From assembly GCA_030272585.1 (NCBI GenBank), contig BSYQ01000001.1:9687001-9751000 (forward strand): a stretch of 64,000 bases of DNA, given 5' to 3'. Source of the DNA: Bryopsis sp. KO-2023 (taxonomy: Eukaryota > Chlorophyta > Ulvophyceae > Bryopsidales > Bryopsidaceae). This document shows, in pieces, positions 1 to 64,000 of this stretch (position 1 is the first letter of the stretch; every line of letters begins with the position of its first letter). The notes beneath the pieces were generated by a model, which was not told the origin of the DNA, made no database searches, and worked only from the letters and a program-made list of their open reading frames with translations. Made by a program: the position numbers and the translations under genes.

Positions 1-3000
1 AGACAAGTCAAGCGTGATGGATAAGGAGGAGGACTTCCGACACTTGATGAGGCTCAAGCCGGAGCCAAAATCAAGATGTGCTAACCCGCTAAGCGGATTA
101 GTTACGTCGGGAAGTCGCTTGTCAAGGGGCGAGCAGGGATGCACAGTTCCCCTCAGGCGGAACTGCTGTTCGAACAAGGAGTAACCCGACGGGGGTTACC
201 CGGATACTTTCTTCTCGGGAAGACGTGCATAAGACTTCCAGCAAACTAAACCCCGCTGAAAATAGGATCAAGAGCGGATTTGCCAAGCCACAAGCGCGCA
301 GAAGGAGGACCAAGGGGATTATCCAAAGGCGATTTAACTTTGGACGTGCAAGGTAAAAGAGAGACAAAAACTATCGGGGAAGGTGAACACTGCCAAGTGG
401 TACCCGCGTTATTTGTCTGAGGAGCGGACGTCGACGGACTGACATTCCTTCAACTCTTTCTTGCGGAACTTTCTATTTAGTGGTATCTAAATGGATAGTG
501 CGGACAAGATCGTCTTGTTGCTGGCGGACTATTTCCAAGGTTCTTTGGAACGCGGAGGTTAAAAGGTAATCTCTGTGGCGGAAGGTATATGGAATATATT
601 TCGCGTGGAAGTCAACAAGTTTGAAGTGGCGGAACTTGGGGACTAACCGAGCATTGATGAGAGCGGACTATCTGCGGTGAAAAGAATCGACTCGTGTTTG
701 GATCTAGACAGTATCGAAGAGATAGCGGGCTCGAAAAATGAGCACACATTGCGATTCTATAGGGATGGAGTAAGCGGAAATACTCAGTTGGTTATTTACT
801 ACCTATAGACGCAACCGTGAAACTTTGGGAAGTTTACATACAAAGCGATGCCGTGAGAAGGATCCAAAGACGACGGAGGTGGCGACTCATGCAATGGAAA
901 ACAAAAGAAGGAATGTGCGGACATTCAAAAATTACTCTTCTCCAACGAAGGAACCTCGAGCGGACGTGGAACTGACCGAAGGGCGGATTATCACAGAAGC
1001 CGAGCAAAGAAAGAAACCGAAATAAATCCTGAACTATGACCCGTGGAGACGGAAAACACATACAGCTGAGTGACTGAATTCGTTCGGGCGGACTAATTGT
1101 ACATCAGTTGGCGGAAACAGCAACTGAAGCGGACAATGCACTTGTCAGGAGGAAAACAACTTCGACTACGGCGGAAGAAGCGAAGTTCTGAAGAGAACTT
1201 GAAGGGTATTCGACTGGCGGATTGTGACCAGCGGATTAAGCCTGTTGGAATATGACTGGCGAGTTAATATTGGCGGAATCAAATTGCTAGCGAATACGAA
1301 GACAAGAGGCATTTGGGCGGACAAAATCCAGTACTTGAGGCGGATATTGTCCTTGCAGAAGCGGAAATTGTGCTGCAGAAGCGGAATTGTGCCTGAAGAA
1401 GTGGATATTGTGCCTGAAGAAGCGACACAATTCCAGTGAGCGGAATGTGAAGGCGGAATTGATGATCTCAAAGAGCCAAGGCGGAAAATATCAGTCAAGA
1501 CGGAATTTGAGGACCATAGTCGCAAGTACAATTAGGAACGAATGAAAGGGCGTCAAAGCGAACGTTGAAGCGACCTAGCGGACAACACTGAGCGGAAGTT
1601 CTGATCGACAACCGACTTGGAGGCGTGAGGGTAGCTATGCAACGATTGACTCAGTCACGAGCGGATTATGGATGTTCTGAAGCTGAGGATGTATTGGAGA
1701 CTTATGGGGGTTTACCAAAGCATCAGAGGATTGGCCGAAGACAACAAAGAATCGCCAGGGTGGATTAAATTGGACCACCAGGGCGGATTAATTCAAACCG
1801 CCGAAGAAGGAGCAGACATTATTTGAAGACCAAACTCGGAAAAACATTGGAGCGGACCCTCGAAGACAATAGCACTGGAGCAGAAAGGACGAAGAGGTCA
1901 GGGAATGGCCGGACGCTCTGCTGCATATACTGGCTCTCGCTGCTATGTAGGGACTCTAGTAGCCAACCAGCGGATTGTGATTCGATGAGATCCTGGGGGA
2001 AATGTAGGCCTCAGACAAATCTCTATAGCAGTGGCCATACATGTTATGGATATGCTCGAGCGGCTATTGTTCTGAGGTGTTGCGGCGGACAAACTCATGG
2101 GAGATTCGTAGGGACGTTGAAGAGAGAAGAAGCTGAGAGATCAGCCGGACTTCTCATCGGTGTACTGGCTCTCGCTGCTAAGTGGGGACTCTAGCAGTCA
2201 ACCAGCTTCGTGAGATCCTGGGGGTATCCGCATAGGATTTGGCCTCGGACAAATCTCTACACTGATGACCGCTTATATACTAGCGGATAAACGTAACGAA
2301 TGGAGTGTTGTGCCTAAGTGATATCCGACCAAGCGTTTTACCGAGCGAAGAACGAAGATGTACCATGGAAGGAAGGAAAAATATCAGTTGTAAATGAAGA
2401 AAACGGAAGTGGAAATCTGACCAAGGAATTGCAGCGGAATTGGAATTGACCAAAACTGCAATGGATGAAAAGCCGCAGCGGATATCAACAGCAGCGGACT
2501 ACAGGAGAGTGTCTGACAAGAGCGAAGCTTATGGTTTCCGACTAAGTGAAACTGCGAAGCGAGGTAGCGAGCGGAAGTTATAATCTAAGCTTGCGCGGAC
2601 TTGGAGTCTTGAACGGATAAAGCATAGCGGGCATTTCTTCATGTTCGTGTGCTGAATCACGAGCAAGAAGACATTGCAAGCAATGCTTATGCCATGTTTA
2701 ACCTTCTCCTTGGCGGTACTCGTGGGCGGAATCCACATCCGCACCATAGAACCACGAGTTAGGAGAGGCTTGAGCGGGCTATTACTAAATGCCCTGATGA
2801 AGCAAGCAGACGAAGAAGCGGGCATCCGTCCAAGCAAGAGACACAAGGTTTTTGGATTTCACAGAGTATGGGATCTGTTATGCCGTTTGAAAATCATCTT
2901 GTTTGCATGATTGTGAGGTTTGTTTTCTATTTTTCTATTTTTCTTCGTGTTTTGTTCAGTGGATGGCCCTGTTTCTCTTGTTAGCGGCCAATCAAAGTAC

Positions 3001-3049
3001 TTATTCTTTATTTCTTTCGGGTTTTTCTTTCGCGATTCACTTTCTTGAG

Positions 3050-3086
3050 TGCTGAGGACACCACTCGGGGGGGGGGGGGGAGTAGT
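3050..3086 (+). other. Polypurine tract of copy A (G-tract)
   Basis: An uninterrupted run of about 14 G (3067-3080) followed by AGTAGT abuts the LTR start at 3087. Copy B has the same feature as a C-run at about 11656-11671 next to its 3' LTR. A homogeneous G-run is an unusual plus-strand primer, but its position is right. Confidence 0.6.
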
Positions 3087-3316
3087 TGATACGAGGTGAC
3101 GAGGTTAGTGTCTAGATGTCCCATCGGTGAGTGGGTGTGTCACTGTAGAGTAAGGGGTTGGTGTGTTGTGGATGGTATAAAAGGGGTTGTATTTTTGACA
3201 TTGTGTAACCTTTGGGGCTGGGTTTGCTATTGTGTTGTGTTCCCACGTTCTACCCTCCTCCACTTGGAGGAGGGCCCCTATCTACCCTTCCCCCTCTGGG
3301 GGAAGGGCCCCTATCA
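3087..3316 (+). repeat. 3' LTR of non-coding element copy A
   Basis: The 230-bp LTR begins TGATACGAGG and ends CCCCTATCA, so TG...CA with a TGATA/TATCA inverted terminus. It matches both LTRs of copy B except for a few sites. One difference creates a TATAAAAG box at 3176-3183, where copy B reads TACTTAAAG in the same orientation. The last ~60 bp contain two strong hairpins (see the copy B LTR). Flanking bases 3317-3321 (gcatc) would be the right target-site copy. Confidence 0.9.
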
Positions 3317-5108
3317 GCATCTGCAACTTGACGGTGCTAGGCAACCACTGTCCTTGCCTAGGAGGTCCTGGGCCTGCTGGTCCAGCGCCACCTCCACCTC
3401 CACCTCCACCAGGAGGTCCACCGGGAGGTCCACCGCCTCCACCATCTCCACCGCCGCCACCACCTCCTCCGCCATCAGGCGCACCTGGAATGCGGAAAGG
3501 TGGGCGGTTTCGTCTGTCGCGGTAATCATCACCGCCATCATCATCTGGGTCGTCATCACCAGGGTCTCCAAAGTTACCTCGCATGCGAGGAACTCGACTG
3601 GGTCCACCAGTAGACTCATATGAACCAAGTGCAGCAAAGGGATTATTTTCTACCCTTGCTCCCAATGCACTTAACCCAAGTCCCAATCTTCCAGTACGTG
3701 TGGGGATCTGCATGGGTTCTTTTCCTTTCTCTTCTCTGACCTGTGCCTTAGCACGCTCAAGGTCAATTTGATATAACACTTCTGCTGAGGAGAGAACTCT
3801 TGGGTTAGTTCGTGTGGGTCTACGTGATCCATCGGCAGAGTCGGGTTCTGAGATGCGTATACCAGGCTGAGCTCTTGTACTTGGAGGTATCAACTGAGGG
3901 AATGTGAAATCAGCGTCTGGTGCGCTGTCCACTGCAGTGCATGGTGGTGCTTCTGCAGCAACAATTTCACCCTCCTCGACCTGTACTGCTGGAGGAGCCG
4001 GTATTGTTGAGGTTCCTGCCCCAACCATTCCTACCGCGAAGCTTTGGTCTAGTGGCGGCCATGATGCAGCCAACTGCTTTACTGATTTCTTCGGCAGCGG
4101 CATCCCAAAGGCTGAGTCCTCAGGCTCAGGGGAAGTTGATTCTTCACGCTCTGGTGATACTGCACGAGCATCACTTCCACTTTGGGCACTCTGACTTCCG
4201 CCACTCACATCCTCCATGCTTTGTTCCAGGCCAGATAATCTTAAGGCAACCACATCAGCTGCATCTTGCTGCTGATCCCAGGTTTTGGATGCCTTTTTCT
4301 CCAAGGCAATCAAATCTTTTTGAATTGCTACTCTTGAGCTCTGCAAACGCTTCACCTCAGCACCTTGTTTGTGCAAGGACTCCCGAAACAATTCTAGAGT
4401 CCGTTCGACTTTTTCGTTGGAATCCGCAACAGTTCCTAATAAGCCTTCAATTCTCCGCCCTTGAACAAGGGATAACTCGGAGAGTTGTTTTAACTGAAGT
4501 GCTGATGCTTCAGTTGCTTCTTTTAGGTCAGCAAAACGAGAGTCCGCTAGAATGTCTGCGGCATCCATTCTCCTCGTTATTGCGTCTACAGAAGCTTTAA
4601 TCTCGGCTCTTTCTTTTCTATGGTCGATATCTTGGCGTAATAGCCTTTGCTCGTATCGACTATGTTGAGCCGCTACTGACTCCAGCTTCTCCTGTTGCGA
4701 CACCACCGCATGCTGTGTGGCCTCAACCTGTTGCGCATGCTGGTGCTGTGTTTCCAGCGCCTGCCCGATCACCTCTGATGCGCCAGCCAGTTGGTTCGAC
4801 ACAGAGGCCTCAGTATGGGCTAGCCTCTGCCCCAGTGTCTGGTCAACTTGCTGCAGGTGACCCCTTAGCCCGTGGGCTAAATCGTCCACACGGTCATGGA
4901 CCGCATCCACATCCTCTCTTAAGGCTTCCGCATCAGCTCCCATGTCTATGTCGACAGCTGCTTGCTGGACATTGTGGATGTTCTGGACGTTTATTTGTTG
5001 ATACACAACATTGGGTGCGTCAGGCAATTCCTCATCGAACTCAGGTTCAATCCCTGGCTCTTCAACTTGAGGCTCGCGCACTGCCAATGCGTGTTCACGG
5101 TCAGCCAT
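3317..5108 (-). pseudogene. Truncated gag of a minus-strand gypsy-like element
   Basis: An open frame of about 597 codons starts with ATG at 5106-5108 and runs into the LTR of copy A, so its last dozen or so codons (ending at 3282) are LTR sequence and not genuine. In order it shows an acidic N-terminus, a long region of predicted coiled coil rich in Gln, Glu and Ala (about residues 60-310), a Ser/Pro/Glu linker, an Asp-rich stretch, then a poly-Gly/Pro tract. This is the usual N-terminal half of a gypsy Gag before the capsid fold. Capsid, zinc knuckle and pol are missing, cut off by the insertion at 3316/3317. Upstream lie a leader, a primer-binding site (5240-5251) and a probable LTR (5254-5503). 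The assignment as Gag rests on context more than on a conserved domain. Confidence 0.65.
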
Positions 5109-5239
5109 GGTCTCTCAGCCACTATTTGGGAGTACTCAACAACCACGGTTGGAGTTTCTCTCTACCAAACAAACAAACAAAAACGTTTGTTGCGCCACGT
5201 TCACAAGCTTCGATCTCAAGAACTTTAAGTTCTTGCCTC

Positions 5240-5251
5240 GCTCCGAAACCA
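5240..5251 (-). other. tRNA primer-binding site of the minus-strand element
   Basis: Read on the minus strand this is TGGTTTCGGAGC, two bases after the presumed LTR end (TATCA). The identical 12-mer follows the 5' LTR in two other elements here (20191-20202 minus, 31345-31356 plus). It resembles the common plant initiator-tRNA site TGGTATCAGAGC. Confidence 0.75.
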
Positions 5252-5253
5252 AT

Positions 5254-5503
5254 TGATAGTGAAGCTTGTGGGTGACGCAATAGTGGTCGGCTGTGTTGGT
5301 TGGATTCGTGATAACTTGCTGGCTAACGCAAGTATACTTGTGGGGTTTGTTGCTTTAGACAACTCTCTAGCTAGCGCGGTTGTGAACGCTACTAGAGCAC
5401 TTAGGTTGGGAAGTGATTGCGTCAGGCAAACACTTAACACACACACACACAAACACACACACAAGCGGGAACACACCAATCCCACGAATCCCGAGTTCTT
5501 ACA
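5254..5503 (-). repeat. Probable 5' LTR of the minus-strand gypsy-like element
   Basis: On the minus strand the segment starts TGTAAGAACTC and ends CACTATCA, so it has TG...CA ends, and it lies immediately upstream of the primer-binding site. It holds a CA-rich simple repeat (about 5438-5463). No second LTR copy is in the window, so the outer boundary at 5503 is inferred from the TG end only. Confidence 0.5.
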
Positions 5504-5514
5504 ACTAGAATGGA

Positions 5515-8500
5515 ATGTCAAAACAGCGAGTGGGCCTCTTAAGTACCCCTAAGTGTAGTACGCTGACGCATGCCCCAAACTCTGGGTCTAATCTGTCTTA
5601 CTCGCGAACCCACATGCGTCAGCCACCCTCGGCTCTATCCCAAACTACCTCGTATAGCGCTAAAAGACTAACATATAGACCACCCCTGACAATACACCCT
5701 GAGTTTATCGGACCCATACCTGCCATATTTGAGGACGAGTGGGTTGCTGTGTGGTGCCATCGTTTCCGCGCGAAGAGTTTTTGGTGGATATATCAGAGTG
5801 TACTCACAGGCCTGTTAACCAAGGAAGAGGGGGACTCACAAACTCGTGAGCTGTTCAGTAACGACTTATCTGGTCTTTTCAAGCTAGCCCGAGACAGAGC
5901 GCGTGATCACGAGGTCTCACGGCTGTTCTGGGGAGAGCACGAGGCAGCACGGCTGGGTACAGAGCGAGTGGAAGAACGGGTATCGGAGGAACTGCGAAAA
6001 GCCGAGCAGCAGTGGAAAACGAAGTTCCTCAAGGGTCTTGAAGACGAGTACCACCAAAGAACGGAGGGAGACGCCGAGGGATCACGCCCAGCAAGCAGAA
6101 GTTCCCCAGATCTGAGTGGCGGCGCAGGAGAAGTTGGAGAAGTTGGAGAACCTGAGGAAAAACCGGACAGCGAGATCAGTGAAGAGAGCCTTGGTGGCGG
6201 CGCGGAGACAGTGCACGACGAGACTGAGCAAGGCAGCGCGAGAGAGCAGCCCAGGGTTGAGTCGGAGGACGAGGAAAGAGAGAGCCACGAAGACTTTCCC
6301 CGTGATTGGGAAGCCGAGGTTGTTGTAGAAGAAGTCGGAGTCGAACCTGTTGAAGAAGGAGCCTCCGAAGGAGATCTTGTTGGAGCCACTGACCAAGAGG
6401 AAGCCGAGGTTGTTGTGGAAGAAGTCGAAGTCGAACCTGTTGAAGAAGGAGCCTCCGAAGGAGATCTTGTTGGAGCCACTGACCAAGAGGAAGCCGAGGT
6501 TGTTGTGGAAGAAGTCGAAGTCGAACCTGTTGAAGAAGGAGCCTCCGAAGGAGATCTTGTTGGAGCCACTGACCAAGAGGAAGCCGAGGTTGTTGTGGAA
6601 GAAGTCGAAGTCGAACCTGTTGAAGAAGGAGCCTCCGAAGGAGATCTTGTTGGAGCCACTGACCAAGAGGAAGCCGAGGTTGTTGGGGAAGAAGTCGAAG
6701 TCGAACCTGTTGAAGAAGGAGCCTCCGAAGGAGATCTTGTTGGAGCCACTGACCAAGAGGAAGCCGAGGTTGTTGTGGAAGAAGTCGAAGTCGAACCTGT
6801 TGAAGAAGGAGCCTCCGAAGGAGATCTTGTTGGAGCCACTGACCAAGAGGAAGCCGAGGTTGTTGTGGAAGAAGTCGAAGTCGAACCTGTTGAAGAAGGA
6901 GCCTCCGAAGGAGATCTTGTTGGAGCCACTGACCAAGAGGAAGCCGAGGTTGTTGTGGAAGAAGTCGAAGTCGAACCTGTTAAAGAAGGAGCCTCCGAAG
7001 GAGATCTTGTTGGAGCCACTGACCAAGAGGAAGCCGAGGTTGTTGTGGAAGAAGTCGAAGTCGAACCTGTTGAAGAAGGAGCCTCCGAAGGAGATCTTGT
7101 TGGAGCCACTGACCAAGAGGAAGCCGAGGTTGTTGTGGAAGAAGTCGAAGTCGAACCTGTTGAAGAAGGAGCCTCCGAAGGAGATCTTGTTGGAGCCACT
7201 GACCAAGAGGAAGCCGAGGTTGTTGGGGAAGAAGTCGGAGTCGAACCTGTTGAAGAAGGAGCCTCTGAAGGAGATCTTGTTGGAGCCACTGACCAAGAGG
7301 AAGCCGAGGTTGTTGTGGAAGAAGTCGGAGTCGAACCTGTTGAAGAAGGAGCCTCTGAAGGAGATCTTGTTGGAGCCACTGACCAAGAGGAAGCCGAGGT
7401 TGTTGTGGAAGAAGTCGGAGTCGAACCTGTTGAAGAAGGAGCCTCTGAAGGAGATCTTGTTGGAACCACTGACCACGAGGAAGCCGGTGTTGAACCAGTT
7501 GAGGAAGGAGGAAGTGCGGCCGTTCCAGGGAGTAGCGGAGAGACCAACGGAGTGGGATCAGGCGGAGGAACTGAGTACCACAGCGCCGCTAGTTGGGCGG
7601 AAGGAAGAGCCTATCGTATCGAGCCAGGGTTTCCAGAGGACCCTTCTGAGCCATCGAGTACCACTTCAGACGAGGAAGAGTCCCACGAAGGAGAAGGCGA
7701 AAGAGAGTCGACCTCCAGTTCTGGGGAAGGATCGTTACCCCCAGATCAGCCCCCGCTGAACCCATTTTTTGCCTTTGACGAAGAAGAAGGCGAGAGTGGA
7801 TCATCCTCCAGTGCTGAAGAAGAACCGTTACCGGACCAGCCCCCGCTGAACCCATTTGCCTTTGAGGTTGGACTTCCCTATCTCCAACCACCAGTCCCAC
7901 CTGTTCCTCCACCCGTTCCACCTGTACCACCTGGTCCACCACCAGTCCCTCCACCACCTCCTCCACCACCTCCTCCACCACACCCACCAGGCGGAGTCGG
8001 TGCCATGGCCCACCCCAGAGGACCTCCAAACAGGCTGATCAACAGTCAGTTAACAGCCTTCACTGGGGCAGAGAAGGAAGATGTGGCCACCTGGATACGG
8101 TCATACGAGATTCTCGCCACAGGCTCAGGGTGGAGTGTACCACCAGCGGTGCCGGACCATGAGGATCAGAGAATTGAGAGACTCGTCCTGTATACGACGG
8201 GGAAAGCGCGGTCATGGGTGGACAATTGGACGGCCAGGCACCCTACACATGTGGGAGGGGCACCGAACCCAGAAAGGACATGGCAAGAGTTACAAATGGG
8301 CATGTTGGCAAGGTTTGGAGTGGCGCCAGCGACGTTGGTGGCCCGTATCTTGGAACGGAAACAAAAGAATGACGAAACTGTGGGGGAATACGCTTCGGCA
8401 CTCTCCCAGATGCAGCAACAACTCAATGCGAGTCGAGCCCCAGGCAGTCCAGCCGTGGCTGACGAACTTCTACTGCAATTGTTTAAGAATGGAGTGCGGG

Positions 8501-10782
8501 AGGATCTTGCCCCCATCCTGCTGGGTTTTACAGGAGATACCCTGGATGAAGCAGTGGCCAGAGCCAGACAGATCGAAGAGAGACAAGTGCGGCCGGGGCC
8601 AAAGCGAAAGACAACGATCAACACACTGGAGGAACTGCAGGACCAAGCAGTGATGGAGCCAGTCCTGGCGGAAGTAAATATTATGGATCAGCGGGTGAAC
8701 GAACAAATTGAGAATTTGAGGAAGGAGGTGCGCGAACACCAAACCACTACGGACTCGCGGCTCAGAGGAGTGGAGCAGCATGTGAGAACCTCTGGGCAGC
8801 AGTTTGGCGAACTCAAAAGTATGATCTCCACTCTATCAGGAATGGTGGCGGATGTGAGACAGCCTAATGTGCCAGAGCCAGGAGGAGGGAACTATGGAAA
8901 CACTGGGGGTACCGGAGCAAACCAAGTGCCAATCAATGGAGGCAGAGGGCAAGGGGCCTACAGAGGCAATGGCTGGGGAAATGGAGGAGGCAGAGGACGG
9001 GGGACTCGGAACAATGGCAATGGAGGAAGAGGCTGGGGAGGAGGGCGTTATGATGTGAACAAAGTCAGATGTTGGCACTGCTCGCGCCTTGGCCATTATG
9101 CCAGCCAGTGTCCCGAACATTTAAACTTCTTCCAGGCGGAAATGGGGGACCACCTGGTGATGGACTTTGAGCAAACGGACCCTGGGGCAACCACCACAGA
9201 AGGACCCGAGGAGGTTCTGGCACCAATCTGGTACTCTGAAATGGATATTGACCACGGGGGCTTGGACGGGGACCAGGGAGGCAGTGGAGGAACCCCCATG
9301 GACACGAGCCCAATACCTTCGGAACCTCGAGCAGATGCTGGGGAGGAAGTTGTGATGGAGGAACCAAAGGAGGAACCAGAACCCCCACAGCAGGAGGAGA
9401 AGACAAAGTCTGTGCCTGAACCAGAAGGTGTGCCGAAGCCACAAGATGAGCCACAAGGATCGAGACCAGTTATGTTACCACCGATGTTCCCACCACCCAT
9501 GCGGCCACCGTCCCCACGGAATACCATGACCAAGAAAAAGAAAATGGGGAAAAAGACGGCGGGAGAGCCAAAGGAGAAGAAAATGTTTACCGCGACAGAA
9601 GCCAAAAAGTTTGTGGAGGGCCTGATGACGGAGGTTCCAGTGGCGAGTCTGTGCCAGCACCACCCAGAGTTGATCGATGCATGGTTGAAGGCACTGAGGG
9701 TGCCCATGGCTAAAGTACCTGCAATCACTACTGTGGAGGGAGTGGGCAAGCCAAGCCCATATGCAGTCACTACCGCCACAGCCAAGATCATGGAGACCAA
9801 GGTACCAGGGGCCATCATTGATACGGGGGCGAGTGCTTGTGTGATATCGGCCCAACTCCTAGCACGGACAGGGTTGACCCACCTGATGGAGGCACCGAAG
9901 GGGAGGTACAGGGATTGCAATGGCGAGACTAGGCAAGCTCTGGGGTACATCCCTGCCCTGCCCATCGCCCTTGGACAATGCAAACAGATCGTACCGTGCC
10001 ATGTAGTGGAGAACGAACATCTATCCCTGATCATTGGGACCCCGTGGTTGGTGGATACCGGTACAGAGATCCACTTTGGTTTCAAGCGGCTCACTCCGTG
10101 TGTGGCAGGACGGCGAGTAGGTCACGTACCCATCGAGTTCCTTCACACAACGACGCCTGAGAGTGCTGCAGTCGTCGCAGTTTACCAAACCCTCCGATCG
10201 ATCGAAGAAACGAGCGCCGCCCCAGAACCGCCAGCAGCCCCCACTGGAAAGCAGCCACAGCAGGATTCAATGACGAGCCAAACGCCACCAGGGGAACGCC
10301 GACCAGATGGGTTCATCCAGCCCTACCTCTACGTTCCTCAACCCCCTCCTCTGTGGATCACCAAGCGCCAGAAGGCGGTGCTGCAGGAGTGCTGCACCAT
10401 TCGGCGGGAAAAGGGGATGAGTGAGGCGGCGGCCACACATCTGTATCTCCAGGAGGCGGAAATACTGGACACCAGGGGGAGGCACCACGGAGGGACAAAG
10501 AGGGAGTTCAAAAAGATCCACGACGAAAGGTTGAGATGCGAGGGAGAACCGAGAAAAAGGGATGCTATCACAAGGGAGTATTTCCGAAGGTGCGACGCTG
10601 TGACGAGCGCACAGAGGGAGGAGTCGGAGGAGATGTTGGGGCACTTCCGCAGGGAGGCCCAGAGGTGGAGGCCAGTGGAGGGTGGCGAGACTGGAGGGGG
10701 GACCTCCACAGCAGCCGCAGCTGGCGGGGAGGGGAGGAGTGAGCCACCAAGGGTGGTGAGCTACGACTCCTCGGATTTTTAA
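5515..10782 (+). CDS. Gag-protease polyprotein of a large Ty3/gypsy element
   Basis: The frame encodes 1755 aa. In order: an N-terminal unique region; a 13-copy, 30-residue acidic repeat (residues about 266-655); Ser/Glu linkers; a proline-rich tract (about 785-830); a Retrotrans_gag-type capsid domain (about 839-1025); a Gly/Arg/Asn-rich stretch; a CCHC zinc knuckle CWHCSRLGHYASQC (bases 9070-9111, residue 1186 on); a Pro/Glu/Lys-rich linker; an aspartic protease with the motif IIDTGASA (D at 9820, residue about 1436); and a charged tail after the protease. Gag packages the RNA and the protease matures the particle. The frame is closed by a TAG at 5506, right beside the other element's LTR, so the original N-terminus or leader may be lost. 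pol lies in the -1 frame, open across the stop. Confidence 0.85.
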   Translation: MSKQRVGLLSTPKCSTLTHAPNSGSNLSYSRTHMRQPPSALSQTTSYSAKRLTYRPPLTIHPEFIGPIPAIFEDEWVAVWCHRFRAKSFWWIYQSVLTGLLTKEEGDSQTRELFSNDLSGLFKLARDRARDHEVSRLFWGEHEAARLGTERVEERVSEELRKAEQQWKTKFLKGLEDEYHQRTEGDAEGSRPASRSSPDLSGGAGEVGEVGEPEEKPDSEISEESLGGGAETVHDETEQGSAREQPRVESEDEERESHEDFPRDWEAEVVVEEVGVEPVEEGASEGDLVGATDQEEAEVVVEEVEVEPVEEGASEGDLVGATDQEEAEVVVEEVEVEPVEEGASEGDLVGATDQEEAEVVVEEVEVEPVEEGASEGDLVGATDQEEAEVVGEEVEVEPVEEGASEGDLVGATDQEEAEVVVEEVEVEPVEEGASEGDLVGATDQEEAEVVVEEVEVEPVEEGASEGDLVGATDQEEAEVVVEEVEVEPVKEGASEGDLVGATDQEEAEVVVEEVEVEPVEEGASEGDLVGATDQEEAEVVVEEVEVEPVEEGASEGDLVGATDQEEAEVVGEEVGVEPVEEGASEGDLVGATDQEEAEVVVEEVGVEPVEEGASEGDLVGATDQEEAEVVVEEVGVEPVEEGASEGDLVGTTDHEEAGVEPVEEGGSAAVPGSSGETNGVGSGGGTEYHSAASWAEGRAYRIEPGFPEDPSEPSSTTSDEEESHEGEGERESTSSSGEGSLPPDQPPLNPFFAFDEEEGESGSSSSAEEEPLPDQPPLNPFAFEVGLPYLQPPVPPVPPPVPPVPPGPPPVPPPPPPPPPPPHPPGGVGAMAHPRGPPNRLINSQLTAFTGAEKEDVATWIRSYEILATGSGWSVPPAVPDHEDQRIERLVLYTTGKARSWVDNWTARHPTHVGGAPNPERTWQELQMGMLARFGVAPATLVARILERKQKNDETVGEYASALSQMQQQLNASRAPGSPAVADELLLQLFKNGVREDLAPILLGFTGDTLDEAVARARQIEERQVRPGPKRKTTINTLEELQDQAVMEPVLAEVNIMDQRVNEQIENLRKEVREHQTTTDSRLRGVEQHVRTSGQQFGELKSMISTLSGMVADVRQPNVPEPGGGNYGNTGGTGANQVPINGGRGQGAYRGNGWGNGGGRGRGTRNNGNGGRGWGGGRYDVNKVRCWHCSRLGHYASQCPEHLNFFQAEMGDHLVMDFEQTDPGATTTEGPEEVLAPIWYSEMDIDHGGLDGDQGGSGGTPMDTSPIPSEPRADAGEEVVMEEPKEEPEPPQQEEKTKSVPEPEGVPKPQDEPQGSRPVMLPPMFPPPMRPPSPRNTMTKKKKMGKKTAGEPKEKKMFTATEAKKFVEGLMTEVPVASLCQHHPELIDAWLKALRVPMAKVPAITTVEGVGKPSPYAVTTATAKIMETKVPGAIIDTGASACVISAQLLARTGLTHLMEAPKGRYRDCNGETRQALGYIPALPIALGQCKQIVPCHVVENEHLSLIIGTPWLVDTGTEIHFGFKRLTPCVAGRRVGHVPIEFLHTTTPESAAVVAVYQTLRSIEETSAAPEPPAAPTGKQPQQDSMTSQTPPGERRPDGFIQPYLYVPQPPPLWITKRQKAVLQECCTIRREKGMSEAAATHLYLQEAEILDTRGRHHGGTKREFKKIHDERLRCEGEPRKRDAITREYFRRCDAVTSAQREESEEMLGHFRREAQRWRPVEGGETGGGTSTAAAAGGEGRSEPPRVVSYDSSDF
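6310..7480 (+). repeat. 90-bp minisatellite, 13 tandem copies, inside gag
   Basis: Thirteen near-identical 90-bp units encode 30 residues each, rich in Glu and Val with an EGASEGDLVGATDQE-type core; a degenerate 14th unit follows to about 7515. The first unit and the last three share a Gly codon (GVEP) where the middle units have Glu (EVEP), and the last three also carry TCT for TCC. Such graded variation is typical of arrays that expanded from the middle. The unit length is a multiple of three and lacks stops in several frames, which explains the long overlapping shadow frames on both strands. Confidence 0.95.
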
Positions 10783-11420
10783 GTGGGCCGGCCACCGACG
10801 ACTTTCTTCGGCGACACCTGAAGGGGTGGCGGAGGTGGTTCGGTCCCACAAAGGGGAATAAAGGGAAAAGGGGAAGAGGGCGGCGTGGCAAGCGTGCGGG
10901 TAAACGAGAACAATGGCGTCGAGCAGGCAGGAGGATCAAGGAGCAGGAAACGAGAATGCAACGCCAAACGGAAGAAGTAGAAAGGGCCAGGAGTCTGTGG
11001 CCGGACTCATGGGCCATGCAATGCTTAAACCATAGCAGAACAGTGGAGGCAGAAATCCTTATGAGGGAGGGAATGGGAGAAGAAAAAGAAAAAAAGGGAA
11101 AAGAAAATTCAAGGGAAAGGAAAGCCAAAGAAACAGAAAAAGAAGAGGAAAGAAAAGAAAAAGGAGAAAGAAAAGAAAGGTTTGGGTTGAGGGAAATGGG
11201 ACAGGCAGCAGTTTTGCTGCAGGAAAATCAGATTTGGGCAGGGGTGGTTCCCCTTGGGACTTCTGATGTAGAAAATAAAACGTTTGCCACAGAAAAGGAA
11301 AGGGAAGAGAAAAAGGTGTCACTTAGAGAAAAACTGGAAGAACTGAAAATTAGTCCCCATCTTACCCCCCACCAAAGAAAAGAGCTGCTGGAGCTTCTGC
11401 AGCAGTACCCCGATGCCTGT
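10783..11420 (+). pseudogene. Start of the gypsy pol frame, interrupted by insertion
   Basis: The pol frame is -1 relative to gag-protease and has no stop from before the gag stop (10780-10782) to 11420; its first ATG is at 10956. The encoded stretch is very rich in Lys, Glu and Arg, then ends with a Leu-rich helix typical of the segment before reverse transcriptase. At 11420 the frame is broken by the 9-kb non-coding element and resumes in frame after the duplicated CCTGT at 20436-20440. Without the insertion the two parts would be continuous. Confidence 0.8.
11416..11420. other. Target-site duplication CCTGT, left copy
   Basis: CCTGT precedes the LTR here and recurs directly after the other LTR at 20436-20440. 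Five bp is the usual target duplication for gypsy-type integrases. Confidence 0.93.
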
Positions 11421-11650
11421 TGATAGGGGCCCTTCCCCCAGAGGGGGAAGGGTAGATAGGGGCCCTCCTCCAAGTGGAGGAGGGTAGAACGTGGGAACAC
11501 AACACAATAGCAAACCCAGCCCCAAAGGTTACACAATGTCAAAAATACAACCCTTTAAGTACCGTCCACAACACACTAACCCCTTACTCTACAGTGACAC
11601 ACCCACTCACCGATGGGACATCTAGACACTAACCTCGTCACCTCGTATCA
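11421..11650 (-). repeat. 3' LTR of copy B
   Basis: The 230-bp repeat reads TGATAGGGGC...CGTATCA on the plus strand and I see no difference from 20206-20435. The plus-strand start holds two inverted repeats, CCCTTCCCCC/GGGGGAAGGG and CCCTCCTCCA/TGGAGGAGGG. In the element's sense these sit at the very end of the LTR (U5). Confidence 0.95.
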
Positions 11651-14600
11651 ACTACTCCCCCCCCCCCCCCGAGTGGTGTCCTCAGCACTCAAGAAAGTTA
11701 AGCGCGAAAGAAAAACCCGAAAGAAATAAAGAATAAGTAGTTTGATTGGCCGCTAAAAAGAGAAACAGGGCCATCCACTGAACAAAACACGAAGAAAAAT
11801 AGAAAAATAGAAAACAAACCTCACAATCATGCAAACAAGATGATTTTCAAACGGCATAACAGATCCCATACTCTGTGAAATCCAAAAACCTTGTGTCTCT
11901 TGCTTGGACGGATGCCCGCTTCTTCGTCTGCTTGCTTCATCAGGGCATTTAGTAATAGCCCGCTCAAGCCTCTCCTAACTCGTGGTTCTATGATGCGGAT
12001 GTGGATTCCGCCCACGAGTACCGCCAAGGAGAAGGTTAAACATGGCATAAGCATTGCTTGCAATGTCTTCTTGCTCGTGATTCAGCACACGAACATGAAG
12101 AAATGCCCGCTATGCTTTATCCGTTCAAGACTCCAAGTCCGCGCAAGCTTAGATTATAACTTCCGCTCGCTACCTCGCTTCGCAGTTTCACTTAGTCGGA
12201 AACCATAAGCTTCGCTCTTGTCAGACACTCTCCTGTAGTCCGCTGCTGTTGATATCCGCTGCGGCTTTTCATCCATTGCAGTTTTGGTCAATTCCAATGC
12301 CGCTGCAATTCCTTGGTCAGATTTCCACTTCCGTTTTCTTCATTTACAACTGATATTTTTCCTTCCTTCCACGGTACATCTTCGTTCTTCGCTCGGTAAA
12401 ACGCTTGGTCGGATATCACTTAGGCACAACACTCCATTCGTTACGTTTATCCGCTAGTATAGAAGCGGTCATCAGTGTAGAGATTTGTCCGAGGCCAAAT
12501 CCTATGCGGATACCCCCAGGATCTCACTAAGCTGGTTGACTGCTAGAGTCCCCACTTAGCAGCGAGAGCCAGTACACCGATGAGAAGTCCGGCTGATCTC
12601 TCAGCTTCTTCTCTCTTCAACGTCCCTACGAATCTCCCATGAGTTTGTCCGCCGCAACACCTCAGAACAATAGCCGCTCGAGCATATCCATAACATGTAT
12701 GGCCACTGCTATAGAGATTTGTCTGAGGCCTACATTTCCCCCAGGATCTCATCGAATCACAATCCGCTGGTTGGCTACTAGAGTCCCTACGTAGCAGCGA
12801 GAGCCAGTATATGCAGCAGAGCGTCCGGCCATTCCCTGACCTCTTCGTCCTTTCTGCTCCAGTGCTATTGTCTTCAGTGGTCCGCTCCAATGTTTTTCCG
12901 AGTTTGGGTCTTCAAATAATGTCCGCTCCTTCTTCGGCGGTTTGAATTAATCCGCCCTGGTGGTCCAATTTAATCCACCCTGGCGATTCTTTGTTGTCTT
13001 CGGCCAATCCTCTGATGCTTTGGTAAACCCCCATAAGTCTCCAATACATCCTCAGCTTCAGAACATCCATAATCCGCTCGTGACTGAGTCAATCGTTGCA
13101 TAGCTACCCTCACGCCTCCAAGTCGGTTGTTGATCAGAACTTCCGCTTAGTGTTGTCCGGTAGGTCGCTCCAACGTTCGCTTTGACGCCCTTTCATTCGT
13201 TCGTAATTGTACGTGCGACCGTGATCCTCAAATTCCGCCGTGGCTGATATTTTCCGCCTTGACTGATTTTTTCCCGCTTTGGCTCTTTGAGATCATCAAT
13301 TCCGCCTTCATATTCCGCTCACTGGAATTGTGTCGCTTCTTCAGGCACAATATCCGCTTCCACAGGCACAATTCCGCTTCTGCAGCACAATTTCCGCTTC
13401 TGCAGGCACGATATCCGCCTTAAGTACTGGATTTTGTCCGCCCAAATGCTTCTTGTCTTCGTATTCGCTAGCAATGTGATTCCGCCAAGATTAACCCGCC
13501 AGTCATATCCCAACAGGCTTAATCCGCTGGTCACAATCCGCCAGTTGAATACCCTTCAAGTTCTCTTCAGAACTTCGCTTCTTCCGCCGTAGTCGAAGTT
13601 GCTTTTTTCCTGACAAGTGCATTATTCGCTTCAGTTGCTGTTTCCGCCAACTGATGTACAATTAATCCGCCCGAACGAATTCAGTCACTCAGCTGTATGT
13701 GTCTTCCGTCTGCACGGGTCATAGTTCAGGATTTATTTCGGTTTCTTTCTTTGCTCGGCTTCTGTGATAATCCGCCCTTCGGTCAGTTCCACGTCCGCTC
13801 GAGGTTCCTTCGTTGGAGAAGAGTAATTTTTGAATGTCCGCACATTCCTTCTTTTGTTTTCCATTGCATGAGCCGCCACCTCCGTCGTCTTTGGATCCTT
13901 CTCACGGCATCGCTTTGTATGTAAACTTCCCAAAGTTTCACGGTTGCGTCTATAGGTAGTAAATCACCAACTGAGTATTTCCGCTTACTCCATCCCTATA
14001 GAATCGCAATGTGTGCTCATTTTTCGAGCCCGCTATCTCTTCGATACTGTCTAGATCCAAACACGAGTCGATTCTTTTCACCGCAGATAGTCCGCTCTCA
14101 TCAATGCTCGGTTAGTCCCCAAGTTCCGCCACTTCAAAACTTGTTGACTTCCACACGAAATATACTCCATATACCTTCCGCCACAGAGATTACCTTTTAA
14201 CCCCCGCCTTCCAAAGAACCTTGGAAATAGTCCGCCAGCAACAAGACGATCTTGTCCGCACTATCCATTCAGATACCACTAAATAGAAAGTTCCGCAAGA
14301 AAGAGTTAAAGGAATGTCAGTCCGTCGACTTCCGCTCCTCAGACAAATAACGCGGGTACCACTTGGCAGTGTTCACCTTCCCCGATGGTTTTTGTCTCTC
14401 TTTTACCTTGCACGTCCAAAGTTAAATCGCCTTTGGATAATCCCCTTGGTCCTCCTTCTGCGCGCTTGTGGCTTGGCAAATCCGCTCTTGATCCTATTTT
14501 TAGCGGGGTTTAGTTTGCTGGAAGTCAATGCACGCCTTCCCGAGAAGAAAGTATCCGGGTAACCCCCGTCGGGTTACTCCTTGTTCGAACAGCAGTTCCG

Positions 14601-17600
14601 CCTGAGGGGAACTGTGCATACCTGTTCGCCCCTTGACAAGCGAATTCCTAACGCACTTTGTCTCCATCAGAGGACAAGCGCATATCAATTTTGTCCCCGG
14701 CTTGGGTCGCAATTGATTGTTGGAATTCCTCCTCCTTATCCATCACGCTTGACTTGTCTCCGGAGGAAGACCTTCGTCTTCTCTTTAGTACCCTGAACGA
14801 TAATCTCCAGCTCAACCGACTAGCGGGCCAGTGTTCGTACCACGGCTGTCCAGAACACTGGTTGAGGAGCTTGCCCCCGTTTTCCTGCTGCAAGACATCC
14901 CCGTCAGAGTTCCCGCTTTGTCGCCCAAACAGTCCCCTCTCAACTGTTGGTATTTCGCCCGAAGTCTTGAGCTCTTCATATCCTCTTCTGTCCGCTGGTT
15001 TCTGCACAATATGTGGCACTTCCGCCCGTGGTCTTGTATTGAACAAAAGCCTTGTAATCCGCCTTCCAAATCAGCATAGTCGTCCCTTCTTGTAGTTCCA
15101 CGCAAGTTCACCTTCAAAATCCGGCTCTAGCGGTCGTATTTAACCCGCTCTGGCTGTCTGATTTCATCTGCCTTTGGAATTCGTTTTGAAGTCCGCCCTT
15201 GAGCTTTTCATAGTCCGCCTGATGAAGCTTTACTCCGCCCGAAGGCTAAACTTTTAGTCCGCCCTCTAGGTGTTTAATCCGCCTAAGGGCTTAGTCCTCT
15301 TTAGTCCGTCCTCCAGGTGTTTAATCCGCCTAAGGGCTTAGTCCTCTTTAGTCCGCCCTCCAGGTCCGCTTCTCAGGTCCGTCTTCCTCAAGGTTGCGGT
15401 CTTGGACTTCCTACTTCAAATTATCGTGTTCCTCCTTGTCCAAGTTGAACTTTGCTGATGTAAGGAATCCTTCGGAAGTTTAATGTCGCGTAAAGGCACA
15501 CACCTTAACACAGGCGTTCAAAACAACCAGGAATAGACCGTTCTCCCTATGGACAAGGGTGCCGACGGATTACCCGGTTCTGCACATTTCACTGAATGGG
15601 CTGTCAATGCACAATACTCGAATTAAATTCTTCCTCCACACATATTTGCAGTCCGCTGACAGAGCTTGAAGCATCTTCTTTTTGTCGAACTTATTAACAT
15701 CTTCAACAATCCGCCACACTCAGATGACTCTAAGGAGTTCTGGTGTGCGTTCCAACGCTTCGTTCTTAGCTCCAAGGTACTTGGTTTCCCTCTTAGTCCG
15801 CCTTTTGAAGAGGTTCACCACTTCTCTCTCGACTGGTATATTTCTCCACTTCAACAAATCTGCCCGCTCACTCGCCTTTAAGTGTAGCATCCAAGGAAAC
15901 TCTGTTTTCCGCCCTGACCACCTGTCAGTGGATGCTCCGCGGTCGCTAGTTTGGACCTCTAGCGCGATTTGTTTGTTTGTCAACCTTCAACCAGATTGCT
16001 TCGCCTGGTTCAAGCTCTCCTAGCTTGGGTCTCTCAGTATACACCATAACAGTCTTGCCAGACTGGTTGAAACTACCGCACCTCAATAGTCTCCCAAGCC
16101 TTTTTGTCCACGTGGTGCTCATTGCTTGGTATGGCGTTTTAGGCTGCTCTGGTTGCTCCACAAAGTTAGGCCTCGGCGTGGATTGCGCCATCCCTGGTCT
16201 TTGGGATTTGTCCGGCCTTCTGGCATTCATCCATCGTGCACACCTGGATTTCCGCCTCTTTGTTGATTATGCTCCACGCATAACCGCCGCTTCCACGCTC
16301 AATCTTTATTTGCCTCCTCTCCAGCCAATCCGCCTTCCGCTATGCTTTTCGCCATTCCAGGAAGTCCCCATCCCCTGTTTCCGCTTGACAAGTAGCCAGC
16401 CAAATCTCTTTTAAAAGATCCGCTCAGGAAATCCGCCCCAACTCTCTTTGAGATGGGCGTTATCAGACCCACTTCCCTGTGGTTGTCCGATTGATTCGCT
16501 GCTTCCTTTGTCCGCGTTTTGGGTTTTTCTGGTAATGGTCTCTTATTTCTCAAGCATTTCTTATCTGCCCAGGAAACTATATATCACACAAAGTGTAGTG
16601 GCACTTAAATTCCGCCACTTGCCCTCCATTGATCAGGCAATATCCGCCTGTCTTGTAGTCTAATTCATCCTTCCAGGCTTGTTACCAAGACGTAGTATTT
16701 CCGCTCTTGGTGACCACTATTTGTTGGAATCCGCTCTTGAGCAATGCTCGGTCAATATTTGTCCGCTAAGGCTTCAAATAAGAGCTGTATTCCGCTTCTT
16801 TGATCGTGGTTCTTCCATCCTCTCAATGGTGGACAACTTCTTCAATTTGCGGAATCAAAGCACTCCTTTTTCCGGCCACAAAGCTTCAGAACTCCCATTT
16901 CCTCGCGTCTAGGTTTCTGGGATAGTTTGGAACCTTATAGTCCGCCTTGGAGTCCGCTTTGGAGTCCATTCTCCCCATCATCATTGCTGGATCCATCCAT
17001 TCCATGCCTGCTTCAGTATTGTCCGGTTTAGGTCGAATCTGCTGGCGCCATAGGCTGCTCAAGCTAGTAATCCGCCTATACACTTTAGTGTTCCGCCATC
17101 TGAAGCAATATCCGCTCATGTCGTGGATATCTGTCGTTAGCTTCTTTCCAATTCCAATTCCAGTCAATATTTCGCTTGCTGGTCCTTCAAGCTTTGGATT
17201 AAGCTCCTAGAAATCTCTATTTAGTGGCGCCCTTCTTAGGTCGGCCTACTTGTTCAAAATTTCCGCTTTAATCCCCAACTGACAGTAGTATTCCGCCTCC
17301 AGCAACTCTTGAAGTCGTAATGATGATGCAATTCCGCTCTTGTGAAGTACTTCATCCAAATGTGTCTTCTGCGGTAGGACTCATCTCCCTGGCACTAAAT
17401 AATCCGCTTCTCTGACAAGTTTCCTCCACTCCGACATGCTCTTATGCATCTTTTTCCGCATGCTTTGTCATTTGCAGGACCTTCCATAATTTTGTCAGTA
17501 GCACTCCTTATCCGCTTGGTAGCTTTTTCCGCTCTTCAGGTTCGGTTAACTCAATGCCTTACACTGGCTAATACGAGTATAATCCGCCCTTACTTCCAAT

Positions 17601-20205
17601 CCACTTGATAATCCGCTTGTGCTCTTGCTTCTGACAACAATCCGCTGACTCTTTGCTCGCGCTCCATGCTGTTCAAAGCTCGAACTGTTACAAAACACGC
17701 TTGTCGGTGATCATATTTGAATGCTCCATATGATATATCTAATAGCCAATATAGGGAACACATTTACTCCGCTCTTTGGATGCCTGTATTGTCTGTCACT
17801 TATTCCGCTTGCACCTTTGCTGCATTGGAATTTCCGCTCAAGACACACACCCTCATCGCCTTTGCATTCTGCCTCAGCAGTCCGCTCTAAAAGTCCGCCT
17901 TTGCCTTAGCTTTTAGTCCGCTTAGTGCAATAGTTTGACGGCTGTAATTTGGTCGATGAATACTCCTTAGACTTTTGGGTGTTGTTCTTGGCGCTAGACT
18001 TCCATTTGTGGCTAGTATTGTGAGCCATATCCGCTCAATGGTTTGTGGTAATGTCCGCCCTGACCAGACGTATGATTCCGCTTAGTCCTTCAGCCAATAG
18101 TCCTTGGACCTGACCATCCAGGTTGGCTCTTTTATTTCCGCTCTGGTTCTTGACGGTCTAATTTAATCCGCCTGACGGTATAATTTAGTCCGCCTTGACG
18201 ACCTCATTTAGTCCGCCTCTGCTATTCCGCTGGTGAAAAGAGAATGAATTTTTCCGCTCGTGATCCTCGGTTGGTTCCATGGAAACTCGGTTAGTTCCAA
18301 AGAATACCACCATACACTTCCACGGCAATAACCTCTAATTCTTCTTCTTCACTCAGCCCGGAATATCACAGTCCACTACCACATCCATTAGACCTCAAAG
18401 TTTACCCACAAGATATCCGCTCAGAGCTTCACTTGCCCGTTCATAACATTAAGTCACAAACATCCAATGTGGCACTGCTATTGCGTGCTCCTTAATCAGA
18501 TTCAAGCTCTCGAGAATGCTCGATAGCTCGCGGCAAGCTACATTTAATCCGCTCGTCTTATATCAGCTTGTGTGAGGTCTTGGCCTATTGAAAGTCCATT
18601 CCAAACGAACTATACTCTCCACCAGCTCCTTCTGCAACAAATCATTCTGCATACTTAATAGCTTAGCAGATGATTCCTTCTCTTCCGCCCTGCGTACTTA
18701 GCAGCTTTGCAGGCGGTTTAATCCCCCACTTGGGCGCGTTGAACTCCACTATCGCTTGAACTCGATTTGTAGGTAACTGGCAGGCCGCTCTTCCGCTCTC
18801 TATTAGCCTGGCGACTTCTTTTCTCTCTTTGTCTTCTTGTCGCTAGTTGTGCTTACATTCTTCCGCTATGGTCCAACTCTTGGCAGTATAAAGTCTTTGT
18901 CTTGTTATCTTCGCACTGAAAATCCGCTCTTTTGCGGTTGCTAGTCCGCTGGGTGATCAGCCCAGGCGGTTTGTGTGTTGATACAGACTCGTTTCTGCTC
19001 CTGCCATGTAACACAACCTCCAGCTCCTGTTTCATAACCGCCTCCAACTCTTGATGTATTAAAATCCGCCTCCAACGCGATCGTGAAACTACCGTAGTTC
19101 TAGCCTCGATACTTCGCCGATATTCCGTGTTGTGTGTCCGCTGGTGCTCCTCCAAGCTTAACCGCTTTAGCTCACAACAACACCGCCTATCCTTCCTCCG
19201 CGTTGGAATATCATAGTCCGCCCAGCAGAGTGTAAGGGCAGCAGTTCGCTGGGCCATTTTGCCCGCCTTCTGCCTCTGTCCGCCCTCACTCTCCGCCGTT
19301 TCCGTTTAACCGCTTTGGCGGACTTCGTTTTTCCGGCTCTGGCGAACTACCTCGGAGTTCTGTCCGCTCCCTTTTTCCGCCACCTATTTTGTCCGCTGCG
19401 CCATTTTGTCCGCTGTCAGACTCGGGCCTTTTCCATTCGCTGTCTGACTTTGGCTCGTCCGCTGCACTTCCGGCTCGCCATTTCCGCTCTGCGGATTCCG
19501 ATGTAACACTTCCGCTCCGCGGATTCCGCTGTGATACTTCCGCTCTGCCAAATTCCGCTGTAACACAGTGTGACATGACTGTATGTCCGACAACGGAATT
19601 TCTGGCAGCTGTCACAGGCGCAGTCGTCGACTTCTTGCGCAGCAACTATCCGCCACCACGCATTCGCCGTCCGTGTGTCGAACTTCCCTCACGAACGTTG
19701 ACTCGAACTTGGTTCGTCCATAGGTGGTTCGTTTGTAGGAGATCTTTGCAGATCTGCTGTAGATCTTCTTCCAGAAATTTACAGGTTCTGTCGAAACTTT
19801 GTCTTAGGGAAACTTAAGCTCTCAGCTTTTCTTTCCACTGCTTTTCGAGCTCTTTCGACCTGTTTCGAACTCTTTTCGACCACTGTGCTGTCCTTTAGGT
19901 TAACAGTCACAAGGTCACCTGCAGATTTCTGTAGATCTGACCCTTAGATCTCTTCCTGCGACGGGTTCCTTTTCGTTTCCTTCTCCTCGCCTCTACCCCG
20001 ACCTTTCCAGTGCTTACGAACTCGTCGCTCGCACTCGCGCTCCTTCGATCCCACCTAGCACCACCCCCTTTGGTGCCATCACTCCTTGCCCATCCCCTCT
20101 TGATAGGCACTTAACCTAGCCACTGACTTTTTCGTCGTCAGGTGGCTCCTCCTACAGGGTCGTCCGTCCTCGTCGTCTAGGGACGCCCAAGCTCCGAAAC
20201 CAAAA
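11651..20205 (-). other. Interior of copy B: motif-saturated, no genes seen
   Basis: No domain-bearing ORF, tRNA or rRNA was found in this 8.5 kb. Its main content is a dispersed pentamer, TCCGC on the plus strand (GCGGA in element sense), usually one or two per 60 bases and almost always on one strand. A short local duplication of a Gly/Pro-like unit around 15250-15370 (aatccgcctaagggcttagtcc) is also visible. The 5' end in element sense (about 19900-20190) can encode a basic peptide of about 60 residues, which I do not consider supported. Confidence 0.8.
20191..20202 (-). other. tRNA primer-binding site of copy B
   Basis: On the minus strand this reads TGGTTTCGGAGC, three bases after the LTR end. 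It is identical to the sites of two other elements in the window and fixes the orientation of the non-coding element. Confidence 0.85.
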
Positions 20206-20435
20206 TGATAGGGGCCCTTCCCCCAGAGGGGGAAGGGTAGATAGGGGCCCTCCTCCAAGTGGAGGAGGGTAGAACGTGGGAACACAACACAATAGCAAAC
20301 CCAGCCCCAAAGGTTACACAATGTCAAAAATACAACCCTTTAAGTACCGTCCACAACACACTAACCCCTTACTCTACAGTGACACACCCACTCACCGATG
20401 GGACATCTAGACACTAACCTCGTCACCTCGTATCA
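20206..20435 (-). repeat. 5' LTR of copy B
   Basis: It appears identical over 230 bp to 11421-11650, with TGATA/TATCA termini, and is followed by the target copy CCTGT (20436-20440). Confidence 0.95.
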
Positions 20436-20440
20436 CCTGT

Positions 20441-21814
20441 GCTTGGTCCTCGGATCAAGTCGGGCAAACCAACATTTTATACCACGAGATCCCCACCGGA
20501 GATCATCCCCCCCTCAGGCAGAATCCCTACCGGTTCAGTTTTGCGGAGAACCAGGTAGTCAAATCGGAGGTGGCGAGGATGCTCCTGGATGGAGTGGTGC
20601 GGAAGTCAAAGTCCCCGTGGGCCTCACCGATCGTCTTGGTTCCAAAGCCAGATGGGTCGGTGCGGTTCTGTGTTGATTACCGCAAGCTCAACAAGGTGAC
20701 CACCCGAGATAGCTTTCCTCTCCCGAGGATAGAGGATGCGATCAACCAATTTTCGGAGGCCAAATTCTTTACCGCGCTGGATTTGAGATCAGGATATTGG
20801 CAGGTCAGGATGAGCACTGCCTCCGCGGAGAAAACGGCCTTCATCACTCAGGAGGGGCTATATGAGTTTGTGGTGATGCCCTTCGGGCTCAGTAACGCCC
20901 CAGCGACATTCCAAAGGATGATGAACGAGGTACTGGGACCTATGCTGTGGAAGGGGGTGATCGTGTATTTGGATGATATCATCATCTATGCGGAGACTTG
21001 GGAAAAGCATCAGGAGATCTTGGCAGAGGTGCTGCAGCGGCTGAAGGAGGCCAACCTGAGGATCAGCCCGAGGAAATCGGACTTCGGGTTTGAGGAGCTA
21101 CTCTACTTGGGCCACATCGTGGGAAAAGGGGAAATCAAGATGAATCCGAAGAAGGTAGCCACAGTGGAGCTGCAGGAGCCACCGGTGGATGTGTCTACTC
21201 TGAGGTCCTTCCTTGGCCTTACTTCTTACTACAGGAGATTTGTGCGCGACTATGCAAGGATCGCTGCACCTCTGACGGAGTTGTTGAAGAAGGATGTGCC
21301 ATTTGCATGGAGGGAACGACAACAACAAGCATTTGAGAGGCTGAAGAAAAGCATAACCGATCAACCAGTCCTGGCTCCACCACAGCCACACTTACCATAC
21401 ACTCTACAGACAGACTGGAGTAGCCAGGCTGTGGGGGCAGTACTCTGCCAGAAGGATGAGCAAGGGAGAGAGCATGTGGTAGCTTATGCCAGCAAAAGAC
21501 TCAACCCAGCGGAGAAGAACTACTCGGTAGTGGAGGGGGAGTGCCTGGCAGTGGTATGGGCTTGCACCCTATTCAGGCCATACATCTATGGCACAGAATT
21601 TGTGCTGCAGACAGACCAGCGGGCATTACAGTGGTTGATGACAGGCACTAAACTGACGGGAAAACTGATGAGGTGGGCACTCCGCCTACAGGAGTTTGAT
21701 TTCAGGATTGAGTTCCGCGCTGGAAAAAGCAATGCGAATGCGGATGCACTGACCAGGCTTCCAGTTCCACTGGATCATCCGATAGTCAGTGGATCCACAG
21801 CACTTCGTCCATAA
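20441..21814 (+). CDS. Reverse transcriptase-RNase H of the gypsy element (pol, part 2)
   Basis: This is the continuation of pol after the insertion; the frame is open from the target duplication, with the first internal ATG at 20570. RT shows the fingers motif VDYRKLN, the LDLRSGYWQVR catalytic block, MPFGLSNAPATFQ and the active site YLDD (20966-20977). RNase H follows with its four acidic positions in TDWSSQAVGAVL, VEGECLAVVW, LQTDQRALQWL and NANADALTR. Together they copy the RNA genome to DNA and degrade the RNA strand in the particle. The frame ends at TAA 21812-21814. Two more in-frame stops (21890, 21953) separate it from integrase, so integrase is not continuous with RT as usual. Domains look intact, but the element cannot make full-length pol because of the insertion upstream. 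Confidence 0.92.
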   Translation, partial: AWSSDQVGQTNILYHEIPTGDHPPLRQNPYRFSFAENQVVKSEVARMLLDGVVRKSKSPWASPIVLVPKPDGSVRFCVDYRKLNKVTTRDSFPLPRIEDAINQFSEAKFFTALDLRSGYWQVRMSTASAEKTAFITQEGLYEFVVMPFGLSNAPATFQRMMNEVLGPMLWKGVIVYLDDIIIYAETWEKHQEILAEVLQRLKEANLRISPRKSDFGFEELLYLGHIVGKGEIKMNPKKVATVELQEPPVDVSTLRSFLGLTSYYRRFVRDYARIAAPLTELLKKDVPFAWRERQQQAFERLKKSITDQPVLAPPQPHLPYTLQTDWSSQAVGAVLCQKDEQGREHVVAYASKRLNPAEKNYSVVEGECLAVVWACTLFRPYIYGTEFVLQTDQRALQWLMTGTKLTGKLMRWALRLQEFDFRIEFRAGKSNANADALTRLPVPLDHPIVSGSTALRP

Positions 21815-21973
21815 GGATCTTCCGGGGATCTCAAGATCATGGCTGGAAAAAGAGGAACCATTGTTGGTCCAATGGGGGTACTTCTAGACTGAAGGCAAGG
21901 CCACACGAACCCCGAAAAAGTAGCGTGGAACACCGTTACCATTCGGACTTCGTGATTTGCCACAGTTGCTGCC

Positions 21974-24900
21974 GTGATCAAAGGAGGAGGTCAAAGGAGA
22001 ATGGATCCATGGGCGGATGCGGAACTGATGGAATTCTTGAAAACAACGGCATTACCCGCTGAGAAACAAGCAAAAGCGAGGGTGCGAAAAAGGGGTCAGA
22101 GATATCGATGGGTGGGAGGAGATCTACACCCACTCAAGTGCTTGAGTAAACAAGGAGAATGGCTAGAGGTGCCAAAAGAGGAGCAAAGGCCAACTGTGGT
22201 CCGAAAAGTCCACAGAGAAAATGCGCACATCGGCGGCAGAGGATTGTGCCAGAAAGTGCAGCAGAGATACTGGTGGCCATATATAAGGAAAGAGGTAGAA
22301 CAAGTGTGGCAGACGTGCCACAGCTGCAGAAGAAGTCAGAAAGCGCCTAAGGAACGACACCCATTAAGGCAGCATATACCGTTAAGAGCCTGGGAGAGAC
22401 TGGGTATGGACTTGATCACCCTGCCCACCACCGGAACGGGAGAAAAATATGTGATAGTCATGGTAGACTACTTCACCAAGTGGACGATCGCCGGGGCATT
22501 AACGAGTAAGAGGAGTTCTGCGGTGGCGGCGTGGCTGAAAGCCTCGGTGTTCCATCCATATGGACCGCCCGCCTCCATCATCACAGACAACGGGAGTGAA
22601 TTCGAAGGAGAGGTGGCAGAACTTCTACAGCAGTGGGGAGTCCAGCTGAGGAAAGGACGCCCATACCACCCGGAGACCAATGGGCTGGTCGAAAGAATGA
22701 ACCGGGAGATACAACAACTATTGCGGAGGGAGTGTGGCGGCGGGATCACGCCCCAATGGCCGGAGAAACTGCAGGAGGTGATTTATGCTATCAACACCAG
22801 GGAACACACCTCCACCGGACTCAGCCCCGCCAAGGCATTGTTTTTCCGGGAGTTTTCCACCAAAACCAAACGAAATGAACGCTTAGCAGAATTGCGAGGG
22901 GAGTTACGCCGGGCAGATGCAGTGGAGCTGCAGCGCCAGGTCACCCTAAGGTTTATGAATGAGGAGAGGAAAGCTCAGGAGGGGAGTCTTGCCAGAGCCT
23001 TGCAGAAAGCAAGGGTCAAACAGCAGCTGGGGCACCTCTGGGAGACGATCAGGCGGGGTAAAGCTCCAGCAGAACTGCAAGTAGGGGACATGGTGATGTT
23101 GTGCTCAACTCGGTTCCCCTACCACCCCAAGGAGATGGAATTTAATCAGGGGCCATGGATGGTCCAGGAATTACGTGGGGATTTGGTAAAGGTGGGTCAG
23201 ACCCCAAGGGATGCATGGACTGTGGACAGGGTACAGTGTCGCCTCATTGAGAGGACGGACGTGGAGGAGTCTCGTGGCGGAAGTGCAGAAAAACCCAACA
23301 GCGGCGGCGAATTGTTAGACGAATTTGCACTTTTCGAGAGCCCAGCGACCATGTTCCGAATCGTATGTTTCCTGGCCATTATATGTGGCGTGTTGAGTAG
23401 TGGCGGAGGCGGAGTAGGGCCAATCGGTGGCGCACGTGAGGGTAGCGGCGATCAGCCAGAGCGAGGGGGCAGTGGATCATCGCAAAGGGGTGGCGGAAAT
23501 CAACCAGGGCAAGGAAATGACGACACACCCATGGCTGAATCCGGCAGCCTCGATACAGCAGATTTGGAGGCGGAATATGGATTGCAGGAGGAGGAGACAG
23601 TGGAGGAGTTGGTCAGCGAGCCCATGGTGGAGATCGCTTTTCCAGCAGCCGGGCCATCACAACCTCCACCAGTAGAACTCCCCGCCACCTTCCGAAATCT
23701 GCCGGTGGAGCTGCAAATTGATGCAGTGGCCGCGTACTTTGCGGCGATCCTTGCGAGCCATATGACCCAGCCGGAAACCCAGAATGTTGCCACCCAAACC
23801 GACGAAGAAGAGCAGCGGGATCAGGGGTCGCAGGCTACCTGCGACATGGTGCCGTGGAATCAATGGGAGCAACAACGGAGGCGGATGAAGAAGATGGCGG
23901 ACCTCTTGGATCGCCAGAAGGATCGGATCGTGGAACTGACGGGGAAGGAAAAAGGATCGCTACACCCCCGGAGCAGCCACCCACGAAAGAAAACGGTGAA
24001 AAGCCTCAAGGCTGGGGACATTGGGGAAGGAGGAAAGCCACCCCCTCAGTTGGGTCCAGAAGACTTGGAGGAAGCTACAGCAACATTAACAGGAGAACAG
24101 CCACTCCATCAGCCTGGACAAGGAGGTCTGGAGGGATCAACAGCAGCAACAGCAGCCACAGCAGCAACAGCAGCCACAGGAGGGGGGCAGCATGAGGAAA
24201 CCACAGTGGGGGAAGGCTCAGGATTGGTTGGGAGTGAAGCAGGGACTGGGGAGAAAGTGGGGGAGGAGCAGCCAACAACACCAGAGGATGAACCCCCAGC
24301 TCCAGCTGATGTGATCCCAGGAAGCCCACCACATCCACAGCCACTGTCGGCTCAGGAATGGGCGGAGGTGCAGAGGGAGGAAAGAGATCGATCGTTGGCG
24401 GGACACCAGCCGCTGCCTGGGATGCATTACCGGAGAGGATGGGAGGAGAGGGTGTCACAGCCTCGTGTGGAGGAACCTGATCCAGTTCCGTTTGCCCACC
24501 AAGCGGAGCAAGCAGGACCCCAGGATCCACCAGCTGAACTCCCAACGACGGAGGAAGTGCCTCCAGCCTCCCAACTCGTCTTGCTGCCACCAGGGCCAAT
24601 CAGACCACCAGCTCCACCCATGGCGGGACCTCGGCCACCACGCCCCTTCCAGATGTTCCAGAATGTCCAAGCCCCATTCGCGTTCGGAGCAGGAACTCCC
24701 ACAGGAACTACCCCGGGATTAAGCCAAAGCGGGACTCCAGCATCGAAGGGAGGAGCGCCAAGGAAGGGCCCAACCACTAGACTCGCCTCAGGAAAAGGGA
24801 AGCTCAAGAAGGTCGTCTTGGATTTTTCAGGAACGGATACGGAGACTGGCGAGGACGAAGGGCCCCCAGACGGAACAGCACCGGGTGATGGAAAGGGACA

Positions 24901-25492
24901 GCACGGCCAGAGCAGCGGCGGCGGCACTCCAGGGATGGGTACGCGTTGCAGCCGTTGTTCAAAACCGCCCGGCTCCAACGCGTACATCCCAACCGCCTGT
25001 AAGTTTGCTAACACACCCGGGCACCACCGACACTGCTCGCGAGACCGCTTTGGAAAATCCTGGAAAGCGTGTGCCAAGGATGTGTTGGCCATCCTCGTGG
25101 CCTTGCGGCGCCCCGACCTCTTCTGCCGCGGACGCGAACTCACGCTGGGGGACATCCCGGCGGCGGACCTTTCATGGATCCCGGAGTATCGCCCTGGCAT
25201 CACCGCCGACGAGGTCTTCCAAAATCGCTGCTGGCGATGCGAAGCGGAAGCCAGAAACTTCCCAACGACGGCATACTGGCGCACGCTGACGGCGGAGATG
25301 TGGGGGCGATACCCCGAGCTCCGTCGGCCGTTCCCTGACGAGATCCCCCTGGAGAGAGGCAGCGCAGCCAAGCGGCCCCGAGAAGACGAAGGTCCAGACG
25401 ATCCAGCAGCAGGAGGAGAGCCGCCGGAGCACTGTCGCGGAGGTCAGGGAGGACCGCCACCACCACCACCACCGCCGCCGCCGACAGCCTAA
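21974..25492 (+). CDS. Integrase with a ~700-residue C-terminal extension (gypsy pol, part 3)
   Basis: The frame encodes 1172 aa; the first true ATG is at 22001, while 21974 (ATC-rich leader) is only the frame boundary region. The zinc domain has HRENAH and CHSC. The catalytic core has D at 22409, D at 22586 (ITDNGSEF) and E at 22691, giving the D-35-E spacing of active integrases. A C-terminal DNA-binding-like domain ends near residue 435. An extension follows that is absent from ordinary gypsy integrases. It has a hydrophobic stretch MFRIVCFLAIICGVLSSG (from 23351, residue about 460), long Gly/Pro/Glu low-complexity regions with Ala/Thr repeats, a Pro-rich block, and a Cys/His-rich C-terminal domain (about 990-1110, with CSRC, HHRHC and CWRC). 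I do not recognise that domain. Confidence 0.85.
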   Translation: MIKGGGQRRMDPWADAELMEFLKTTALPAEKQAKARVRKRGQRYRWVGGDLHPLKCLSKQGEWLEVPKEEQRPTVVRKVHRENAHIGGRGLCQKVQQRYWWPYIRKEVEQVWQTCHSCRRSQKAPKERHPLRQHIPLRAWERLGMDLITLPTTGTGEKYVIVMVDYFTKWTIAGALTSKRSSAVAAWLKASVFHPYGPPASIITDNGSEFEGEVAELLQQWGVQLRKGRPYHPETNGLVERMNREIQQLLRRECGGGITPQWPEKLQEVIYAINTREHTSTGLSPAKALFFREFSTKTKRNERLAELRGELRRADAVELQRQVTLRFMNEERKAQEGSLARALQKARVKQQLGHLWETIRRGKAPAELQVGDMVMLCSTRFPYHPKEMEFNQGPWMVQELRGDLVKVGQTPRDAWTVDRVQCRLIERTDVEESRGGSAEKPNSGGELLDEFALFESPATMFRIVCFLAIICGVLSSGGGGVGPIGGAREGSGDQPERGGSGSSQRGGGNQPGQGNDDTPMAESGSLDTADLEAEYGLQEEETVEELVSEPMVEIAFPAAGPSQPPPVELPATFRNLPVELQIDAVAAYFAAILASHMTQPETQNVATQTDEEEQRDQGSQATCDMVPWNQWEQQRRRMKKMADLLDRQKDRIVELTGKEKGSLHPRSSHPRKKTVKSLKAGDIGEGGKPPPQLGPEDLEEATATLTGEQPLHQPGQGGLEGSTAATAATAATAATGGGQHEETTVGEGSGLVGSEAGTGEKVGEEQPTTPEDEPPAPADVIPGSPPHPQPLSAQEWAEVQREERDRSLAGHQPLPGMHYRRGWEERVSQPRVEEPDPVPFAHQAEQAGPQDPPAELPTTEEVPPASQLVLLPPGPIRPPAPPMAGPRPPRPFQMFQNVQAPFAFGAGTPTGTTPGLSQSGTPASKGGAPRKGPTTRLASGKGKLKKVVLDFSGTDTETGEDEGPPDGTAPGDGKGQHGQSSGGGTPGMGTRCSRCSKPPGSNAYIPTACKFANTPGHHRHCSRDRFGKSWKACAKDVLAILVALRRPDLFCRGRELTLGDIPAADLSWIPEYRPGITADEVFQNRCWRCEAEARNFPTTAYWRTLTAEMWGRYPELRRPFPDEIPLERGSAAKRPREDEGPDDPAAGGEPPEHCRGGQGGPPPPPPPPPPTA

Positions 25493-26130
25493 AAAGGGGG
25501 GAAGGTAAAAAGAAAAAAAAAAAAAAAAAAAAAAAAAAATAAAAAGGAAGGAAAATGGGGGAGGGGTGACTGTTTGTTTTTGTTTTTATTGTTTTTATTT
25601 GTTTTTGTTTTATTGGTTTTCATGAGAATGGCTATGGAGACAGCCTTCTCAAAGAAAAGTAGTAGCTGAACTGGGTTGGATCAGTAAGAATGGAAAAGAA
25701 AAGGAAGTGAGAAAGAGAGAGTAAGAGTTCAGAGTTCAGGGCTCTCTTTTTGATGACTTTTTGTTTTTGCTTTTATTGTTTTTGTTTTTGTTTTATTGGT
25801 TTTCATGAGAATGGCTATAGAGACAGCCTTCTCAAAGAAAAGTAGTAGCTGAACTGGATTGGACCAGTAAGAATGAAAAAGAAAAGGAAGTGAGGAAGAG
25901 AGAGTAAGAGTTCAGAGTTCAGGGTTCTTTCTTAAATCTTTTTGATACATGATTTCAAGTTGCTATGAGGGTTAGAGAACAGACTGTCTGCTGCTGAAGT
26001 GGGCAGGCAGTAAAACACTGTGGCAGGAGTGGGTGTCTGATGGGTTAGTTATCTTTTTGGGGGAAGGCATGAAAAAGGGGGGGGGGGGGGGGGGAAAAAA
26101 ACAAAAATAAACCTCTGGTTATTGGACCTG

Positions 26131-26161
<31 letters not shown>

Positions 26162-26572
26162 CAAGCCTACTGGTTGAGAAGGCAGGTTGCTCAGTATTTC
26201 TAGGGATGAAGTGAACAAGCTGACAGAACAGCTGTGGATTGTGTTGTGCTTGTGTTATCAAGGTTAACAGACATTTTTCCTGTTGTGTAGAAAGTGATAA
26301 TCGAAGAGTAAAAAAAAAAAAAAAAAAAACTTTTATTTTGGATCCCAACATACTGACACTTAGCACTTGTTCTGTAGTACTGGGGACACTGCATCTGTGG
26401 ACTTAGTGGTTGAATAGGCAGTTAGGTCTTTCTATTCACCACTTCTCCAACAGTTCTGACCCCAGTTATCTTGAAAATGGAAGTCTAGACACAGAAACAG
26501 TTCCGAAAAGAGGGGAGGGGATGTTAAAACTTTTGGGGACAAAAGTTCAGGGAGGAGGGGAGTGGTTACAGC
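25493..26572 (+). other. 3' untranslated region of the gypsy element with homopolymers
   Basis: No gene seen. It holds an A-run at about 25511-25539, a tandem duplication (25567-25930), a G-run followed by an A-run near 26079-26101, a further A-run at 26131-26156 and another near 26310-26329. It ends in a purine-rich stretch, AGGGAGGAGGGGAGTGG (about 26549-26565), that fits a polypurine tract before the LTR. Confidence 0.55.
25567..25930 (+). repeat. Two tandem ~182-bp repeats
   Basis: The block containing CATGAGAATGGCTAT is found at 25621 and again at 25803, with flanking T-rich and purine-rich segments also repeated and only a few differences. Confidence 0.9.
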
Positions 26573-27109
26573 TGTAACCCCAAACCACGTCGCCTCCACC
26601 GATTTCGTCACACTGGCCAAGGCCAGAGTGCTATCGGGTAGAGGAGGGGTAGTTAGGACAGTCCAGCCACAGTCTGGAAGTAGCAGTCCAGCTGCGGAAA
26701 TGACTAGGTTGGACGGTCCTAGGGGTAGAGACTAAGGGAAGGGATTGAGGGAGGTTAGGAAGATCAGCTAGGCTTGATAGGTTAGGTAGTCCCCATCAGT
26801 AGGTGGGATCCTAGGTGATCAGTGGGACTAGGGTGAGTCAAGCGGCAGCCTATTTAATGGCTGATCTTAGGTTATTGGACATTCTGGGTGAGGCTTTTGT
26901 TTTTATTCGAGTGTGGACCTTTATTGATTGTTGTAAGAAAGCTTGTGTGAAGAGTCCTGAGTAAGGTGCCTTGCAAAGGCCGTGTGATCAAATTCAAGAG
27001 GGGCTGTCCCCACTTCCGCCGTTCCCGTTCTGCAGAAACGCCATCACCACCGTTAAGTACGGTTGCAGGGGTGACCCCAGCGGTCAAGGTTACCCTATTT
27101 GTGGTTACA
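26573..27109 (+). repeat. Probable 3' LTR of the gypsy element
   Basis: The segment starts TGTAACCCCAAACCACGTCG and ends TTTGTGGTTACA, with TG...CA and near-perfect inverted termini, and follows a polypurine tract. The first 22 bases are the same as the LTR of the integrase-less element (30877), and the ends are also alike (GCAGGGGTGACC...GGTTACA). The 5' partner would lie left of the window. No target duplication can be tested, so a solo or unrelated LTR remains possible. Confidence 0.6.
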
Positions 27110-28051
27110 ATTGCCGAAGAACACCGGTAATGAGAAGAAGTTGAAGGAGTTTCAGTTGAGCAGAAATCTGTATATGAAGGAAAAAAAACAAAAAAACAAA
27201 GGATTTCTGAAGGTGGAAACAGACTATTGGGTGCGCACGACTTGACGAGTAATGTAAGAAGCGAGATAGCAGCGGTAAATACCACAGAATATGCAGGGCT
27301 GAATGGGTCAGTCTGGGCATTACAAACTGCGGCGACAGTTATACCTACTGGAGGTTGTAAAGGAGGATCACGGACGGTGCAATGATCCAGGAAAGAGTTA
27401 CAGGCTGAGTACCGCCGGTGCGAGTGGAGTCCTGCGGCTGAGCGGTAGTCGTGAATGGAACGAGTGACCTGGCAAATGGAACGGTATGGGACGTTCGGCA
27501 TTGGTGCGGTTGCCTCGCATTGGAACAGCTAACGCCTTCTTCGAGATCGTCATTGCATACGATTTGTGTAGAAGCTGGCAAGGGTGACGTCTGAGGACGG
27601 GAGTTGATGGAATCATGATGCGCGTTTAAATCGCGTAGGGAATCAACCAATCAGCGGCCTTTGTAGAAACAGCCGGAGTGATCTAATGTGTTGATGGATG
27701 GTTTCTTGGGTTGTTTTGTTCATTGAAATATATTGAAGTGAATTGATGGATATTTTTTGGTTATGATTTCATTTTGGATTGTTGGTGGCGGAGTTTGGTT
27801 ATGATTTCATTTTGGATTGTTGGTGGTGGAGTTAGATCTCGATCGGTTTTATTTTCAGCCGGTAGTACCGCGATTTAGCTGGTTTGATTTTGATATAAAC
27901 GATTCGTACCTGTGAGGACACTAGTTCGGTGAATCGGGTGGCGAATGTTACGATGGGGTACTTTATTTATCGTGATATGTCTAAGGCGTGAGAGTACGTC
28001 ATAGGGACATAGTAGCTATGACTGACCTGAGTGTATATAAACCACGAAGGG
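27110..28051. other. Intergenic, no gene seen; small tandem repeat
   Basis: Plus-strand frames around 27240-27370 look somewhat protein-like but are broken by stops. Two copies of a ~39-bp unit (TTTGGTTATGATTTCATTTTGG...) lie at about 27756-27833. Confidence 0.6.
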
Positions 28052-29224
28052 TTAGTGTTGTAATATCCAACTGTGTTTTGGGTTTCCGACCCTTGTGTCC
28101 CCCTGTCGAGGGTTTCCCCTTGTTTTCTGGCGCGCGTTACAACTGCCTTCTCCGACTTTTGGTTCATATGCAGTCCACCACTCTTCACTCTCTGAATATG
28201 AATACGGGTTTGTCCATTAGCAACAACAATACCAAAAGCAACATAATGCCTCAGGGGCCACTAATGTTACAAACAACTCCACACCTGTGTCGGCAGGTGC
28301 TTCAGGTGCTTCAGGTTCATATGCAGTCCACCACTCTTCCCTCTCTGAATATGAATACGGGTTTGTCCATTAGCAACAACAATACCAAAAGCAACATAAT
28401 GCCTCAGGGGCCACTAATGTTACAAACAACTCCACACCTGTGTCGGCAGGTGCTTCAGGCACTTCAGGCGCTTCAGGTGCTTCAGGTGCTTCAGGTGTTT
28501 TAGGTGCTTTAGGTGCTTCTACTTGCAGGTCCAGTTGGAATGTGCTGCTCAGTCGCAGATCCTTCAGGTGCATGGCATCCACCTCTTGTCGGATCTGATC
28601 CAGATGCCCCAACAGCCCATTTTCCCGGAGCAGTTCTACAGAAAAAAACATGCAAATATTTTGGGGAAAACAGAAACAGGAAATACAACAACAATTCCAG
28701 TTCCTGATCCACATATTTTTTGGGGAAAACAGATACAGGAAATACAACAACAATTCCAGTTCCTGATTCACTTCTCACCGGTTGGAACGCTATAAGGGTA
28801 GGCCGGGTCCTGGTTTAGAAGCGTGACACCCCTCGAGCGGACCAGACCGGGTGGTAACACAGTGATTTTGTCGAGAATCCGGTCCACAGCACGCACTGGA
28901 GGGCTCATCTCTGCGTGGGCTCGGAGCAGGAACTCGGCGTGGTAGTCGTCACCCAGGGCGGAGTCCAGAGCACTTGCAGCCCTCAGAAAAGGTCCCTGTC
29001 AAAAAAAAACAGATACAGTTAAAACAAACCCTAGAGCGGCTAGCAACAAATTAGCGACATATGCTTACCAATCTGAGACCGAAGTGGAGCCGCAGTGTGA
29101 GCAGGTGCAGGTAAATCTGTTCGGCATCTTCGTTGCGGATACGAAAGCCGACGGGAAAGCACAAATCAGGTCTGCGCTCAATCGCTTTCACGTACGACCG
29201 CGCTTTCAGGTCAACGGAGGACAT
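28052..29224 (-). CDS. Unknown five-exon gene with a tandemly duplicated exon
   Basis: The proposed exons on the minus strand are 29069-29224, 28779-28995, 28438-28635, 28285-28344 and 28052-28191. All junctions are GT-AG and phases match, giving about 256 aa. The N-terminal ~125 residues look globular (ATG, basic start, Leu-rich helix); exon 3 ends in a run of PEAP repeats. Exon 4 (60 nt, phase 1-1) and the start of exon 5 are copies of one another, each encoding (R/S)EEWWTAYEP, because a 153-bp unit of exon plus intron is duplicated (about 28168-28320 and 28321-28470). Adding or skipping exon 4 keeps the frame. Intron 2 also holds a ~60-bp duplication. I do not recognise the family. Confidence 0.6.
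28168..28473 (-). repeat. 153-bp tandem duplication spanning an exon and intron
   Basis: ATGCAGTCCACCACTCTTC begins at 28168 and again at 28321, and the following ~150 bases are nearly identical. The unit contains the splice acceptor, exon 4 and the donor of the gene above. Confidence 0.9.
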
Positions 29225-30569
29225 TTTAGCAGCGGCCAGCTCAGGCCAGGGGTTCAGTCTGGTGGTGGCGGGACAAATAACAAAAAAATAAACGCACGAA
29301 ATAACAAAAGGAACGGAGCGGGTGGTGAAGTCTGCGAGAGCAGGTGGATATATTCGAGACCCACGCAGCTACTAAAGGATAAGACTCACTCCTCTCCTAC
29401 AGCTACGACACGTCCTGACTAACGCTTGATTTGATCGGCGGTGATGATCGGTTTCATCCCTGGCGGACCGACTACATCGGCAAACCGCATTGATGTGACG
29501 ATCAACCGATCATGATCGGACCTGCACCCGATCAGGCTCGGCCGATCACGATCACACCGTTCAAACACGGCCGATCAAGTGTCGACAGGGTGGGGTGTTT
29601 GATCGTGATCGTGATCGTGAACGGTTTCGCCGATTTCATCGGTGATCGGTGAACCGATCACGATCACGATCAACATGTGATCGGACGATCAAAAGCACGA
29701 TCAACATTTGATCGGCCGATCACGATCACGATCATCGATCAGCCAAAAATGGAAAAAAAAAAAAAAAAACCGATCATTACTAATATCGGTTCTAGGACGC
29801 AGTTATCAAGTCGGATCACTGGTCCGACCTGGTATGACCTTGGTTTTCGAAGATCGATCAGATCCATAGTATGACTGTTGCTACCCTCGAAGCAAGAGTT
29901 TTAAGAGCAGCACGCTTTCTCTCGCAAATCTTCCACTCGACAATAGTTGGAATTTGCAACCGGACTCCTCGGCACAGGTGACGTCAAAACAAGCCCAGTC
30001 GCCAAAACGAACAGCGAAGTTCTTAAAAAGTGAGCGTCAAAGCAAAACGGAACAAAAGAAATGGACATGATCTGATGATTCCAACCACTGAATTGGCCAG
30101 AGCTCCAGATCAGCCCCTCATCCTCCCTCTAACGCTTTGTGTGGGACTGTCTCCACTCAAGAGATGATCAATCCTGCCAACACACAAACCAAGTCTAAAA
30201 TGGCTGTCTCTTTGCACTGTTTCCGATCAAAACCAGAAATGAATTTGAAGATAACAATAATTTCTTGGTGGGTCTGGATCAATCAGAGATTGGAGCCATC
30301 AGCAGAACATCCACTCACCTTTGAATACGATTTGATGCAGTCAGCGGACTGGTTCTGGTTTTCTCCTCCTTTTCCATGCACAACCAGTTCCCCAGTTCTA
30401 GTAGTTGAAGGCTACTTGAGTCAAGTAAGCCTTTGAGAATCAGTTCCTCAATCATATGACTTTCAATCACATAGTGAGGTGCTTCTCCTTTCAATTCAGA
30501 GGGAAATCTTCACTTAGCCCTCACGCAAACTCAATAGAGTGCACTCTGTTGTCAGCAATCAATCTGTTG
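29225..30569. other. Intergenic, no gene seen apart from the GATC repeats
   Basis: I see no supported gene. It includes the GATC-rich inverted-repeat block described separately, and otherwise unique-looking sequence. Confidence 0.5.
29490..29740. repeat. GATC-rich inverted-repeat cluster
   Basis: About 250 bp contains more than 20 GATC tetramers in runs such as GATCGTGATCGTGATCGTGA and its complement CGATCACGATCACGATCA, plus CGGCCGATCA units. The runs face each other and can fold into long hairpins. It may be the ends of a small inverted-repeat transposon, but no clear boundary or target duplication was found. Confidence 0.7.
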
Positions 30570-30579
30570 TTGTCTGGAA

Positions 30580-30876
30580 GCAGTCATGGGCTGCACAGGA
30601 CAGACCCCTGTCCTGTGCAGGTTCTGTGCACCCTGTGCTGTCCTGTCCTGTGCAGCGGAATTGCACAGGCCAGAACAGCACAGACTGTCTGTTCTGTGCA
30701 CAGGGTCAGACCTGTGCTGCACAGGTGCACAGACCTGCACAGCACAGCACAGAACTGCACAGAATCTGCACAGAACTGCACAGAACTGCATAGAAACTGC
30801 ACAGAAACTGCACAGACCCTGTCTGTGCTGTGCTGTACAGGTCTGTGCACCTGTGCAGCACAGGTCTGACCCTGTG
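30580..30876. repeat. CTGTGCACAG-type self-complementary satellite
   Basis: The block is built almost entirely of CACAG/CTGTG words, including CTGTGCACAG palindromes and ACAGACTGTCTGT. The satellite resumes at 35583-35640 on the other side of the 4.7-kb retrotransposon, so it was the insertion target. Confidence 0.85.
30871..30876. other. Target-site duplication CCTGTG, left copy
   Basis: CCTGTG directly precedes the 5' LTR and directly follows the 3' LTR (35583-35588). The right extent, 5 or 6 bp, cannot be settled because the target is repetitive. Confidence 0.7.
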
Positions 30877-31344
30877 TGTAACCCCAAACCACGTCGCCTT
30901 AAACCGATTTGGTCACCTCCACAGGAGGAGTGCTGCCACAGAACTGGGACTGTGGCAGCAGTGCAGTAATGATTGTGGTGAAGGAGCAGTCCTGCCACAG
31001 CAGGGTTTTTTATAATGATTTGTCAAGGTTTCTAAGGGCAGTTGGGTAGTAGTTAGACCGTCCATTTGTTAGGTTCAATAAGGGTTGGTAAGGGTTATTA
31101 TAGGTCAAAGAGGTAGCTAGGTTGTAGCTGAAGTCCATTGGGGCTGAAGCTACAGTTTTTGTATTTATAAAGCACCTCTGAACATATTCGATGTAAGCTC
31201 TCTTTTTGTTTGAGTCTTTGTCTTCTCCTATCCGACCTTTGCACACTACCACGTTCAACCACGAGCCCTTAGGCTCTTTTCCGTTCTCCCCACGATCAGT
31301 CCCTCCGCAGGGGTGACCTAATAGGGAGAGGCGACGTTATTTGG
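30877..31344 (+). repeat. 5' LTR of the integrase-less element
   Basis: It starts TGTAACCCCAAACCACG and ends GTTATTTGG directly against the primer-binding site. Compared with the 3' LTR it lacks the terminal GGTTACA; otherwise no differences were seen. Confidence 0.9.
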
Positions 31345-31356
31345 TGGTTTCGGAGC
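31345..31356 (+). other. tRNA primer-binding site
   Basis: TGGTTTCGGAGC abuts the 5' LTR. The same 12 bases are used by the two other elements in this window. Confidence 0.85.
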
Positions 31357-31501
31357 CTAGGTCGAAAATCTGGCTGAGGGGTCGACCCCACCGTGGTTAT
31401 CCAAGGAGCTACTCGAGTATCTCGAATCAAATCGAGATCTAAGGAAGAGATATAGAGAGCTCTTCAAGGAGGAAGGACTACAACCGCCGGAAGAACTGCA
31501 T

Positions 31502-33547
31502 TTGGACACAACTGAAAGCTCAAGCTCGGAGGATTCATCGGGTAGCAGTAGTTCCGCTGGAATCATGGCAGCACCAATGCCATTACCGCCGCCACTGCCG
31601 GCAGCTCCGTTGGACAAAATCTCTCGCTTTGAGACGGTGACTTCCAGGAACTTCAGATATGTTTTCCAAAGAGCACACTTATATGCAGCATTTCCGCAGT
31701 TCTGTGCGTGTTTGGTGGACCATTATTCACCCGACGGAGCCGGGGAGAATATCCTTCCGATTATCTACGAAGTATCTCCACACACAGTTGCCAGTTTTGA
31801 CGCAGCATATCCGCCAGGAACCCATGACAGGGGTAGAAGAGATCCTCCGGCGACCAACGCCACGATCGACAATTTGAAGATGAACTTGGTTGGATATCTG
31901 GTGCACTCGAGGATCATAAACGAGTCTCCCGCGGAGAAAGAAGCAATATTGAGGAAGTGTGTCAAGAAGAAAGGCCAAACATGGCTAGTTTGGCTGGAGC
32001 ACTTTCGCCAGGAAGCTCTGGCGGTAGAAGCCGATGTCGAAGATACAAGAGTCAAGGACATCTTCTTCAAACTCCTTCCGAAGGACTGCAGAAACGGTAT
32101 CGCGGGAATGCCGACCATTAACTACAAGGATGTGATCCAAAACGCAAAGGAATGGTTGATCAACGTCTTTCGTTTGGTTGATACCAGCGCCCACACTGGA
32201 GGGGACGCAATGGACATTGGAGCGGTAGGCGAGACTACAGCACCTGCAGAAACGGAAGCGCCGGTGAGACAAGGAGAACTTCCGCAGACCGATTGGCAAC
32301 AAAAGCTGAAAGAGGTACCGTTTGGCTCTCTCAAGTTTTTCATCACTCAATTGAGTAAGAGAGATCGAAGATTCAAAGGTTTTTTGAGCTGGTTGGCAAA
32401 GAGCGGCGGCGGCGGAAGCGGAGGCAACGGCGGATTCAGGAACAACGGAGGTGGATTCAGAAGAGGAGGAACGCCGTATCGTGGAATGCCTACGAGAACC
32501 GTTCAATTCGATGAACCCCAATTCGAAGACAATAACGAGTTTGAAGGATTGGAAGAAGAAGATCTCTATCAACCCGAGACAAACTATGTCGGGACTATTT
32601 CTGCCGTGCCTGTGGCAAAAGTGCCGACGAGGAAATGGAAGAAGTCCGAGAGAACGCAGTACCGTCGCGGGAATCCAACCGGTGGACCAAAGCAAACAAG
32701 GAGTTCCAAGAGTCCTGAAACCGGAGGGATCTTGAAGACCAAAACTTACAAGGAAGTTTTGACTGTGGGAAAATCAGCAGGACTCCTGACGACCAAGATG
32801 TCTCTCGTGTCTACAGCCGCAGAAAGTGTGGAAGAGTTTGCTATCATCGATACGGGGGCAGCCGTCAACGTGATTTCCACGGATCTGGCAAAAAGATTGG
32901 GAGTCTCGCCACAGCAAGAAGGAGCACCCAGTAAAATTCGAACGGCTGATGGTAGGACTGTGGAGACCGAAGGCAGCATTTCTTCCATCAAGATAGGAAC
33001 CGAGGGGAAGAAGGTTTCTGCGGATTTCTACGTGATGAAGGAGCCCGGATACGAGCTGTTGGTCGGCATGCCTATTCTCAACTCCTTGAACGCCGTGATT
33101 GACGTTCGAAGGAAGAAGATCCACATAGGATCTGGAAAAACTCTCCAATGCATGGTCACAAGACTGCCTGAGGAAGTAGTGCTTCCAGAAAGGGAGAAAA
33201 CGGACGGAGAGAGTGTGGAGCTGACTTCTGCCAAAAGGCATCTCAAGATCATCAACGTGGCAAAGGATCGTTATTCGGTACCTCTGGGGAGAAACTTGGT
33301 GCTCAAGCCGCATTCACTCTCCACGATCTGGATACCGATCAAGACATCCAAGGAGATCGAGCTCAGTCCAGTCGTTCCGAATGGCAGTATCGCCATTCAT
33401 GCAGGATTGAATTACAAGGGTCAGTACCTCCGCGTCCAAATCAGCAATTGGAATGACCTGCCCGTCCAATTGCCGAGCAACTACAAGGTTGCGACTTTCG
33501 TGCACGAGGGACCCGTCAAATTCAATGACCGGGAGGTATCAAACTAG
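31502..33547 (+). CDS. Gag-protease of the integrase-less element
   Basis: The first ATG is at 31565, but the frame is open back to a TAG just after the primer-binding site (about 31360), and the upstream ~65 codons look coding, so a non-AUG or spliced start is possible. Gag lacks a CCHC zinc knuckle. It has a Ser-rich N-terminus, a helical capsid-like region (about residues 30-240) and a Gly/Arg/Asn-rich patch (bases about 32400-32480) that could bind RNA. The aspartic protease has the motif IIDTGAAVNVIS (D at 32849) and a C-terminal GMPILNSL loop. The frame stops at 33545-33547. The RT frame is -1, open through the stop, with a strong hairpin 4-34 bases beyond it. Confidence 0.85.
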   Translation: MDTTESSSSEDSSGSSSSAGIMAAPMPLPPPLPAAPLDKISRFETVTSRNFRYVFQRAHLYAAFPQFCACLVDHYSPDGAGENILPIIYEVSPHTVASFDAAYPPGTHDRGRRDPPATNATIDNLKMNLVGYLVHSRIINESPAEKEAILRKCVKKKGQTWLVWLEHFRQEALAVEADVEDTRVKDIFFKLLPKDCRNGIAGMPTINYKDVIQNAKEWLINVFRLVDTSAHTGGDAMDIGAVGETTAPAETEAPVRQGELPQTDWQQKLKEVPFGSLKFFITQLSKRDRRFKGFLSWLAKSGGGGSGGNGGFRNNGGGFRRGGTPYRGMPTRTVQFDEPQFEDNNEFEGLEEEDLYQPETNYVGTISAVPVAKVPTRKWKKSERTQYRRGNPTGGPKQTRSSKSPETGGILKTKTYKEVLTVGKSAGLLTTKMSLVSTAAESVEEFAIIDTGAAVNVISTDLAKRLGVSPQQEGAPSKIRTADGRTVETEGSISSIKIGTEGKKVSADFYVMKEPGYELLVGMPILNSLNAVIDVRRKKIHIGSGKTLQCMVTRLPEEVVLPEREKTDGESVELTSAKRHLKIINVAKDRYSVPLGRNLVLKPHSLSTIWIPIKTSKEIELSPVVPNGSIAIHAGLNYKGQYLRVQISNWNDLPVQLPSNYKVATFVHEGPVKFNDREVSN

Positions 33548-33549
33548 AA

Positions 33550-35112
33550 AGGCCCGTCGAAAGGGGACTTCGGACGGGCCTAACTAGATCCGAACAAGAC
33601 AAAGAAGCTATGGCAGAAGCACTAAAGGACATGGTGAAGAAACACCCGGAGGTATTCGGCCCGATCATACCTCCGAAGCAAACGAAAATGGAGGAAATGG
33701 CAGTCTCGATGGAGGAGTGCGGCTATAGGAGAGAGCCGCCGAAATCGAACGTCCCTCAAAGGAGTATCCAAGACCAGAGGTTGTCCGAAGAACAAGTGAA
33801 GGAGTGGCTAAAGGAACAAGTGGAGCTCGGGTTCATAGAACCGTTGCAACGGAAGGACTACCCTCGCGGCGTATACTGGAATCCATCCCAGATAAGCTAC
33901 TGCGAAAGGAGAAAGGGACCGAGGCCGATCATAGACTTCAGGAAGCTCAATACCTACGGCAGTGATGAGCACCAACCGGGCATTCAAGACGCAAGAAGAC
34001 TCGTGCGATCCGTTCCGAGCAAGTGGAAGTACTTCATCGTCGTGGACATAGCCAAGGCATACAATAAAGTGCCGATCAAGAAGGAGGTCAAAGCGCTAAC
34101 GGCGTTTAAAGTGGGAAGCAAGGAGTTCGTCAACAGTACCATTCCACACGGTACTTCGTGGTCCGTTCGAGTATTCAATGACAAGATGTGCCGCGTCTTT
34201 GAAGGTTTGGAGGAGTTCCGCCGCTATATGGATGATCTGCTCATTGGCGGCGCTACTGTGGAGGAGTGCTTCCAGAACTTCGGTAAAATAGTTTCGCGTT
34301 GCAAGGAATATGGACTTCAGATCAACCAAAGGAAAATCGTCAGTGGAACTGAGGTGAAGTTTCTCGGGTTCCACATTCAACAAGGAAAGTTTCATCCGGA
34401 TATACCTTGGGAAAAAGTGAATGAAACTATTGTTAAACTGGTTGGGACGGCGGAACTGAGGGAGATTCAGCAGCTCCGCGGTTTGCTGAACGCTTTCAAA
34501 AACTCGACTCTGGAGTGGGACATGCAACATTTGCTATCCAAGATGGAAGCCAATCAAGTACCGCCACAGGAAGTGAAGGCGGAACTACAAAGTAAGGTAT
34601 CACAATGGCTGAGTCGTTGCTATTGCCGTGCATTTTCTGCCGGCGATACTCAGCGGAAGTTGTTTGTCGATTGGGCTTCTATTGATACATCAGAGTATTT
34701 TGGATATATTTTGACAGATGGTTCGGGAAGGATTCTATACCTCGGACACGGAAAAATAGGTGGACAACATTCAAGTTTTTTGGGGGAAGTGTTGGCAGCT
34801 ATGAGCGCCGTTAAGGAAATACCCACAGATTTGTGGAGGGGAACTGCCGTTCAAATTTTTTCCGATAATTGGGCGGCAGTGAAAAGTTTATGGGCTCACC
34901 TCACCCAAGAGGGGAAAGAGGCAGCACCGATTAAGGATTTGAGAACTTTGAGGGCAGTAACGGGGATCAAAGAAATTTTGCAGTTCAGCGGTTGTTCGAG
35001 TATCTCCGTACAACACATAGATGGGAAAGCCAATTTTGTGGCTGATCATTTGAGTAGATGGTATGAAATTCGGAGTACATCACAGTGGAAACGAAGTGGG
35101 TTACAGCTGTAA
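33550..35112 (+). CDS. Reverse transcriptase-RNase H of the integrase-less element
   Basis: The first ATG is at 33610. RT has PRPIIDFRKLN, the first catalytic Asp in VVDIAKAYNKVP and the active site YMDD (34225-34236). The usual PFGLxNAP block is replaced by IPHGTSWSVRVFNDKM, so this RT is divergent. RNase H keeps its acidic residues in FVDWASID, GEVLAAMSAV, IFSDNWAAVKSL and HIDGKANFVADHLSR. The frame ends at TAA 35110-35112, the stop being supplied by the LTR. No zinc domain or DDE core of an integrase follows, nor is there a tyrosine recombinase. RT is gypsy-like rather than copia-like (copia has YVDD). Confidence 0.88.
   Translation, partial: RPVERGLRTGLTRSEQDKEAMAEALKDMVKKHPEVFGPIIPPKQTKMEEMAVSMEECGYRREPPKSNVPQRSIQDQRLSEEQVKEWLKEQVELGFIEPLQRKDYPRGVYWNPSQISYCERRKGPRPIIDFRKLNTYGSDEHQPGIQDARRLVRSVPSKWKYFIVVDIAKAYNKVPIKKEVKALTAFKVGSKEFVNSTIPHGTSWSVRVFNDKMCRVFEGLEEFRRYMDDLLIGGATVEECFQNFGKIVSRCKEYGLQINQRKIVSGTEVKFLGFHIQQGKFHPDIPWEKVNETIVKLVGTAELREIQQLRGLLNAFKNSTLEWDMQHLLSKMEANQVPPQEVKAELQSKVSQWLSRCYCRAFSAGDTQRKLFVDWASIDTSEYFGYILTDGSGRILYLGHGKIGGQHSSFLGEVLAAMSAVKEIPTDLWRGTAVQIFSDNWAAVKSLWAHLTQEGKEAAPIKDLRTLRAVTGIKEILQFSGCSSISVQHIDGKANFVADHLSRWYEIRSTSQWKRSGLQL
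33551..33580 (+). promoter_or_regulatory. Hairpin at the gag-protease/RT frame junction
   Basis: GGCCCGTC-GAA pairs with TTCGGACGGGCC (one bulge) around a short loop, starting four bases after the gag stop. RNA stems just downstream of a frame switch commonly promote ribosomal frameshifting or reinitiation. The overlap sequence is TCAAACTAGAAA, not a classical slippery heptamer. Confidence 0.55.
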
Positions 35113-35582
35113 CCCCAAACCACGTCGCCTTAAACCGATTTGGTCACCTCCACAGGAGGAGTGCTGCCACAGAACTGGGACTGTGGCAGCAGTGCAGTAA
35201 TGATTGTGGTGAAGGAGCAGTCCTGCCACAGCAGGGTTTTTTATAATGATTTGTCAAGGTTTCTAAGGGCAGTTGGGTAGTAGTTAGACCGTCCATTTGT
35301 TAGGTTCAATAAGGGTTGGTAAGGGTTATTATAGGTCAAAGAGGTAGCTAGGTTGTAGCTGAAGTCCATTGGGGCTGAAGCTACAGTTTTTGTATTTATA
35401 AAGCACCTCTGAACATATTCGATGTAAGCTCTCTTTTTGTTTGAGTCTTTGTCTTCTCCTATCCGACCTTTGCACACTACCACGTTCAACCACGAGCCCT
35501 TAGGCTCTTTTCCGTTCTCCCCACGATCAGTCCCTCCGCAGGGGTGACCTAATAGGGAGAGGCGACGTTATTTGGGGTTACA
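35108..35582 (+). repeat. 3' LTR of the integrase-less element
   Basis: The 475-bp repeat has TGTAACCCCAAA at the start and the exact complement TTTGGGGTTACA at the end. CCTGTG follows as target duplication and the satellite resumes. Confidence 0.93.
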
Positions 35583-35640
35583 CCTGTGCACAGAACAGAC
35601 AGTCTGTTCTGTCCTGTCCTGTGCACAGAGGTCTCAGCCC
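35583..35640. repeat. Right remnant of the CTGTGCACAG satellite
   Basis: It continues the satellite of 30580-30876, interrupted by the retrotransposon. Confidence 0.8.
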
Positions 35641-35882
35641 ATGTCTGTCTGGAAGCATGGCCTGATTTGCAGACAATGGGGAGCCGAAGTGCCTCTTGCG
35701 CAGCAGGCTCCATCATCATATCCCTCTCCAATTGACCACCTCCATTTCCATCATCATTGCCTGCAGCAGTCATCATCCCAAAAAAGTCTGTACTTAAATT
35801 GATGCCTGTTATACAAATCAGAATGTTCTGTTCTTGGGATGAATATCAAGCATTTTGAAGTCAGTGATTCTCCATATCATCC

Positions 35883-36799
35883 TTAAATGTCCAGATTTGA
35901 GAAGAAAATATAACCATAAGGTGGCAAAAACAGAGATGTCTCAATTCTACAGCAAAAAACTTGTGCCACCGGTGGGGTACCCCACCCCCTAGCGAAGGGT
36001 GCGAAGGTTTTTCTATGGCTTTCTGTAGCGTACACGTTCGTAGCCGTGTCTTCCTTCTCAGAGTCTGTTTCTGAGATCACCTCCTCCTCCTCTTGATCGG
36101 CCGCGGGGGAGCTCCCTACGCTTTCTGTCAGGTGGAAAAGTCGTTGAAGTCAGGAGATCGCTGGCTGATATCAGTTATTTCTGTAAAAAGCCCAAAGCAA
36201 ACACAAAAGATGGTTCCTTACCATCGCCGACCTCCTCCTCCTCCTCCTCCTCTTCTGCGTCGCTCGTCCAGTCGATGACGACGACCTCGTCGTTCCAGCC
36301 TTGTTAGCCTTGTTGCTCCCCGCTCCCCTCGTTTAGGGATGAGGAGGACGACACAAGGTCGATCACCTCGATCACCTGGGCCCCTTCCACGCTGGGCGTG
36401 GGCTCGTCATTGCTTCCCACCGAGGAAGGCTGAACCTGCGAGAGAAGAGTATTCGTTGAATTGGCCGATTGGAACACAGGTTCGGCAGCTGAGGATATAA
36501 TTTCGTCCCAAGCTTGCTTCGCGCGCCGCGACAAGCGACTCGAAGGGGGAAATAGAGGAGAGGCAAGGAAACATCCAGACGATGCTGGACACTTTACTTT
36601 GCGAGCATCCCTTGTTCGAGCAATACTGGAGCCGATACAAAACGGCCTTTTCTCAAAGGTGGTAAAAACACAGCAAACAACCCGAGATATGAAAGAAAGC
36701 TCAGCGATCGACATCGCATACCTCCCCCTCGCTCCTGCTCCTTTTCGAAGAGCTTCCGTCGTCTCCTCCGCTTCCTCCGCAGTGCTTTCTCTTCGCCAT
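35883..36799 (-). pseudogene. Gene with SUMO-interaction-like motifs, broken by a 9-bp duplication
   Basis: The proposed exons are 36722-36799 (ATG, basic start MAKRKHCGG), 36222-36651 and 35883-36124, with GT-AG ends and matching phases. The middle exon encodes VIEVIDLVSSSSSLNE and then EVVVIDWTSDAEEEEEEE. Both look like SUMO-interaction motifs: a hydrophobic V/I core followed by Ser and acidic residues. Between them an in-frame TAA (36304-36306) lies exactly within a tandem copy of a 9-base word, so removing one copy would restore the frame. It may be a recent null allele or an assembly error. The first part of exon 2 is uncertain, since other frames there, including one on the plus strand, also look protein-like. 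Nuclear location is suggested by the basic N-terminus only. Confidence 0.45.
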
Positions 36800-37249
36800 T
36801 TTTTTTTCGCTTCTCCGTCCAGAGAGTTGTGCTCTACTCCACACAGAGATACAAATAGGCAAAGTCAATTGCGCCGTGCGCGTGCTGTGTTTTATGCGTT
36901 GACGTATACCATTGAGATGGGTGAGTTGAATGCGATTAAGTCGGTTACTCACAAAAACAGGGTGAAGCACTCAGGGGTCTCCACCGTTATGACACTGATT
37001 AGTGTTTGGTACTTATAATTGTAACTGTCCAGTCCTTGAATCTTTCATGAAACACCCATGGTGGTAGTCCCCATTTTCTTCCATTCTCACTCTCAGAGAA
37101 TCCAGGCTGGAACTACAGTATGGTTGCAAACAACGTTAAGGGTTGTATCTTACCTTGAACCAGATATCAAAGACGGAAATTTGAGTGGTTTATGGTTCTT
37201 TGTGTTAGCTCAGAATGGGCATTTGCTTGATGGTTATTGATCACAATAG

Positions 37250-37504
37250 GAATCCTTGTTGTGGCCCCAATTTGTAAGAAAAGAATGAGAATGTGCCCTC
37301 AACTCTAGTGACACAAATTGTAAGGTTCGGATCACATCATTCATTTATAAATACTTAATATTTATTAATAACATTCTAACTGTCTTTTGTTTATCGGTTG
37401 TGGAATCGTCCATTGGGTTCTTGGATGTGGGCCGAGTCCTACCAAACATCTAGTGGATATGGCCCTTTTGTGACCTCAAAGATTGGCAGGCAAAAAGCAC
37501 CATA
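37250..37504. repeat. Dispersed repeat fragment, copy 1
   Basis: The segment resembles 43990-44045 plus 44543-44840: both contain TTGTTGTGGCCCCA...AAGAAAA, and later GGTGGATATGGCCCTTTTGTG and CAGGCAAAAA. It is cut on its right by the CACTA-like element. Confidence 0.6.
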
Positions 37505-40500
37505 CATTGGTAAAAAATCGCCGACTTAACACGGTATAAAACAGGGGGTTAGAGTACAGCGTAACACGGCTTTCCATTAACACGGTTTTACGTAGTCATA
37601 ACACGCGGCTGTTTACATGGTTTTTAAAACCGTGTTATCCCACAAACCGTGTTACCAGAAACTGTGTTATAGTGAATCACTTGTGAGACGACATCTGATT
37701 CATTTATACAGTCATGGAAACAAATTAAAAATAATTTACACAATTTACAATTTCCGTATGCATTGGCCCCCCTTGTAATTGGCCCCAAAATTGTAATCAG
37801 AGTGATAGAGCAAATGCTCGACGATCCCAGCTGCAATGGCACAGACTGGCAAAAAGCATTGGAGCTCATGAGTGGCAGCGTTACGATCGGTAGCACTGTA
37901 ACAGGCAGCCCTGCATGGATGTTCCCACAACAAAGCCCACTGTTCGATCCATATCAATCAACACCTGCACACACAGACAATTGCGGAACAGACAACTGAG
38001 TCCATAGTTCGATGTGGGGACTCTTACACTGGCTTTTAATTGTCGACAATTCAAGGTAATCGTCCGAAAACTTCTCGAGGGACCAGTGCCAGACTTTGGC
38101 CAATCGCATGTGCAGCACAATTATATTATTGTTTTATTTCAATCTGGTGGATGAAGATTTTTCAAATTTCAAAAAAAGCACAATGTCTTAGAACGTGTTA
38201 TAATGAGATCGCAACCGCTGAAAAGTTGCTTTGCTGTTTCCATATCTCACATTCACACAGTGAATATAAAATCCGTCGCACTTTCATCCTCTATACATTT
38301 TTAACATAAACGAAAGCAAAAACACAGACTCTGTTGGATTGCATGGAATGGTGCCTGAAGTGACATGAGCCGAAAGGAACAACTACAATCGCCATTGCAA
38401 ATGACGTCAATTGACGTCATTTTACCTGGTTTTTCTTGTGGTCTCTACAGAGCTCAGGAAGTGCTCTGCCAATGACAGGCTACCATCCTCGGCTTCTGCT
38501 TGCAACAGGACTGCCAACCTGCGATATCGTATCAGTCTAATTTTCCCAAACTCCCAGCCACTGCTCCCTTGTGGAATCCTATTGTGGATGAGGTTACATA
38601 CCTTGAAAAGCATGGGTTGGAAGTTTTTGACGCATACAAACAAGAAAATATGACCATACGTGCAATGGTATTGTCGGGACCCGGTGGTGGTAAGCATGAT
38701 TCAAGGGGATGGCCTAAATCCAATGGATTTCAAGGACCAGGTAATACAACAATATTTCCCTTTCTTTGTGTGGAGGGAAATCAGAACATTTACAGATTTG
38801 CACTGCCCCCCTCTGCTGAACTTTTTTGTTTTCCTTCTCATTCTGTTCAAATACAAAAATATTAAGACTTTTTTTTTTTCCTGCGGAATCCATTATGTGA
38901 AATTACTATCTTTATTTCAGGCGCTGTCAATGCATGCTCTCGAACAAGAGAAATTGGATTCCACAATGGCCACAAGATGATTTACCCGCGTGTTCATGCG
39001 ATGCTGGGATGGGGAAATTCAGATATGGAATCGCGTCAAGTCCTTGAAAAGTTGAATCAGCCATCCAACGTGTCTTACACCCCGAGAGGCCAGTAGCCTT
39101 GCGAACTTTGGAGTGGATGCACCACCCCCACCTCCAAGAGGTTTAAATTGATGCAAAAAATGTCACAGAAATGAAGAGACGATATTCCATGAAGCTGCTG
39201 AAAAATTTGGGCATCTTCATAATCTGTATGAAGTTCTGTCCAGTGCAACATCAGCTGCTAGCATCAAGAAACAACTGAATTTATGAATTTATTGGTGTAT
39301 GCGCTAGATCCCAAGAGATGCCAAGAAATCGCTGAAGACATCAGAGACAAGAGTGGATGCCTGACACATATTTTGCAATTGCTCACATACAAAAGCAATG
39401 ACAATCGCACAACAAAAATAATGGAACTGGAAAAAAAAAATCATAACTGCCGATCTACCTGACATGGAGACCGGGCACTACACCGCCTTTTGCACTTTCG
39501 GACGCCATGCTCACAGTGGCTAATAATAGGCTCCATTGCTTATCAAGTTGTGCTTCACCAGCTTTCAGAGTATTAAGGTGGCAGTACTTGTTGAATGCTG
39601 TGCCAAGAACATATGACAAGTACTTATTCAGCGGCATTATTGGAGTATTCTCACTTACGGGGGCATTGCCTCAGCCCTATGATAACATAGTTGTGAGAAT
39701 TCTGCAACCATTCAGCTCAATGAGGATTAACAGAGTGGCTGAAAATGAAGATATTGCCCAAAGGGAGAGGGATGAGGGAAGGATATGCTTATCAAAAGCC
39801 TTCATCAGAACTTCAACCACCAGAGCAATTTGCAGGTAAATCTACTCTGAAAACAATGTTGTTATGGCAATGAAAGCAATATGATTTGTTTTTTCTGCTC
39901 TTTTTTTTGATAATTGTTAAGAAACTTAAAGTTTCAATACTACACAAGACACAAAATTGAATGATGGTATGAATCCTTCCTCAAATTATTTTGCTGGAAT
40001 AGTTTCGTGCTTTGCATCGTTGCAATTTATTCAAGAATTATCCTTACGCCTTATGCGACCATACCTTTCACCAAGTTCTGCAGAATCTTCACTCGTTACC
40101 CATTCAAAATATGTCCATATACTACGATAGAGATTTGTCATCAACACTCGTGCTGGGGGTAGTGGCGGAGGCAAACATTCCTTTGGTGTGCAGAGATCAT
40201 CTCTATGATACCTGTATGATACCTTTAGCTCGATTTCGTTCATGTTCGGTAGTACCGTCTGGGACCTTCATCATGTGCTTCCCCACGAAGTCTTTGTTGC
40301 TGAGCTTGACAAACACCATCTTCTTCCTGAAAAAATTGAATACCAACAAAAAAGACTTGGATACAACGATTTGCAAGCAGTTTTTCCCCTTGATTGGCAT
40401 TTGCTACCTGCTTTTTTCTTAATTATATGAGTGTTTGCAAACAAAAGAAGGGATTCGAACCCCATGAAGCCCCAATTGGCCACTCATTCATACACCTCCC

Positions 40501-41221
40501 CGTGGGCTGCAAGTGGTGGCACTTAATGCAACCAGCAAGCTAACCACAACTATTGCTAAAAAAGAGGTTCAGAAAAAATAGTTGGGACTTTCACTCGTAA
40601 CCAAAATTAGGATGCTAAATCACAGATGCCTGAGAACTGGACATTTGAAACATTGGCAACAAACTTGACTGAATAATATATAATGACTTATCATAAGAAT
40701 TTTTATAGGCATTGGGACCACCATTACTTCCCTGCACCAGCTGCCTCTGTTCCTCATCAGCAATATTGCCGTATGCCTGGTACAAGCTACTGAAAAAGAC
40801 ATTCCATTATTCTATTGCTTGGTTTGTGCTCGAGGAGATCTGGAATCCGGTGTGTCGCTCGAAGGCGACGGCTACTTTGAGCTCGACGATGCTGTGAGTG
40901 GGGGAACAAGCACAGGCTCTAGAACAGAATCAATATCGATCCAGGGGTTTCATGGCACAGAGTGGGAAAGCCGGTCACAGATTGTGACTCATCTGACACT
41001 TCCGTGTGCTGGGTCCCCTTTCCAACGGTGGTAGTGGCAGTAAACCCAAACACCGTGTTCTACACGGAAAACTGTGTCAACACCGTGTTAAGTCGGTTTC
41101 AACCTTGTTAACACCGTGTTAAGTCGGTTTTCCGTGCATAACACGGTTTTCCATGCATAACACGGTTTTCCGTGCATAGCACGGTTTTGTTCCGTGTTAA
41201 GTAGGCGAGTCTTTACCAGTG
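37505..41221. mobile_element. CACTA (En/Spm)-like DNA transposon, degenerate
   Basis: The ends are imperfect inverted repeats: left CATTGGTAAAAAATCGCC..., right (complement) CACTGGTAAAGACTCGCC..., each followed by ACTTAACACGG. Subterminal arrays of AACACGG(TTT) in both orientations occupy about 37525-37680 and 41050-41200, a hallmark of En/Spm elements. The interior has protein fragments that could be a tnp2-like transposase (38500-38690, spliced to 38922-39050; also 39500-39840), all interrupted. The flanking 3-bp words ATA and TCG do not match, so no target duplication is confirmed. I found no intact transposase. Confidence 0.6.
38500..39050 (+). pseudogene. Possible transposase fragment inside the CACTA-like element
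   Basis: A frame with LWNPIVDEVTYLEKHG and EVFDAYKQENMTIRAMVLSG ends at a GT donor (about 38690). A plausible acceptor near 38921 opens a frame with ACSRTREIGFHNGHKM and HAMLGWGN. The layout recalls the tnp2 transposase core, but key residues cannot be assigned and downstream frames have stops. Confidence 0.35.
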
Positions 41222-41357
41222 TCGACCAAGCTCATTCGAAGGCAGTCACTTCTCCGTCGATCAGTCCCAGCCTACAGAATACAATCCAAAGAGAACGAGT
41301 TCGCAGTTTGGAAAGCCGACGAGCCACCCGGCCAAAAGGAAGACCCAAACGCCAGCG

Positions 41358-43773
41358 ATGTCGCCCCTGTTGGAATCCCATCCATGCTCCAGTGACACCG
41401 CCAGTACATTGTCGTTGAACGATAACCCCGATTTGGAAGAGCTAATAAAGGTGGGGGCATCAATTTTGGTTTGGATACCAACGTTGAGGTGCTTCGCCGT
41501 CCTTCGAATGTGGAGAGAGTGGACTGATGCGAACGGAGTCCTGTGTGTGACAGTGCCTTCCTGACGACATTGTCGCTTTTTTGGAGGATGACAGGGAAAA
41601 GCAGGAATTGGTGGAGGTGAGGGTTGTGTTTGAATGTTCCATGAGATTTACCACTTTCTTGATGGTCGGCGCTCAGGATTTTTTGTCGTGGTCAGGTGGT
41701 CATGGACGTCGGGCGACAACCTGAGATACATTTCACCGATAGCTTCAAAGTGCTGGAGACCTCCCGGGTAGGGCACGAATATATTTCGTGCACCTAGTGA
41801 AATCGCTTGCTGGTATCCCACCACGTGCTGTTGTGACGGGATATGAGTGATTTAAACAACACTCTGTGACGCCGGTTCCACGGTGCAGCGTTCGTCCTGG
41901 TGAGAGGGTCTTTTATGAATGCAGGTTACTCCCCAGGATTTGCAGGAGGTGGTATCAAACGTCGGGGAGTTCGGTGGTGACAACCGTGCGGGAATAGGAG
42001 GAACCCTTCACCGCGTCAGTTGCATGCGGAACAGGAGTGACGAAATCGTGGGTCTCACATTGCGAGTTGGAAAAGCAGTGAGGGGTCCAGCAGACTTCCT
42101 CGCCGACATGATCAAAGGTGCTTAGCTGAATTGTTCGAATTTCAAACACTTTTTCGAACTTCAAAAGCGAGCAAAGCCGCCACAGCATGGATTTTAACAT
42201 TTTAACGTGTCTTTTGTGTTCAGAGAAAAAGTCGGTGTTGTTTCTGGGCTTTCCTGGCGTCGGCAAGACGACCGTCATTCGGGACGTTGCCCGAGCAAGC
42301 GGGGACCTGGGGAGAAGAGTCGTTGTTGTGGATTCTTCAAACGAAATCGGGGGGGGCGGGGACGTTCCCCATCCTTTTATTGGGCGCGCCAGAAGAATCC
42401 AAGTGCCAAGGGTTGATCAGCTGTTTGACGTCATGGTAAGACAAGGCTGGCTGCGATATGATGCACTTAAGAAAACATTATTTTTTCTTGGAGCTCTGTT
42501 TCATATCCGCTCTTTGTGCCGAAGAAAGGATACTCTATTTTGTCTATGTTGTGTTAGTGTTGTTGCCTGACGTCTTCCTTGAAACAGATCGAAGCGGTCC
42601 AAAACCACCGCCCAGAAATGATCGTCGTCGATGAAGTTGGACGGAGACAGGAAACAGATGCCTGTCGCTCGATCGCAGAGAGAGGGGTGCAGATCATCGC
42701 AACCGCCCACGGCCGCATCCTGGAGAATTTGATGAACAACCCTGAAATCGTTGGACTTTTGGGGGGGATAGGGTCGGTCGTCGTTGGGGACAAGGCGGCC
42801 AGCGACAGAAGCAAGGGGGACGGAATGGCTCGAAAATCGGTACGTGTGCACATTGGCTCTGTTTCGGTTTTCGAGGAAATTCTCTCTTTGGCAAATAAAC
42901 TGTGAGAAGGCCTCTATCGTGTATTGCAGACCTTGGAGAGACAAAGACCCCCGGTCTTCGAGGTGGTGGTCGAAATAAGAGACCGCGACGAATGGGTGAT
43001 TCATAATGTGAAGGCGTCGGTGGACAACCTCCTGCGAGGTCTGGACACCGAAGTCGAGGTAAAGCTGCACAGAACAACTCCTTTCCTCGTTCGATTCATT
43101 CGACACAGAACGACGCCGTTGCTTATCCGGTCTGTTTCTGCACATTGTGGTATCCTATCTCGATCACAATAATATGCAAAGAATGAAGTAGCATACATCT
43201 GTGGACGGGTAGGTTCGAAAGAGACATCAGTCGACTGGTGAGGTCTCAGTGACAAAGAAAAATTATTCACCTGGCGGCTCCCTCGAAACACCCTCCAAAG
43301 CGAGAAAGCCCCCCGCTGCGCCAGCTCTTCCAGAGAGCACAGGTCAAGGGAAGCCCGAAGTCACCATTGTTTCCAAAAAACAACAGTCGAAGATTCCGAG
43401 CGCTGTGTCGCAAGTTGCACGAATCAAGAGCTTAGGCATTGCGGTGCCAGCAAGGGATCTGGTGATGAAAAGACTAAAAAAGAAAGGGTTGGAAGTTGGG
43501 AAACGAAATATTAAACTCCTCTTCGATGGGATGCTTCTCGTGGCCTCGGAGGGCATGCAGTCGCTTCTGAAGAGCCCTGAAATACTTCAGACACAACGAG
43601 TGAATGCCCTGAAAGGAGAATGGACCACTTTCCTCCCCCACCTGGAAATTTGGGTGGAGGATACGTTTCTGGCAGAAGGTCTTTATATTGACGAAAAAAC
43701 AATGACCAAGGCGACATTGTTGTTGGCGTCCAAAATGTCCACGGCGTTGGGACAAGCCATTTCTAACATTTAA
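41358..43773 (+). CDS. ycf45-like: Ycf45-like P-loop ATPase (nuclear, eight exons)
   Basis: The proposed exons are 41358-41450, 41554-41616, 41696-41767, 41925-42117, 42224-42435, 42588-42839, 42930-43058 and 43258-43773, GT-AG with consistent phases, about 509 aa. The N-terminal part (LPDDIVAFLEDDREKQELVE, VMDVGRQPEIHF, VGEFGGDNRAGIGGTLHR) and the AAA-type core with Walker A GFPGVGKTT and Walker B MIVVDEVG match the Ycf45/SPD1 family of plastid and cyanobacterial ATPases. The plant member is needed for early plastid development, so plastid location is likely. No clear transit peptide is seen at this ATG, and an upstream exon may be missing. The last exon (172 codons) has no domain I recognise; an R3H domain expected in some relatives was not seen. 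The CACTA-like element ends 136 bp upstream. Confidence 0.85.
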
Positions 43774-44047
43774 GATTCTTGAGATAATTGTTCCTTTTAT
43801 GCTCGTGTTTCGAATCGTGTGAACCACCATTTCTAAAAACAACGTCCAAGCTGCGCTTCTGGACTTTTTTCGGAGTCAACAATATCATTGTGAAGTCATT
43901 TCGCTGGTGGATTCTCAGCAGAACTGCTGAGGAAATACACTTATTTTTAATTTTGCTAGCCCAAAAGTGGCCATAAATTTGGATGTGGGCCTTTGTTGTG
44001 GCCCCACTTCATAAGAAAAAGAACCCCAACCCTGATGATACAAATTA

Positions 44048-44542
44048 CTGTAATACGCAAATCTTTCACATTGCTTTAGGATCGCTGGTCTTTTTTTTCG
44101 CCTACCTTATTTTCGTTTCCAAAGATGGGCACGAAAGTAACGCAGGCGCGAAAATAACAAACAAACAAACATCAATTACAGTGTGTAGGAGAAACATTCT
44201 CCTATTACAACGATCAGTAAAAAACAAATGAAAATAAAGTAGGCGCGAAAGAAATGCATGTGATCGACGCATGTGATCCTACCGTCAAGTCGATGGACGC
44301 GACATCAACGGTGCTTTTGCGTTGAATCGATACTTTGGGTTTTCTTGTGCTCGAGGGGTACTTTTGCGTCAAGTCCACACGCGCGTGATTGGGTAATCTG
44401 TAGCAACATGCTTGCGTTCCTGAACAGCCTTTTTTTTTTCGCCTACTCTAATTTCGTTCCTGCTCTTTTTTCGCCTACCTTGTTTTCGTGCTTTGGTCCG
44501 CGCGCGAAAATAAGGTAGCGCGAAAAGATTTGCGTATTACAG
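44048..44542. mobile_element. 495-bp TA-flanked inverted-repeat element (MITE-like)
   Basis: The termini are perfect inverted repeats CTGTAATACGCAAATCTTT and its complement, flanked by TA on both sides (44046-44047, 44543-44544). Subterminal CGCCTACCTTATTTTCG words also occur inverted. TA target duplication fits the Tc1/mariner-type group. There is no coding capacity. It is inserted in a second copy of the dispersed repeat seen at 37250-37504. Confidence 0.8.
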
Positions 44543-44544
44543 TA

Positions 44545-44840
44545 TAAGGTTTGGATCCCAACATTGATTTACAAATAGTGTGGAAAGGACTAATTCAGTT
44601 TGGGTAGCTGTTGTGCAGTTGGTACATTCAAGACTCTGGTTTCTGGTATTCGAAGGGACTTTGATTGAAACAGGGGTCATACTTTCTACTGTAAAAATGT
44701 GAATTCAACAATTAATAGTGTGATAGTTACAAATGTCTTTTTTGGGGGTTGTGGAGTCATCAACTGGTTTCTCAAATGTGCCCAAACATCAGGTGGATAT
44801 GGCCCTTTTGTGCCCCAAATATTACCAGGCAAAAAACAAA
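44545..44840. repeat. Dispersed repeat, copy 2 (right part)
   Basis: It matches 37380-37490 (GTTGTGGA, then GGTGGATATGGCCCTTTTGTG and CAGGCAAAAA). The left part is at 43990-44045, on the other side of the 495-bp element. Confidence 0.6.
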
Positions 44841-45654
44841 TTGGTTCTGAGCACTCATCTGAGTGGATGAATGAGTGAATGAAAGCAACCAGCAAGAATA
44901 AATCACAAACACCACTGGCAAAGTTTCACCCACAAAAAATGGAACACATGATTCAGCAAAACCAACTTCGAACTTACATATCTTCGCATATGACCAAGAT
45001 TTCTTCTACTATTTTTTTTTTTGATTCCCTCGACCCAGCTTCCATACAACATCTGCCCCCGCTCCCCTCCCTCCCTTTTTTTTTTGGCAAATTTCCACAT
45101 CCAGGGATTGTGGTAAAAAAAACACCAAAACTTCGAAAAAGATACTGCAAAAACTTCAAAAATGAAAATCAATTTTTTCCCCCTTTCTTGACCATCCCTG
45201 TGCCTGCCTATTTTTTTTTTTTTTGAACCCAAATGCTATATGTACATACAATTATACGCGACATTGATGGTGTAAATACATCGACAGCATTTGGAGTTCC
45301 AGGCAAATTGCTCCAGGCAGATTTTTCCAAATTTCATTGATTGTTTTTCTGCTTTACCGCTTTTTTGCGTTAGTAGTGTTACTACCTTTCGATTTTTTTC
45401 TTTTCCTTTTGAAATCGTCTAGCAAAACTAACTCTCTTGGGGGAAAAAAATGACGAAGCACATCCTATCAGCCTCCCAACTTTTTAATATCATGAACTGT
45501 TCAAGTTTCATATGAAAAAAAGCAATTGATTCTTTCTTTCAAAGAAGTGTTGAAAAAAAAGACACCTATTTTTTCGTTTTCCAGCCATCGCCCGTCGATC
45601 TCCAAGAAATACCCCACCGCCATCCTGTTGAGTATCTTCTATTTTATAATATTT
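44841..45654. other. AT-rich intergenic region, no gene seen
   Basis: The region has many A and T homopolymers. Probable 3' flank of the CDK gene transcribed from the right. Confidence 0.6.
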
Positions 45655-48620
<2,966 letters not shown>

Positions 48621-49139
48621 TTCTACACAGGGCGCACCAAACTAACACGGACCCAGAGCGATTTCGAGAAGACACTCGCCAACTACAACCGAAAGGCCGT
48701 ATATATCTTGCACGCACCCCACCCCCTTGCGCGGGTATACAAACGCGCCAGAAACTCGATGTCCCACACTGGCTCCCAGGACGGGCATAGGAACAACACG
48801 TCCCCACAGGCTCTCCTTATCTGTGAATTTGATGGCCTTGCTGTTCTGCTCTGTTTGGAGAACCCCGCCAGCATGACAGACCGCGATGGCCCTTTCCCCG
48901 ATTGCCTTGGGCGAATCGTAAGCCGACTGTTGCTTCGCACAGGTGTAAGCACCGATTGATTGATTGATCCCCCATGCAAGGACGTCATGCTGCGATGAGA
49001 AGGGTAACATCGCCGCCAAGAACGCGACGTTGTCTTCGGCGTGCCGTCGCATCATGAGCTGCAGCCGCCCTTTGCTACAAGAATCGAGGGATTGCTGCAC
49101 TGGGCGTGCTGTTCTGCGTTCGATCCAAAGTTAAGAAAG

Positions 49140-50017
49140 ATGTTGCGATTTGCCGTGGGAATCCTGTTGCTGTTGAATGGTAAGATGAAGAACATGATGG
49201 TTTTTCTGGCCGAGTCTGCGCTGTTGTTCAGCATGGAGTTTGTTCAAGGTTTCGATTTGCCGCAGGCGTGGCTGGCGGACGCCGTCTGCTCCAATGCGAA
49301 CAGACTTCGACTGAGGCAGAATCGGAGGTAGAGGGCGCGCTTTCCCAAGCCCTCGGGGATATATTTTCCCTGGCACTGTCCTCGATTCAGAAATGCGAGA
49401 ACGAGGATCTCTTTGGACCGGTGAGCGCCTGGGAGCTGTTTGGATCGGGAGTGATCGCAGTGGTTGGCGTTTTGGGATGTTCCTGATCTGTGGTGGGCGG
49501 AATTCGATGTTCAGGGTGAGAAGGAGCTCTCCGCTGCGTTCGCCGTTTCAATTAACAACGTTGCTGATGAGCTGGAAGCTTGCGGGGAGGAAGATGCCGT
49601 CGGCAAAGCGACTGCGATCGTGAACAAAGCGGCGCTCAACCAGGTTAAGGAATTCGAGGAGGACGCCGCCAAAGAAAATCCCGAAGCGGAGGAGGTCTTC
49701 GAGGTATGAGAAAAAGAAACAACACACGATTGAATCTTTGCCTCTTCTAGGAATGAGGAAATGCTGTGATTGGTTTAATTCCTGGTGGGATTTATTGGGT
49801 TATGATGTTCCAACAGGCCAGAACTGGATTTCTGGAGGAGGAATTGAGCGAAAGCGAGTTCTCTGCAAGAAGCCTTTTTGATGAAACCGTGGAGGAAAAG
49901 GGAGAGAGGGCAGCCGAGGGCGTCGTCAAATTCTTTGATGATGTGTTGGGTGCTCTTTGTGGCACCACCGAGGTTGTGGATGATGGTGAAGAGGGTAGGA
50001 ATGCGTTGTGGAGTTGA
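49140..50017 (+). CDS. Small secreted four-cysteine protein, paralogue 1
   Basis: The proposed exons are 49140-49179, 49266-49420, 49515-49703 and 49817-50017, about 194 aa. Exon 1 encodes a signal peptide core (MLRFAVGILLLLNG); the first intron splits a Gly codon. The mature part is mostly helical and acidic with four Cys, in LLQCEQ, IQKCEN, LEACGE and GALCGT. The gene at 60258 has the same four exons, the same intron phases (1, 0, 0) and a Cys at each matching place, so both come from one duplication. The motif FSARSL in exon 4 is shared exactly. I do not recognise the family. The end of exon 4 could also be read as a splice donor (GAGGGTAGG), so the C-terminus is less sure. Confidence 0.75.
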
Positions 50018-51728
50018 ATGATGCATCCTTCAGAAGTCCTCTATTTCTCCTTTCCTTTCTCTAAGAAACCATAATGCATGTCACTTGCTGGTCTAAAGTT
50101 TCTGGCTGGTTGAGAATTGAGTTCCTGATTCTGAACATTGAGGTTGTGGTGTGCGATGCTCAGATTGCAGATTCGATGGAGAGAAGTTCGTGGGCAGCAA
50201 ATGTGTTGGCAGAAAACGTACGAGGGGTGGTGTCTGTTGATACAAGTATCATAGTAACAAGTATATGTACAAAAATAATAATATTATATGTAGTATCTTT
50301 ATAAAGAGAATTTATTAATAATAATTTATGTGTATTTAGACTTCTGATATAATGCTACTGTGGCATATTACCTTCTATCAATTTTGGAATCATGTGCGAT
50401 AAAAAACATTTTTTGTGTTGCCGTTTCACTGCATCTCTTACATAAATTACATAAATTGCGTTTCACGCACTACCAAAGTTTGCATTTTTTATGGGGTGGA
50501 GACTCAGAAAGACTGTTTCTGTTTTTTGTCACACAGAGGAATTGAAGGACTGCGTGTTCGTCCATTCCAGATGGCTCGGCAAAGGATGCAAAGAGAGAAA
50601 TAAGAATGGAAAGTGAATTATTATTAATATTGTGTTATTTTTTTTGGTAGATGCTCCTTCCCCAACAGAATTCAGGTTTCTGTTGGGAATCCTGAATTAG
50701 CAGTGTGTGTTGTTGTTTTTCCGGTTTTTTTGCCAAGACATCAATTTTTCAAGTGAAGCACCCTCTTGGGGAATGGTTGCAATTTTTATGTGTGTGACTC
50801 ATGACCTGGATTTGTAATAGGTTTGGTGCGTGAATTTTTCAAACTTTTTGTAAGGGGGGGGGAATTATGTCGAAATGCCAAAAAAATATCATTCATAATG
50901 GTCATCATAACAATCAAATTTTAAAAGGTGGGGCCAGATGAGACATTCATACCCTAGTGAAAAATAGGATGACAGAGATCAATCTTCAAAACAACATTTT
51001 CCTCTCCAAAATAGAAAAAAAAGGATCAACAACAGGTTCATGAAAGCAAATTCAATAACAATAAGATCATGAAAAGCAAATTGAGCGAACATGCGATTAT
51101 TGGGTTGGGTTGAAGTTGAGGGAACATGTGTTACCTTCCTCAATGCAATTAAGTTGAAGTTGAGGGGAAGGTGTGTTTTAACTTGGTGTGTGAAAACAAT
51201 CATCCTTCCTTCAATCATACGTTCGCTTGATCGCTTTCACAGCAAAGAACTGTCTCAATCCTGGAATATTCATGACTAGTGGCATGCATGATTGCAGGAT
51301 ATTCTGACTCATCCATGTCTGACATCATCATGTCCCAGTCTGTTGGGTTCGATGGTTAAGGCAATGTGAATGAGACTTGATGGCTGCCAGCTTGCAAACA
51401 AGGACACCGAATGAATGTTCCGCCTCCACTTTATACTGTCCCTTAGGCTAACCATATCTACCAACCACAGTCCATGATGCTGTCCCAACTAACCCAACTG
51501 ACACACGTCACCATCCAAACCACGTGCACGACTCCACGGCATACAACTAGCATGATCTCGGGGAACTAGATCCACTCAGCACTGTTACACAGTCCGACAG
51601 GCGGGGCGCGCTCAAGCCTTTCATTTTGGTTGATTCCCACAAATTATCTTCACTTTTCGTAACTGAAGTTTGTCCTTGCAGGACTTAAAAGAGTAGGTTA
51701 ATACTTTATCCAGTACCCCACCCACATC
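50018..51728. other. Intergenic, no gene seen
   Basis: The region has AT-rich stretches with short microsatellite-like runs near 50260-50330. Nothing with coding support was found. Confidence 0.5.
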
Positions 51729-54700
51729 ATGGATTCCTGCTTACGAAGGGAAGTGTTAAACAGTTTGAACTGCGACTTGGCGGAAAACGCTGTTTTCCTG
51801 TGTGAACGGCTTTTCGCAGAAAAGCCAACCGAGGTGGGTTCCTGTCGACGTCGAGTTTTTCTTTTTGGTCGACTCTTTCAGCCGAGAAAAAACGGTAGTT
51901 TTTTTTCTTTTTCCGAGAGACACTCGGTTATGTTTTTGGGCTTTGGGTTATGATCGAATCCCCCGCTGGAGGGGGATATGTATGCACGCGTCGGGAATGG
52001 TTTTGGGGGGGGGTGAATTCGTCCCGACTTTTGACGTCTTTGTTCTTGTTTTTTTTCCTGTGGTATTTAAAAAGAAAAAGCTTGGTAAAAGAGACTTGGG
52101 GTGATGATTGTGTGTTTCTTTTTGCGGGCAGGAAAACGCGCTGTTGCTGGCGAGATGTCATTGTCGCAATCGCCAGGATTATCGCGCGTACCACGTACTG
52201 AAGGATGGAGGTAATTCTATTCGAAGCCTCGTATAGAAGGGTTTTAATCCTGGTGTGTGTGTTTTTTTTTCCCTTTGTTGGAAAGTCGTCGCTCTTGGCG
52301 AGCAACAGTGTTGAGAACACGTAGAGTTTTCGCCAATTGAGTTTTCGCCAATTATCTCTTTCATACGTGCTTGAGCCGATGGCAATCGATTTCCTCTTCG
52401 GGTCGCACCAGCCATTGCTTCCTCCACGGCGTGTCATCGCTCTGGACTCATGGCTGGAAAATCGCAACTTGACGTCCCGCGAAACTTTTTGTGTCGAGTC
52501 GACTACACTTTTTTACCATATTTGTCACCAATGTGTTGACTGTTTTCTGTTTGGTGGGAATGCTATTCCAGGGCCTCTGAAAGTCTTGTCCCCAGAGTGC
52601 AGATTATTGCTGGCTCAATGTTGTATGAAATTAGGCCACTTGTCAGAGGCGGAGGAAGTGTTGTTGAAAAAGTACAGAAGCTCAAGAGAGGTGAGTAATT
52701 GATAACTTGTTTTTCCACTGTTTGTGATGCATAACATTGTGATTAGTTCCTTGGAAATTCCCATTCTAGAAATGAAAATGCGCAAATTGCCGAGAATTCG
52801 ATGTGAATTTTGATAACCAAAACATGAGCTGTGTCGATGTGGTGTGTGGTTTTCCTTTACTCAGGCTCCCCTGGGACCTACGGAGAACTATTTGGTTGGA
52901 AAAATTCATAGAATGACGAGCCGGCCTGAATCAGCAAAAAAATATTATGAAAGGGCACTGGAACTTGATCCTTTCCTGTGGGTAGCGTTTGAGGAGCTGT
53001 GTAGACTGGGTGAGTTGAATATTCTCATGTCATGTGAAAACGAGATGCGCCTCTTGAATTTAATCCAGGGTTTTCCAGGAAATCAATGCTGCGTTTGTTC
53101 ATGGTGTATGACCTTCAATGTTGGGTTTTTACAGGAGGGCATTCTAACTTTCCACAAAAGCGTAAAAAAATGAAAAATAAGGTCATATATATAGACTATG
53201 GCAGTGATGCTGGCTGAGCTTGACGTCGGTGTATGTGTCATGTTTGCAAGGTGCTAGTGGGGAAACGTCAAAAATCCTGCACAACATGGCTTGCGTTGCC
53301 GAGATCGAAAATGAATTGCAGTCCCTACACATCAACACGCCCGCTTCCCCAATGGACACCCCCACCCCCCAAAACCACATCGGCTCTCCTTTGGTGCATG
53401 CCCCCAATCGGATCCTAGAAGAAACTCCAGGGTTTCAGGGTTTCGCAAACGACCAAGATCGATACGATGCCTCTCCCAGAACGCCCACGTCAATGACAAG
53501 CCCAGCTCCACGACGTGAGAATCGAAACAAAAAATTTAATGAAGAGGATATCAGAATCTGCACTGCCATTGAATAGGTCCTTCTGGATGTTTGTAGAGAA
53601 CTGAAATACGCAATCCAATATTGAAATATGCCCATCTGTCGAGATTTTTTCAAATGCATCAGTTTCCCTGAGTGGGTTCATTTCTTTTTTCTTTTTTTTT
53701 TTTAAATGGCACAATCTAATGCATTTATGTGGGTGTGCTGTAGTAGCAGGTTTTCAACATATGGAGCATTCCATAGGGATGGACAGCTCTATGGAAATGG
53801 TACTTCACGTTCCACCCACCCATCAAAGAAGACAGACGCCGCTGGACAGCGATACACCCAGGTACAATCACCAATTTCATGTTTCATGACTTGCTTTTTT
53901 TTCTGCGAATGCCTAATTTTTTCCCTGGACTAACTTTTTCAATCTGATTGGATGGCAAAAATTAGTCCACGCAGAAAATAAACCCACGCAATACTTAATA
54001 TGCACAAAAAATTATACTAGATACAATATATGTTGTGCTGAGCCAATCCTATTATTGACTTAATTTGATAAAGAAAAAGATTCCCCAAAACAAGCCCAAA
54101 ATAAGGCTTGGGCTGAGGCCCAAGATAAGCTATTTCGGGTTTTTCGGGCGTGTGCCCGAAATAAAGTGGCCTGTTCATGAGTGTTTCTCAAATTCCCAGG
54201 AGAAGCGCAAGAATTGCCGCCATGGGTAGCAGAAAGGGGAGAGGCTCATCCGCCAGACGGCAGCCTGAAGCCACGCCACCCCCTTCTTCCAACCGCTCGG
54301 TGTCTGGGCAGCCGAAGAATCGTCAATACAGAGGCGGTGCTCCAGAGAGAGACCACGAATCCTCGGTAAAAGGCCAGACGATGGATGATGGGAGGAAGGC
54401 AGCTCTGCGACTGTTGACGTTTTTGGGGGAAGGATATCGATTGCTTTCGATGTACCACTGCAAAGATGCTATCCAAGTCTTCACCAGGTGATGCCTGCAA
54501 TAACCTTGCTCTCGTTTCGTTTTTTGTTTTGCCATCTTTTTTCAAATCTTTGTGTGTGGAGTCCCGAAGATCAAATGAAAATGCAACCAAAAAGCACCCA
54601 GATTTATATGTCTGTTTGCTGCCTACAGACATGTACCATGTTTAATTTCGTAAAATGAGGCTTCCGTATTTCGTTCTTTGTGCAGTAGGCTGCCCACGAA

Positions 54701-56537
54701 TCAGTACTGCACCGGATGGGTGCTTTGCCAGGTTGCTAAGGCTCACGCTGAATCGGTCGACTACCACAGCGCGGCAAAATCTTTTGAGAATGCAAGATTA
54801 GTGGATCCACAGAGATTAGAGGTACATACAAAAACATAACCCTTTCGATTACATCGAGAAAAGGAGCAAAACTGCAGCGGAGACCATTGAATTAAGCTGA
54901 ATTGAATTTTATTGAAAAACATATTTCTGTTTTATCTTTTGCCCAACGTCTACGTTTCTCAACTTTTCTTGCTTTAGAATCTGGGATTTTCCCACCTTAT
55001 ATAAACTGTATTTATTCTTGGTGTGTTTTGGTTGGTAGGACATGGACGTGTATTCCACTGTTTTGTGGCAACTTGGAGAGGAGGCGAAATTATCCCATCT
55101 GGCCGATGCTGCTGTGTCGTTGGAACGACTGGCCCCTGAAACTTGGTGCATAGTTGGAAATGTGCACAGCAAGAGGACAGACCCTGACTCAGCAATCAAG
55201 TCAGTGCATGCTGAAACTCGGCATTTCTGCCTGTTGTAATAAAATCTCTTGAATGTGAATTGCGATTTTTTTAATTGAAATTTGTTTGGTGATACTTGCT
55301 TTTAAAAGGATTTCTATATAGTTTGATTTTTTAAGATCAACAGTTTTCAGATTTTTCTGAAAAAAGAAAGGATGAATTTTTTTTGTTTTAATCCATTTCA
55401 ACAATATTTGTTTATTATTTGTGATAATTAGTTCTTAATGATGAAAAAAAATGAGACTTTTTGTTTCCTTTCCACGGAATCTTGACTTTTTGCTATTTTA
55501 CAGGGCTTTTCAAAGAGCGATGCAGTTGGATCCAGACAGGCCCTACACGTACACGTTGTGTGGGCATGAGTTCTTTGCGCTGGAAGATTTCGAACGAGCG
55601 CAGCAATGCTTTCGAAAAGCCATTGATAAGGATGGGCGCCATTACAAGGCATGGTAAGTGTTTTTTTGCATTTCGTTCGTTTTTTGCAAGATATCCACCG
55701 AGCATCTGTAGTCCCCCCATCCCCCAGACATGTGTCGGGGGCATATTTTTGCTGCATTTTTCTTTTGGGATGTAGATGCATGCATGCATTTCTTTTTCCA
55801 CATGCAAACGTATCGCCTCAACCGGTGGCCTTGCTTTTTCTGACACATATGAATTGTTTTTGTTCTGTTTTTTTTTTCAGGTATGGTGTCGGCTTGGTCC
55901 ATTATCGCCAGGAAAAGTATGAAAGTGCGCAAGCACAATTCCGAAGAGCAATTTCGATAAACAATTCCTCATCCGTGCTGAAATGCCAGTTGGGAATGAC
56001 ACTGGCAAAGTTATCGAAGAGTGATGGTGCTTTGCTACAGTTGCAACAAGCCATCAATTCCGATCGGAAAAACATAATTTCCTGGTTAGAGAAGGCCAAG
56101 GTTTTGCAGAATATGGGGAGACATCAGGAAGCTTTGGAAGTACTGCAAGGTGCTCTGGTGAGTTTTTCGGGCAATTTGTACTTACATATTTCCCCATTCA
56201 TACATCCCAAAAACTTTTTGCACCACCGTCTTGATCTAGGTGTGCAGTAAAAGGAGGGGGGGGGGGGGGGGGATTGAATGTTAATTTGTGTTAATCAGAA
56301 TAAGAGAATTTTTTTGCTTAATATTTTTATTTTCAAACTTAGGTGATTGAGCATCGAGATCCATGCTTGCATTTCCATACCGGCATTGCCTTCAAAAATT
56401 TGGGCAACAAGAATGAGGCAGTGAAGCATTATTTCCATGCCCTCGATCTGAAACCATCGGCGGCCGACCAAAATTTCATAAGAACGGCCATTGAGAAAAT
56501 CAACGTGGAGGACGACAGCCAAGACACAGAATTATAG
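51729..56537 (+). CDS. CDC27: APC/C subunit APC3/CDC27 (twelve exons)
   Basis: The proposed exons are 51729-51833, 52132-52210, 52572-52690, 52865-53009, 53251-53514, 53750-53861, 54200-54487, 54686-54821, 55039-55199, 55504-55653, 55881-56157 and 56343-56537; GT-AG ends and phases agree throughout, giving 676 aa. An N-terminal TPR/dimerisation region (ENALLLARCHCRN, AYHVLKDG, ENYLVGKIHRMTSRPESAKK) is followed by a Ser/Pro-rich linker with many S/TP sites, then a TPR array (LLTFLGEGYRLLSMYHCKDA, TGWVLCQVAKAH, YTYTLCGHEFFALEDFERA, YGVGLVHYRQEKYESAQAQF, LGMTLAKLSKSDGAL, GIAFKNLGNKNEAVKHY). This matches CDC27, the scaffold subunit of the anaphase-promoting ubiquitin ligase that binds the IR tail of activators. 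It is shorter than the human protein (about 820 aa), mainly in the linker. Confidence 0.93.
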
Positions 56538-57930
56538 TAGGAATTCAGTCTGACATATAGATTAGAAGGAAAAACAGAAGAAGAAATGATCAGAAACATT
56601 GATGGGTAGATTATATAGTAGATATTATTGGGCTGGATCGTGTCTGAATATGTTTTGGAGGAGAAAAGGGTGGTTCTCACTTTGTTCATAAAAAAAAAAT
56701 CTGCAACGGGAAAAAACAAGAAGAGAGGGGAAAGAGGAGAAAGAAAACTTGCGCACATCGATTTTCGGAGGGAATTCTTTGTGGATAATTTTTTTGCCAT
56801 TTTTTTTTCAGTAGTGTATGCATCCACTGTATCGTAGCTGTTGCCGTGTGGTTTTTGTTTTTTTTCCGTTCGGCATTTCTTTTAAAACGGGATTCAACTC
56901 CAAGAGTGCATCACCACTTTGGGACATCAGCCCAAGACACTAGAATACCCCCCGCATATTGTATTGTTTTAATCTTCCCGAACTAGAAATAAATCCCCGC
57001 TCGTATCACGGAGCCGTCGGAAGTAGGGCAGTTCGAATCTGTCCCGCTCCAAATCCAAAAGCCCAGGAGGAAAATATGACAGCACGCAGCAAAGGTAATG
57101 AAGTAGAAGCCCCAAAAGAAAAGAAACGTGAACAAATCCACGCTGTCCAAACTGTTGCATTTTCCGCACCCAACTTGTTTTGAAATCCCCTTGAAATAAA
57201 CGGAGTCTATCCAAGCAGCAATTTGAAGCTCAAGTTTATATTTAGAAAAATGAAGAATCCAATCTGCTTCGGGAACCCAGAAATGCCAAATCCGCTGTAA
57301 TCCTCCTTTAAGCCTGGCCATCCAAAATTCCCCCAAACGTACCGCGATCCATGCCCACAAACCCAGCCCACAGAAAAGGAAATTGACTGATTCAGAGGAT
57401 GTCGTAAAGTGCCCTGATTTCCTGCAATCCATCTGCATCCTTGTGTAGTCCAGTGTCTCCGCACAACTCCAGTAAAAACGTGCCCAGGCCATCCAAACGG
57501 TCAAGTAGATACTTCCAATGAAACGAATGAATGCGAAAGTGGTTAGAGGCAAACTGGTTGATCAGTGAACCCCATAGACAAGGCGAAAGACCCGGTAGAG
57601 TAGATCATCATGAAAATGTCAACGCCTGAGAAAACTCCTTTGGACCAAAACACCAACTGCACGCCCCTTCAATCAGAAAATTGAAGAAAGCAATGTGGGC
57701 CAAGCCTGTAACTACCTGTAACCATGCATCTCATGGTACTCCAACTAATCCGACCTGACCACCTGACTGACAGAGGTTCACCACACTTCAATCCAGTCAC
57801 TACCAGAACAATCGTTCCACTGCAACTCCCATCCAGTCTTCCTCTCAGATCTTGACAAATGCTGTGGGAACAACACCACAGGACTGACTAGAATGGCTGC
57901 TCTACATGAACTGATCTATCTAATCTTTTG
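56538..57930. other. Intergenic, no gene supported
   Basis: This is the 3' flank of CDC27 and unique sequence. A 189-codon minus frame (56983-57552) has no domain, odd composition (many Trp/Phe) and no partner exon, so I leave it out. Confidence 0.5.
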
Positions 57931-57933
57931 ACA

Positions 57934-58072
57934 CCTTGGCTCACCAAGTCTGACAGATAGCCGCCAAGGCAGACTTTGGAGGTATCACGATCCTACCATT
58001 CTTCTGACAGTGACAGTGGCCCCTTGGCTCAGTAAGTCTGACAGATAGCCGCCAAGGCAGACTTTGAAAGTA
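57934..58072 (+). repeat. Tandem repeat with pseudoknot-forming sequence
   Basis: Two ~50-bp copies start at 57934 and 58022. Each has the order CCTTGGC - AAGTCTG - GCCAAGG - CAGACTT, in which the first pairs with the third and the second with the fourth. The copies differ mainly in the first loop (TCACC or TCAGT). The repeat lies 140-270 bp before the ATG of the next gene. Confidence 0.85.
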
Positions 58073-58204
58073 TCACGATCCTGTGACTGTGTGGAGATAT
58101 TCTGCTGGTTCCAAGTTGGAGGGATTTACAGTTGCAGGGGATTGTGTTGTGGTCGTTCCGTTCTTCCTTCAATCTCTTCGACCTGTCGAAAAAGAGATAG
58201 CCCA

Positions 58205-59619
58205 ATGACTCTCTCGACGACGCTCCAAGTTGCGGTGGTGGCGGCAGTGCTTGGGTTCGCGTTGGCGTTCCCTACGTTGTACCCAGGCAACGCCAGTCCC
58301 GGAGCTGCCTGCGACTCGCACCCAGAGAAAGGCTTCCATGACCACGGGGACCCTGTTGAGGAAGCGTGAGTGCCAGCACTCCCACTTCTAGCTGCAAACG
58401 TAGTCTCAAAATGACGAGTGTGGATGTGGAGGATGTCAGTGGTCGGCCATGCGTTTAAATTTCGCCGATTTGATTTTCTTCAGGGAGCTTGCGTTTGTGG
58501 TGAAGGACGCGGACGGGGACGCTGTGACCGAGTATTGCCCCGGAAGCACCTACGATGTCATGGTAAAACAGCGGATTGAATTTGGGAACCCGGGCGAACA
58601 GCGCGCCGTCGGTCGTAGAATTGGTGTCCGTGATCTGGCCGCGATCCAGCCCGCGGATTGAATTCAGTTATCTGGACAGTTCTGAACCGCGCGCTGTGGC
58701 AGGGTTCACAGCTGTTGGATTCTTGGGGCCGTTCTTCGAAAAGGAAAATGTCGCACTGAACGTTTCTTCTGGTGAATTCCCAGGTTACATTTCCCTCACC
58801 CTTCAAGAGCAAATTGACGGTCAGTGTTGGTGAACTGGGAGAGGCGGATGCTGGCTGGTGGGTATAATTTCTTGAGAACTGCAAGAATTTTGCTCCTGGC
58901 CACCACAACTAATGTTATCAATCTTGAGGAGGATATATGTTCCACTTAGGAGGTTTGGTGTGGTTCTGGTAGCGATTGCCTGGGAAAAATGCATCTTTGG
59001 GAAGAAAATATTGCAGACGGGTGTTGATGATTTGTTCATGCAGAGGAGATGAGTGATTATATTTCTTTTCTTTTATGTACAGCCCAAACATGGCGAACTT
59101 TGTTGGAGATGAGGCTTTTACACCTTTGGCTGAGTACAGCACTGAGTGGACAATTCCATGTTCTGAAGACGGGGACGCTGATAGCGGTATGGTGGTCGTT
59201 CTGATCTAACTTTTTTTTTTTCCTTACAAAATTCTAAATCTGGAACTTGCCCAGGAATGCTTGTTTACCTTTTGTCATCACTCTTTGACTTGGAAGTTTT
59301 TCATACGTCTCTCCATGCCCCATGATCTTTCCTTCTTGATTAGCAGATGTTTCAAGTGCCACAGTGTACATTTATATAATATTATTATATTATTGTATAT
59401 TATATAATTTGTGATTTTTTTGGTTAAAAGAAATATCCATTTATATCCATTCTACCAGCGTGCATTTATTGATTTTTTTGCTGCTTGTTGGGGGTGAAGT
59501 TTTGGGTGTGTTTTTTTGATGCAGCAACTCTAACTGTGACTGGTGCCACTTCTGAAAGTTCCAAGTACTTGCGCAACAAGCTCACTCTGACTCAAAAAGA
59601 TACCTGTGATGCCTGTTGA
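58205..59619 (+). CDS. Secreted protein, possibly Reeler-like
   Basis: Clear exons are 58205-58365 (signal peptide with a VAVVAAVLGFALAF core), 58484-58562, 59083-59186 and 59525-59619 (ending DTCDAC, stop). At least one further exon lies between 58563 and 58830; SYLDSSEPRAVAGFTAVGF looks coding. I could not make its phase agree with both neighbours, so the model is incomplete or the allele has a frameshift. The N-terminus YPGNASPGAACDSHPEKGF and later YCPGSTYDV resemble the start and middle of Reeler domains, extracellular beta-sandwich modules. That is a weak match. Function unknown. Confidence 0.5.
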
Positions 59620-59710
59620 AAATACTTTGTTGCATGGAGCTTCTTTCTTTCTTTCTAAAGCTGTTCCATTTAATGCTCCATTGATTGATTTGTTTGTTTC
59701 TGTTATTTCA

Positions 59711-59797
59711 GGATTATTGTTATGTTTGCTGATTATTTAGGATTATTGTTATGTTGGTTGATTATTTAGGATGATTGTTATGTTGGATGTAACGTTG
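59711..59797. repeat. Three tandem 29-bp repeats
   Basis: Units starting GGATTATTGTTATGTT at 59711, 59740 and 59769 have few differences and lie in the 3' flank of the secreted-protein gene. Confidence 0.85.
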
Positions 59798-60257
59798 GAA
59801 TATTGATTACTGTCCAAAGCTAATGTCCCGGTGCACAATCGATAAATAAAAATGGCGCTAACCTTGTTTTCCTACCCACTGGCATGCGCGCCATGAAAAA
59901 AACTTGCACCCAATGGACCGCTGTGCGATGTGCAGCAATTTCCTTGGCAGAAGAGAAACGTTTCTCGAGAGAGAGAAGGAATCAAAGTTATTACACGGGT
60001 CGGTATCTACAAACACTGAAGGAATCAAAGTCGGTCCCCACTTCATCCCTTGCACTTGACAGAAAGGTTGATTTATTGTATCGACTCCACCCACCTTCGC
60101 CTGTAAGACCTTGTCTGTCTTCTCATGGTGCGGATAGGTTCTGCAATCGATATGACAGCGCCATACAACCTCACTCTCCTGGAACGTGCGCTGTTGATGA
60201 TATTCCAAATACTCCCTGCGCCACCTCGCGATACAGATTTTTTTTCCCGTCAACGAT

Positions 60258-61285
60258 ATGAAGTTTTTCTTTTACACAGTGGCGGCGCTTTTGTGCGTGC
60301 AAGGTTCGTCAGACCTTATAAGGCGCCAGGCCTCGCGACAACCCATACACCCCGAAACGACGCGCGACGATACGATCTGCGTCGAGTGGCCTTCTTCACT
60401 CTCTTTAAAGCTGCCCCAAGTTTGATTGATAATCTTCACAGGAAGCAGGAGTCTCCGTCCAGATTTTCGTCGTTGTGAGAATTGAGGCCCCACAACATGT
60501 CGTGCATATCAGGTGTTTCCGCTGGCCGACATGTTTTGCAGTGTCAGCCAAGCACATCGGCGGAGGCCGCCGTGGAGCAAGCCACCGCACAGGCGATCTC
60601 AGACACCCTGTCTCTGGCGTTCGCTTCCGTCGTGGAATGTGCAGACGTCGATATTTTTGGCAAGGTGAGATGCGCAGGATTTTCCAATGTGTCGGGCTCA
60701 GCCAAATCCCACAGTTTTGCTGAAATGAATGCGTTCCGATGGATGCAGGACAGCACTCTCTTGTCAGTAGCGCTGTCCGTGGCGATCAATCAAGGTGCAG
60801 AGAAAATCGCTGGAGAATGTGGAGATGATGTTGCCGCTGCCACTTCTGCTGTAACGAATGGGATTGTGTCGAACCTCATGGAATCGGCCTCCGAGCTGGC
60901 GCCAGAAGCAGAGCCTCTTTTCCAGGTACCACACAAAACCACCGACTGCTTACTTTGGGATCGAGGAGTCTTCTTGAATTTGAAAAAATTGGCCATCTCC
61001 AGAATTCTCTGTTGAGAATTGTACAGTAACCCCTTGTCGATTTTGATATTTGCCCAGGCACGGACACTTGTTTTGAAGGACGAACTGAAGGGGCAATTTT
61101 CTGCAAGAAGCCTGGTTGATTTGGAGAAAACATCTGCTGAAAAGGCAAAAGAGGCTGCAGAGAAAATTCTGAAGGCAATCCAAGATATCTTGAAACAACT
61201 GAAGTGTGGGGTGAAGGCTCCAGCCACGCTGCCCCCTGCAGTCAGTCCACCAGACGGTCCTCCACAGAGTGTGCCAGGTAGCTGA
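60258..61285 (+). CDS. Small secreted four-cysteine protein, paralogue 2
   Basis: The proposed exons are 60258-60303 (signal peptide MKFFFYTVAALLCVQG), 60513-60664, 60749-60925 and 61058-61285, about 200 aa. Intron phases 1, 0, 0 are as in the gene at 49140. Aligned features: GVSAGRHVLQCQ against GVAGGRRLLQCE; VECADVDIFG against QKCENEDLFG; AGECGDDV against EACGEEDAV; QFSARSL against EFSARSL; and a late Cys in KQLKCGV. The four Cys could make two disulfides. The C-terminus adds a Pro-rich tail absent from paralogue 1. About 35-40% of the mature residues look identical by eye. The function is unknown; a secreted helical role is all that can be inferred. Confidence 0.78.
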
Positions 61286-62661
61286 TCATCTTGCCGTCCC
61301 ATTCACTATCGGTCCCAATCTATATTGAAATGCACGCCAATGAAAAAACCAGCTTCGATTTCAAGAAATGAGGCTAGGCAATGGATAAAGATTCGTTTTT
61401 TCCAGTTGTGATGGATCTTCCGACCTAAAAAAGATGATCGCTCTATTTTGCAGGAGTGAGGTGCCAGTTCAGCAATGGACATTTTTTCGGGGCCGATTGC
61501 AAGTGAAACCAAACATTGATGATTTTAAAGCTTTGAGAGAGATATGACCTTAGTCTTTGTATAGTACGAAAAGGGAAGTATGAGGCAGAGGTTGGAGCTC
61601 AGTTGAGATTCTGATCAGTCCAGCCTTGTTGCTACGACTGTTTTGTATAGTATAGATTTTTGTGCGGAAATGTTAGCTCCGGGATATGGCGCTATGAAGA
61701 GGGGAAGTTATGACTGATTTTAGTTGTGGATGGCTGCAAAAATCCAACCAGGGCCAGAGACAGCGGTGGAATCAAGACTCTGTGTGTGCCACCTGCTGTG
61801 TCTTACCTGAAAACCAAAGACCAATACATACAGGCTTTTTTCCCCAAAAGAAAAACCAGACACTGGGAGATACCCAGTGATCCCCGTTTGTGTCGGTTTG
61901 GCGTTATCATGCAGTCTAATCACCTCTTGACTCGTTATGAACGGCAGGGAGTTGGTGTAATTCAAGTACCCCTTCCAGTCGGTATATTCTAAAGTAGGTA
62001 CTGCTAGGGCTGAACTTGTAGTCTTTTAGCATGAATTTCAGAGGAAAAAATATATTCCAAGGTAGCAAGAAGCACCCACGCCCTCCACCCAAAAATTAAC
62101 TAAGAATCTTTTTTTTTTGTTTGGGGGCGGGGGCACAAAGGCTACATCTACTCTAAGTTAGATAGAACTGGGGCCGTATTCAGCTAAACAATCAACGATT
62201 TCACAGAACTCATTAACAACACTACACAGTGAACATGCACAGTGAGCTACAGTGAGCTGGTGGTGAAATGGAAATGCAGGGGTGCATGATTGCTTGATGA
62301 TGAACTGTCAGAAAATATGGTCAGAGGCAAAGGCTATCCAAACTTTGTAGCTTCAATACTTCAAATTCCTCATTATTTTTTTCATGTTCTTTGGTGCCCG
62401 AATAAGATGGAGAAGGGAAAGTAGGCCCACTTTTGGGCCGATGAATTTGAAAAAACCCTCCTCAACGTCTCTTAGCACAACATAATCACACCCGCAATGC
62501 CCCAAAAACGCGACCTGTTCGCGAAAAATAGCGATGTGTCGAAATTACATAATACAGAAAAATCAGGACAAATTTTCAGCTGACATCTCAACCACACCTT
62601 CAAAACCAACCCTGACACCACTTGTGTTCGGATCAGGTCGTCGCGAGTTCTCTGCGTCGTG
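61286..62661. other. Intergenic, no gene seen
   Basis: Only short frames without recognisable motifs were found. Confidence 0.5.
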
Positions 62662-63033
62662 ATGTTTTCCAGAGCCGCCGCGCAGGGTGGTAGACACTTC
62701 TCAACACCGAACTTCAGCATCAATCGACGCGCCATGGCCGCTCGTGTCCGCGCACAGAAGATCGACGTCGAGTTCTGCGTCAGATGAAACTACGAACCGC
62801 GCTTTCTGGTGGTGAAAGATGCGGTCGAAGCAGCGTTTCCTGGCAAGTTCACTCTGTATGGGAACCCACAAGGCACGCCCCGATCGGGCGCTTTCGAAGT
62901 GGTGTTGAAGCTCGACTCTGGGGAAGAGTCTTTTTTGTGGTCGAAGTTGCAAACTGGCGAGCCCTCCAACGTGGGTGCAGCGAAAACGGTGGCGGCGACT
63001 ATCGTCGAAGAGTTGAGGAGCAAGTTTGCTTGA
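62662..63033 (+). CDS. SelW: Selenoprotein W (SelW/Rdx family) with in-frame TGA
   Basis: A single frame runs from ATG 62662 (or 62734) to TGA 63031-63033, interrupted by one TGA at 62785-62787. The context is FC-V-R-(TGA)-NYEPRF, which is the CxxU redox motif of the thioredoxin-like SelW family (Cys at 62776-62778). Downstream residues (LVVKDAVEAAFPGKF, GAFEVVL, LWSKLQTGEPSN, AATIVEELRSKFA) fit the rest of the fold. TGA is therefore best read as selenocysteine. Length from the second ATG is 99 residues, normal for SelW. The first ATG adds 24 residues rich in Arg, Ser and Ala that resemble a mitochondrial presequence. A SECIS hairpin should follow in the 3' UTR; a segment from about 63088 (ATGAAAGG...) is a candidate but not convincing by eye. 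Confidence 0.88.
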
Positions 63034-63779
63034 GATAATTCGGTCCGCGATTGGGATGCGCCTGGTGGTTTTCAGACATTGAGTTTATGAAAGGAGGGAC
63101 GATTTACCTTTGAGACAGGGTGTTCCTTCTGGATGGTGCTCGGGTTTGAGAAGCGCCGGGTGAATCAACGGGCTGAATTTGAATTTGAATTTGAAAAGAG
63201 AATCACGTTTCGTTAGGAACGAACCAGTTTTTTTTTTGGGAAGGGGAGGGATATGTGTGGGGTTTCCCTTCGATCCAGGAAGTATGCTGGAGCGGAAGAA
63301 CGTAAGGAAACCATATATTGTATTTAATGTAGCCATTCTGTAACATCCCCCCTTGGGTATCTTGGTTTTCGCCACACCATTTCACTCACAGCACCACTCC
63401 TGGTGCTTTCCAACCCACCATATTTCCTCCCGTTTCTGCAGTAAAGGATGGGAAGCTCAGCACTGGTCCATCCCCCATCCCACCAGTCCTGAATCCCAGA
63501 AAGTCGTCAGCAGCGTCGCATCACGTTTGGGAGAATCGAGAAACCAATGAACATTGCCACAATTTTCCATCCCAGTTCTCCGCCCGATCCGATAGTGCCC
63601 GCAGACAGTCAAACACTTCAAGAACACTTTCACCTCTGGAACAGAGCCGGTTAAAAAGAACCGCACGTCCCCGCGTGCACCACAGCCAGACACGCCCCGC
63701 GGCAGCGGCAACGTCGCTTTCGTTGCGTTTCTCTCGTTACATCTAGCTGTCGGGCATTTTGCTCGCGGGCGGTGTCGAG
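63034..63779. other. 3' flank of SelW and upstream region of the next gene
   Basis: No gene seen. It should contain the SECIS element of SelW and the promoter of the gene at 63780. Confidence 0.5.
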
Positions 63780-64000
63780 ATGGATTGGACCTGCAGGGGC
63801 ACTGCGACGTCCGACCACAGCTCGGAGGTGCCTCCTTTAGTCTCGCGCGACGGCGCCGCCGATATAGGGTACATTGACGAGTTTGATGACGACTCTCTGT
63901 CGTCAGTTGTGCCTTCGTTGGTGCTGGCGGATCACATTCGGAGCGACGACGAAGAGATGGAACATTTATGGCACGACCTTTCGGGGTCGGACTGTGCGAC
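63780..64000 (+). CDS. 5' end of an unidentified acidic protein, cut by window edge
   Basis: ATG at 63780 opens a frame that has no stop to the end of the window (73 codons). It is Asp/Glu/Ser-rich (for example EFDDDSLSSVVPS and RSDDEEMEHLWHDLSG). There are too few residues for a family call; composition suggests a disordered acidic N-terminus. Confidence 0.5.
   Translation, partial: MDWTCRGTATSDHSSEVPPLVSRDGAADIGYIDEFDDDSLSSVVPSLVLADHIRSDDEEMEHLWHDLSGSDCA

Follow-up and report, generated by a model that had tools for sequence, protein, structure and literature searches.

VANDAL21 is a Mu-like DNA transposon of Arabidopsis, and VANC is a sequence-specific anti-silencing protein. The part of the VANC21 report considered here describes motifs of 9 nt with degenerate ends that are family-specific, dense and in one orientation; it also indicates that related VANDAL families use other motifs, that the motif arrays are tied to tandem repeat formation and that DUF1985 is a VANC domain (PMC5735166). 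The element studied here likewise carries a short, degenerate-ended, family-specific motif at high density and in one orientation, so that, as far as that part of the report goes, its design is a variant with one known parallel. The original prediction that no described element has this design was too strong in view of VANDAL21. However, we deal here with an LTR retrotransposon whose sites lie mostly outside tandem repeats and whose relatives bear the word inside coding sequence, and the binder is only a candidate. No VANC-family protein was recognized in these relatives, a Pfam scan of L034 pol, L034 ORF3 and L035 gag having failed to find DUF1985.

The element resembles described large non-coding LTR derivatives (LARDs) in having two LTRs, a primer-binding site (PBS), a polypurine tract (PPT), a 5-bp target-site duplication, a long interior without gag or pol and recent copies. 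It differs from them in that one oriented 5-mer, apparently under selection, dominates the interior. No GCGGA-bearing element was found among the titles and abstract starts of the open-licence papers listed. A further likeness is offered by fission yeast meiRNA, a non-coding RNA that reportedly carries copies of a hexamer read on one strand by the Mmi1/DSR system. Both cases involve copies of a short word read on one strand of a non-coding sequence, but meiRNA is a host gene read by a host protein, uses another word and is not a mobile element.

The window, i.e. the whole stretch of 64,000 nucleotides analysed, contains a 9.0-kb LTR element whose sense strand is the minus strand and whose interior spans positions 11651–20205. 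In element sense, its 5′ LTR (20206–20435) and 3′ LTR (11421–11650) are both 230 nt long, have TGATA…TATCA ends and are identical at 230/230 positions; they are flanked by the 5-bp target-site duplication CCTGT at 20436–20440 and 11416–11420, respectively. The PBS TGGTTTCGGAGC (20191–20202, minus strand) lies 3 nt past the LTR, and a PPT of 14 G plus AGTAGT (11651–11670, minus strand) precedes the 3′ LTR. The interior exceeds 4 kb and has no recognizable retrotransposon genes. The element family is thus a young LARD, a non-autonomous LTR retrotransposon, the youth of its copies being evident from identical LTRs and target-site duplications. In this 91-Mb eukaryote genome, the family numbers at least 40 copies, either full or partial. 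One of them, copy A, occupies positions 1–3316 in the opposite orientation (plus strand); its 5′ part falls outside the window, and the complete copy is L018. The LTR/PBS junction was found at 328 genome places (≤1 mismatch), with several different LTR ends, against 1 in the reversed control.

In element sense, the interior contains GCGGA 125 times and TCCGC 6 times. Dinucleotide shuffles gave a mean of 14.4 GCGGA (sd 3.4, maximum 25 in 200), and the z-score of this word is the highest among all 5-mers of the sense strand. The ∼30 plus-strand TCCGC foreseen in positions 12901–14340 proved exact (TCCGC/GCGGA 30/0), and the excess, extending through the interior with the complement rare, is even stronger than first noted. 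The anticipated similarity of copy A was also confirmed (plus-strand TCCGC/GCGGA 2/43 in 1–3086), as was the preference for AGCGGA (64) and GGCGGA (52). Each of 20 further family copies has 110–141 GCGGA and 3–6 TCCGC. All 125 sites fall within a motif body at 12007–19653 (minus strand, ends placed by eye), the first ∼550 nt and the last ∼360 nt of the interior being motif-free.

The consensus site is R-GCGGA-H-W-W, set in spacers that are unrelated to each other; G directly after GCGGA is avoided (6/125). Words with one mismatch occur at close to background frequency; only GTGGA (21 versus 11.9) and GCAGA (22 versus 17.2) exceed it mildly. Spacing between words averages 61.6 (sd 61.3). The claim that spacing is irregular held insofar as no clear period emerged among seven tried, but it overlooked the rarity of short distances: start-to-start distances of ≤12 nt occur 4 times in the window copy versus 15.5 expected (0/2000), and 3 times in copy L019 versus 18.7 expected. 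This minimum spacing and the site context would fit a bound site with a footprint. Self-comparison of L019 revealed almost no spacer homology and one internal duplication (none in five spacer-shuffled controls), and the element has a few small tandem arrays. The absence of conserved sequence between words was thereby upheld, and an origin from tandem or degenerate repeats was rejected. As the spacers are almost without homology, the sites arose independently and yet share one orientation. In predicted RNA folds, the motifs are not specially unpaired and are no more open than anagrams.

The contrast between a conserved motif and drifting spacers, on which the original prediction depended, was recovered, although some tests were weak. 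Variants common to at least two copies number 23 in the motif, about half the 46.3 expected from context-matched spacers (1/2000), and singleton variants 35 versus 27. The singleton:shared ratio is 35:23 in the motif versus 248:456 in spacers (Fisher p=2e-4), and pi at the motif is 0.0171 versus 0.0303 when class-matched (0/5000). The weaker tests were circular shift (109/5000), motif variants in at least three copies (p=0.085), CpG-only variants in at least two copies (p=0.065) and the singleton:shared ratio restricted to CpG sites (p=0.28). Variation among copies therefore suggests that the GCGGA word is apparently kept by selection. The copies are young, yet the mean pi of their interiors is 2.4%; selection thus predates the present insertions and presumably ran over many replication cycles before them.

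GCGGA overuse and the PPT/LTR start newly link the LARD to a chromodomain Gypsy (chromovirus) family, L034/L035. The 27 nt from the PPT into the LTR start are identical in the LARD, L034 and L035, and the PBS TGGTTTCGGAGC is common to all; sharing is limited to these segments, the rest of the LTR and the leader being not clearly alike. Unlike the LARD, these elements have gag, a pol with chromodomain and ORF3, and a 174-nt LTR that differs from the LARD LTR outside its start; the two LTRs of L035 are identical. The LARD LTR end and PBS (25–30 nt) are also common to another family, L029/L030, which has no GCGGA excess. Its candidacy as helper through leader homology was rejected, because scores were within or near the range of 200 shuffled controls.

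With protein and codon usage controlled, GCGGA occurs 74 times in L035 versus 35.8 after synonymous shuffling, ranking 1 of 1024 5-mers; in L034 it comes second, behind TCCGC. Both orientations are enriched in pol of this family, in contrast to the LARD: TCCGC ranks first, above GCGGA, in L034 pol plus ORF3 (19 versus 6.4 expected) and is in synonymous excess in L035 pol (14 versus 3.9). Alanine before GA is encoded by GCG in 32/34 cases in L034 ORF3 versus 20/56 elsewhere. Three more related copies use the same codon in 22/24, 22/24 and 25/25 cases, but two sister-family copies do so in 3/10 and 3/12. In ORF3 alone, GCGGA ranks 3 in L035, 6 in L039, 4 in L041 and 4 in L043; the ORF3 sites of L034/L035 are without the R…H context. 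Sister-family ORF3 lacks the excess, and the idea that the word simply follows from the ORF3 protein was therefore rejected. CCGAC and CGACA are among the top synonymous-excess 5-mers of ORF3 in two sister copies, and words other than GCGGA may serve in sister families. Gypsy genes of other families prefer GCG before GA more mildly (32/99 versus 86/490; 47/132 versus 121/672 with L034/L035 gag and pol pooled in). Strong synonymous excess was found in the L034/L035 family, a mild one only in the Gypsy hosting the window element and in L036, and no strong one in the homologous genes of L030/L031 or L040/L042. This overuse fits many sites for a putative element-encoded protein. By eye, ORF3 has a coiled coil and a Cys/His end. 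Of 2841 candidates, none was homologous to its last 200 residues at E≤0.001, a solved-structure search of the end gave no match, and an alignment of four ORF3 ends was too weak for a common domain.

We tentatively favour, at somewhat less than even probability, a LARD moved by proteins of the L034/L035 type, with GCGGA as a lineage recognition word on the sense RNA that serves packaging. Proteins of a chromodomain Gypsy lineage, best represented by L034/L035, would mobilize the non-autonomous element. The full site, R-GCGGA-H-W-W, would be recognized lineage-specifically, with one binder per ∼13 nt. In its gag, pol and ORF3 alike, the coding Gypsy would over-use the word at synonymous positions, while the LARD, which has no cis-preference because it makes no known protein, would have driven site number to saturation. 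Gag or the lineage ORF3 protein could then capture LARD RNA with high avidity for assembly and reverse transcription. It is directly observed that the word is biased to one strand, sharply defined and seldom repeated at short distance, that variants shared between copies are depleted in it, and that the Gypsy relative has the PPT/LTR start in common and a synonymous excess; sense-strand bias together with selection on the word is what an RNA packaging signal should display. Genomic RNA is the most likely bound molecule, since the sense strand, which is transcribed, bears 125 sites placed independently of one another. From sequence comparison, we infer L034/L035 as the helper; the binder is probably element-encoded, and packaging the step served. 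It is conceivable, with rather less assurance, that the Gypsy lineage evolved an oriented word running through its genomic RNA beneath the protein code, replacing one structured packaging signal, and that the gene-free LARD parasitizes it by saturation. We know of no answer to date to how protein-less LTR elements win helper particles. The word, a spacing rule and candidate binders are now defined, and the success of non-coding LTR elements in this competition would become directly testable. If true, the result would amount either to an RNA packaging code in distributed form or to the first known LTR-element parallel of plant VANC anti-silencing.

The latter is the strongest competing explanation, since TCCGC, too, is over-used in pol of the coding relative. 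Here an element protein, for which ORF3 is the candidate, would bind duplex GCGGA in its own family and in the LARD and sustain the transcription of both, the part that VANC21 plays for VANDAL21. We consider this possible though doubtful. The synonymous excess of both orientations in L034/L035 is expected of a duplex-DNA site, VANC21 motifs have much the same anatomy in the part of the report considered (PMC5735166), and ORF3 is an accessory gene with no homologue of its end at the above threshold. CpG sites in the copies vary more than other sites, consistent with cytosine methylation; however, singleton changes are equally frequent at motif CpG (14/265) and spacer CpG (34/637), with no sign of protection from methylation. 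VANC arrays, as partially documented, probably owe their one orientation to descent through tandem repeats, whereas the spacers here are unrelated, and duplex binding thus gives no evident reason for the 125:6 bias. Nor is helical phasing clear among the seven periods tried.

Sites for a host RNA-binding protein, acting in export or stability or forming a decoy for a restriction factor in the manner of meiRNA and Mmi1, are unlikely. The site is strand-specific, sharp and spaced, recalling RNAs with copies of a short hexamer. However, dense word clusters have 375 genome matches (2 in the reversed control), and among the 100 of these listed (contigs C1–C3), 98 are at copies of the LARD family; strong synonymous excess is confined to L034/L035 among the Gypsy families compared. 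This restriction to one lineage points away from a general host factor and towards one that is specific to the lineage. A decoy would moreover benefit all elements, not its carrier.

It is very improbable that the word is a by-product of reverse transcription, multiplied or shuffled without selection by template switching at GCGGA. Several of 21 larger inter-copy deletions do end in word-containing repeats (AGCGGAAT, AAGCGGATTA, AGGGCGGACT), but such events delete motifs rather than add them; the spacers have nothing in common, the motif is poor in shared variants, and duplication does not account for synonymous overuse in a coding relative.

The longest open frames of the interior have 150–193 codons, the longest on the sense strand (150) comparing with a shuffled 95% point of 154. 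That the word reflects coding, or codon bias in an element whose protein genes have decayed, has almost no probability left, and hidden genes were rejected, in agreement with the predicted non-coding character: relatives' ORF3 is rich in Ala-Glu/Asp as GCG-GAN and 5 of the 14 LARD frames of at least 100 codons are intact in 17–19 of 19 copies, but the word is nearly even over the three frames (47/44/34) and G is shunned after it. The majority of the 14 frames are interrupted in many copies, some of them in most copies, and a Pfam scan of all 14 gave no match above cut-off.

The LARD is inserted in other Gypsy DNA (5509–11415, plus strand) with a gag frame of 1757 codons, which contains 13 copies of a 90-bp repeat and what looks by eye like a CCHC knuckle. 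The RT/RNase H and integrase frames of this host Gypsy continue past the element (20411–25492), with a mild GCGGA excess in both (6 versus 2.5 expected, 12/1000; 17 versus 11.4, 41/1000). Among the genes of the window are two fragments, one AAA ATPase-like and the other TPR/APC3-like.

The window LARD, a non-coding LTR element on the minus strand (interior 11651-20205), is bounded by two identical LTRs of 230 nt (11421-11650 and 20206-20435, minus strand; 230/230), which start with TGATA and end with TATCA, and CCTGT is found on both flanks. Three nucleotides separate the 5' LTR from the primer-binding site TGGTTTCGGAGC, and a 14-G run with AGTAGT adjoins the 3' LTR. The element is inserted in plus-orientation Gypsy DNA, with the host RT/RNase H and integrase frames downstream (20411-25492), and a second family member, copy A, stands in the opposite orientation at the window start. 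The LTR end carries two copies of a 33-bp unit (11422-11488, 20207-20273), also present in copy A (3249-3315), and by eye each unit copy forms a G+C-rich hairpin.

In element sense, the interior contains 125 GCGGA and 6 TCCGC, and 200 dinucleotide shuffles gave a mean of 14.4 GCGGA (maximum 25). This is the both-strand count against shuffled controls that the original prediction had proposed; its hand count of about 30 words in 12901-14340, with the complement rare, was reproduced (30 vs 0), and copy A, said to show the same one-strand excess, has 43 vs 2. A purine precedes 116 of the 125 words, A, C or T comes next after 119, and W is preferred at the two following positions, giving the site R-GCGGA-H-W-W. 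Beyond -1 to +8, weak departures from background (p<0.01) were seen at only -15, -7 and -5 among the positions tested. The words are spread over the reading frames (47/44/34) and were not found in the leader or the 3' end. One-mismatch words are near background, except for a mild excess of the CpG transition products GTGGA and GCAGA. The sites avoid each other: start-to-start distances of at most 12 nt occur 4 times vs 15.5 expected in the window copy (0 of 2000 placements), and 3 vs 18.7, 3 vs 17.6 and 2 vs 15.1 times in three other copies (L019, L025 and L013), which are related and do not make four independent tests.

Queries with both ends gave 40 scored places each, from 44 and 46 candidates, and the family thus has at least 40 copies, full or partial. 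In the 20 copies fetched, interiors of 7.8-9.0 kb hold 110-141 GCGGA and 3-6 TCCGC. Apart from the window copy, LTR pairs are identical in 15 of the 20, one pair has a single change, two further pairs show no substitution and two were unscored; 5-bp duplications match in the window copy and 16 of the 20 others, and two of the remaining four are a tandem pair. Yet the mean pi of the interiors is 0.024, which indicates that this diversity predates the present insertions. Two copies, L009 and L010 (G000:C11:3724315-3743309), form a tandem pair with one LTR in common and identical interiors, as left by unequal recombination. None of the 14 frames of at least 100 codons had a Pfam match above cut-off; they are intact in from 3 to 19 of the 19 other copies, five of them in 17-19. 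Genome-wide, a pattern for clusters of three words matched 375 places vs 2 for the reversed pattern. Among the 100 listed (contigs C1-C3), 98 are at LARD-family copies, and one of the other two (C2:3311278) lies ~200 nt upstream of a LARD-type polypurine tract.

Variants were compared in 20 sequences, L010 being left out as one of two identical interiors. The pi of motif columns was 0.0171 vs 0.0303 expected from spacer columns matched by base and CpG class (0 of 5000; 109 of 5000 by a cruder circular shift). Motif and spacer columns segregate in equal fractions (58/650 vs 704/7829), whereas the ratio of singleton to shared variants was 35:23 in the motif vs 248:456 in spacers (Fisher p = 2e-4), and 21:8 vs 214:395 without CpG positions (p = 1e-4); at CpG positions only, the difference was not significant (14:15 vs 34:61, p = 0.28). 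The alignment of family members called for by the original prediction showed that, after matching for trinucleotide context, the motif holds fewer shared variants than the spacers predict (23 vs 46.3 expected, 1 of 2000; rate ratio 0.61, block bootstrap 0.36-0.87), with 35 motif singletons vs 27 expected. Depletion was not significant for variants in at least three copies (p = 0.085) or for CpG variants in at least two (p = 0.065). Motif gains numbered 10 vs 5.1 expected. Motif changes thus occur but spread less, which is the signature of purifying selection in the course of transposition. Repeats holding GCGGA lie at the ends of several of the larger between-copy deletions, so the dense array may cost stability.

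The loci L034 and L035, counted as one family because they are ~96-98% alike where aligned, belong to a coding chromodomain Gypsy family and are the likely candidate helper of LARD. They have 27 nt across the polypurine tract and LTR start in common with LARD; this pattern (at most 2 mismatches) gave 236 matches vs 14 in the control, and many of the 100 listed are outside identified LARD places. L035 has identical 174-nt LTRs, an ATATC duplication and a gag frame matching Retrotrans_gag, and L034 pol matches RT, RNase H, integrase and chromodomain. Both carry an accessory ORF3 of 640 codons (L034 7350-9269; L035 7383-9302, reverse) with, by eye, a coiled coil and a Cys/His-rich end; its residues 440-639 had no homologue at E <= 0.001 among 2841 candidates. 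Another family (L029/L030) has the LTR end and primer-binding site in common with LARD.

Under synonymous shuffling, with protein and codon usage held fixed, GCGGA ranks first of 1024 5-mers in L035 (74 vs 35.8; by gene 28 vs 11.0, rank 1; 19 vs 7.3, rank 1; 27 vs 17.6, rank 3). In L034 pol and ORF3 it ranks second, after TCCGC (19 vs 6.4). It is at 11 vs 10.5 in the comparison loci L030/L031 and 9 vs 8.1 in the host gag, with a mild excess in host RT and integrase (23 vs 13.8, rank 19; 6 vs 2.5 in RT and 17 vs 11.4 in integrase). Five related copies use the codon GCG for 32/34, 27/32, 22/24, 22/24 and 25/25 of the ORF3 alanines that precede Glu/Asp, vs 33-42% elsewhere in the same frames; frames of other families show a milder preference (32/99 vs 86/490, p = 0.001). 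In the homologous ORF3 of the sister copies L040 and L042, the values are 3/10 and 3/12, with GCGGA no commoner than expected. Instead of the GCGGA of L035, CCGAC (12 vs 4.5-4.8) and CGACA (14 and 17 vs about 6) are over-used there at the synonymous level, which may be due either to another word or to the peptide repeats of this ORF3. Of the L035 pol sites that align with the homologous L031 pol, 12 of 14 for GCGGA and 9 of 12 for TCCGC are changed there. The 3' part of a relative, L033, has 20 GCGGA vs 3.3 expected (purine before 14/20, G after 0/20), and that of L036, with the same polypurine tract, 8 vs 3.1 (shuffle maximum 11; ORF3 5 vs 2.1). Among seven further 3' ends with the LARD/L035-type tract (L038-L044), L039, L041 and L043 are L035-like (23, 23 and 26 GCGGA in 1.5 kb), L040, L042 and L044 have 3 each, and L038 has 8 vs 7 TCCGC. 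L038 (G000:C1:1628003-1629500) runs from L035-kind pol-type sequence to the tract within 1.5 kb and seems to be a derivative without most of pol and ORF3.

GCGGA is a lineage-specific signal, and two mechanisms fit the data. It could act at the DNA level, as in the Arabidopsis anti-silencing system VANC21, a known parallel whose 9-nt motifs are specific to a family, occur at high density and share one orientation (PMC5735166; PMC10398659). Both word orientations are over-used in pol of the coding relative: TCCGC is in excess in L035 (25 vs 10.4, mostly pol-derived) and is the second most over-used 5-mer of its pol (reverse strand of the locus, 3042-7166; 14 vs 3.9). The TCCGC over-use in this pol contrasts with LARD, where TCCGC is rare. 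We place an RNA signal before a DNA signal because the orientation here is not inheritable from tandem duplication. The words would serve as independently placed sites on the transcribed strand; among RNA functions we put packaging first, since GCGGA is found mainly in a single lineage and in the gene-free element. Gag and the ORF3 protein are candidate binders.

By anatomy the element is a LARD, and it is new in its kind of content, a GCGGA-saturated interior. The original prediction knew of no element with this design; searches of an open-licence library listed none with the GCGGA word or such a design, but VANC21 is a parallel in density and single orientation.

Elsewhere in the window, a 4.2-kb Gypsy (30877-35407) with identical 300-nt LTR stretches has two frames matching protease and RT, neither with an integrase match in Pfam, and is possibly another non-autonomous element. 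The host gag frame contains 13 copies of a 90-bp unit, 98% alike (6309-7486).
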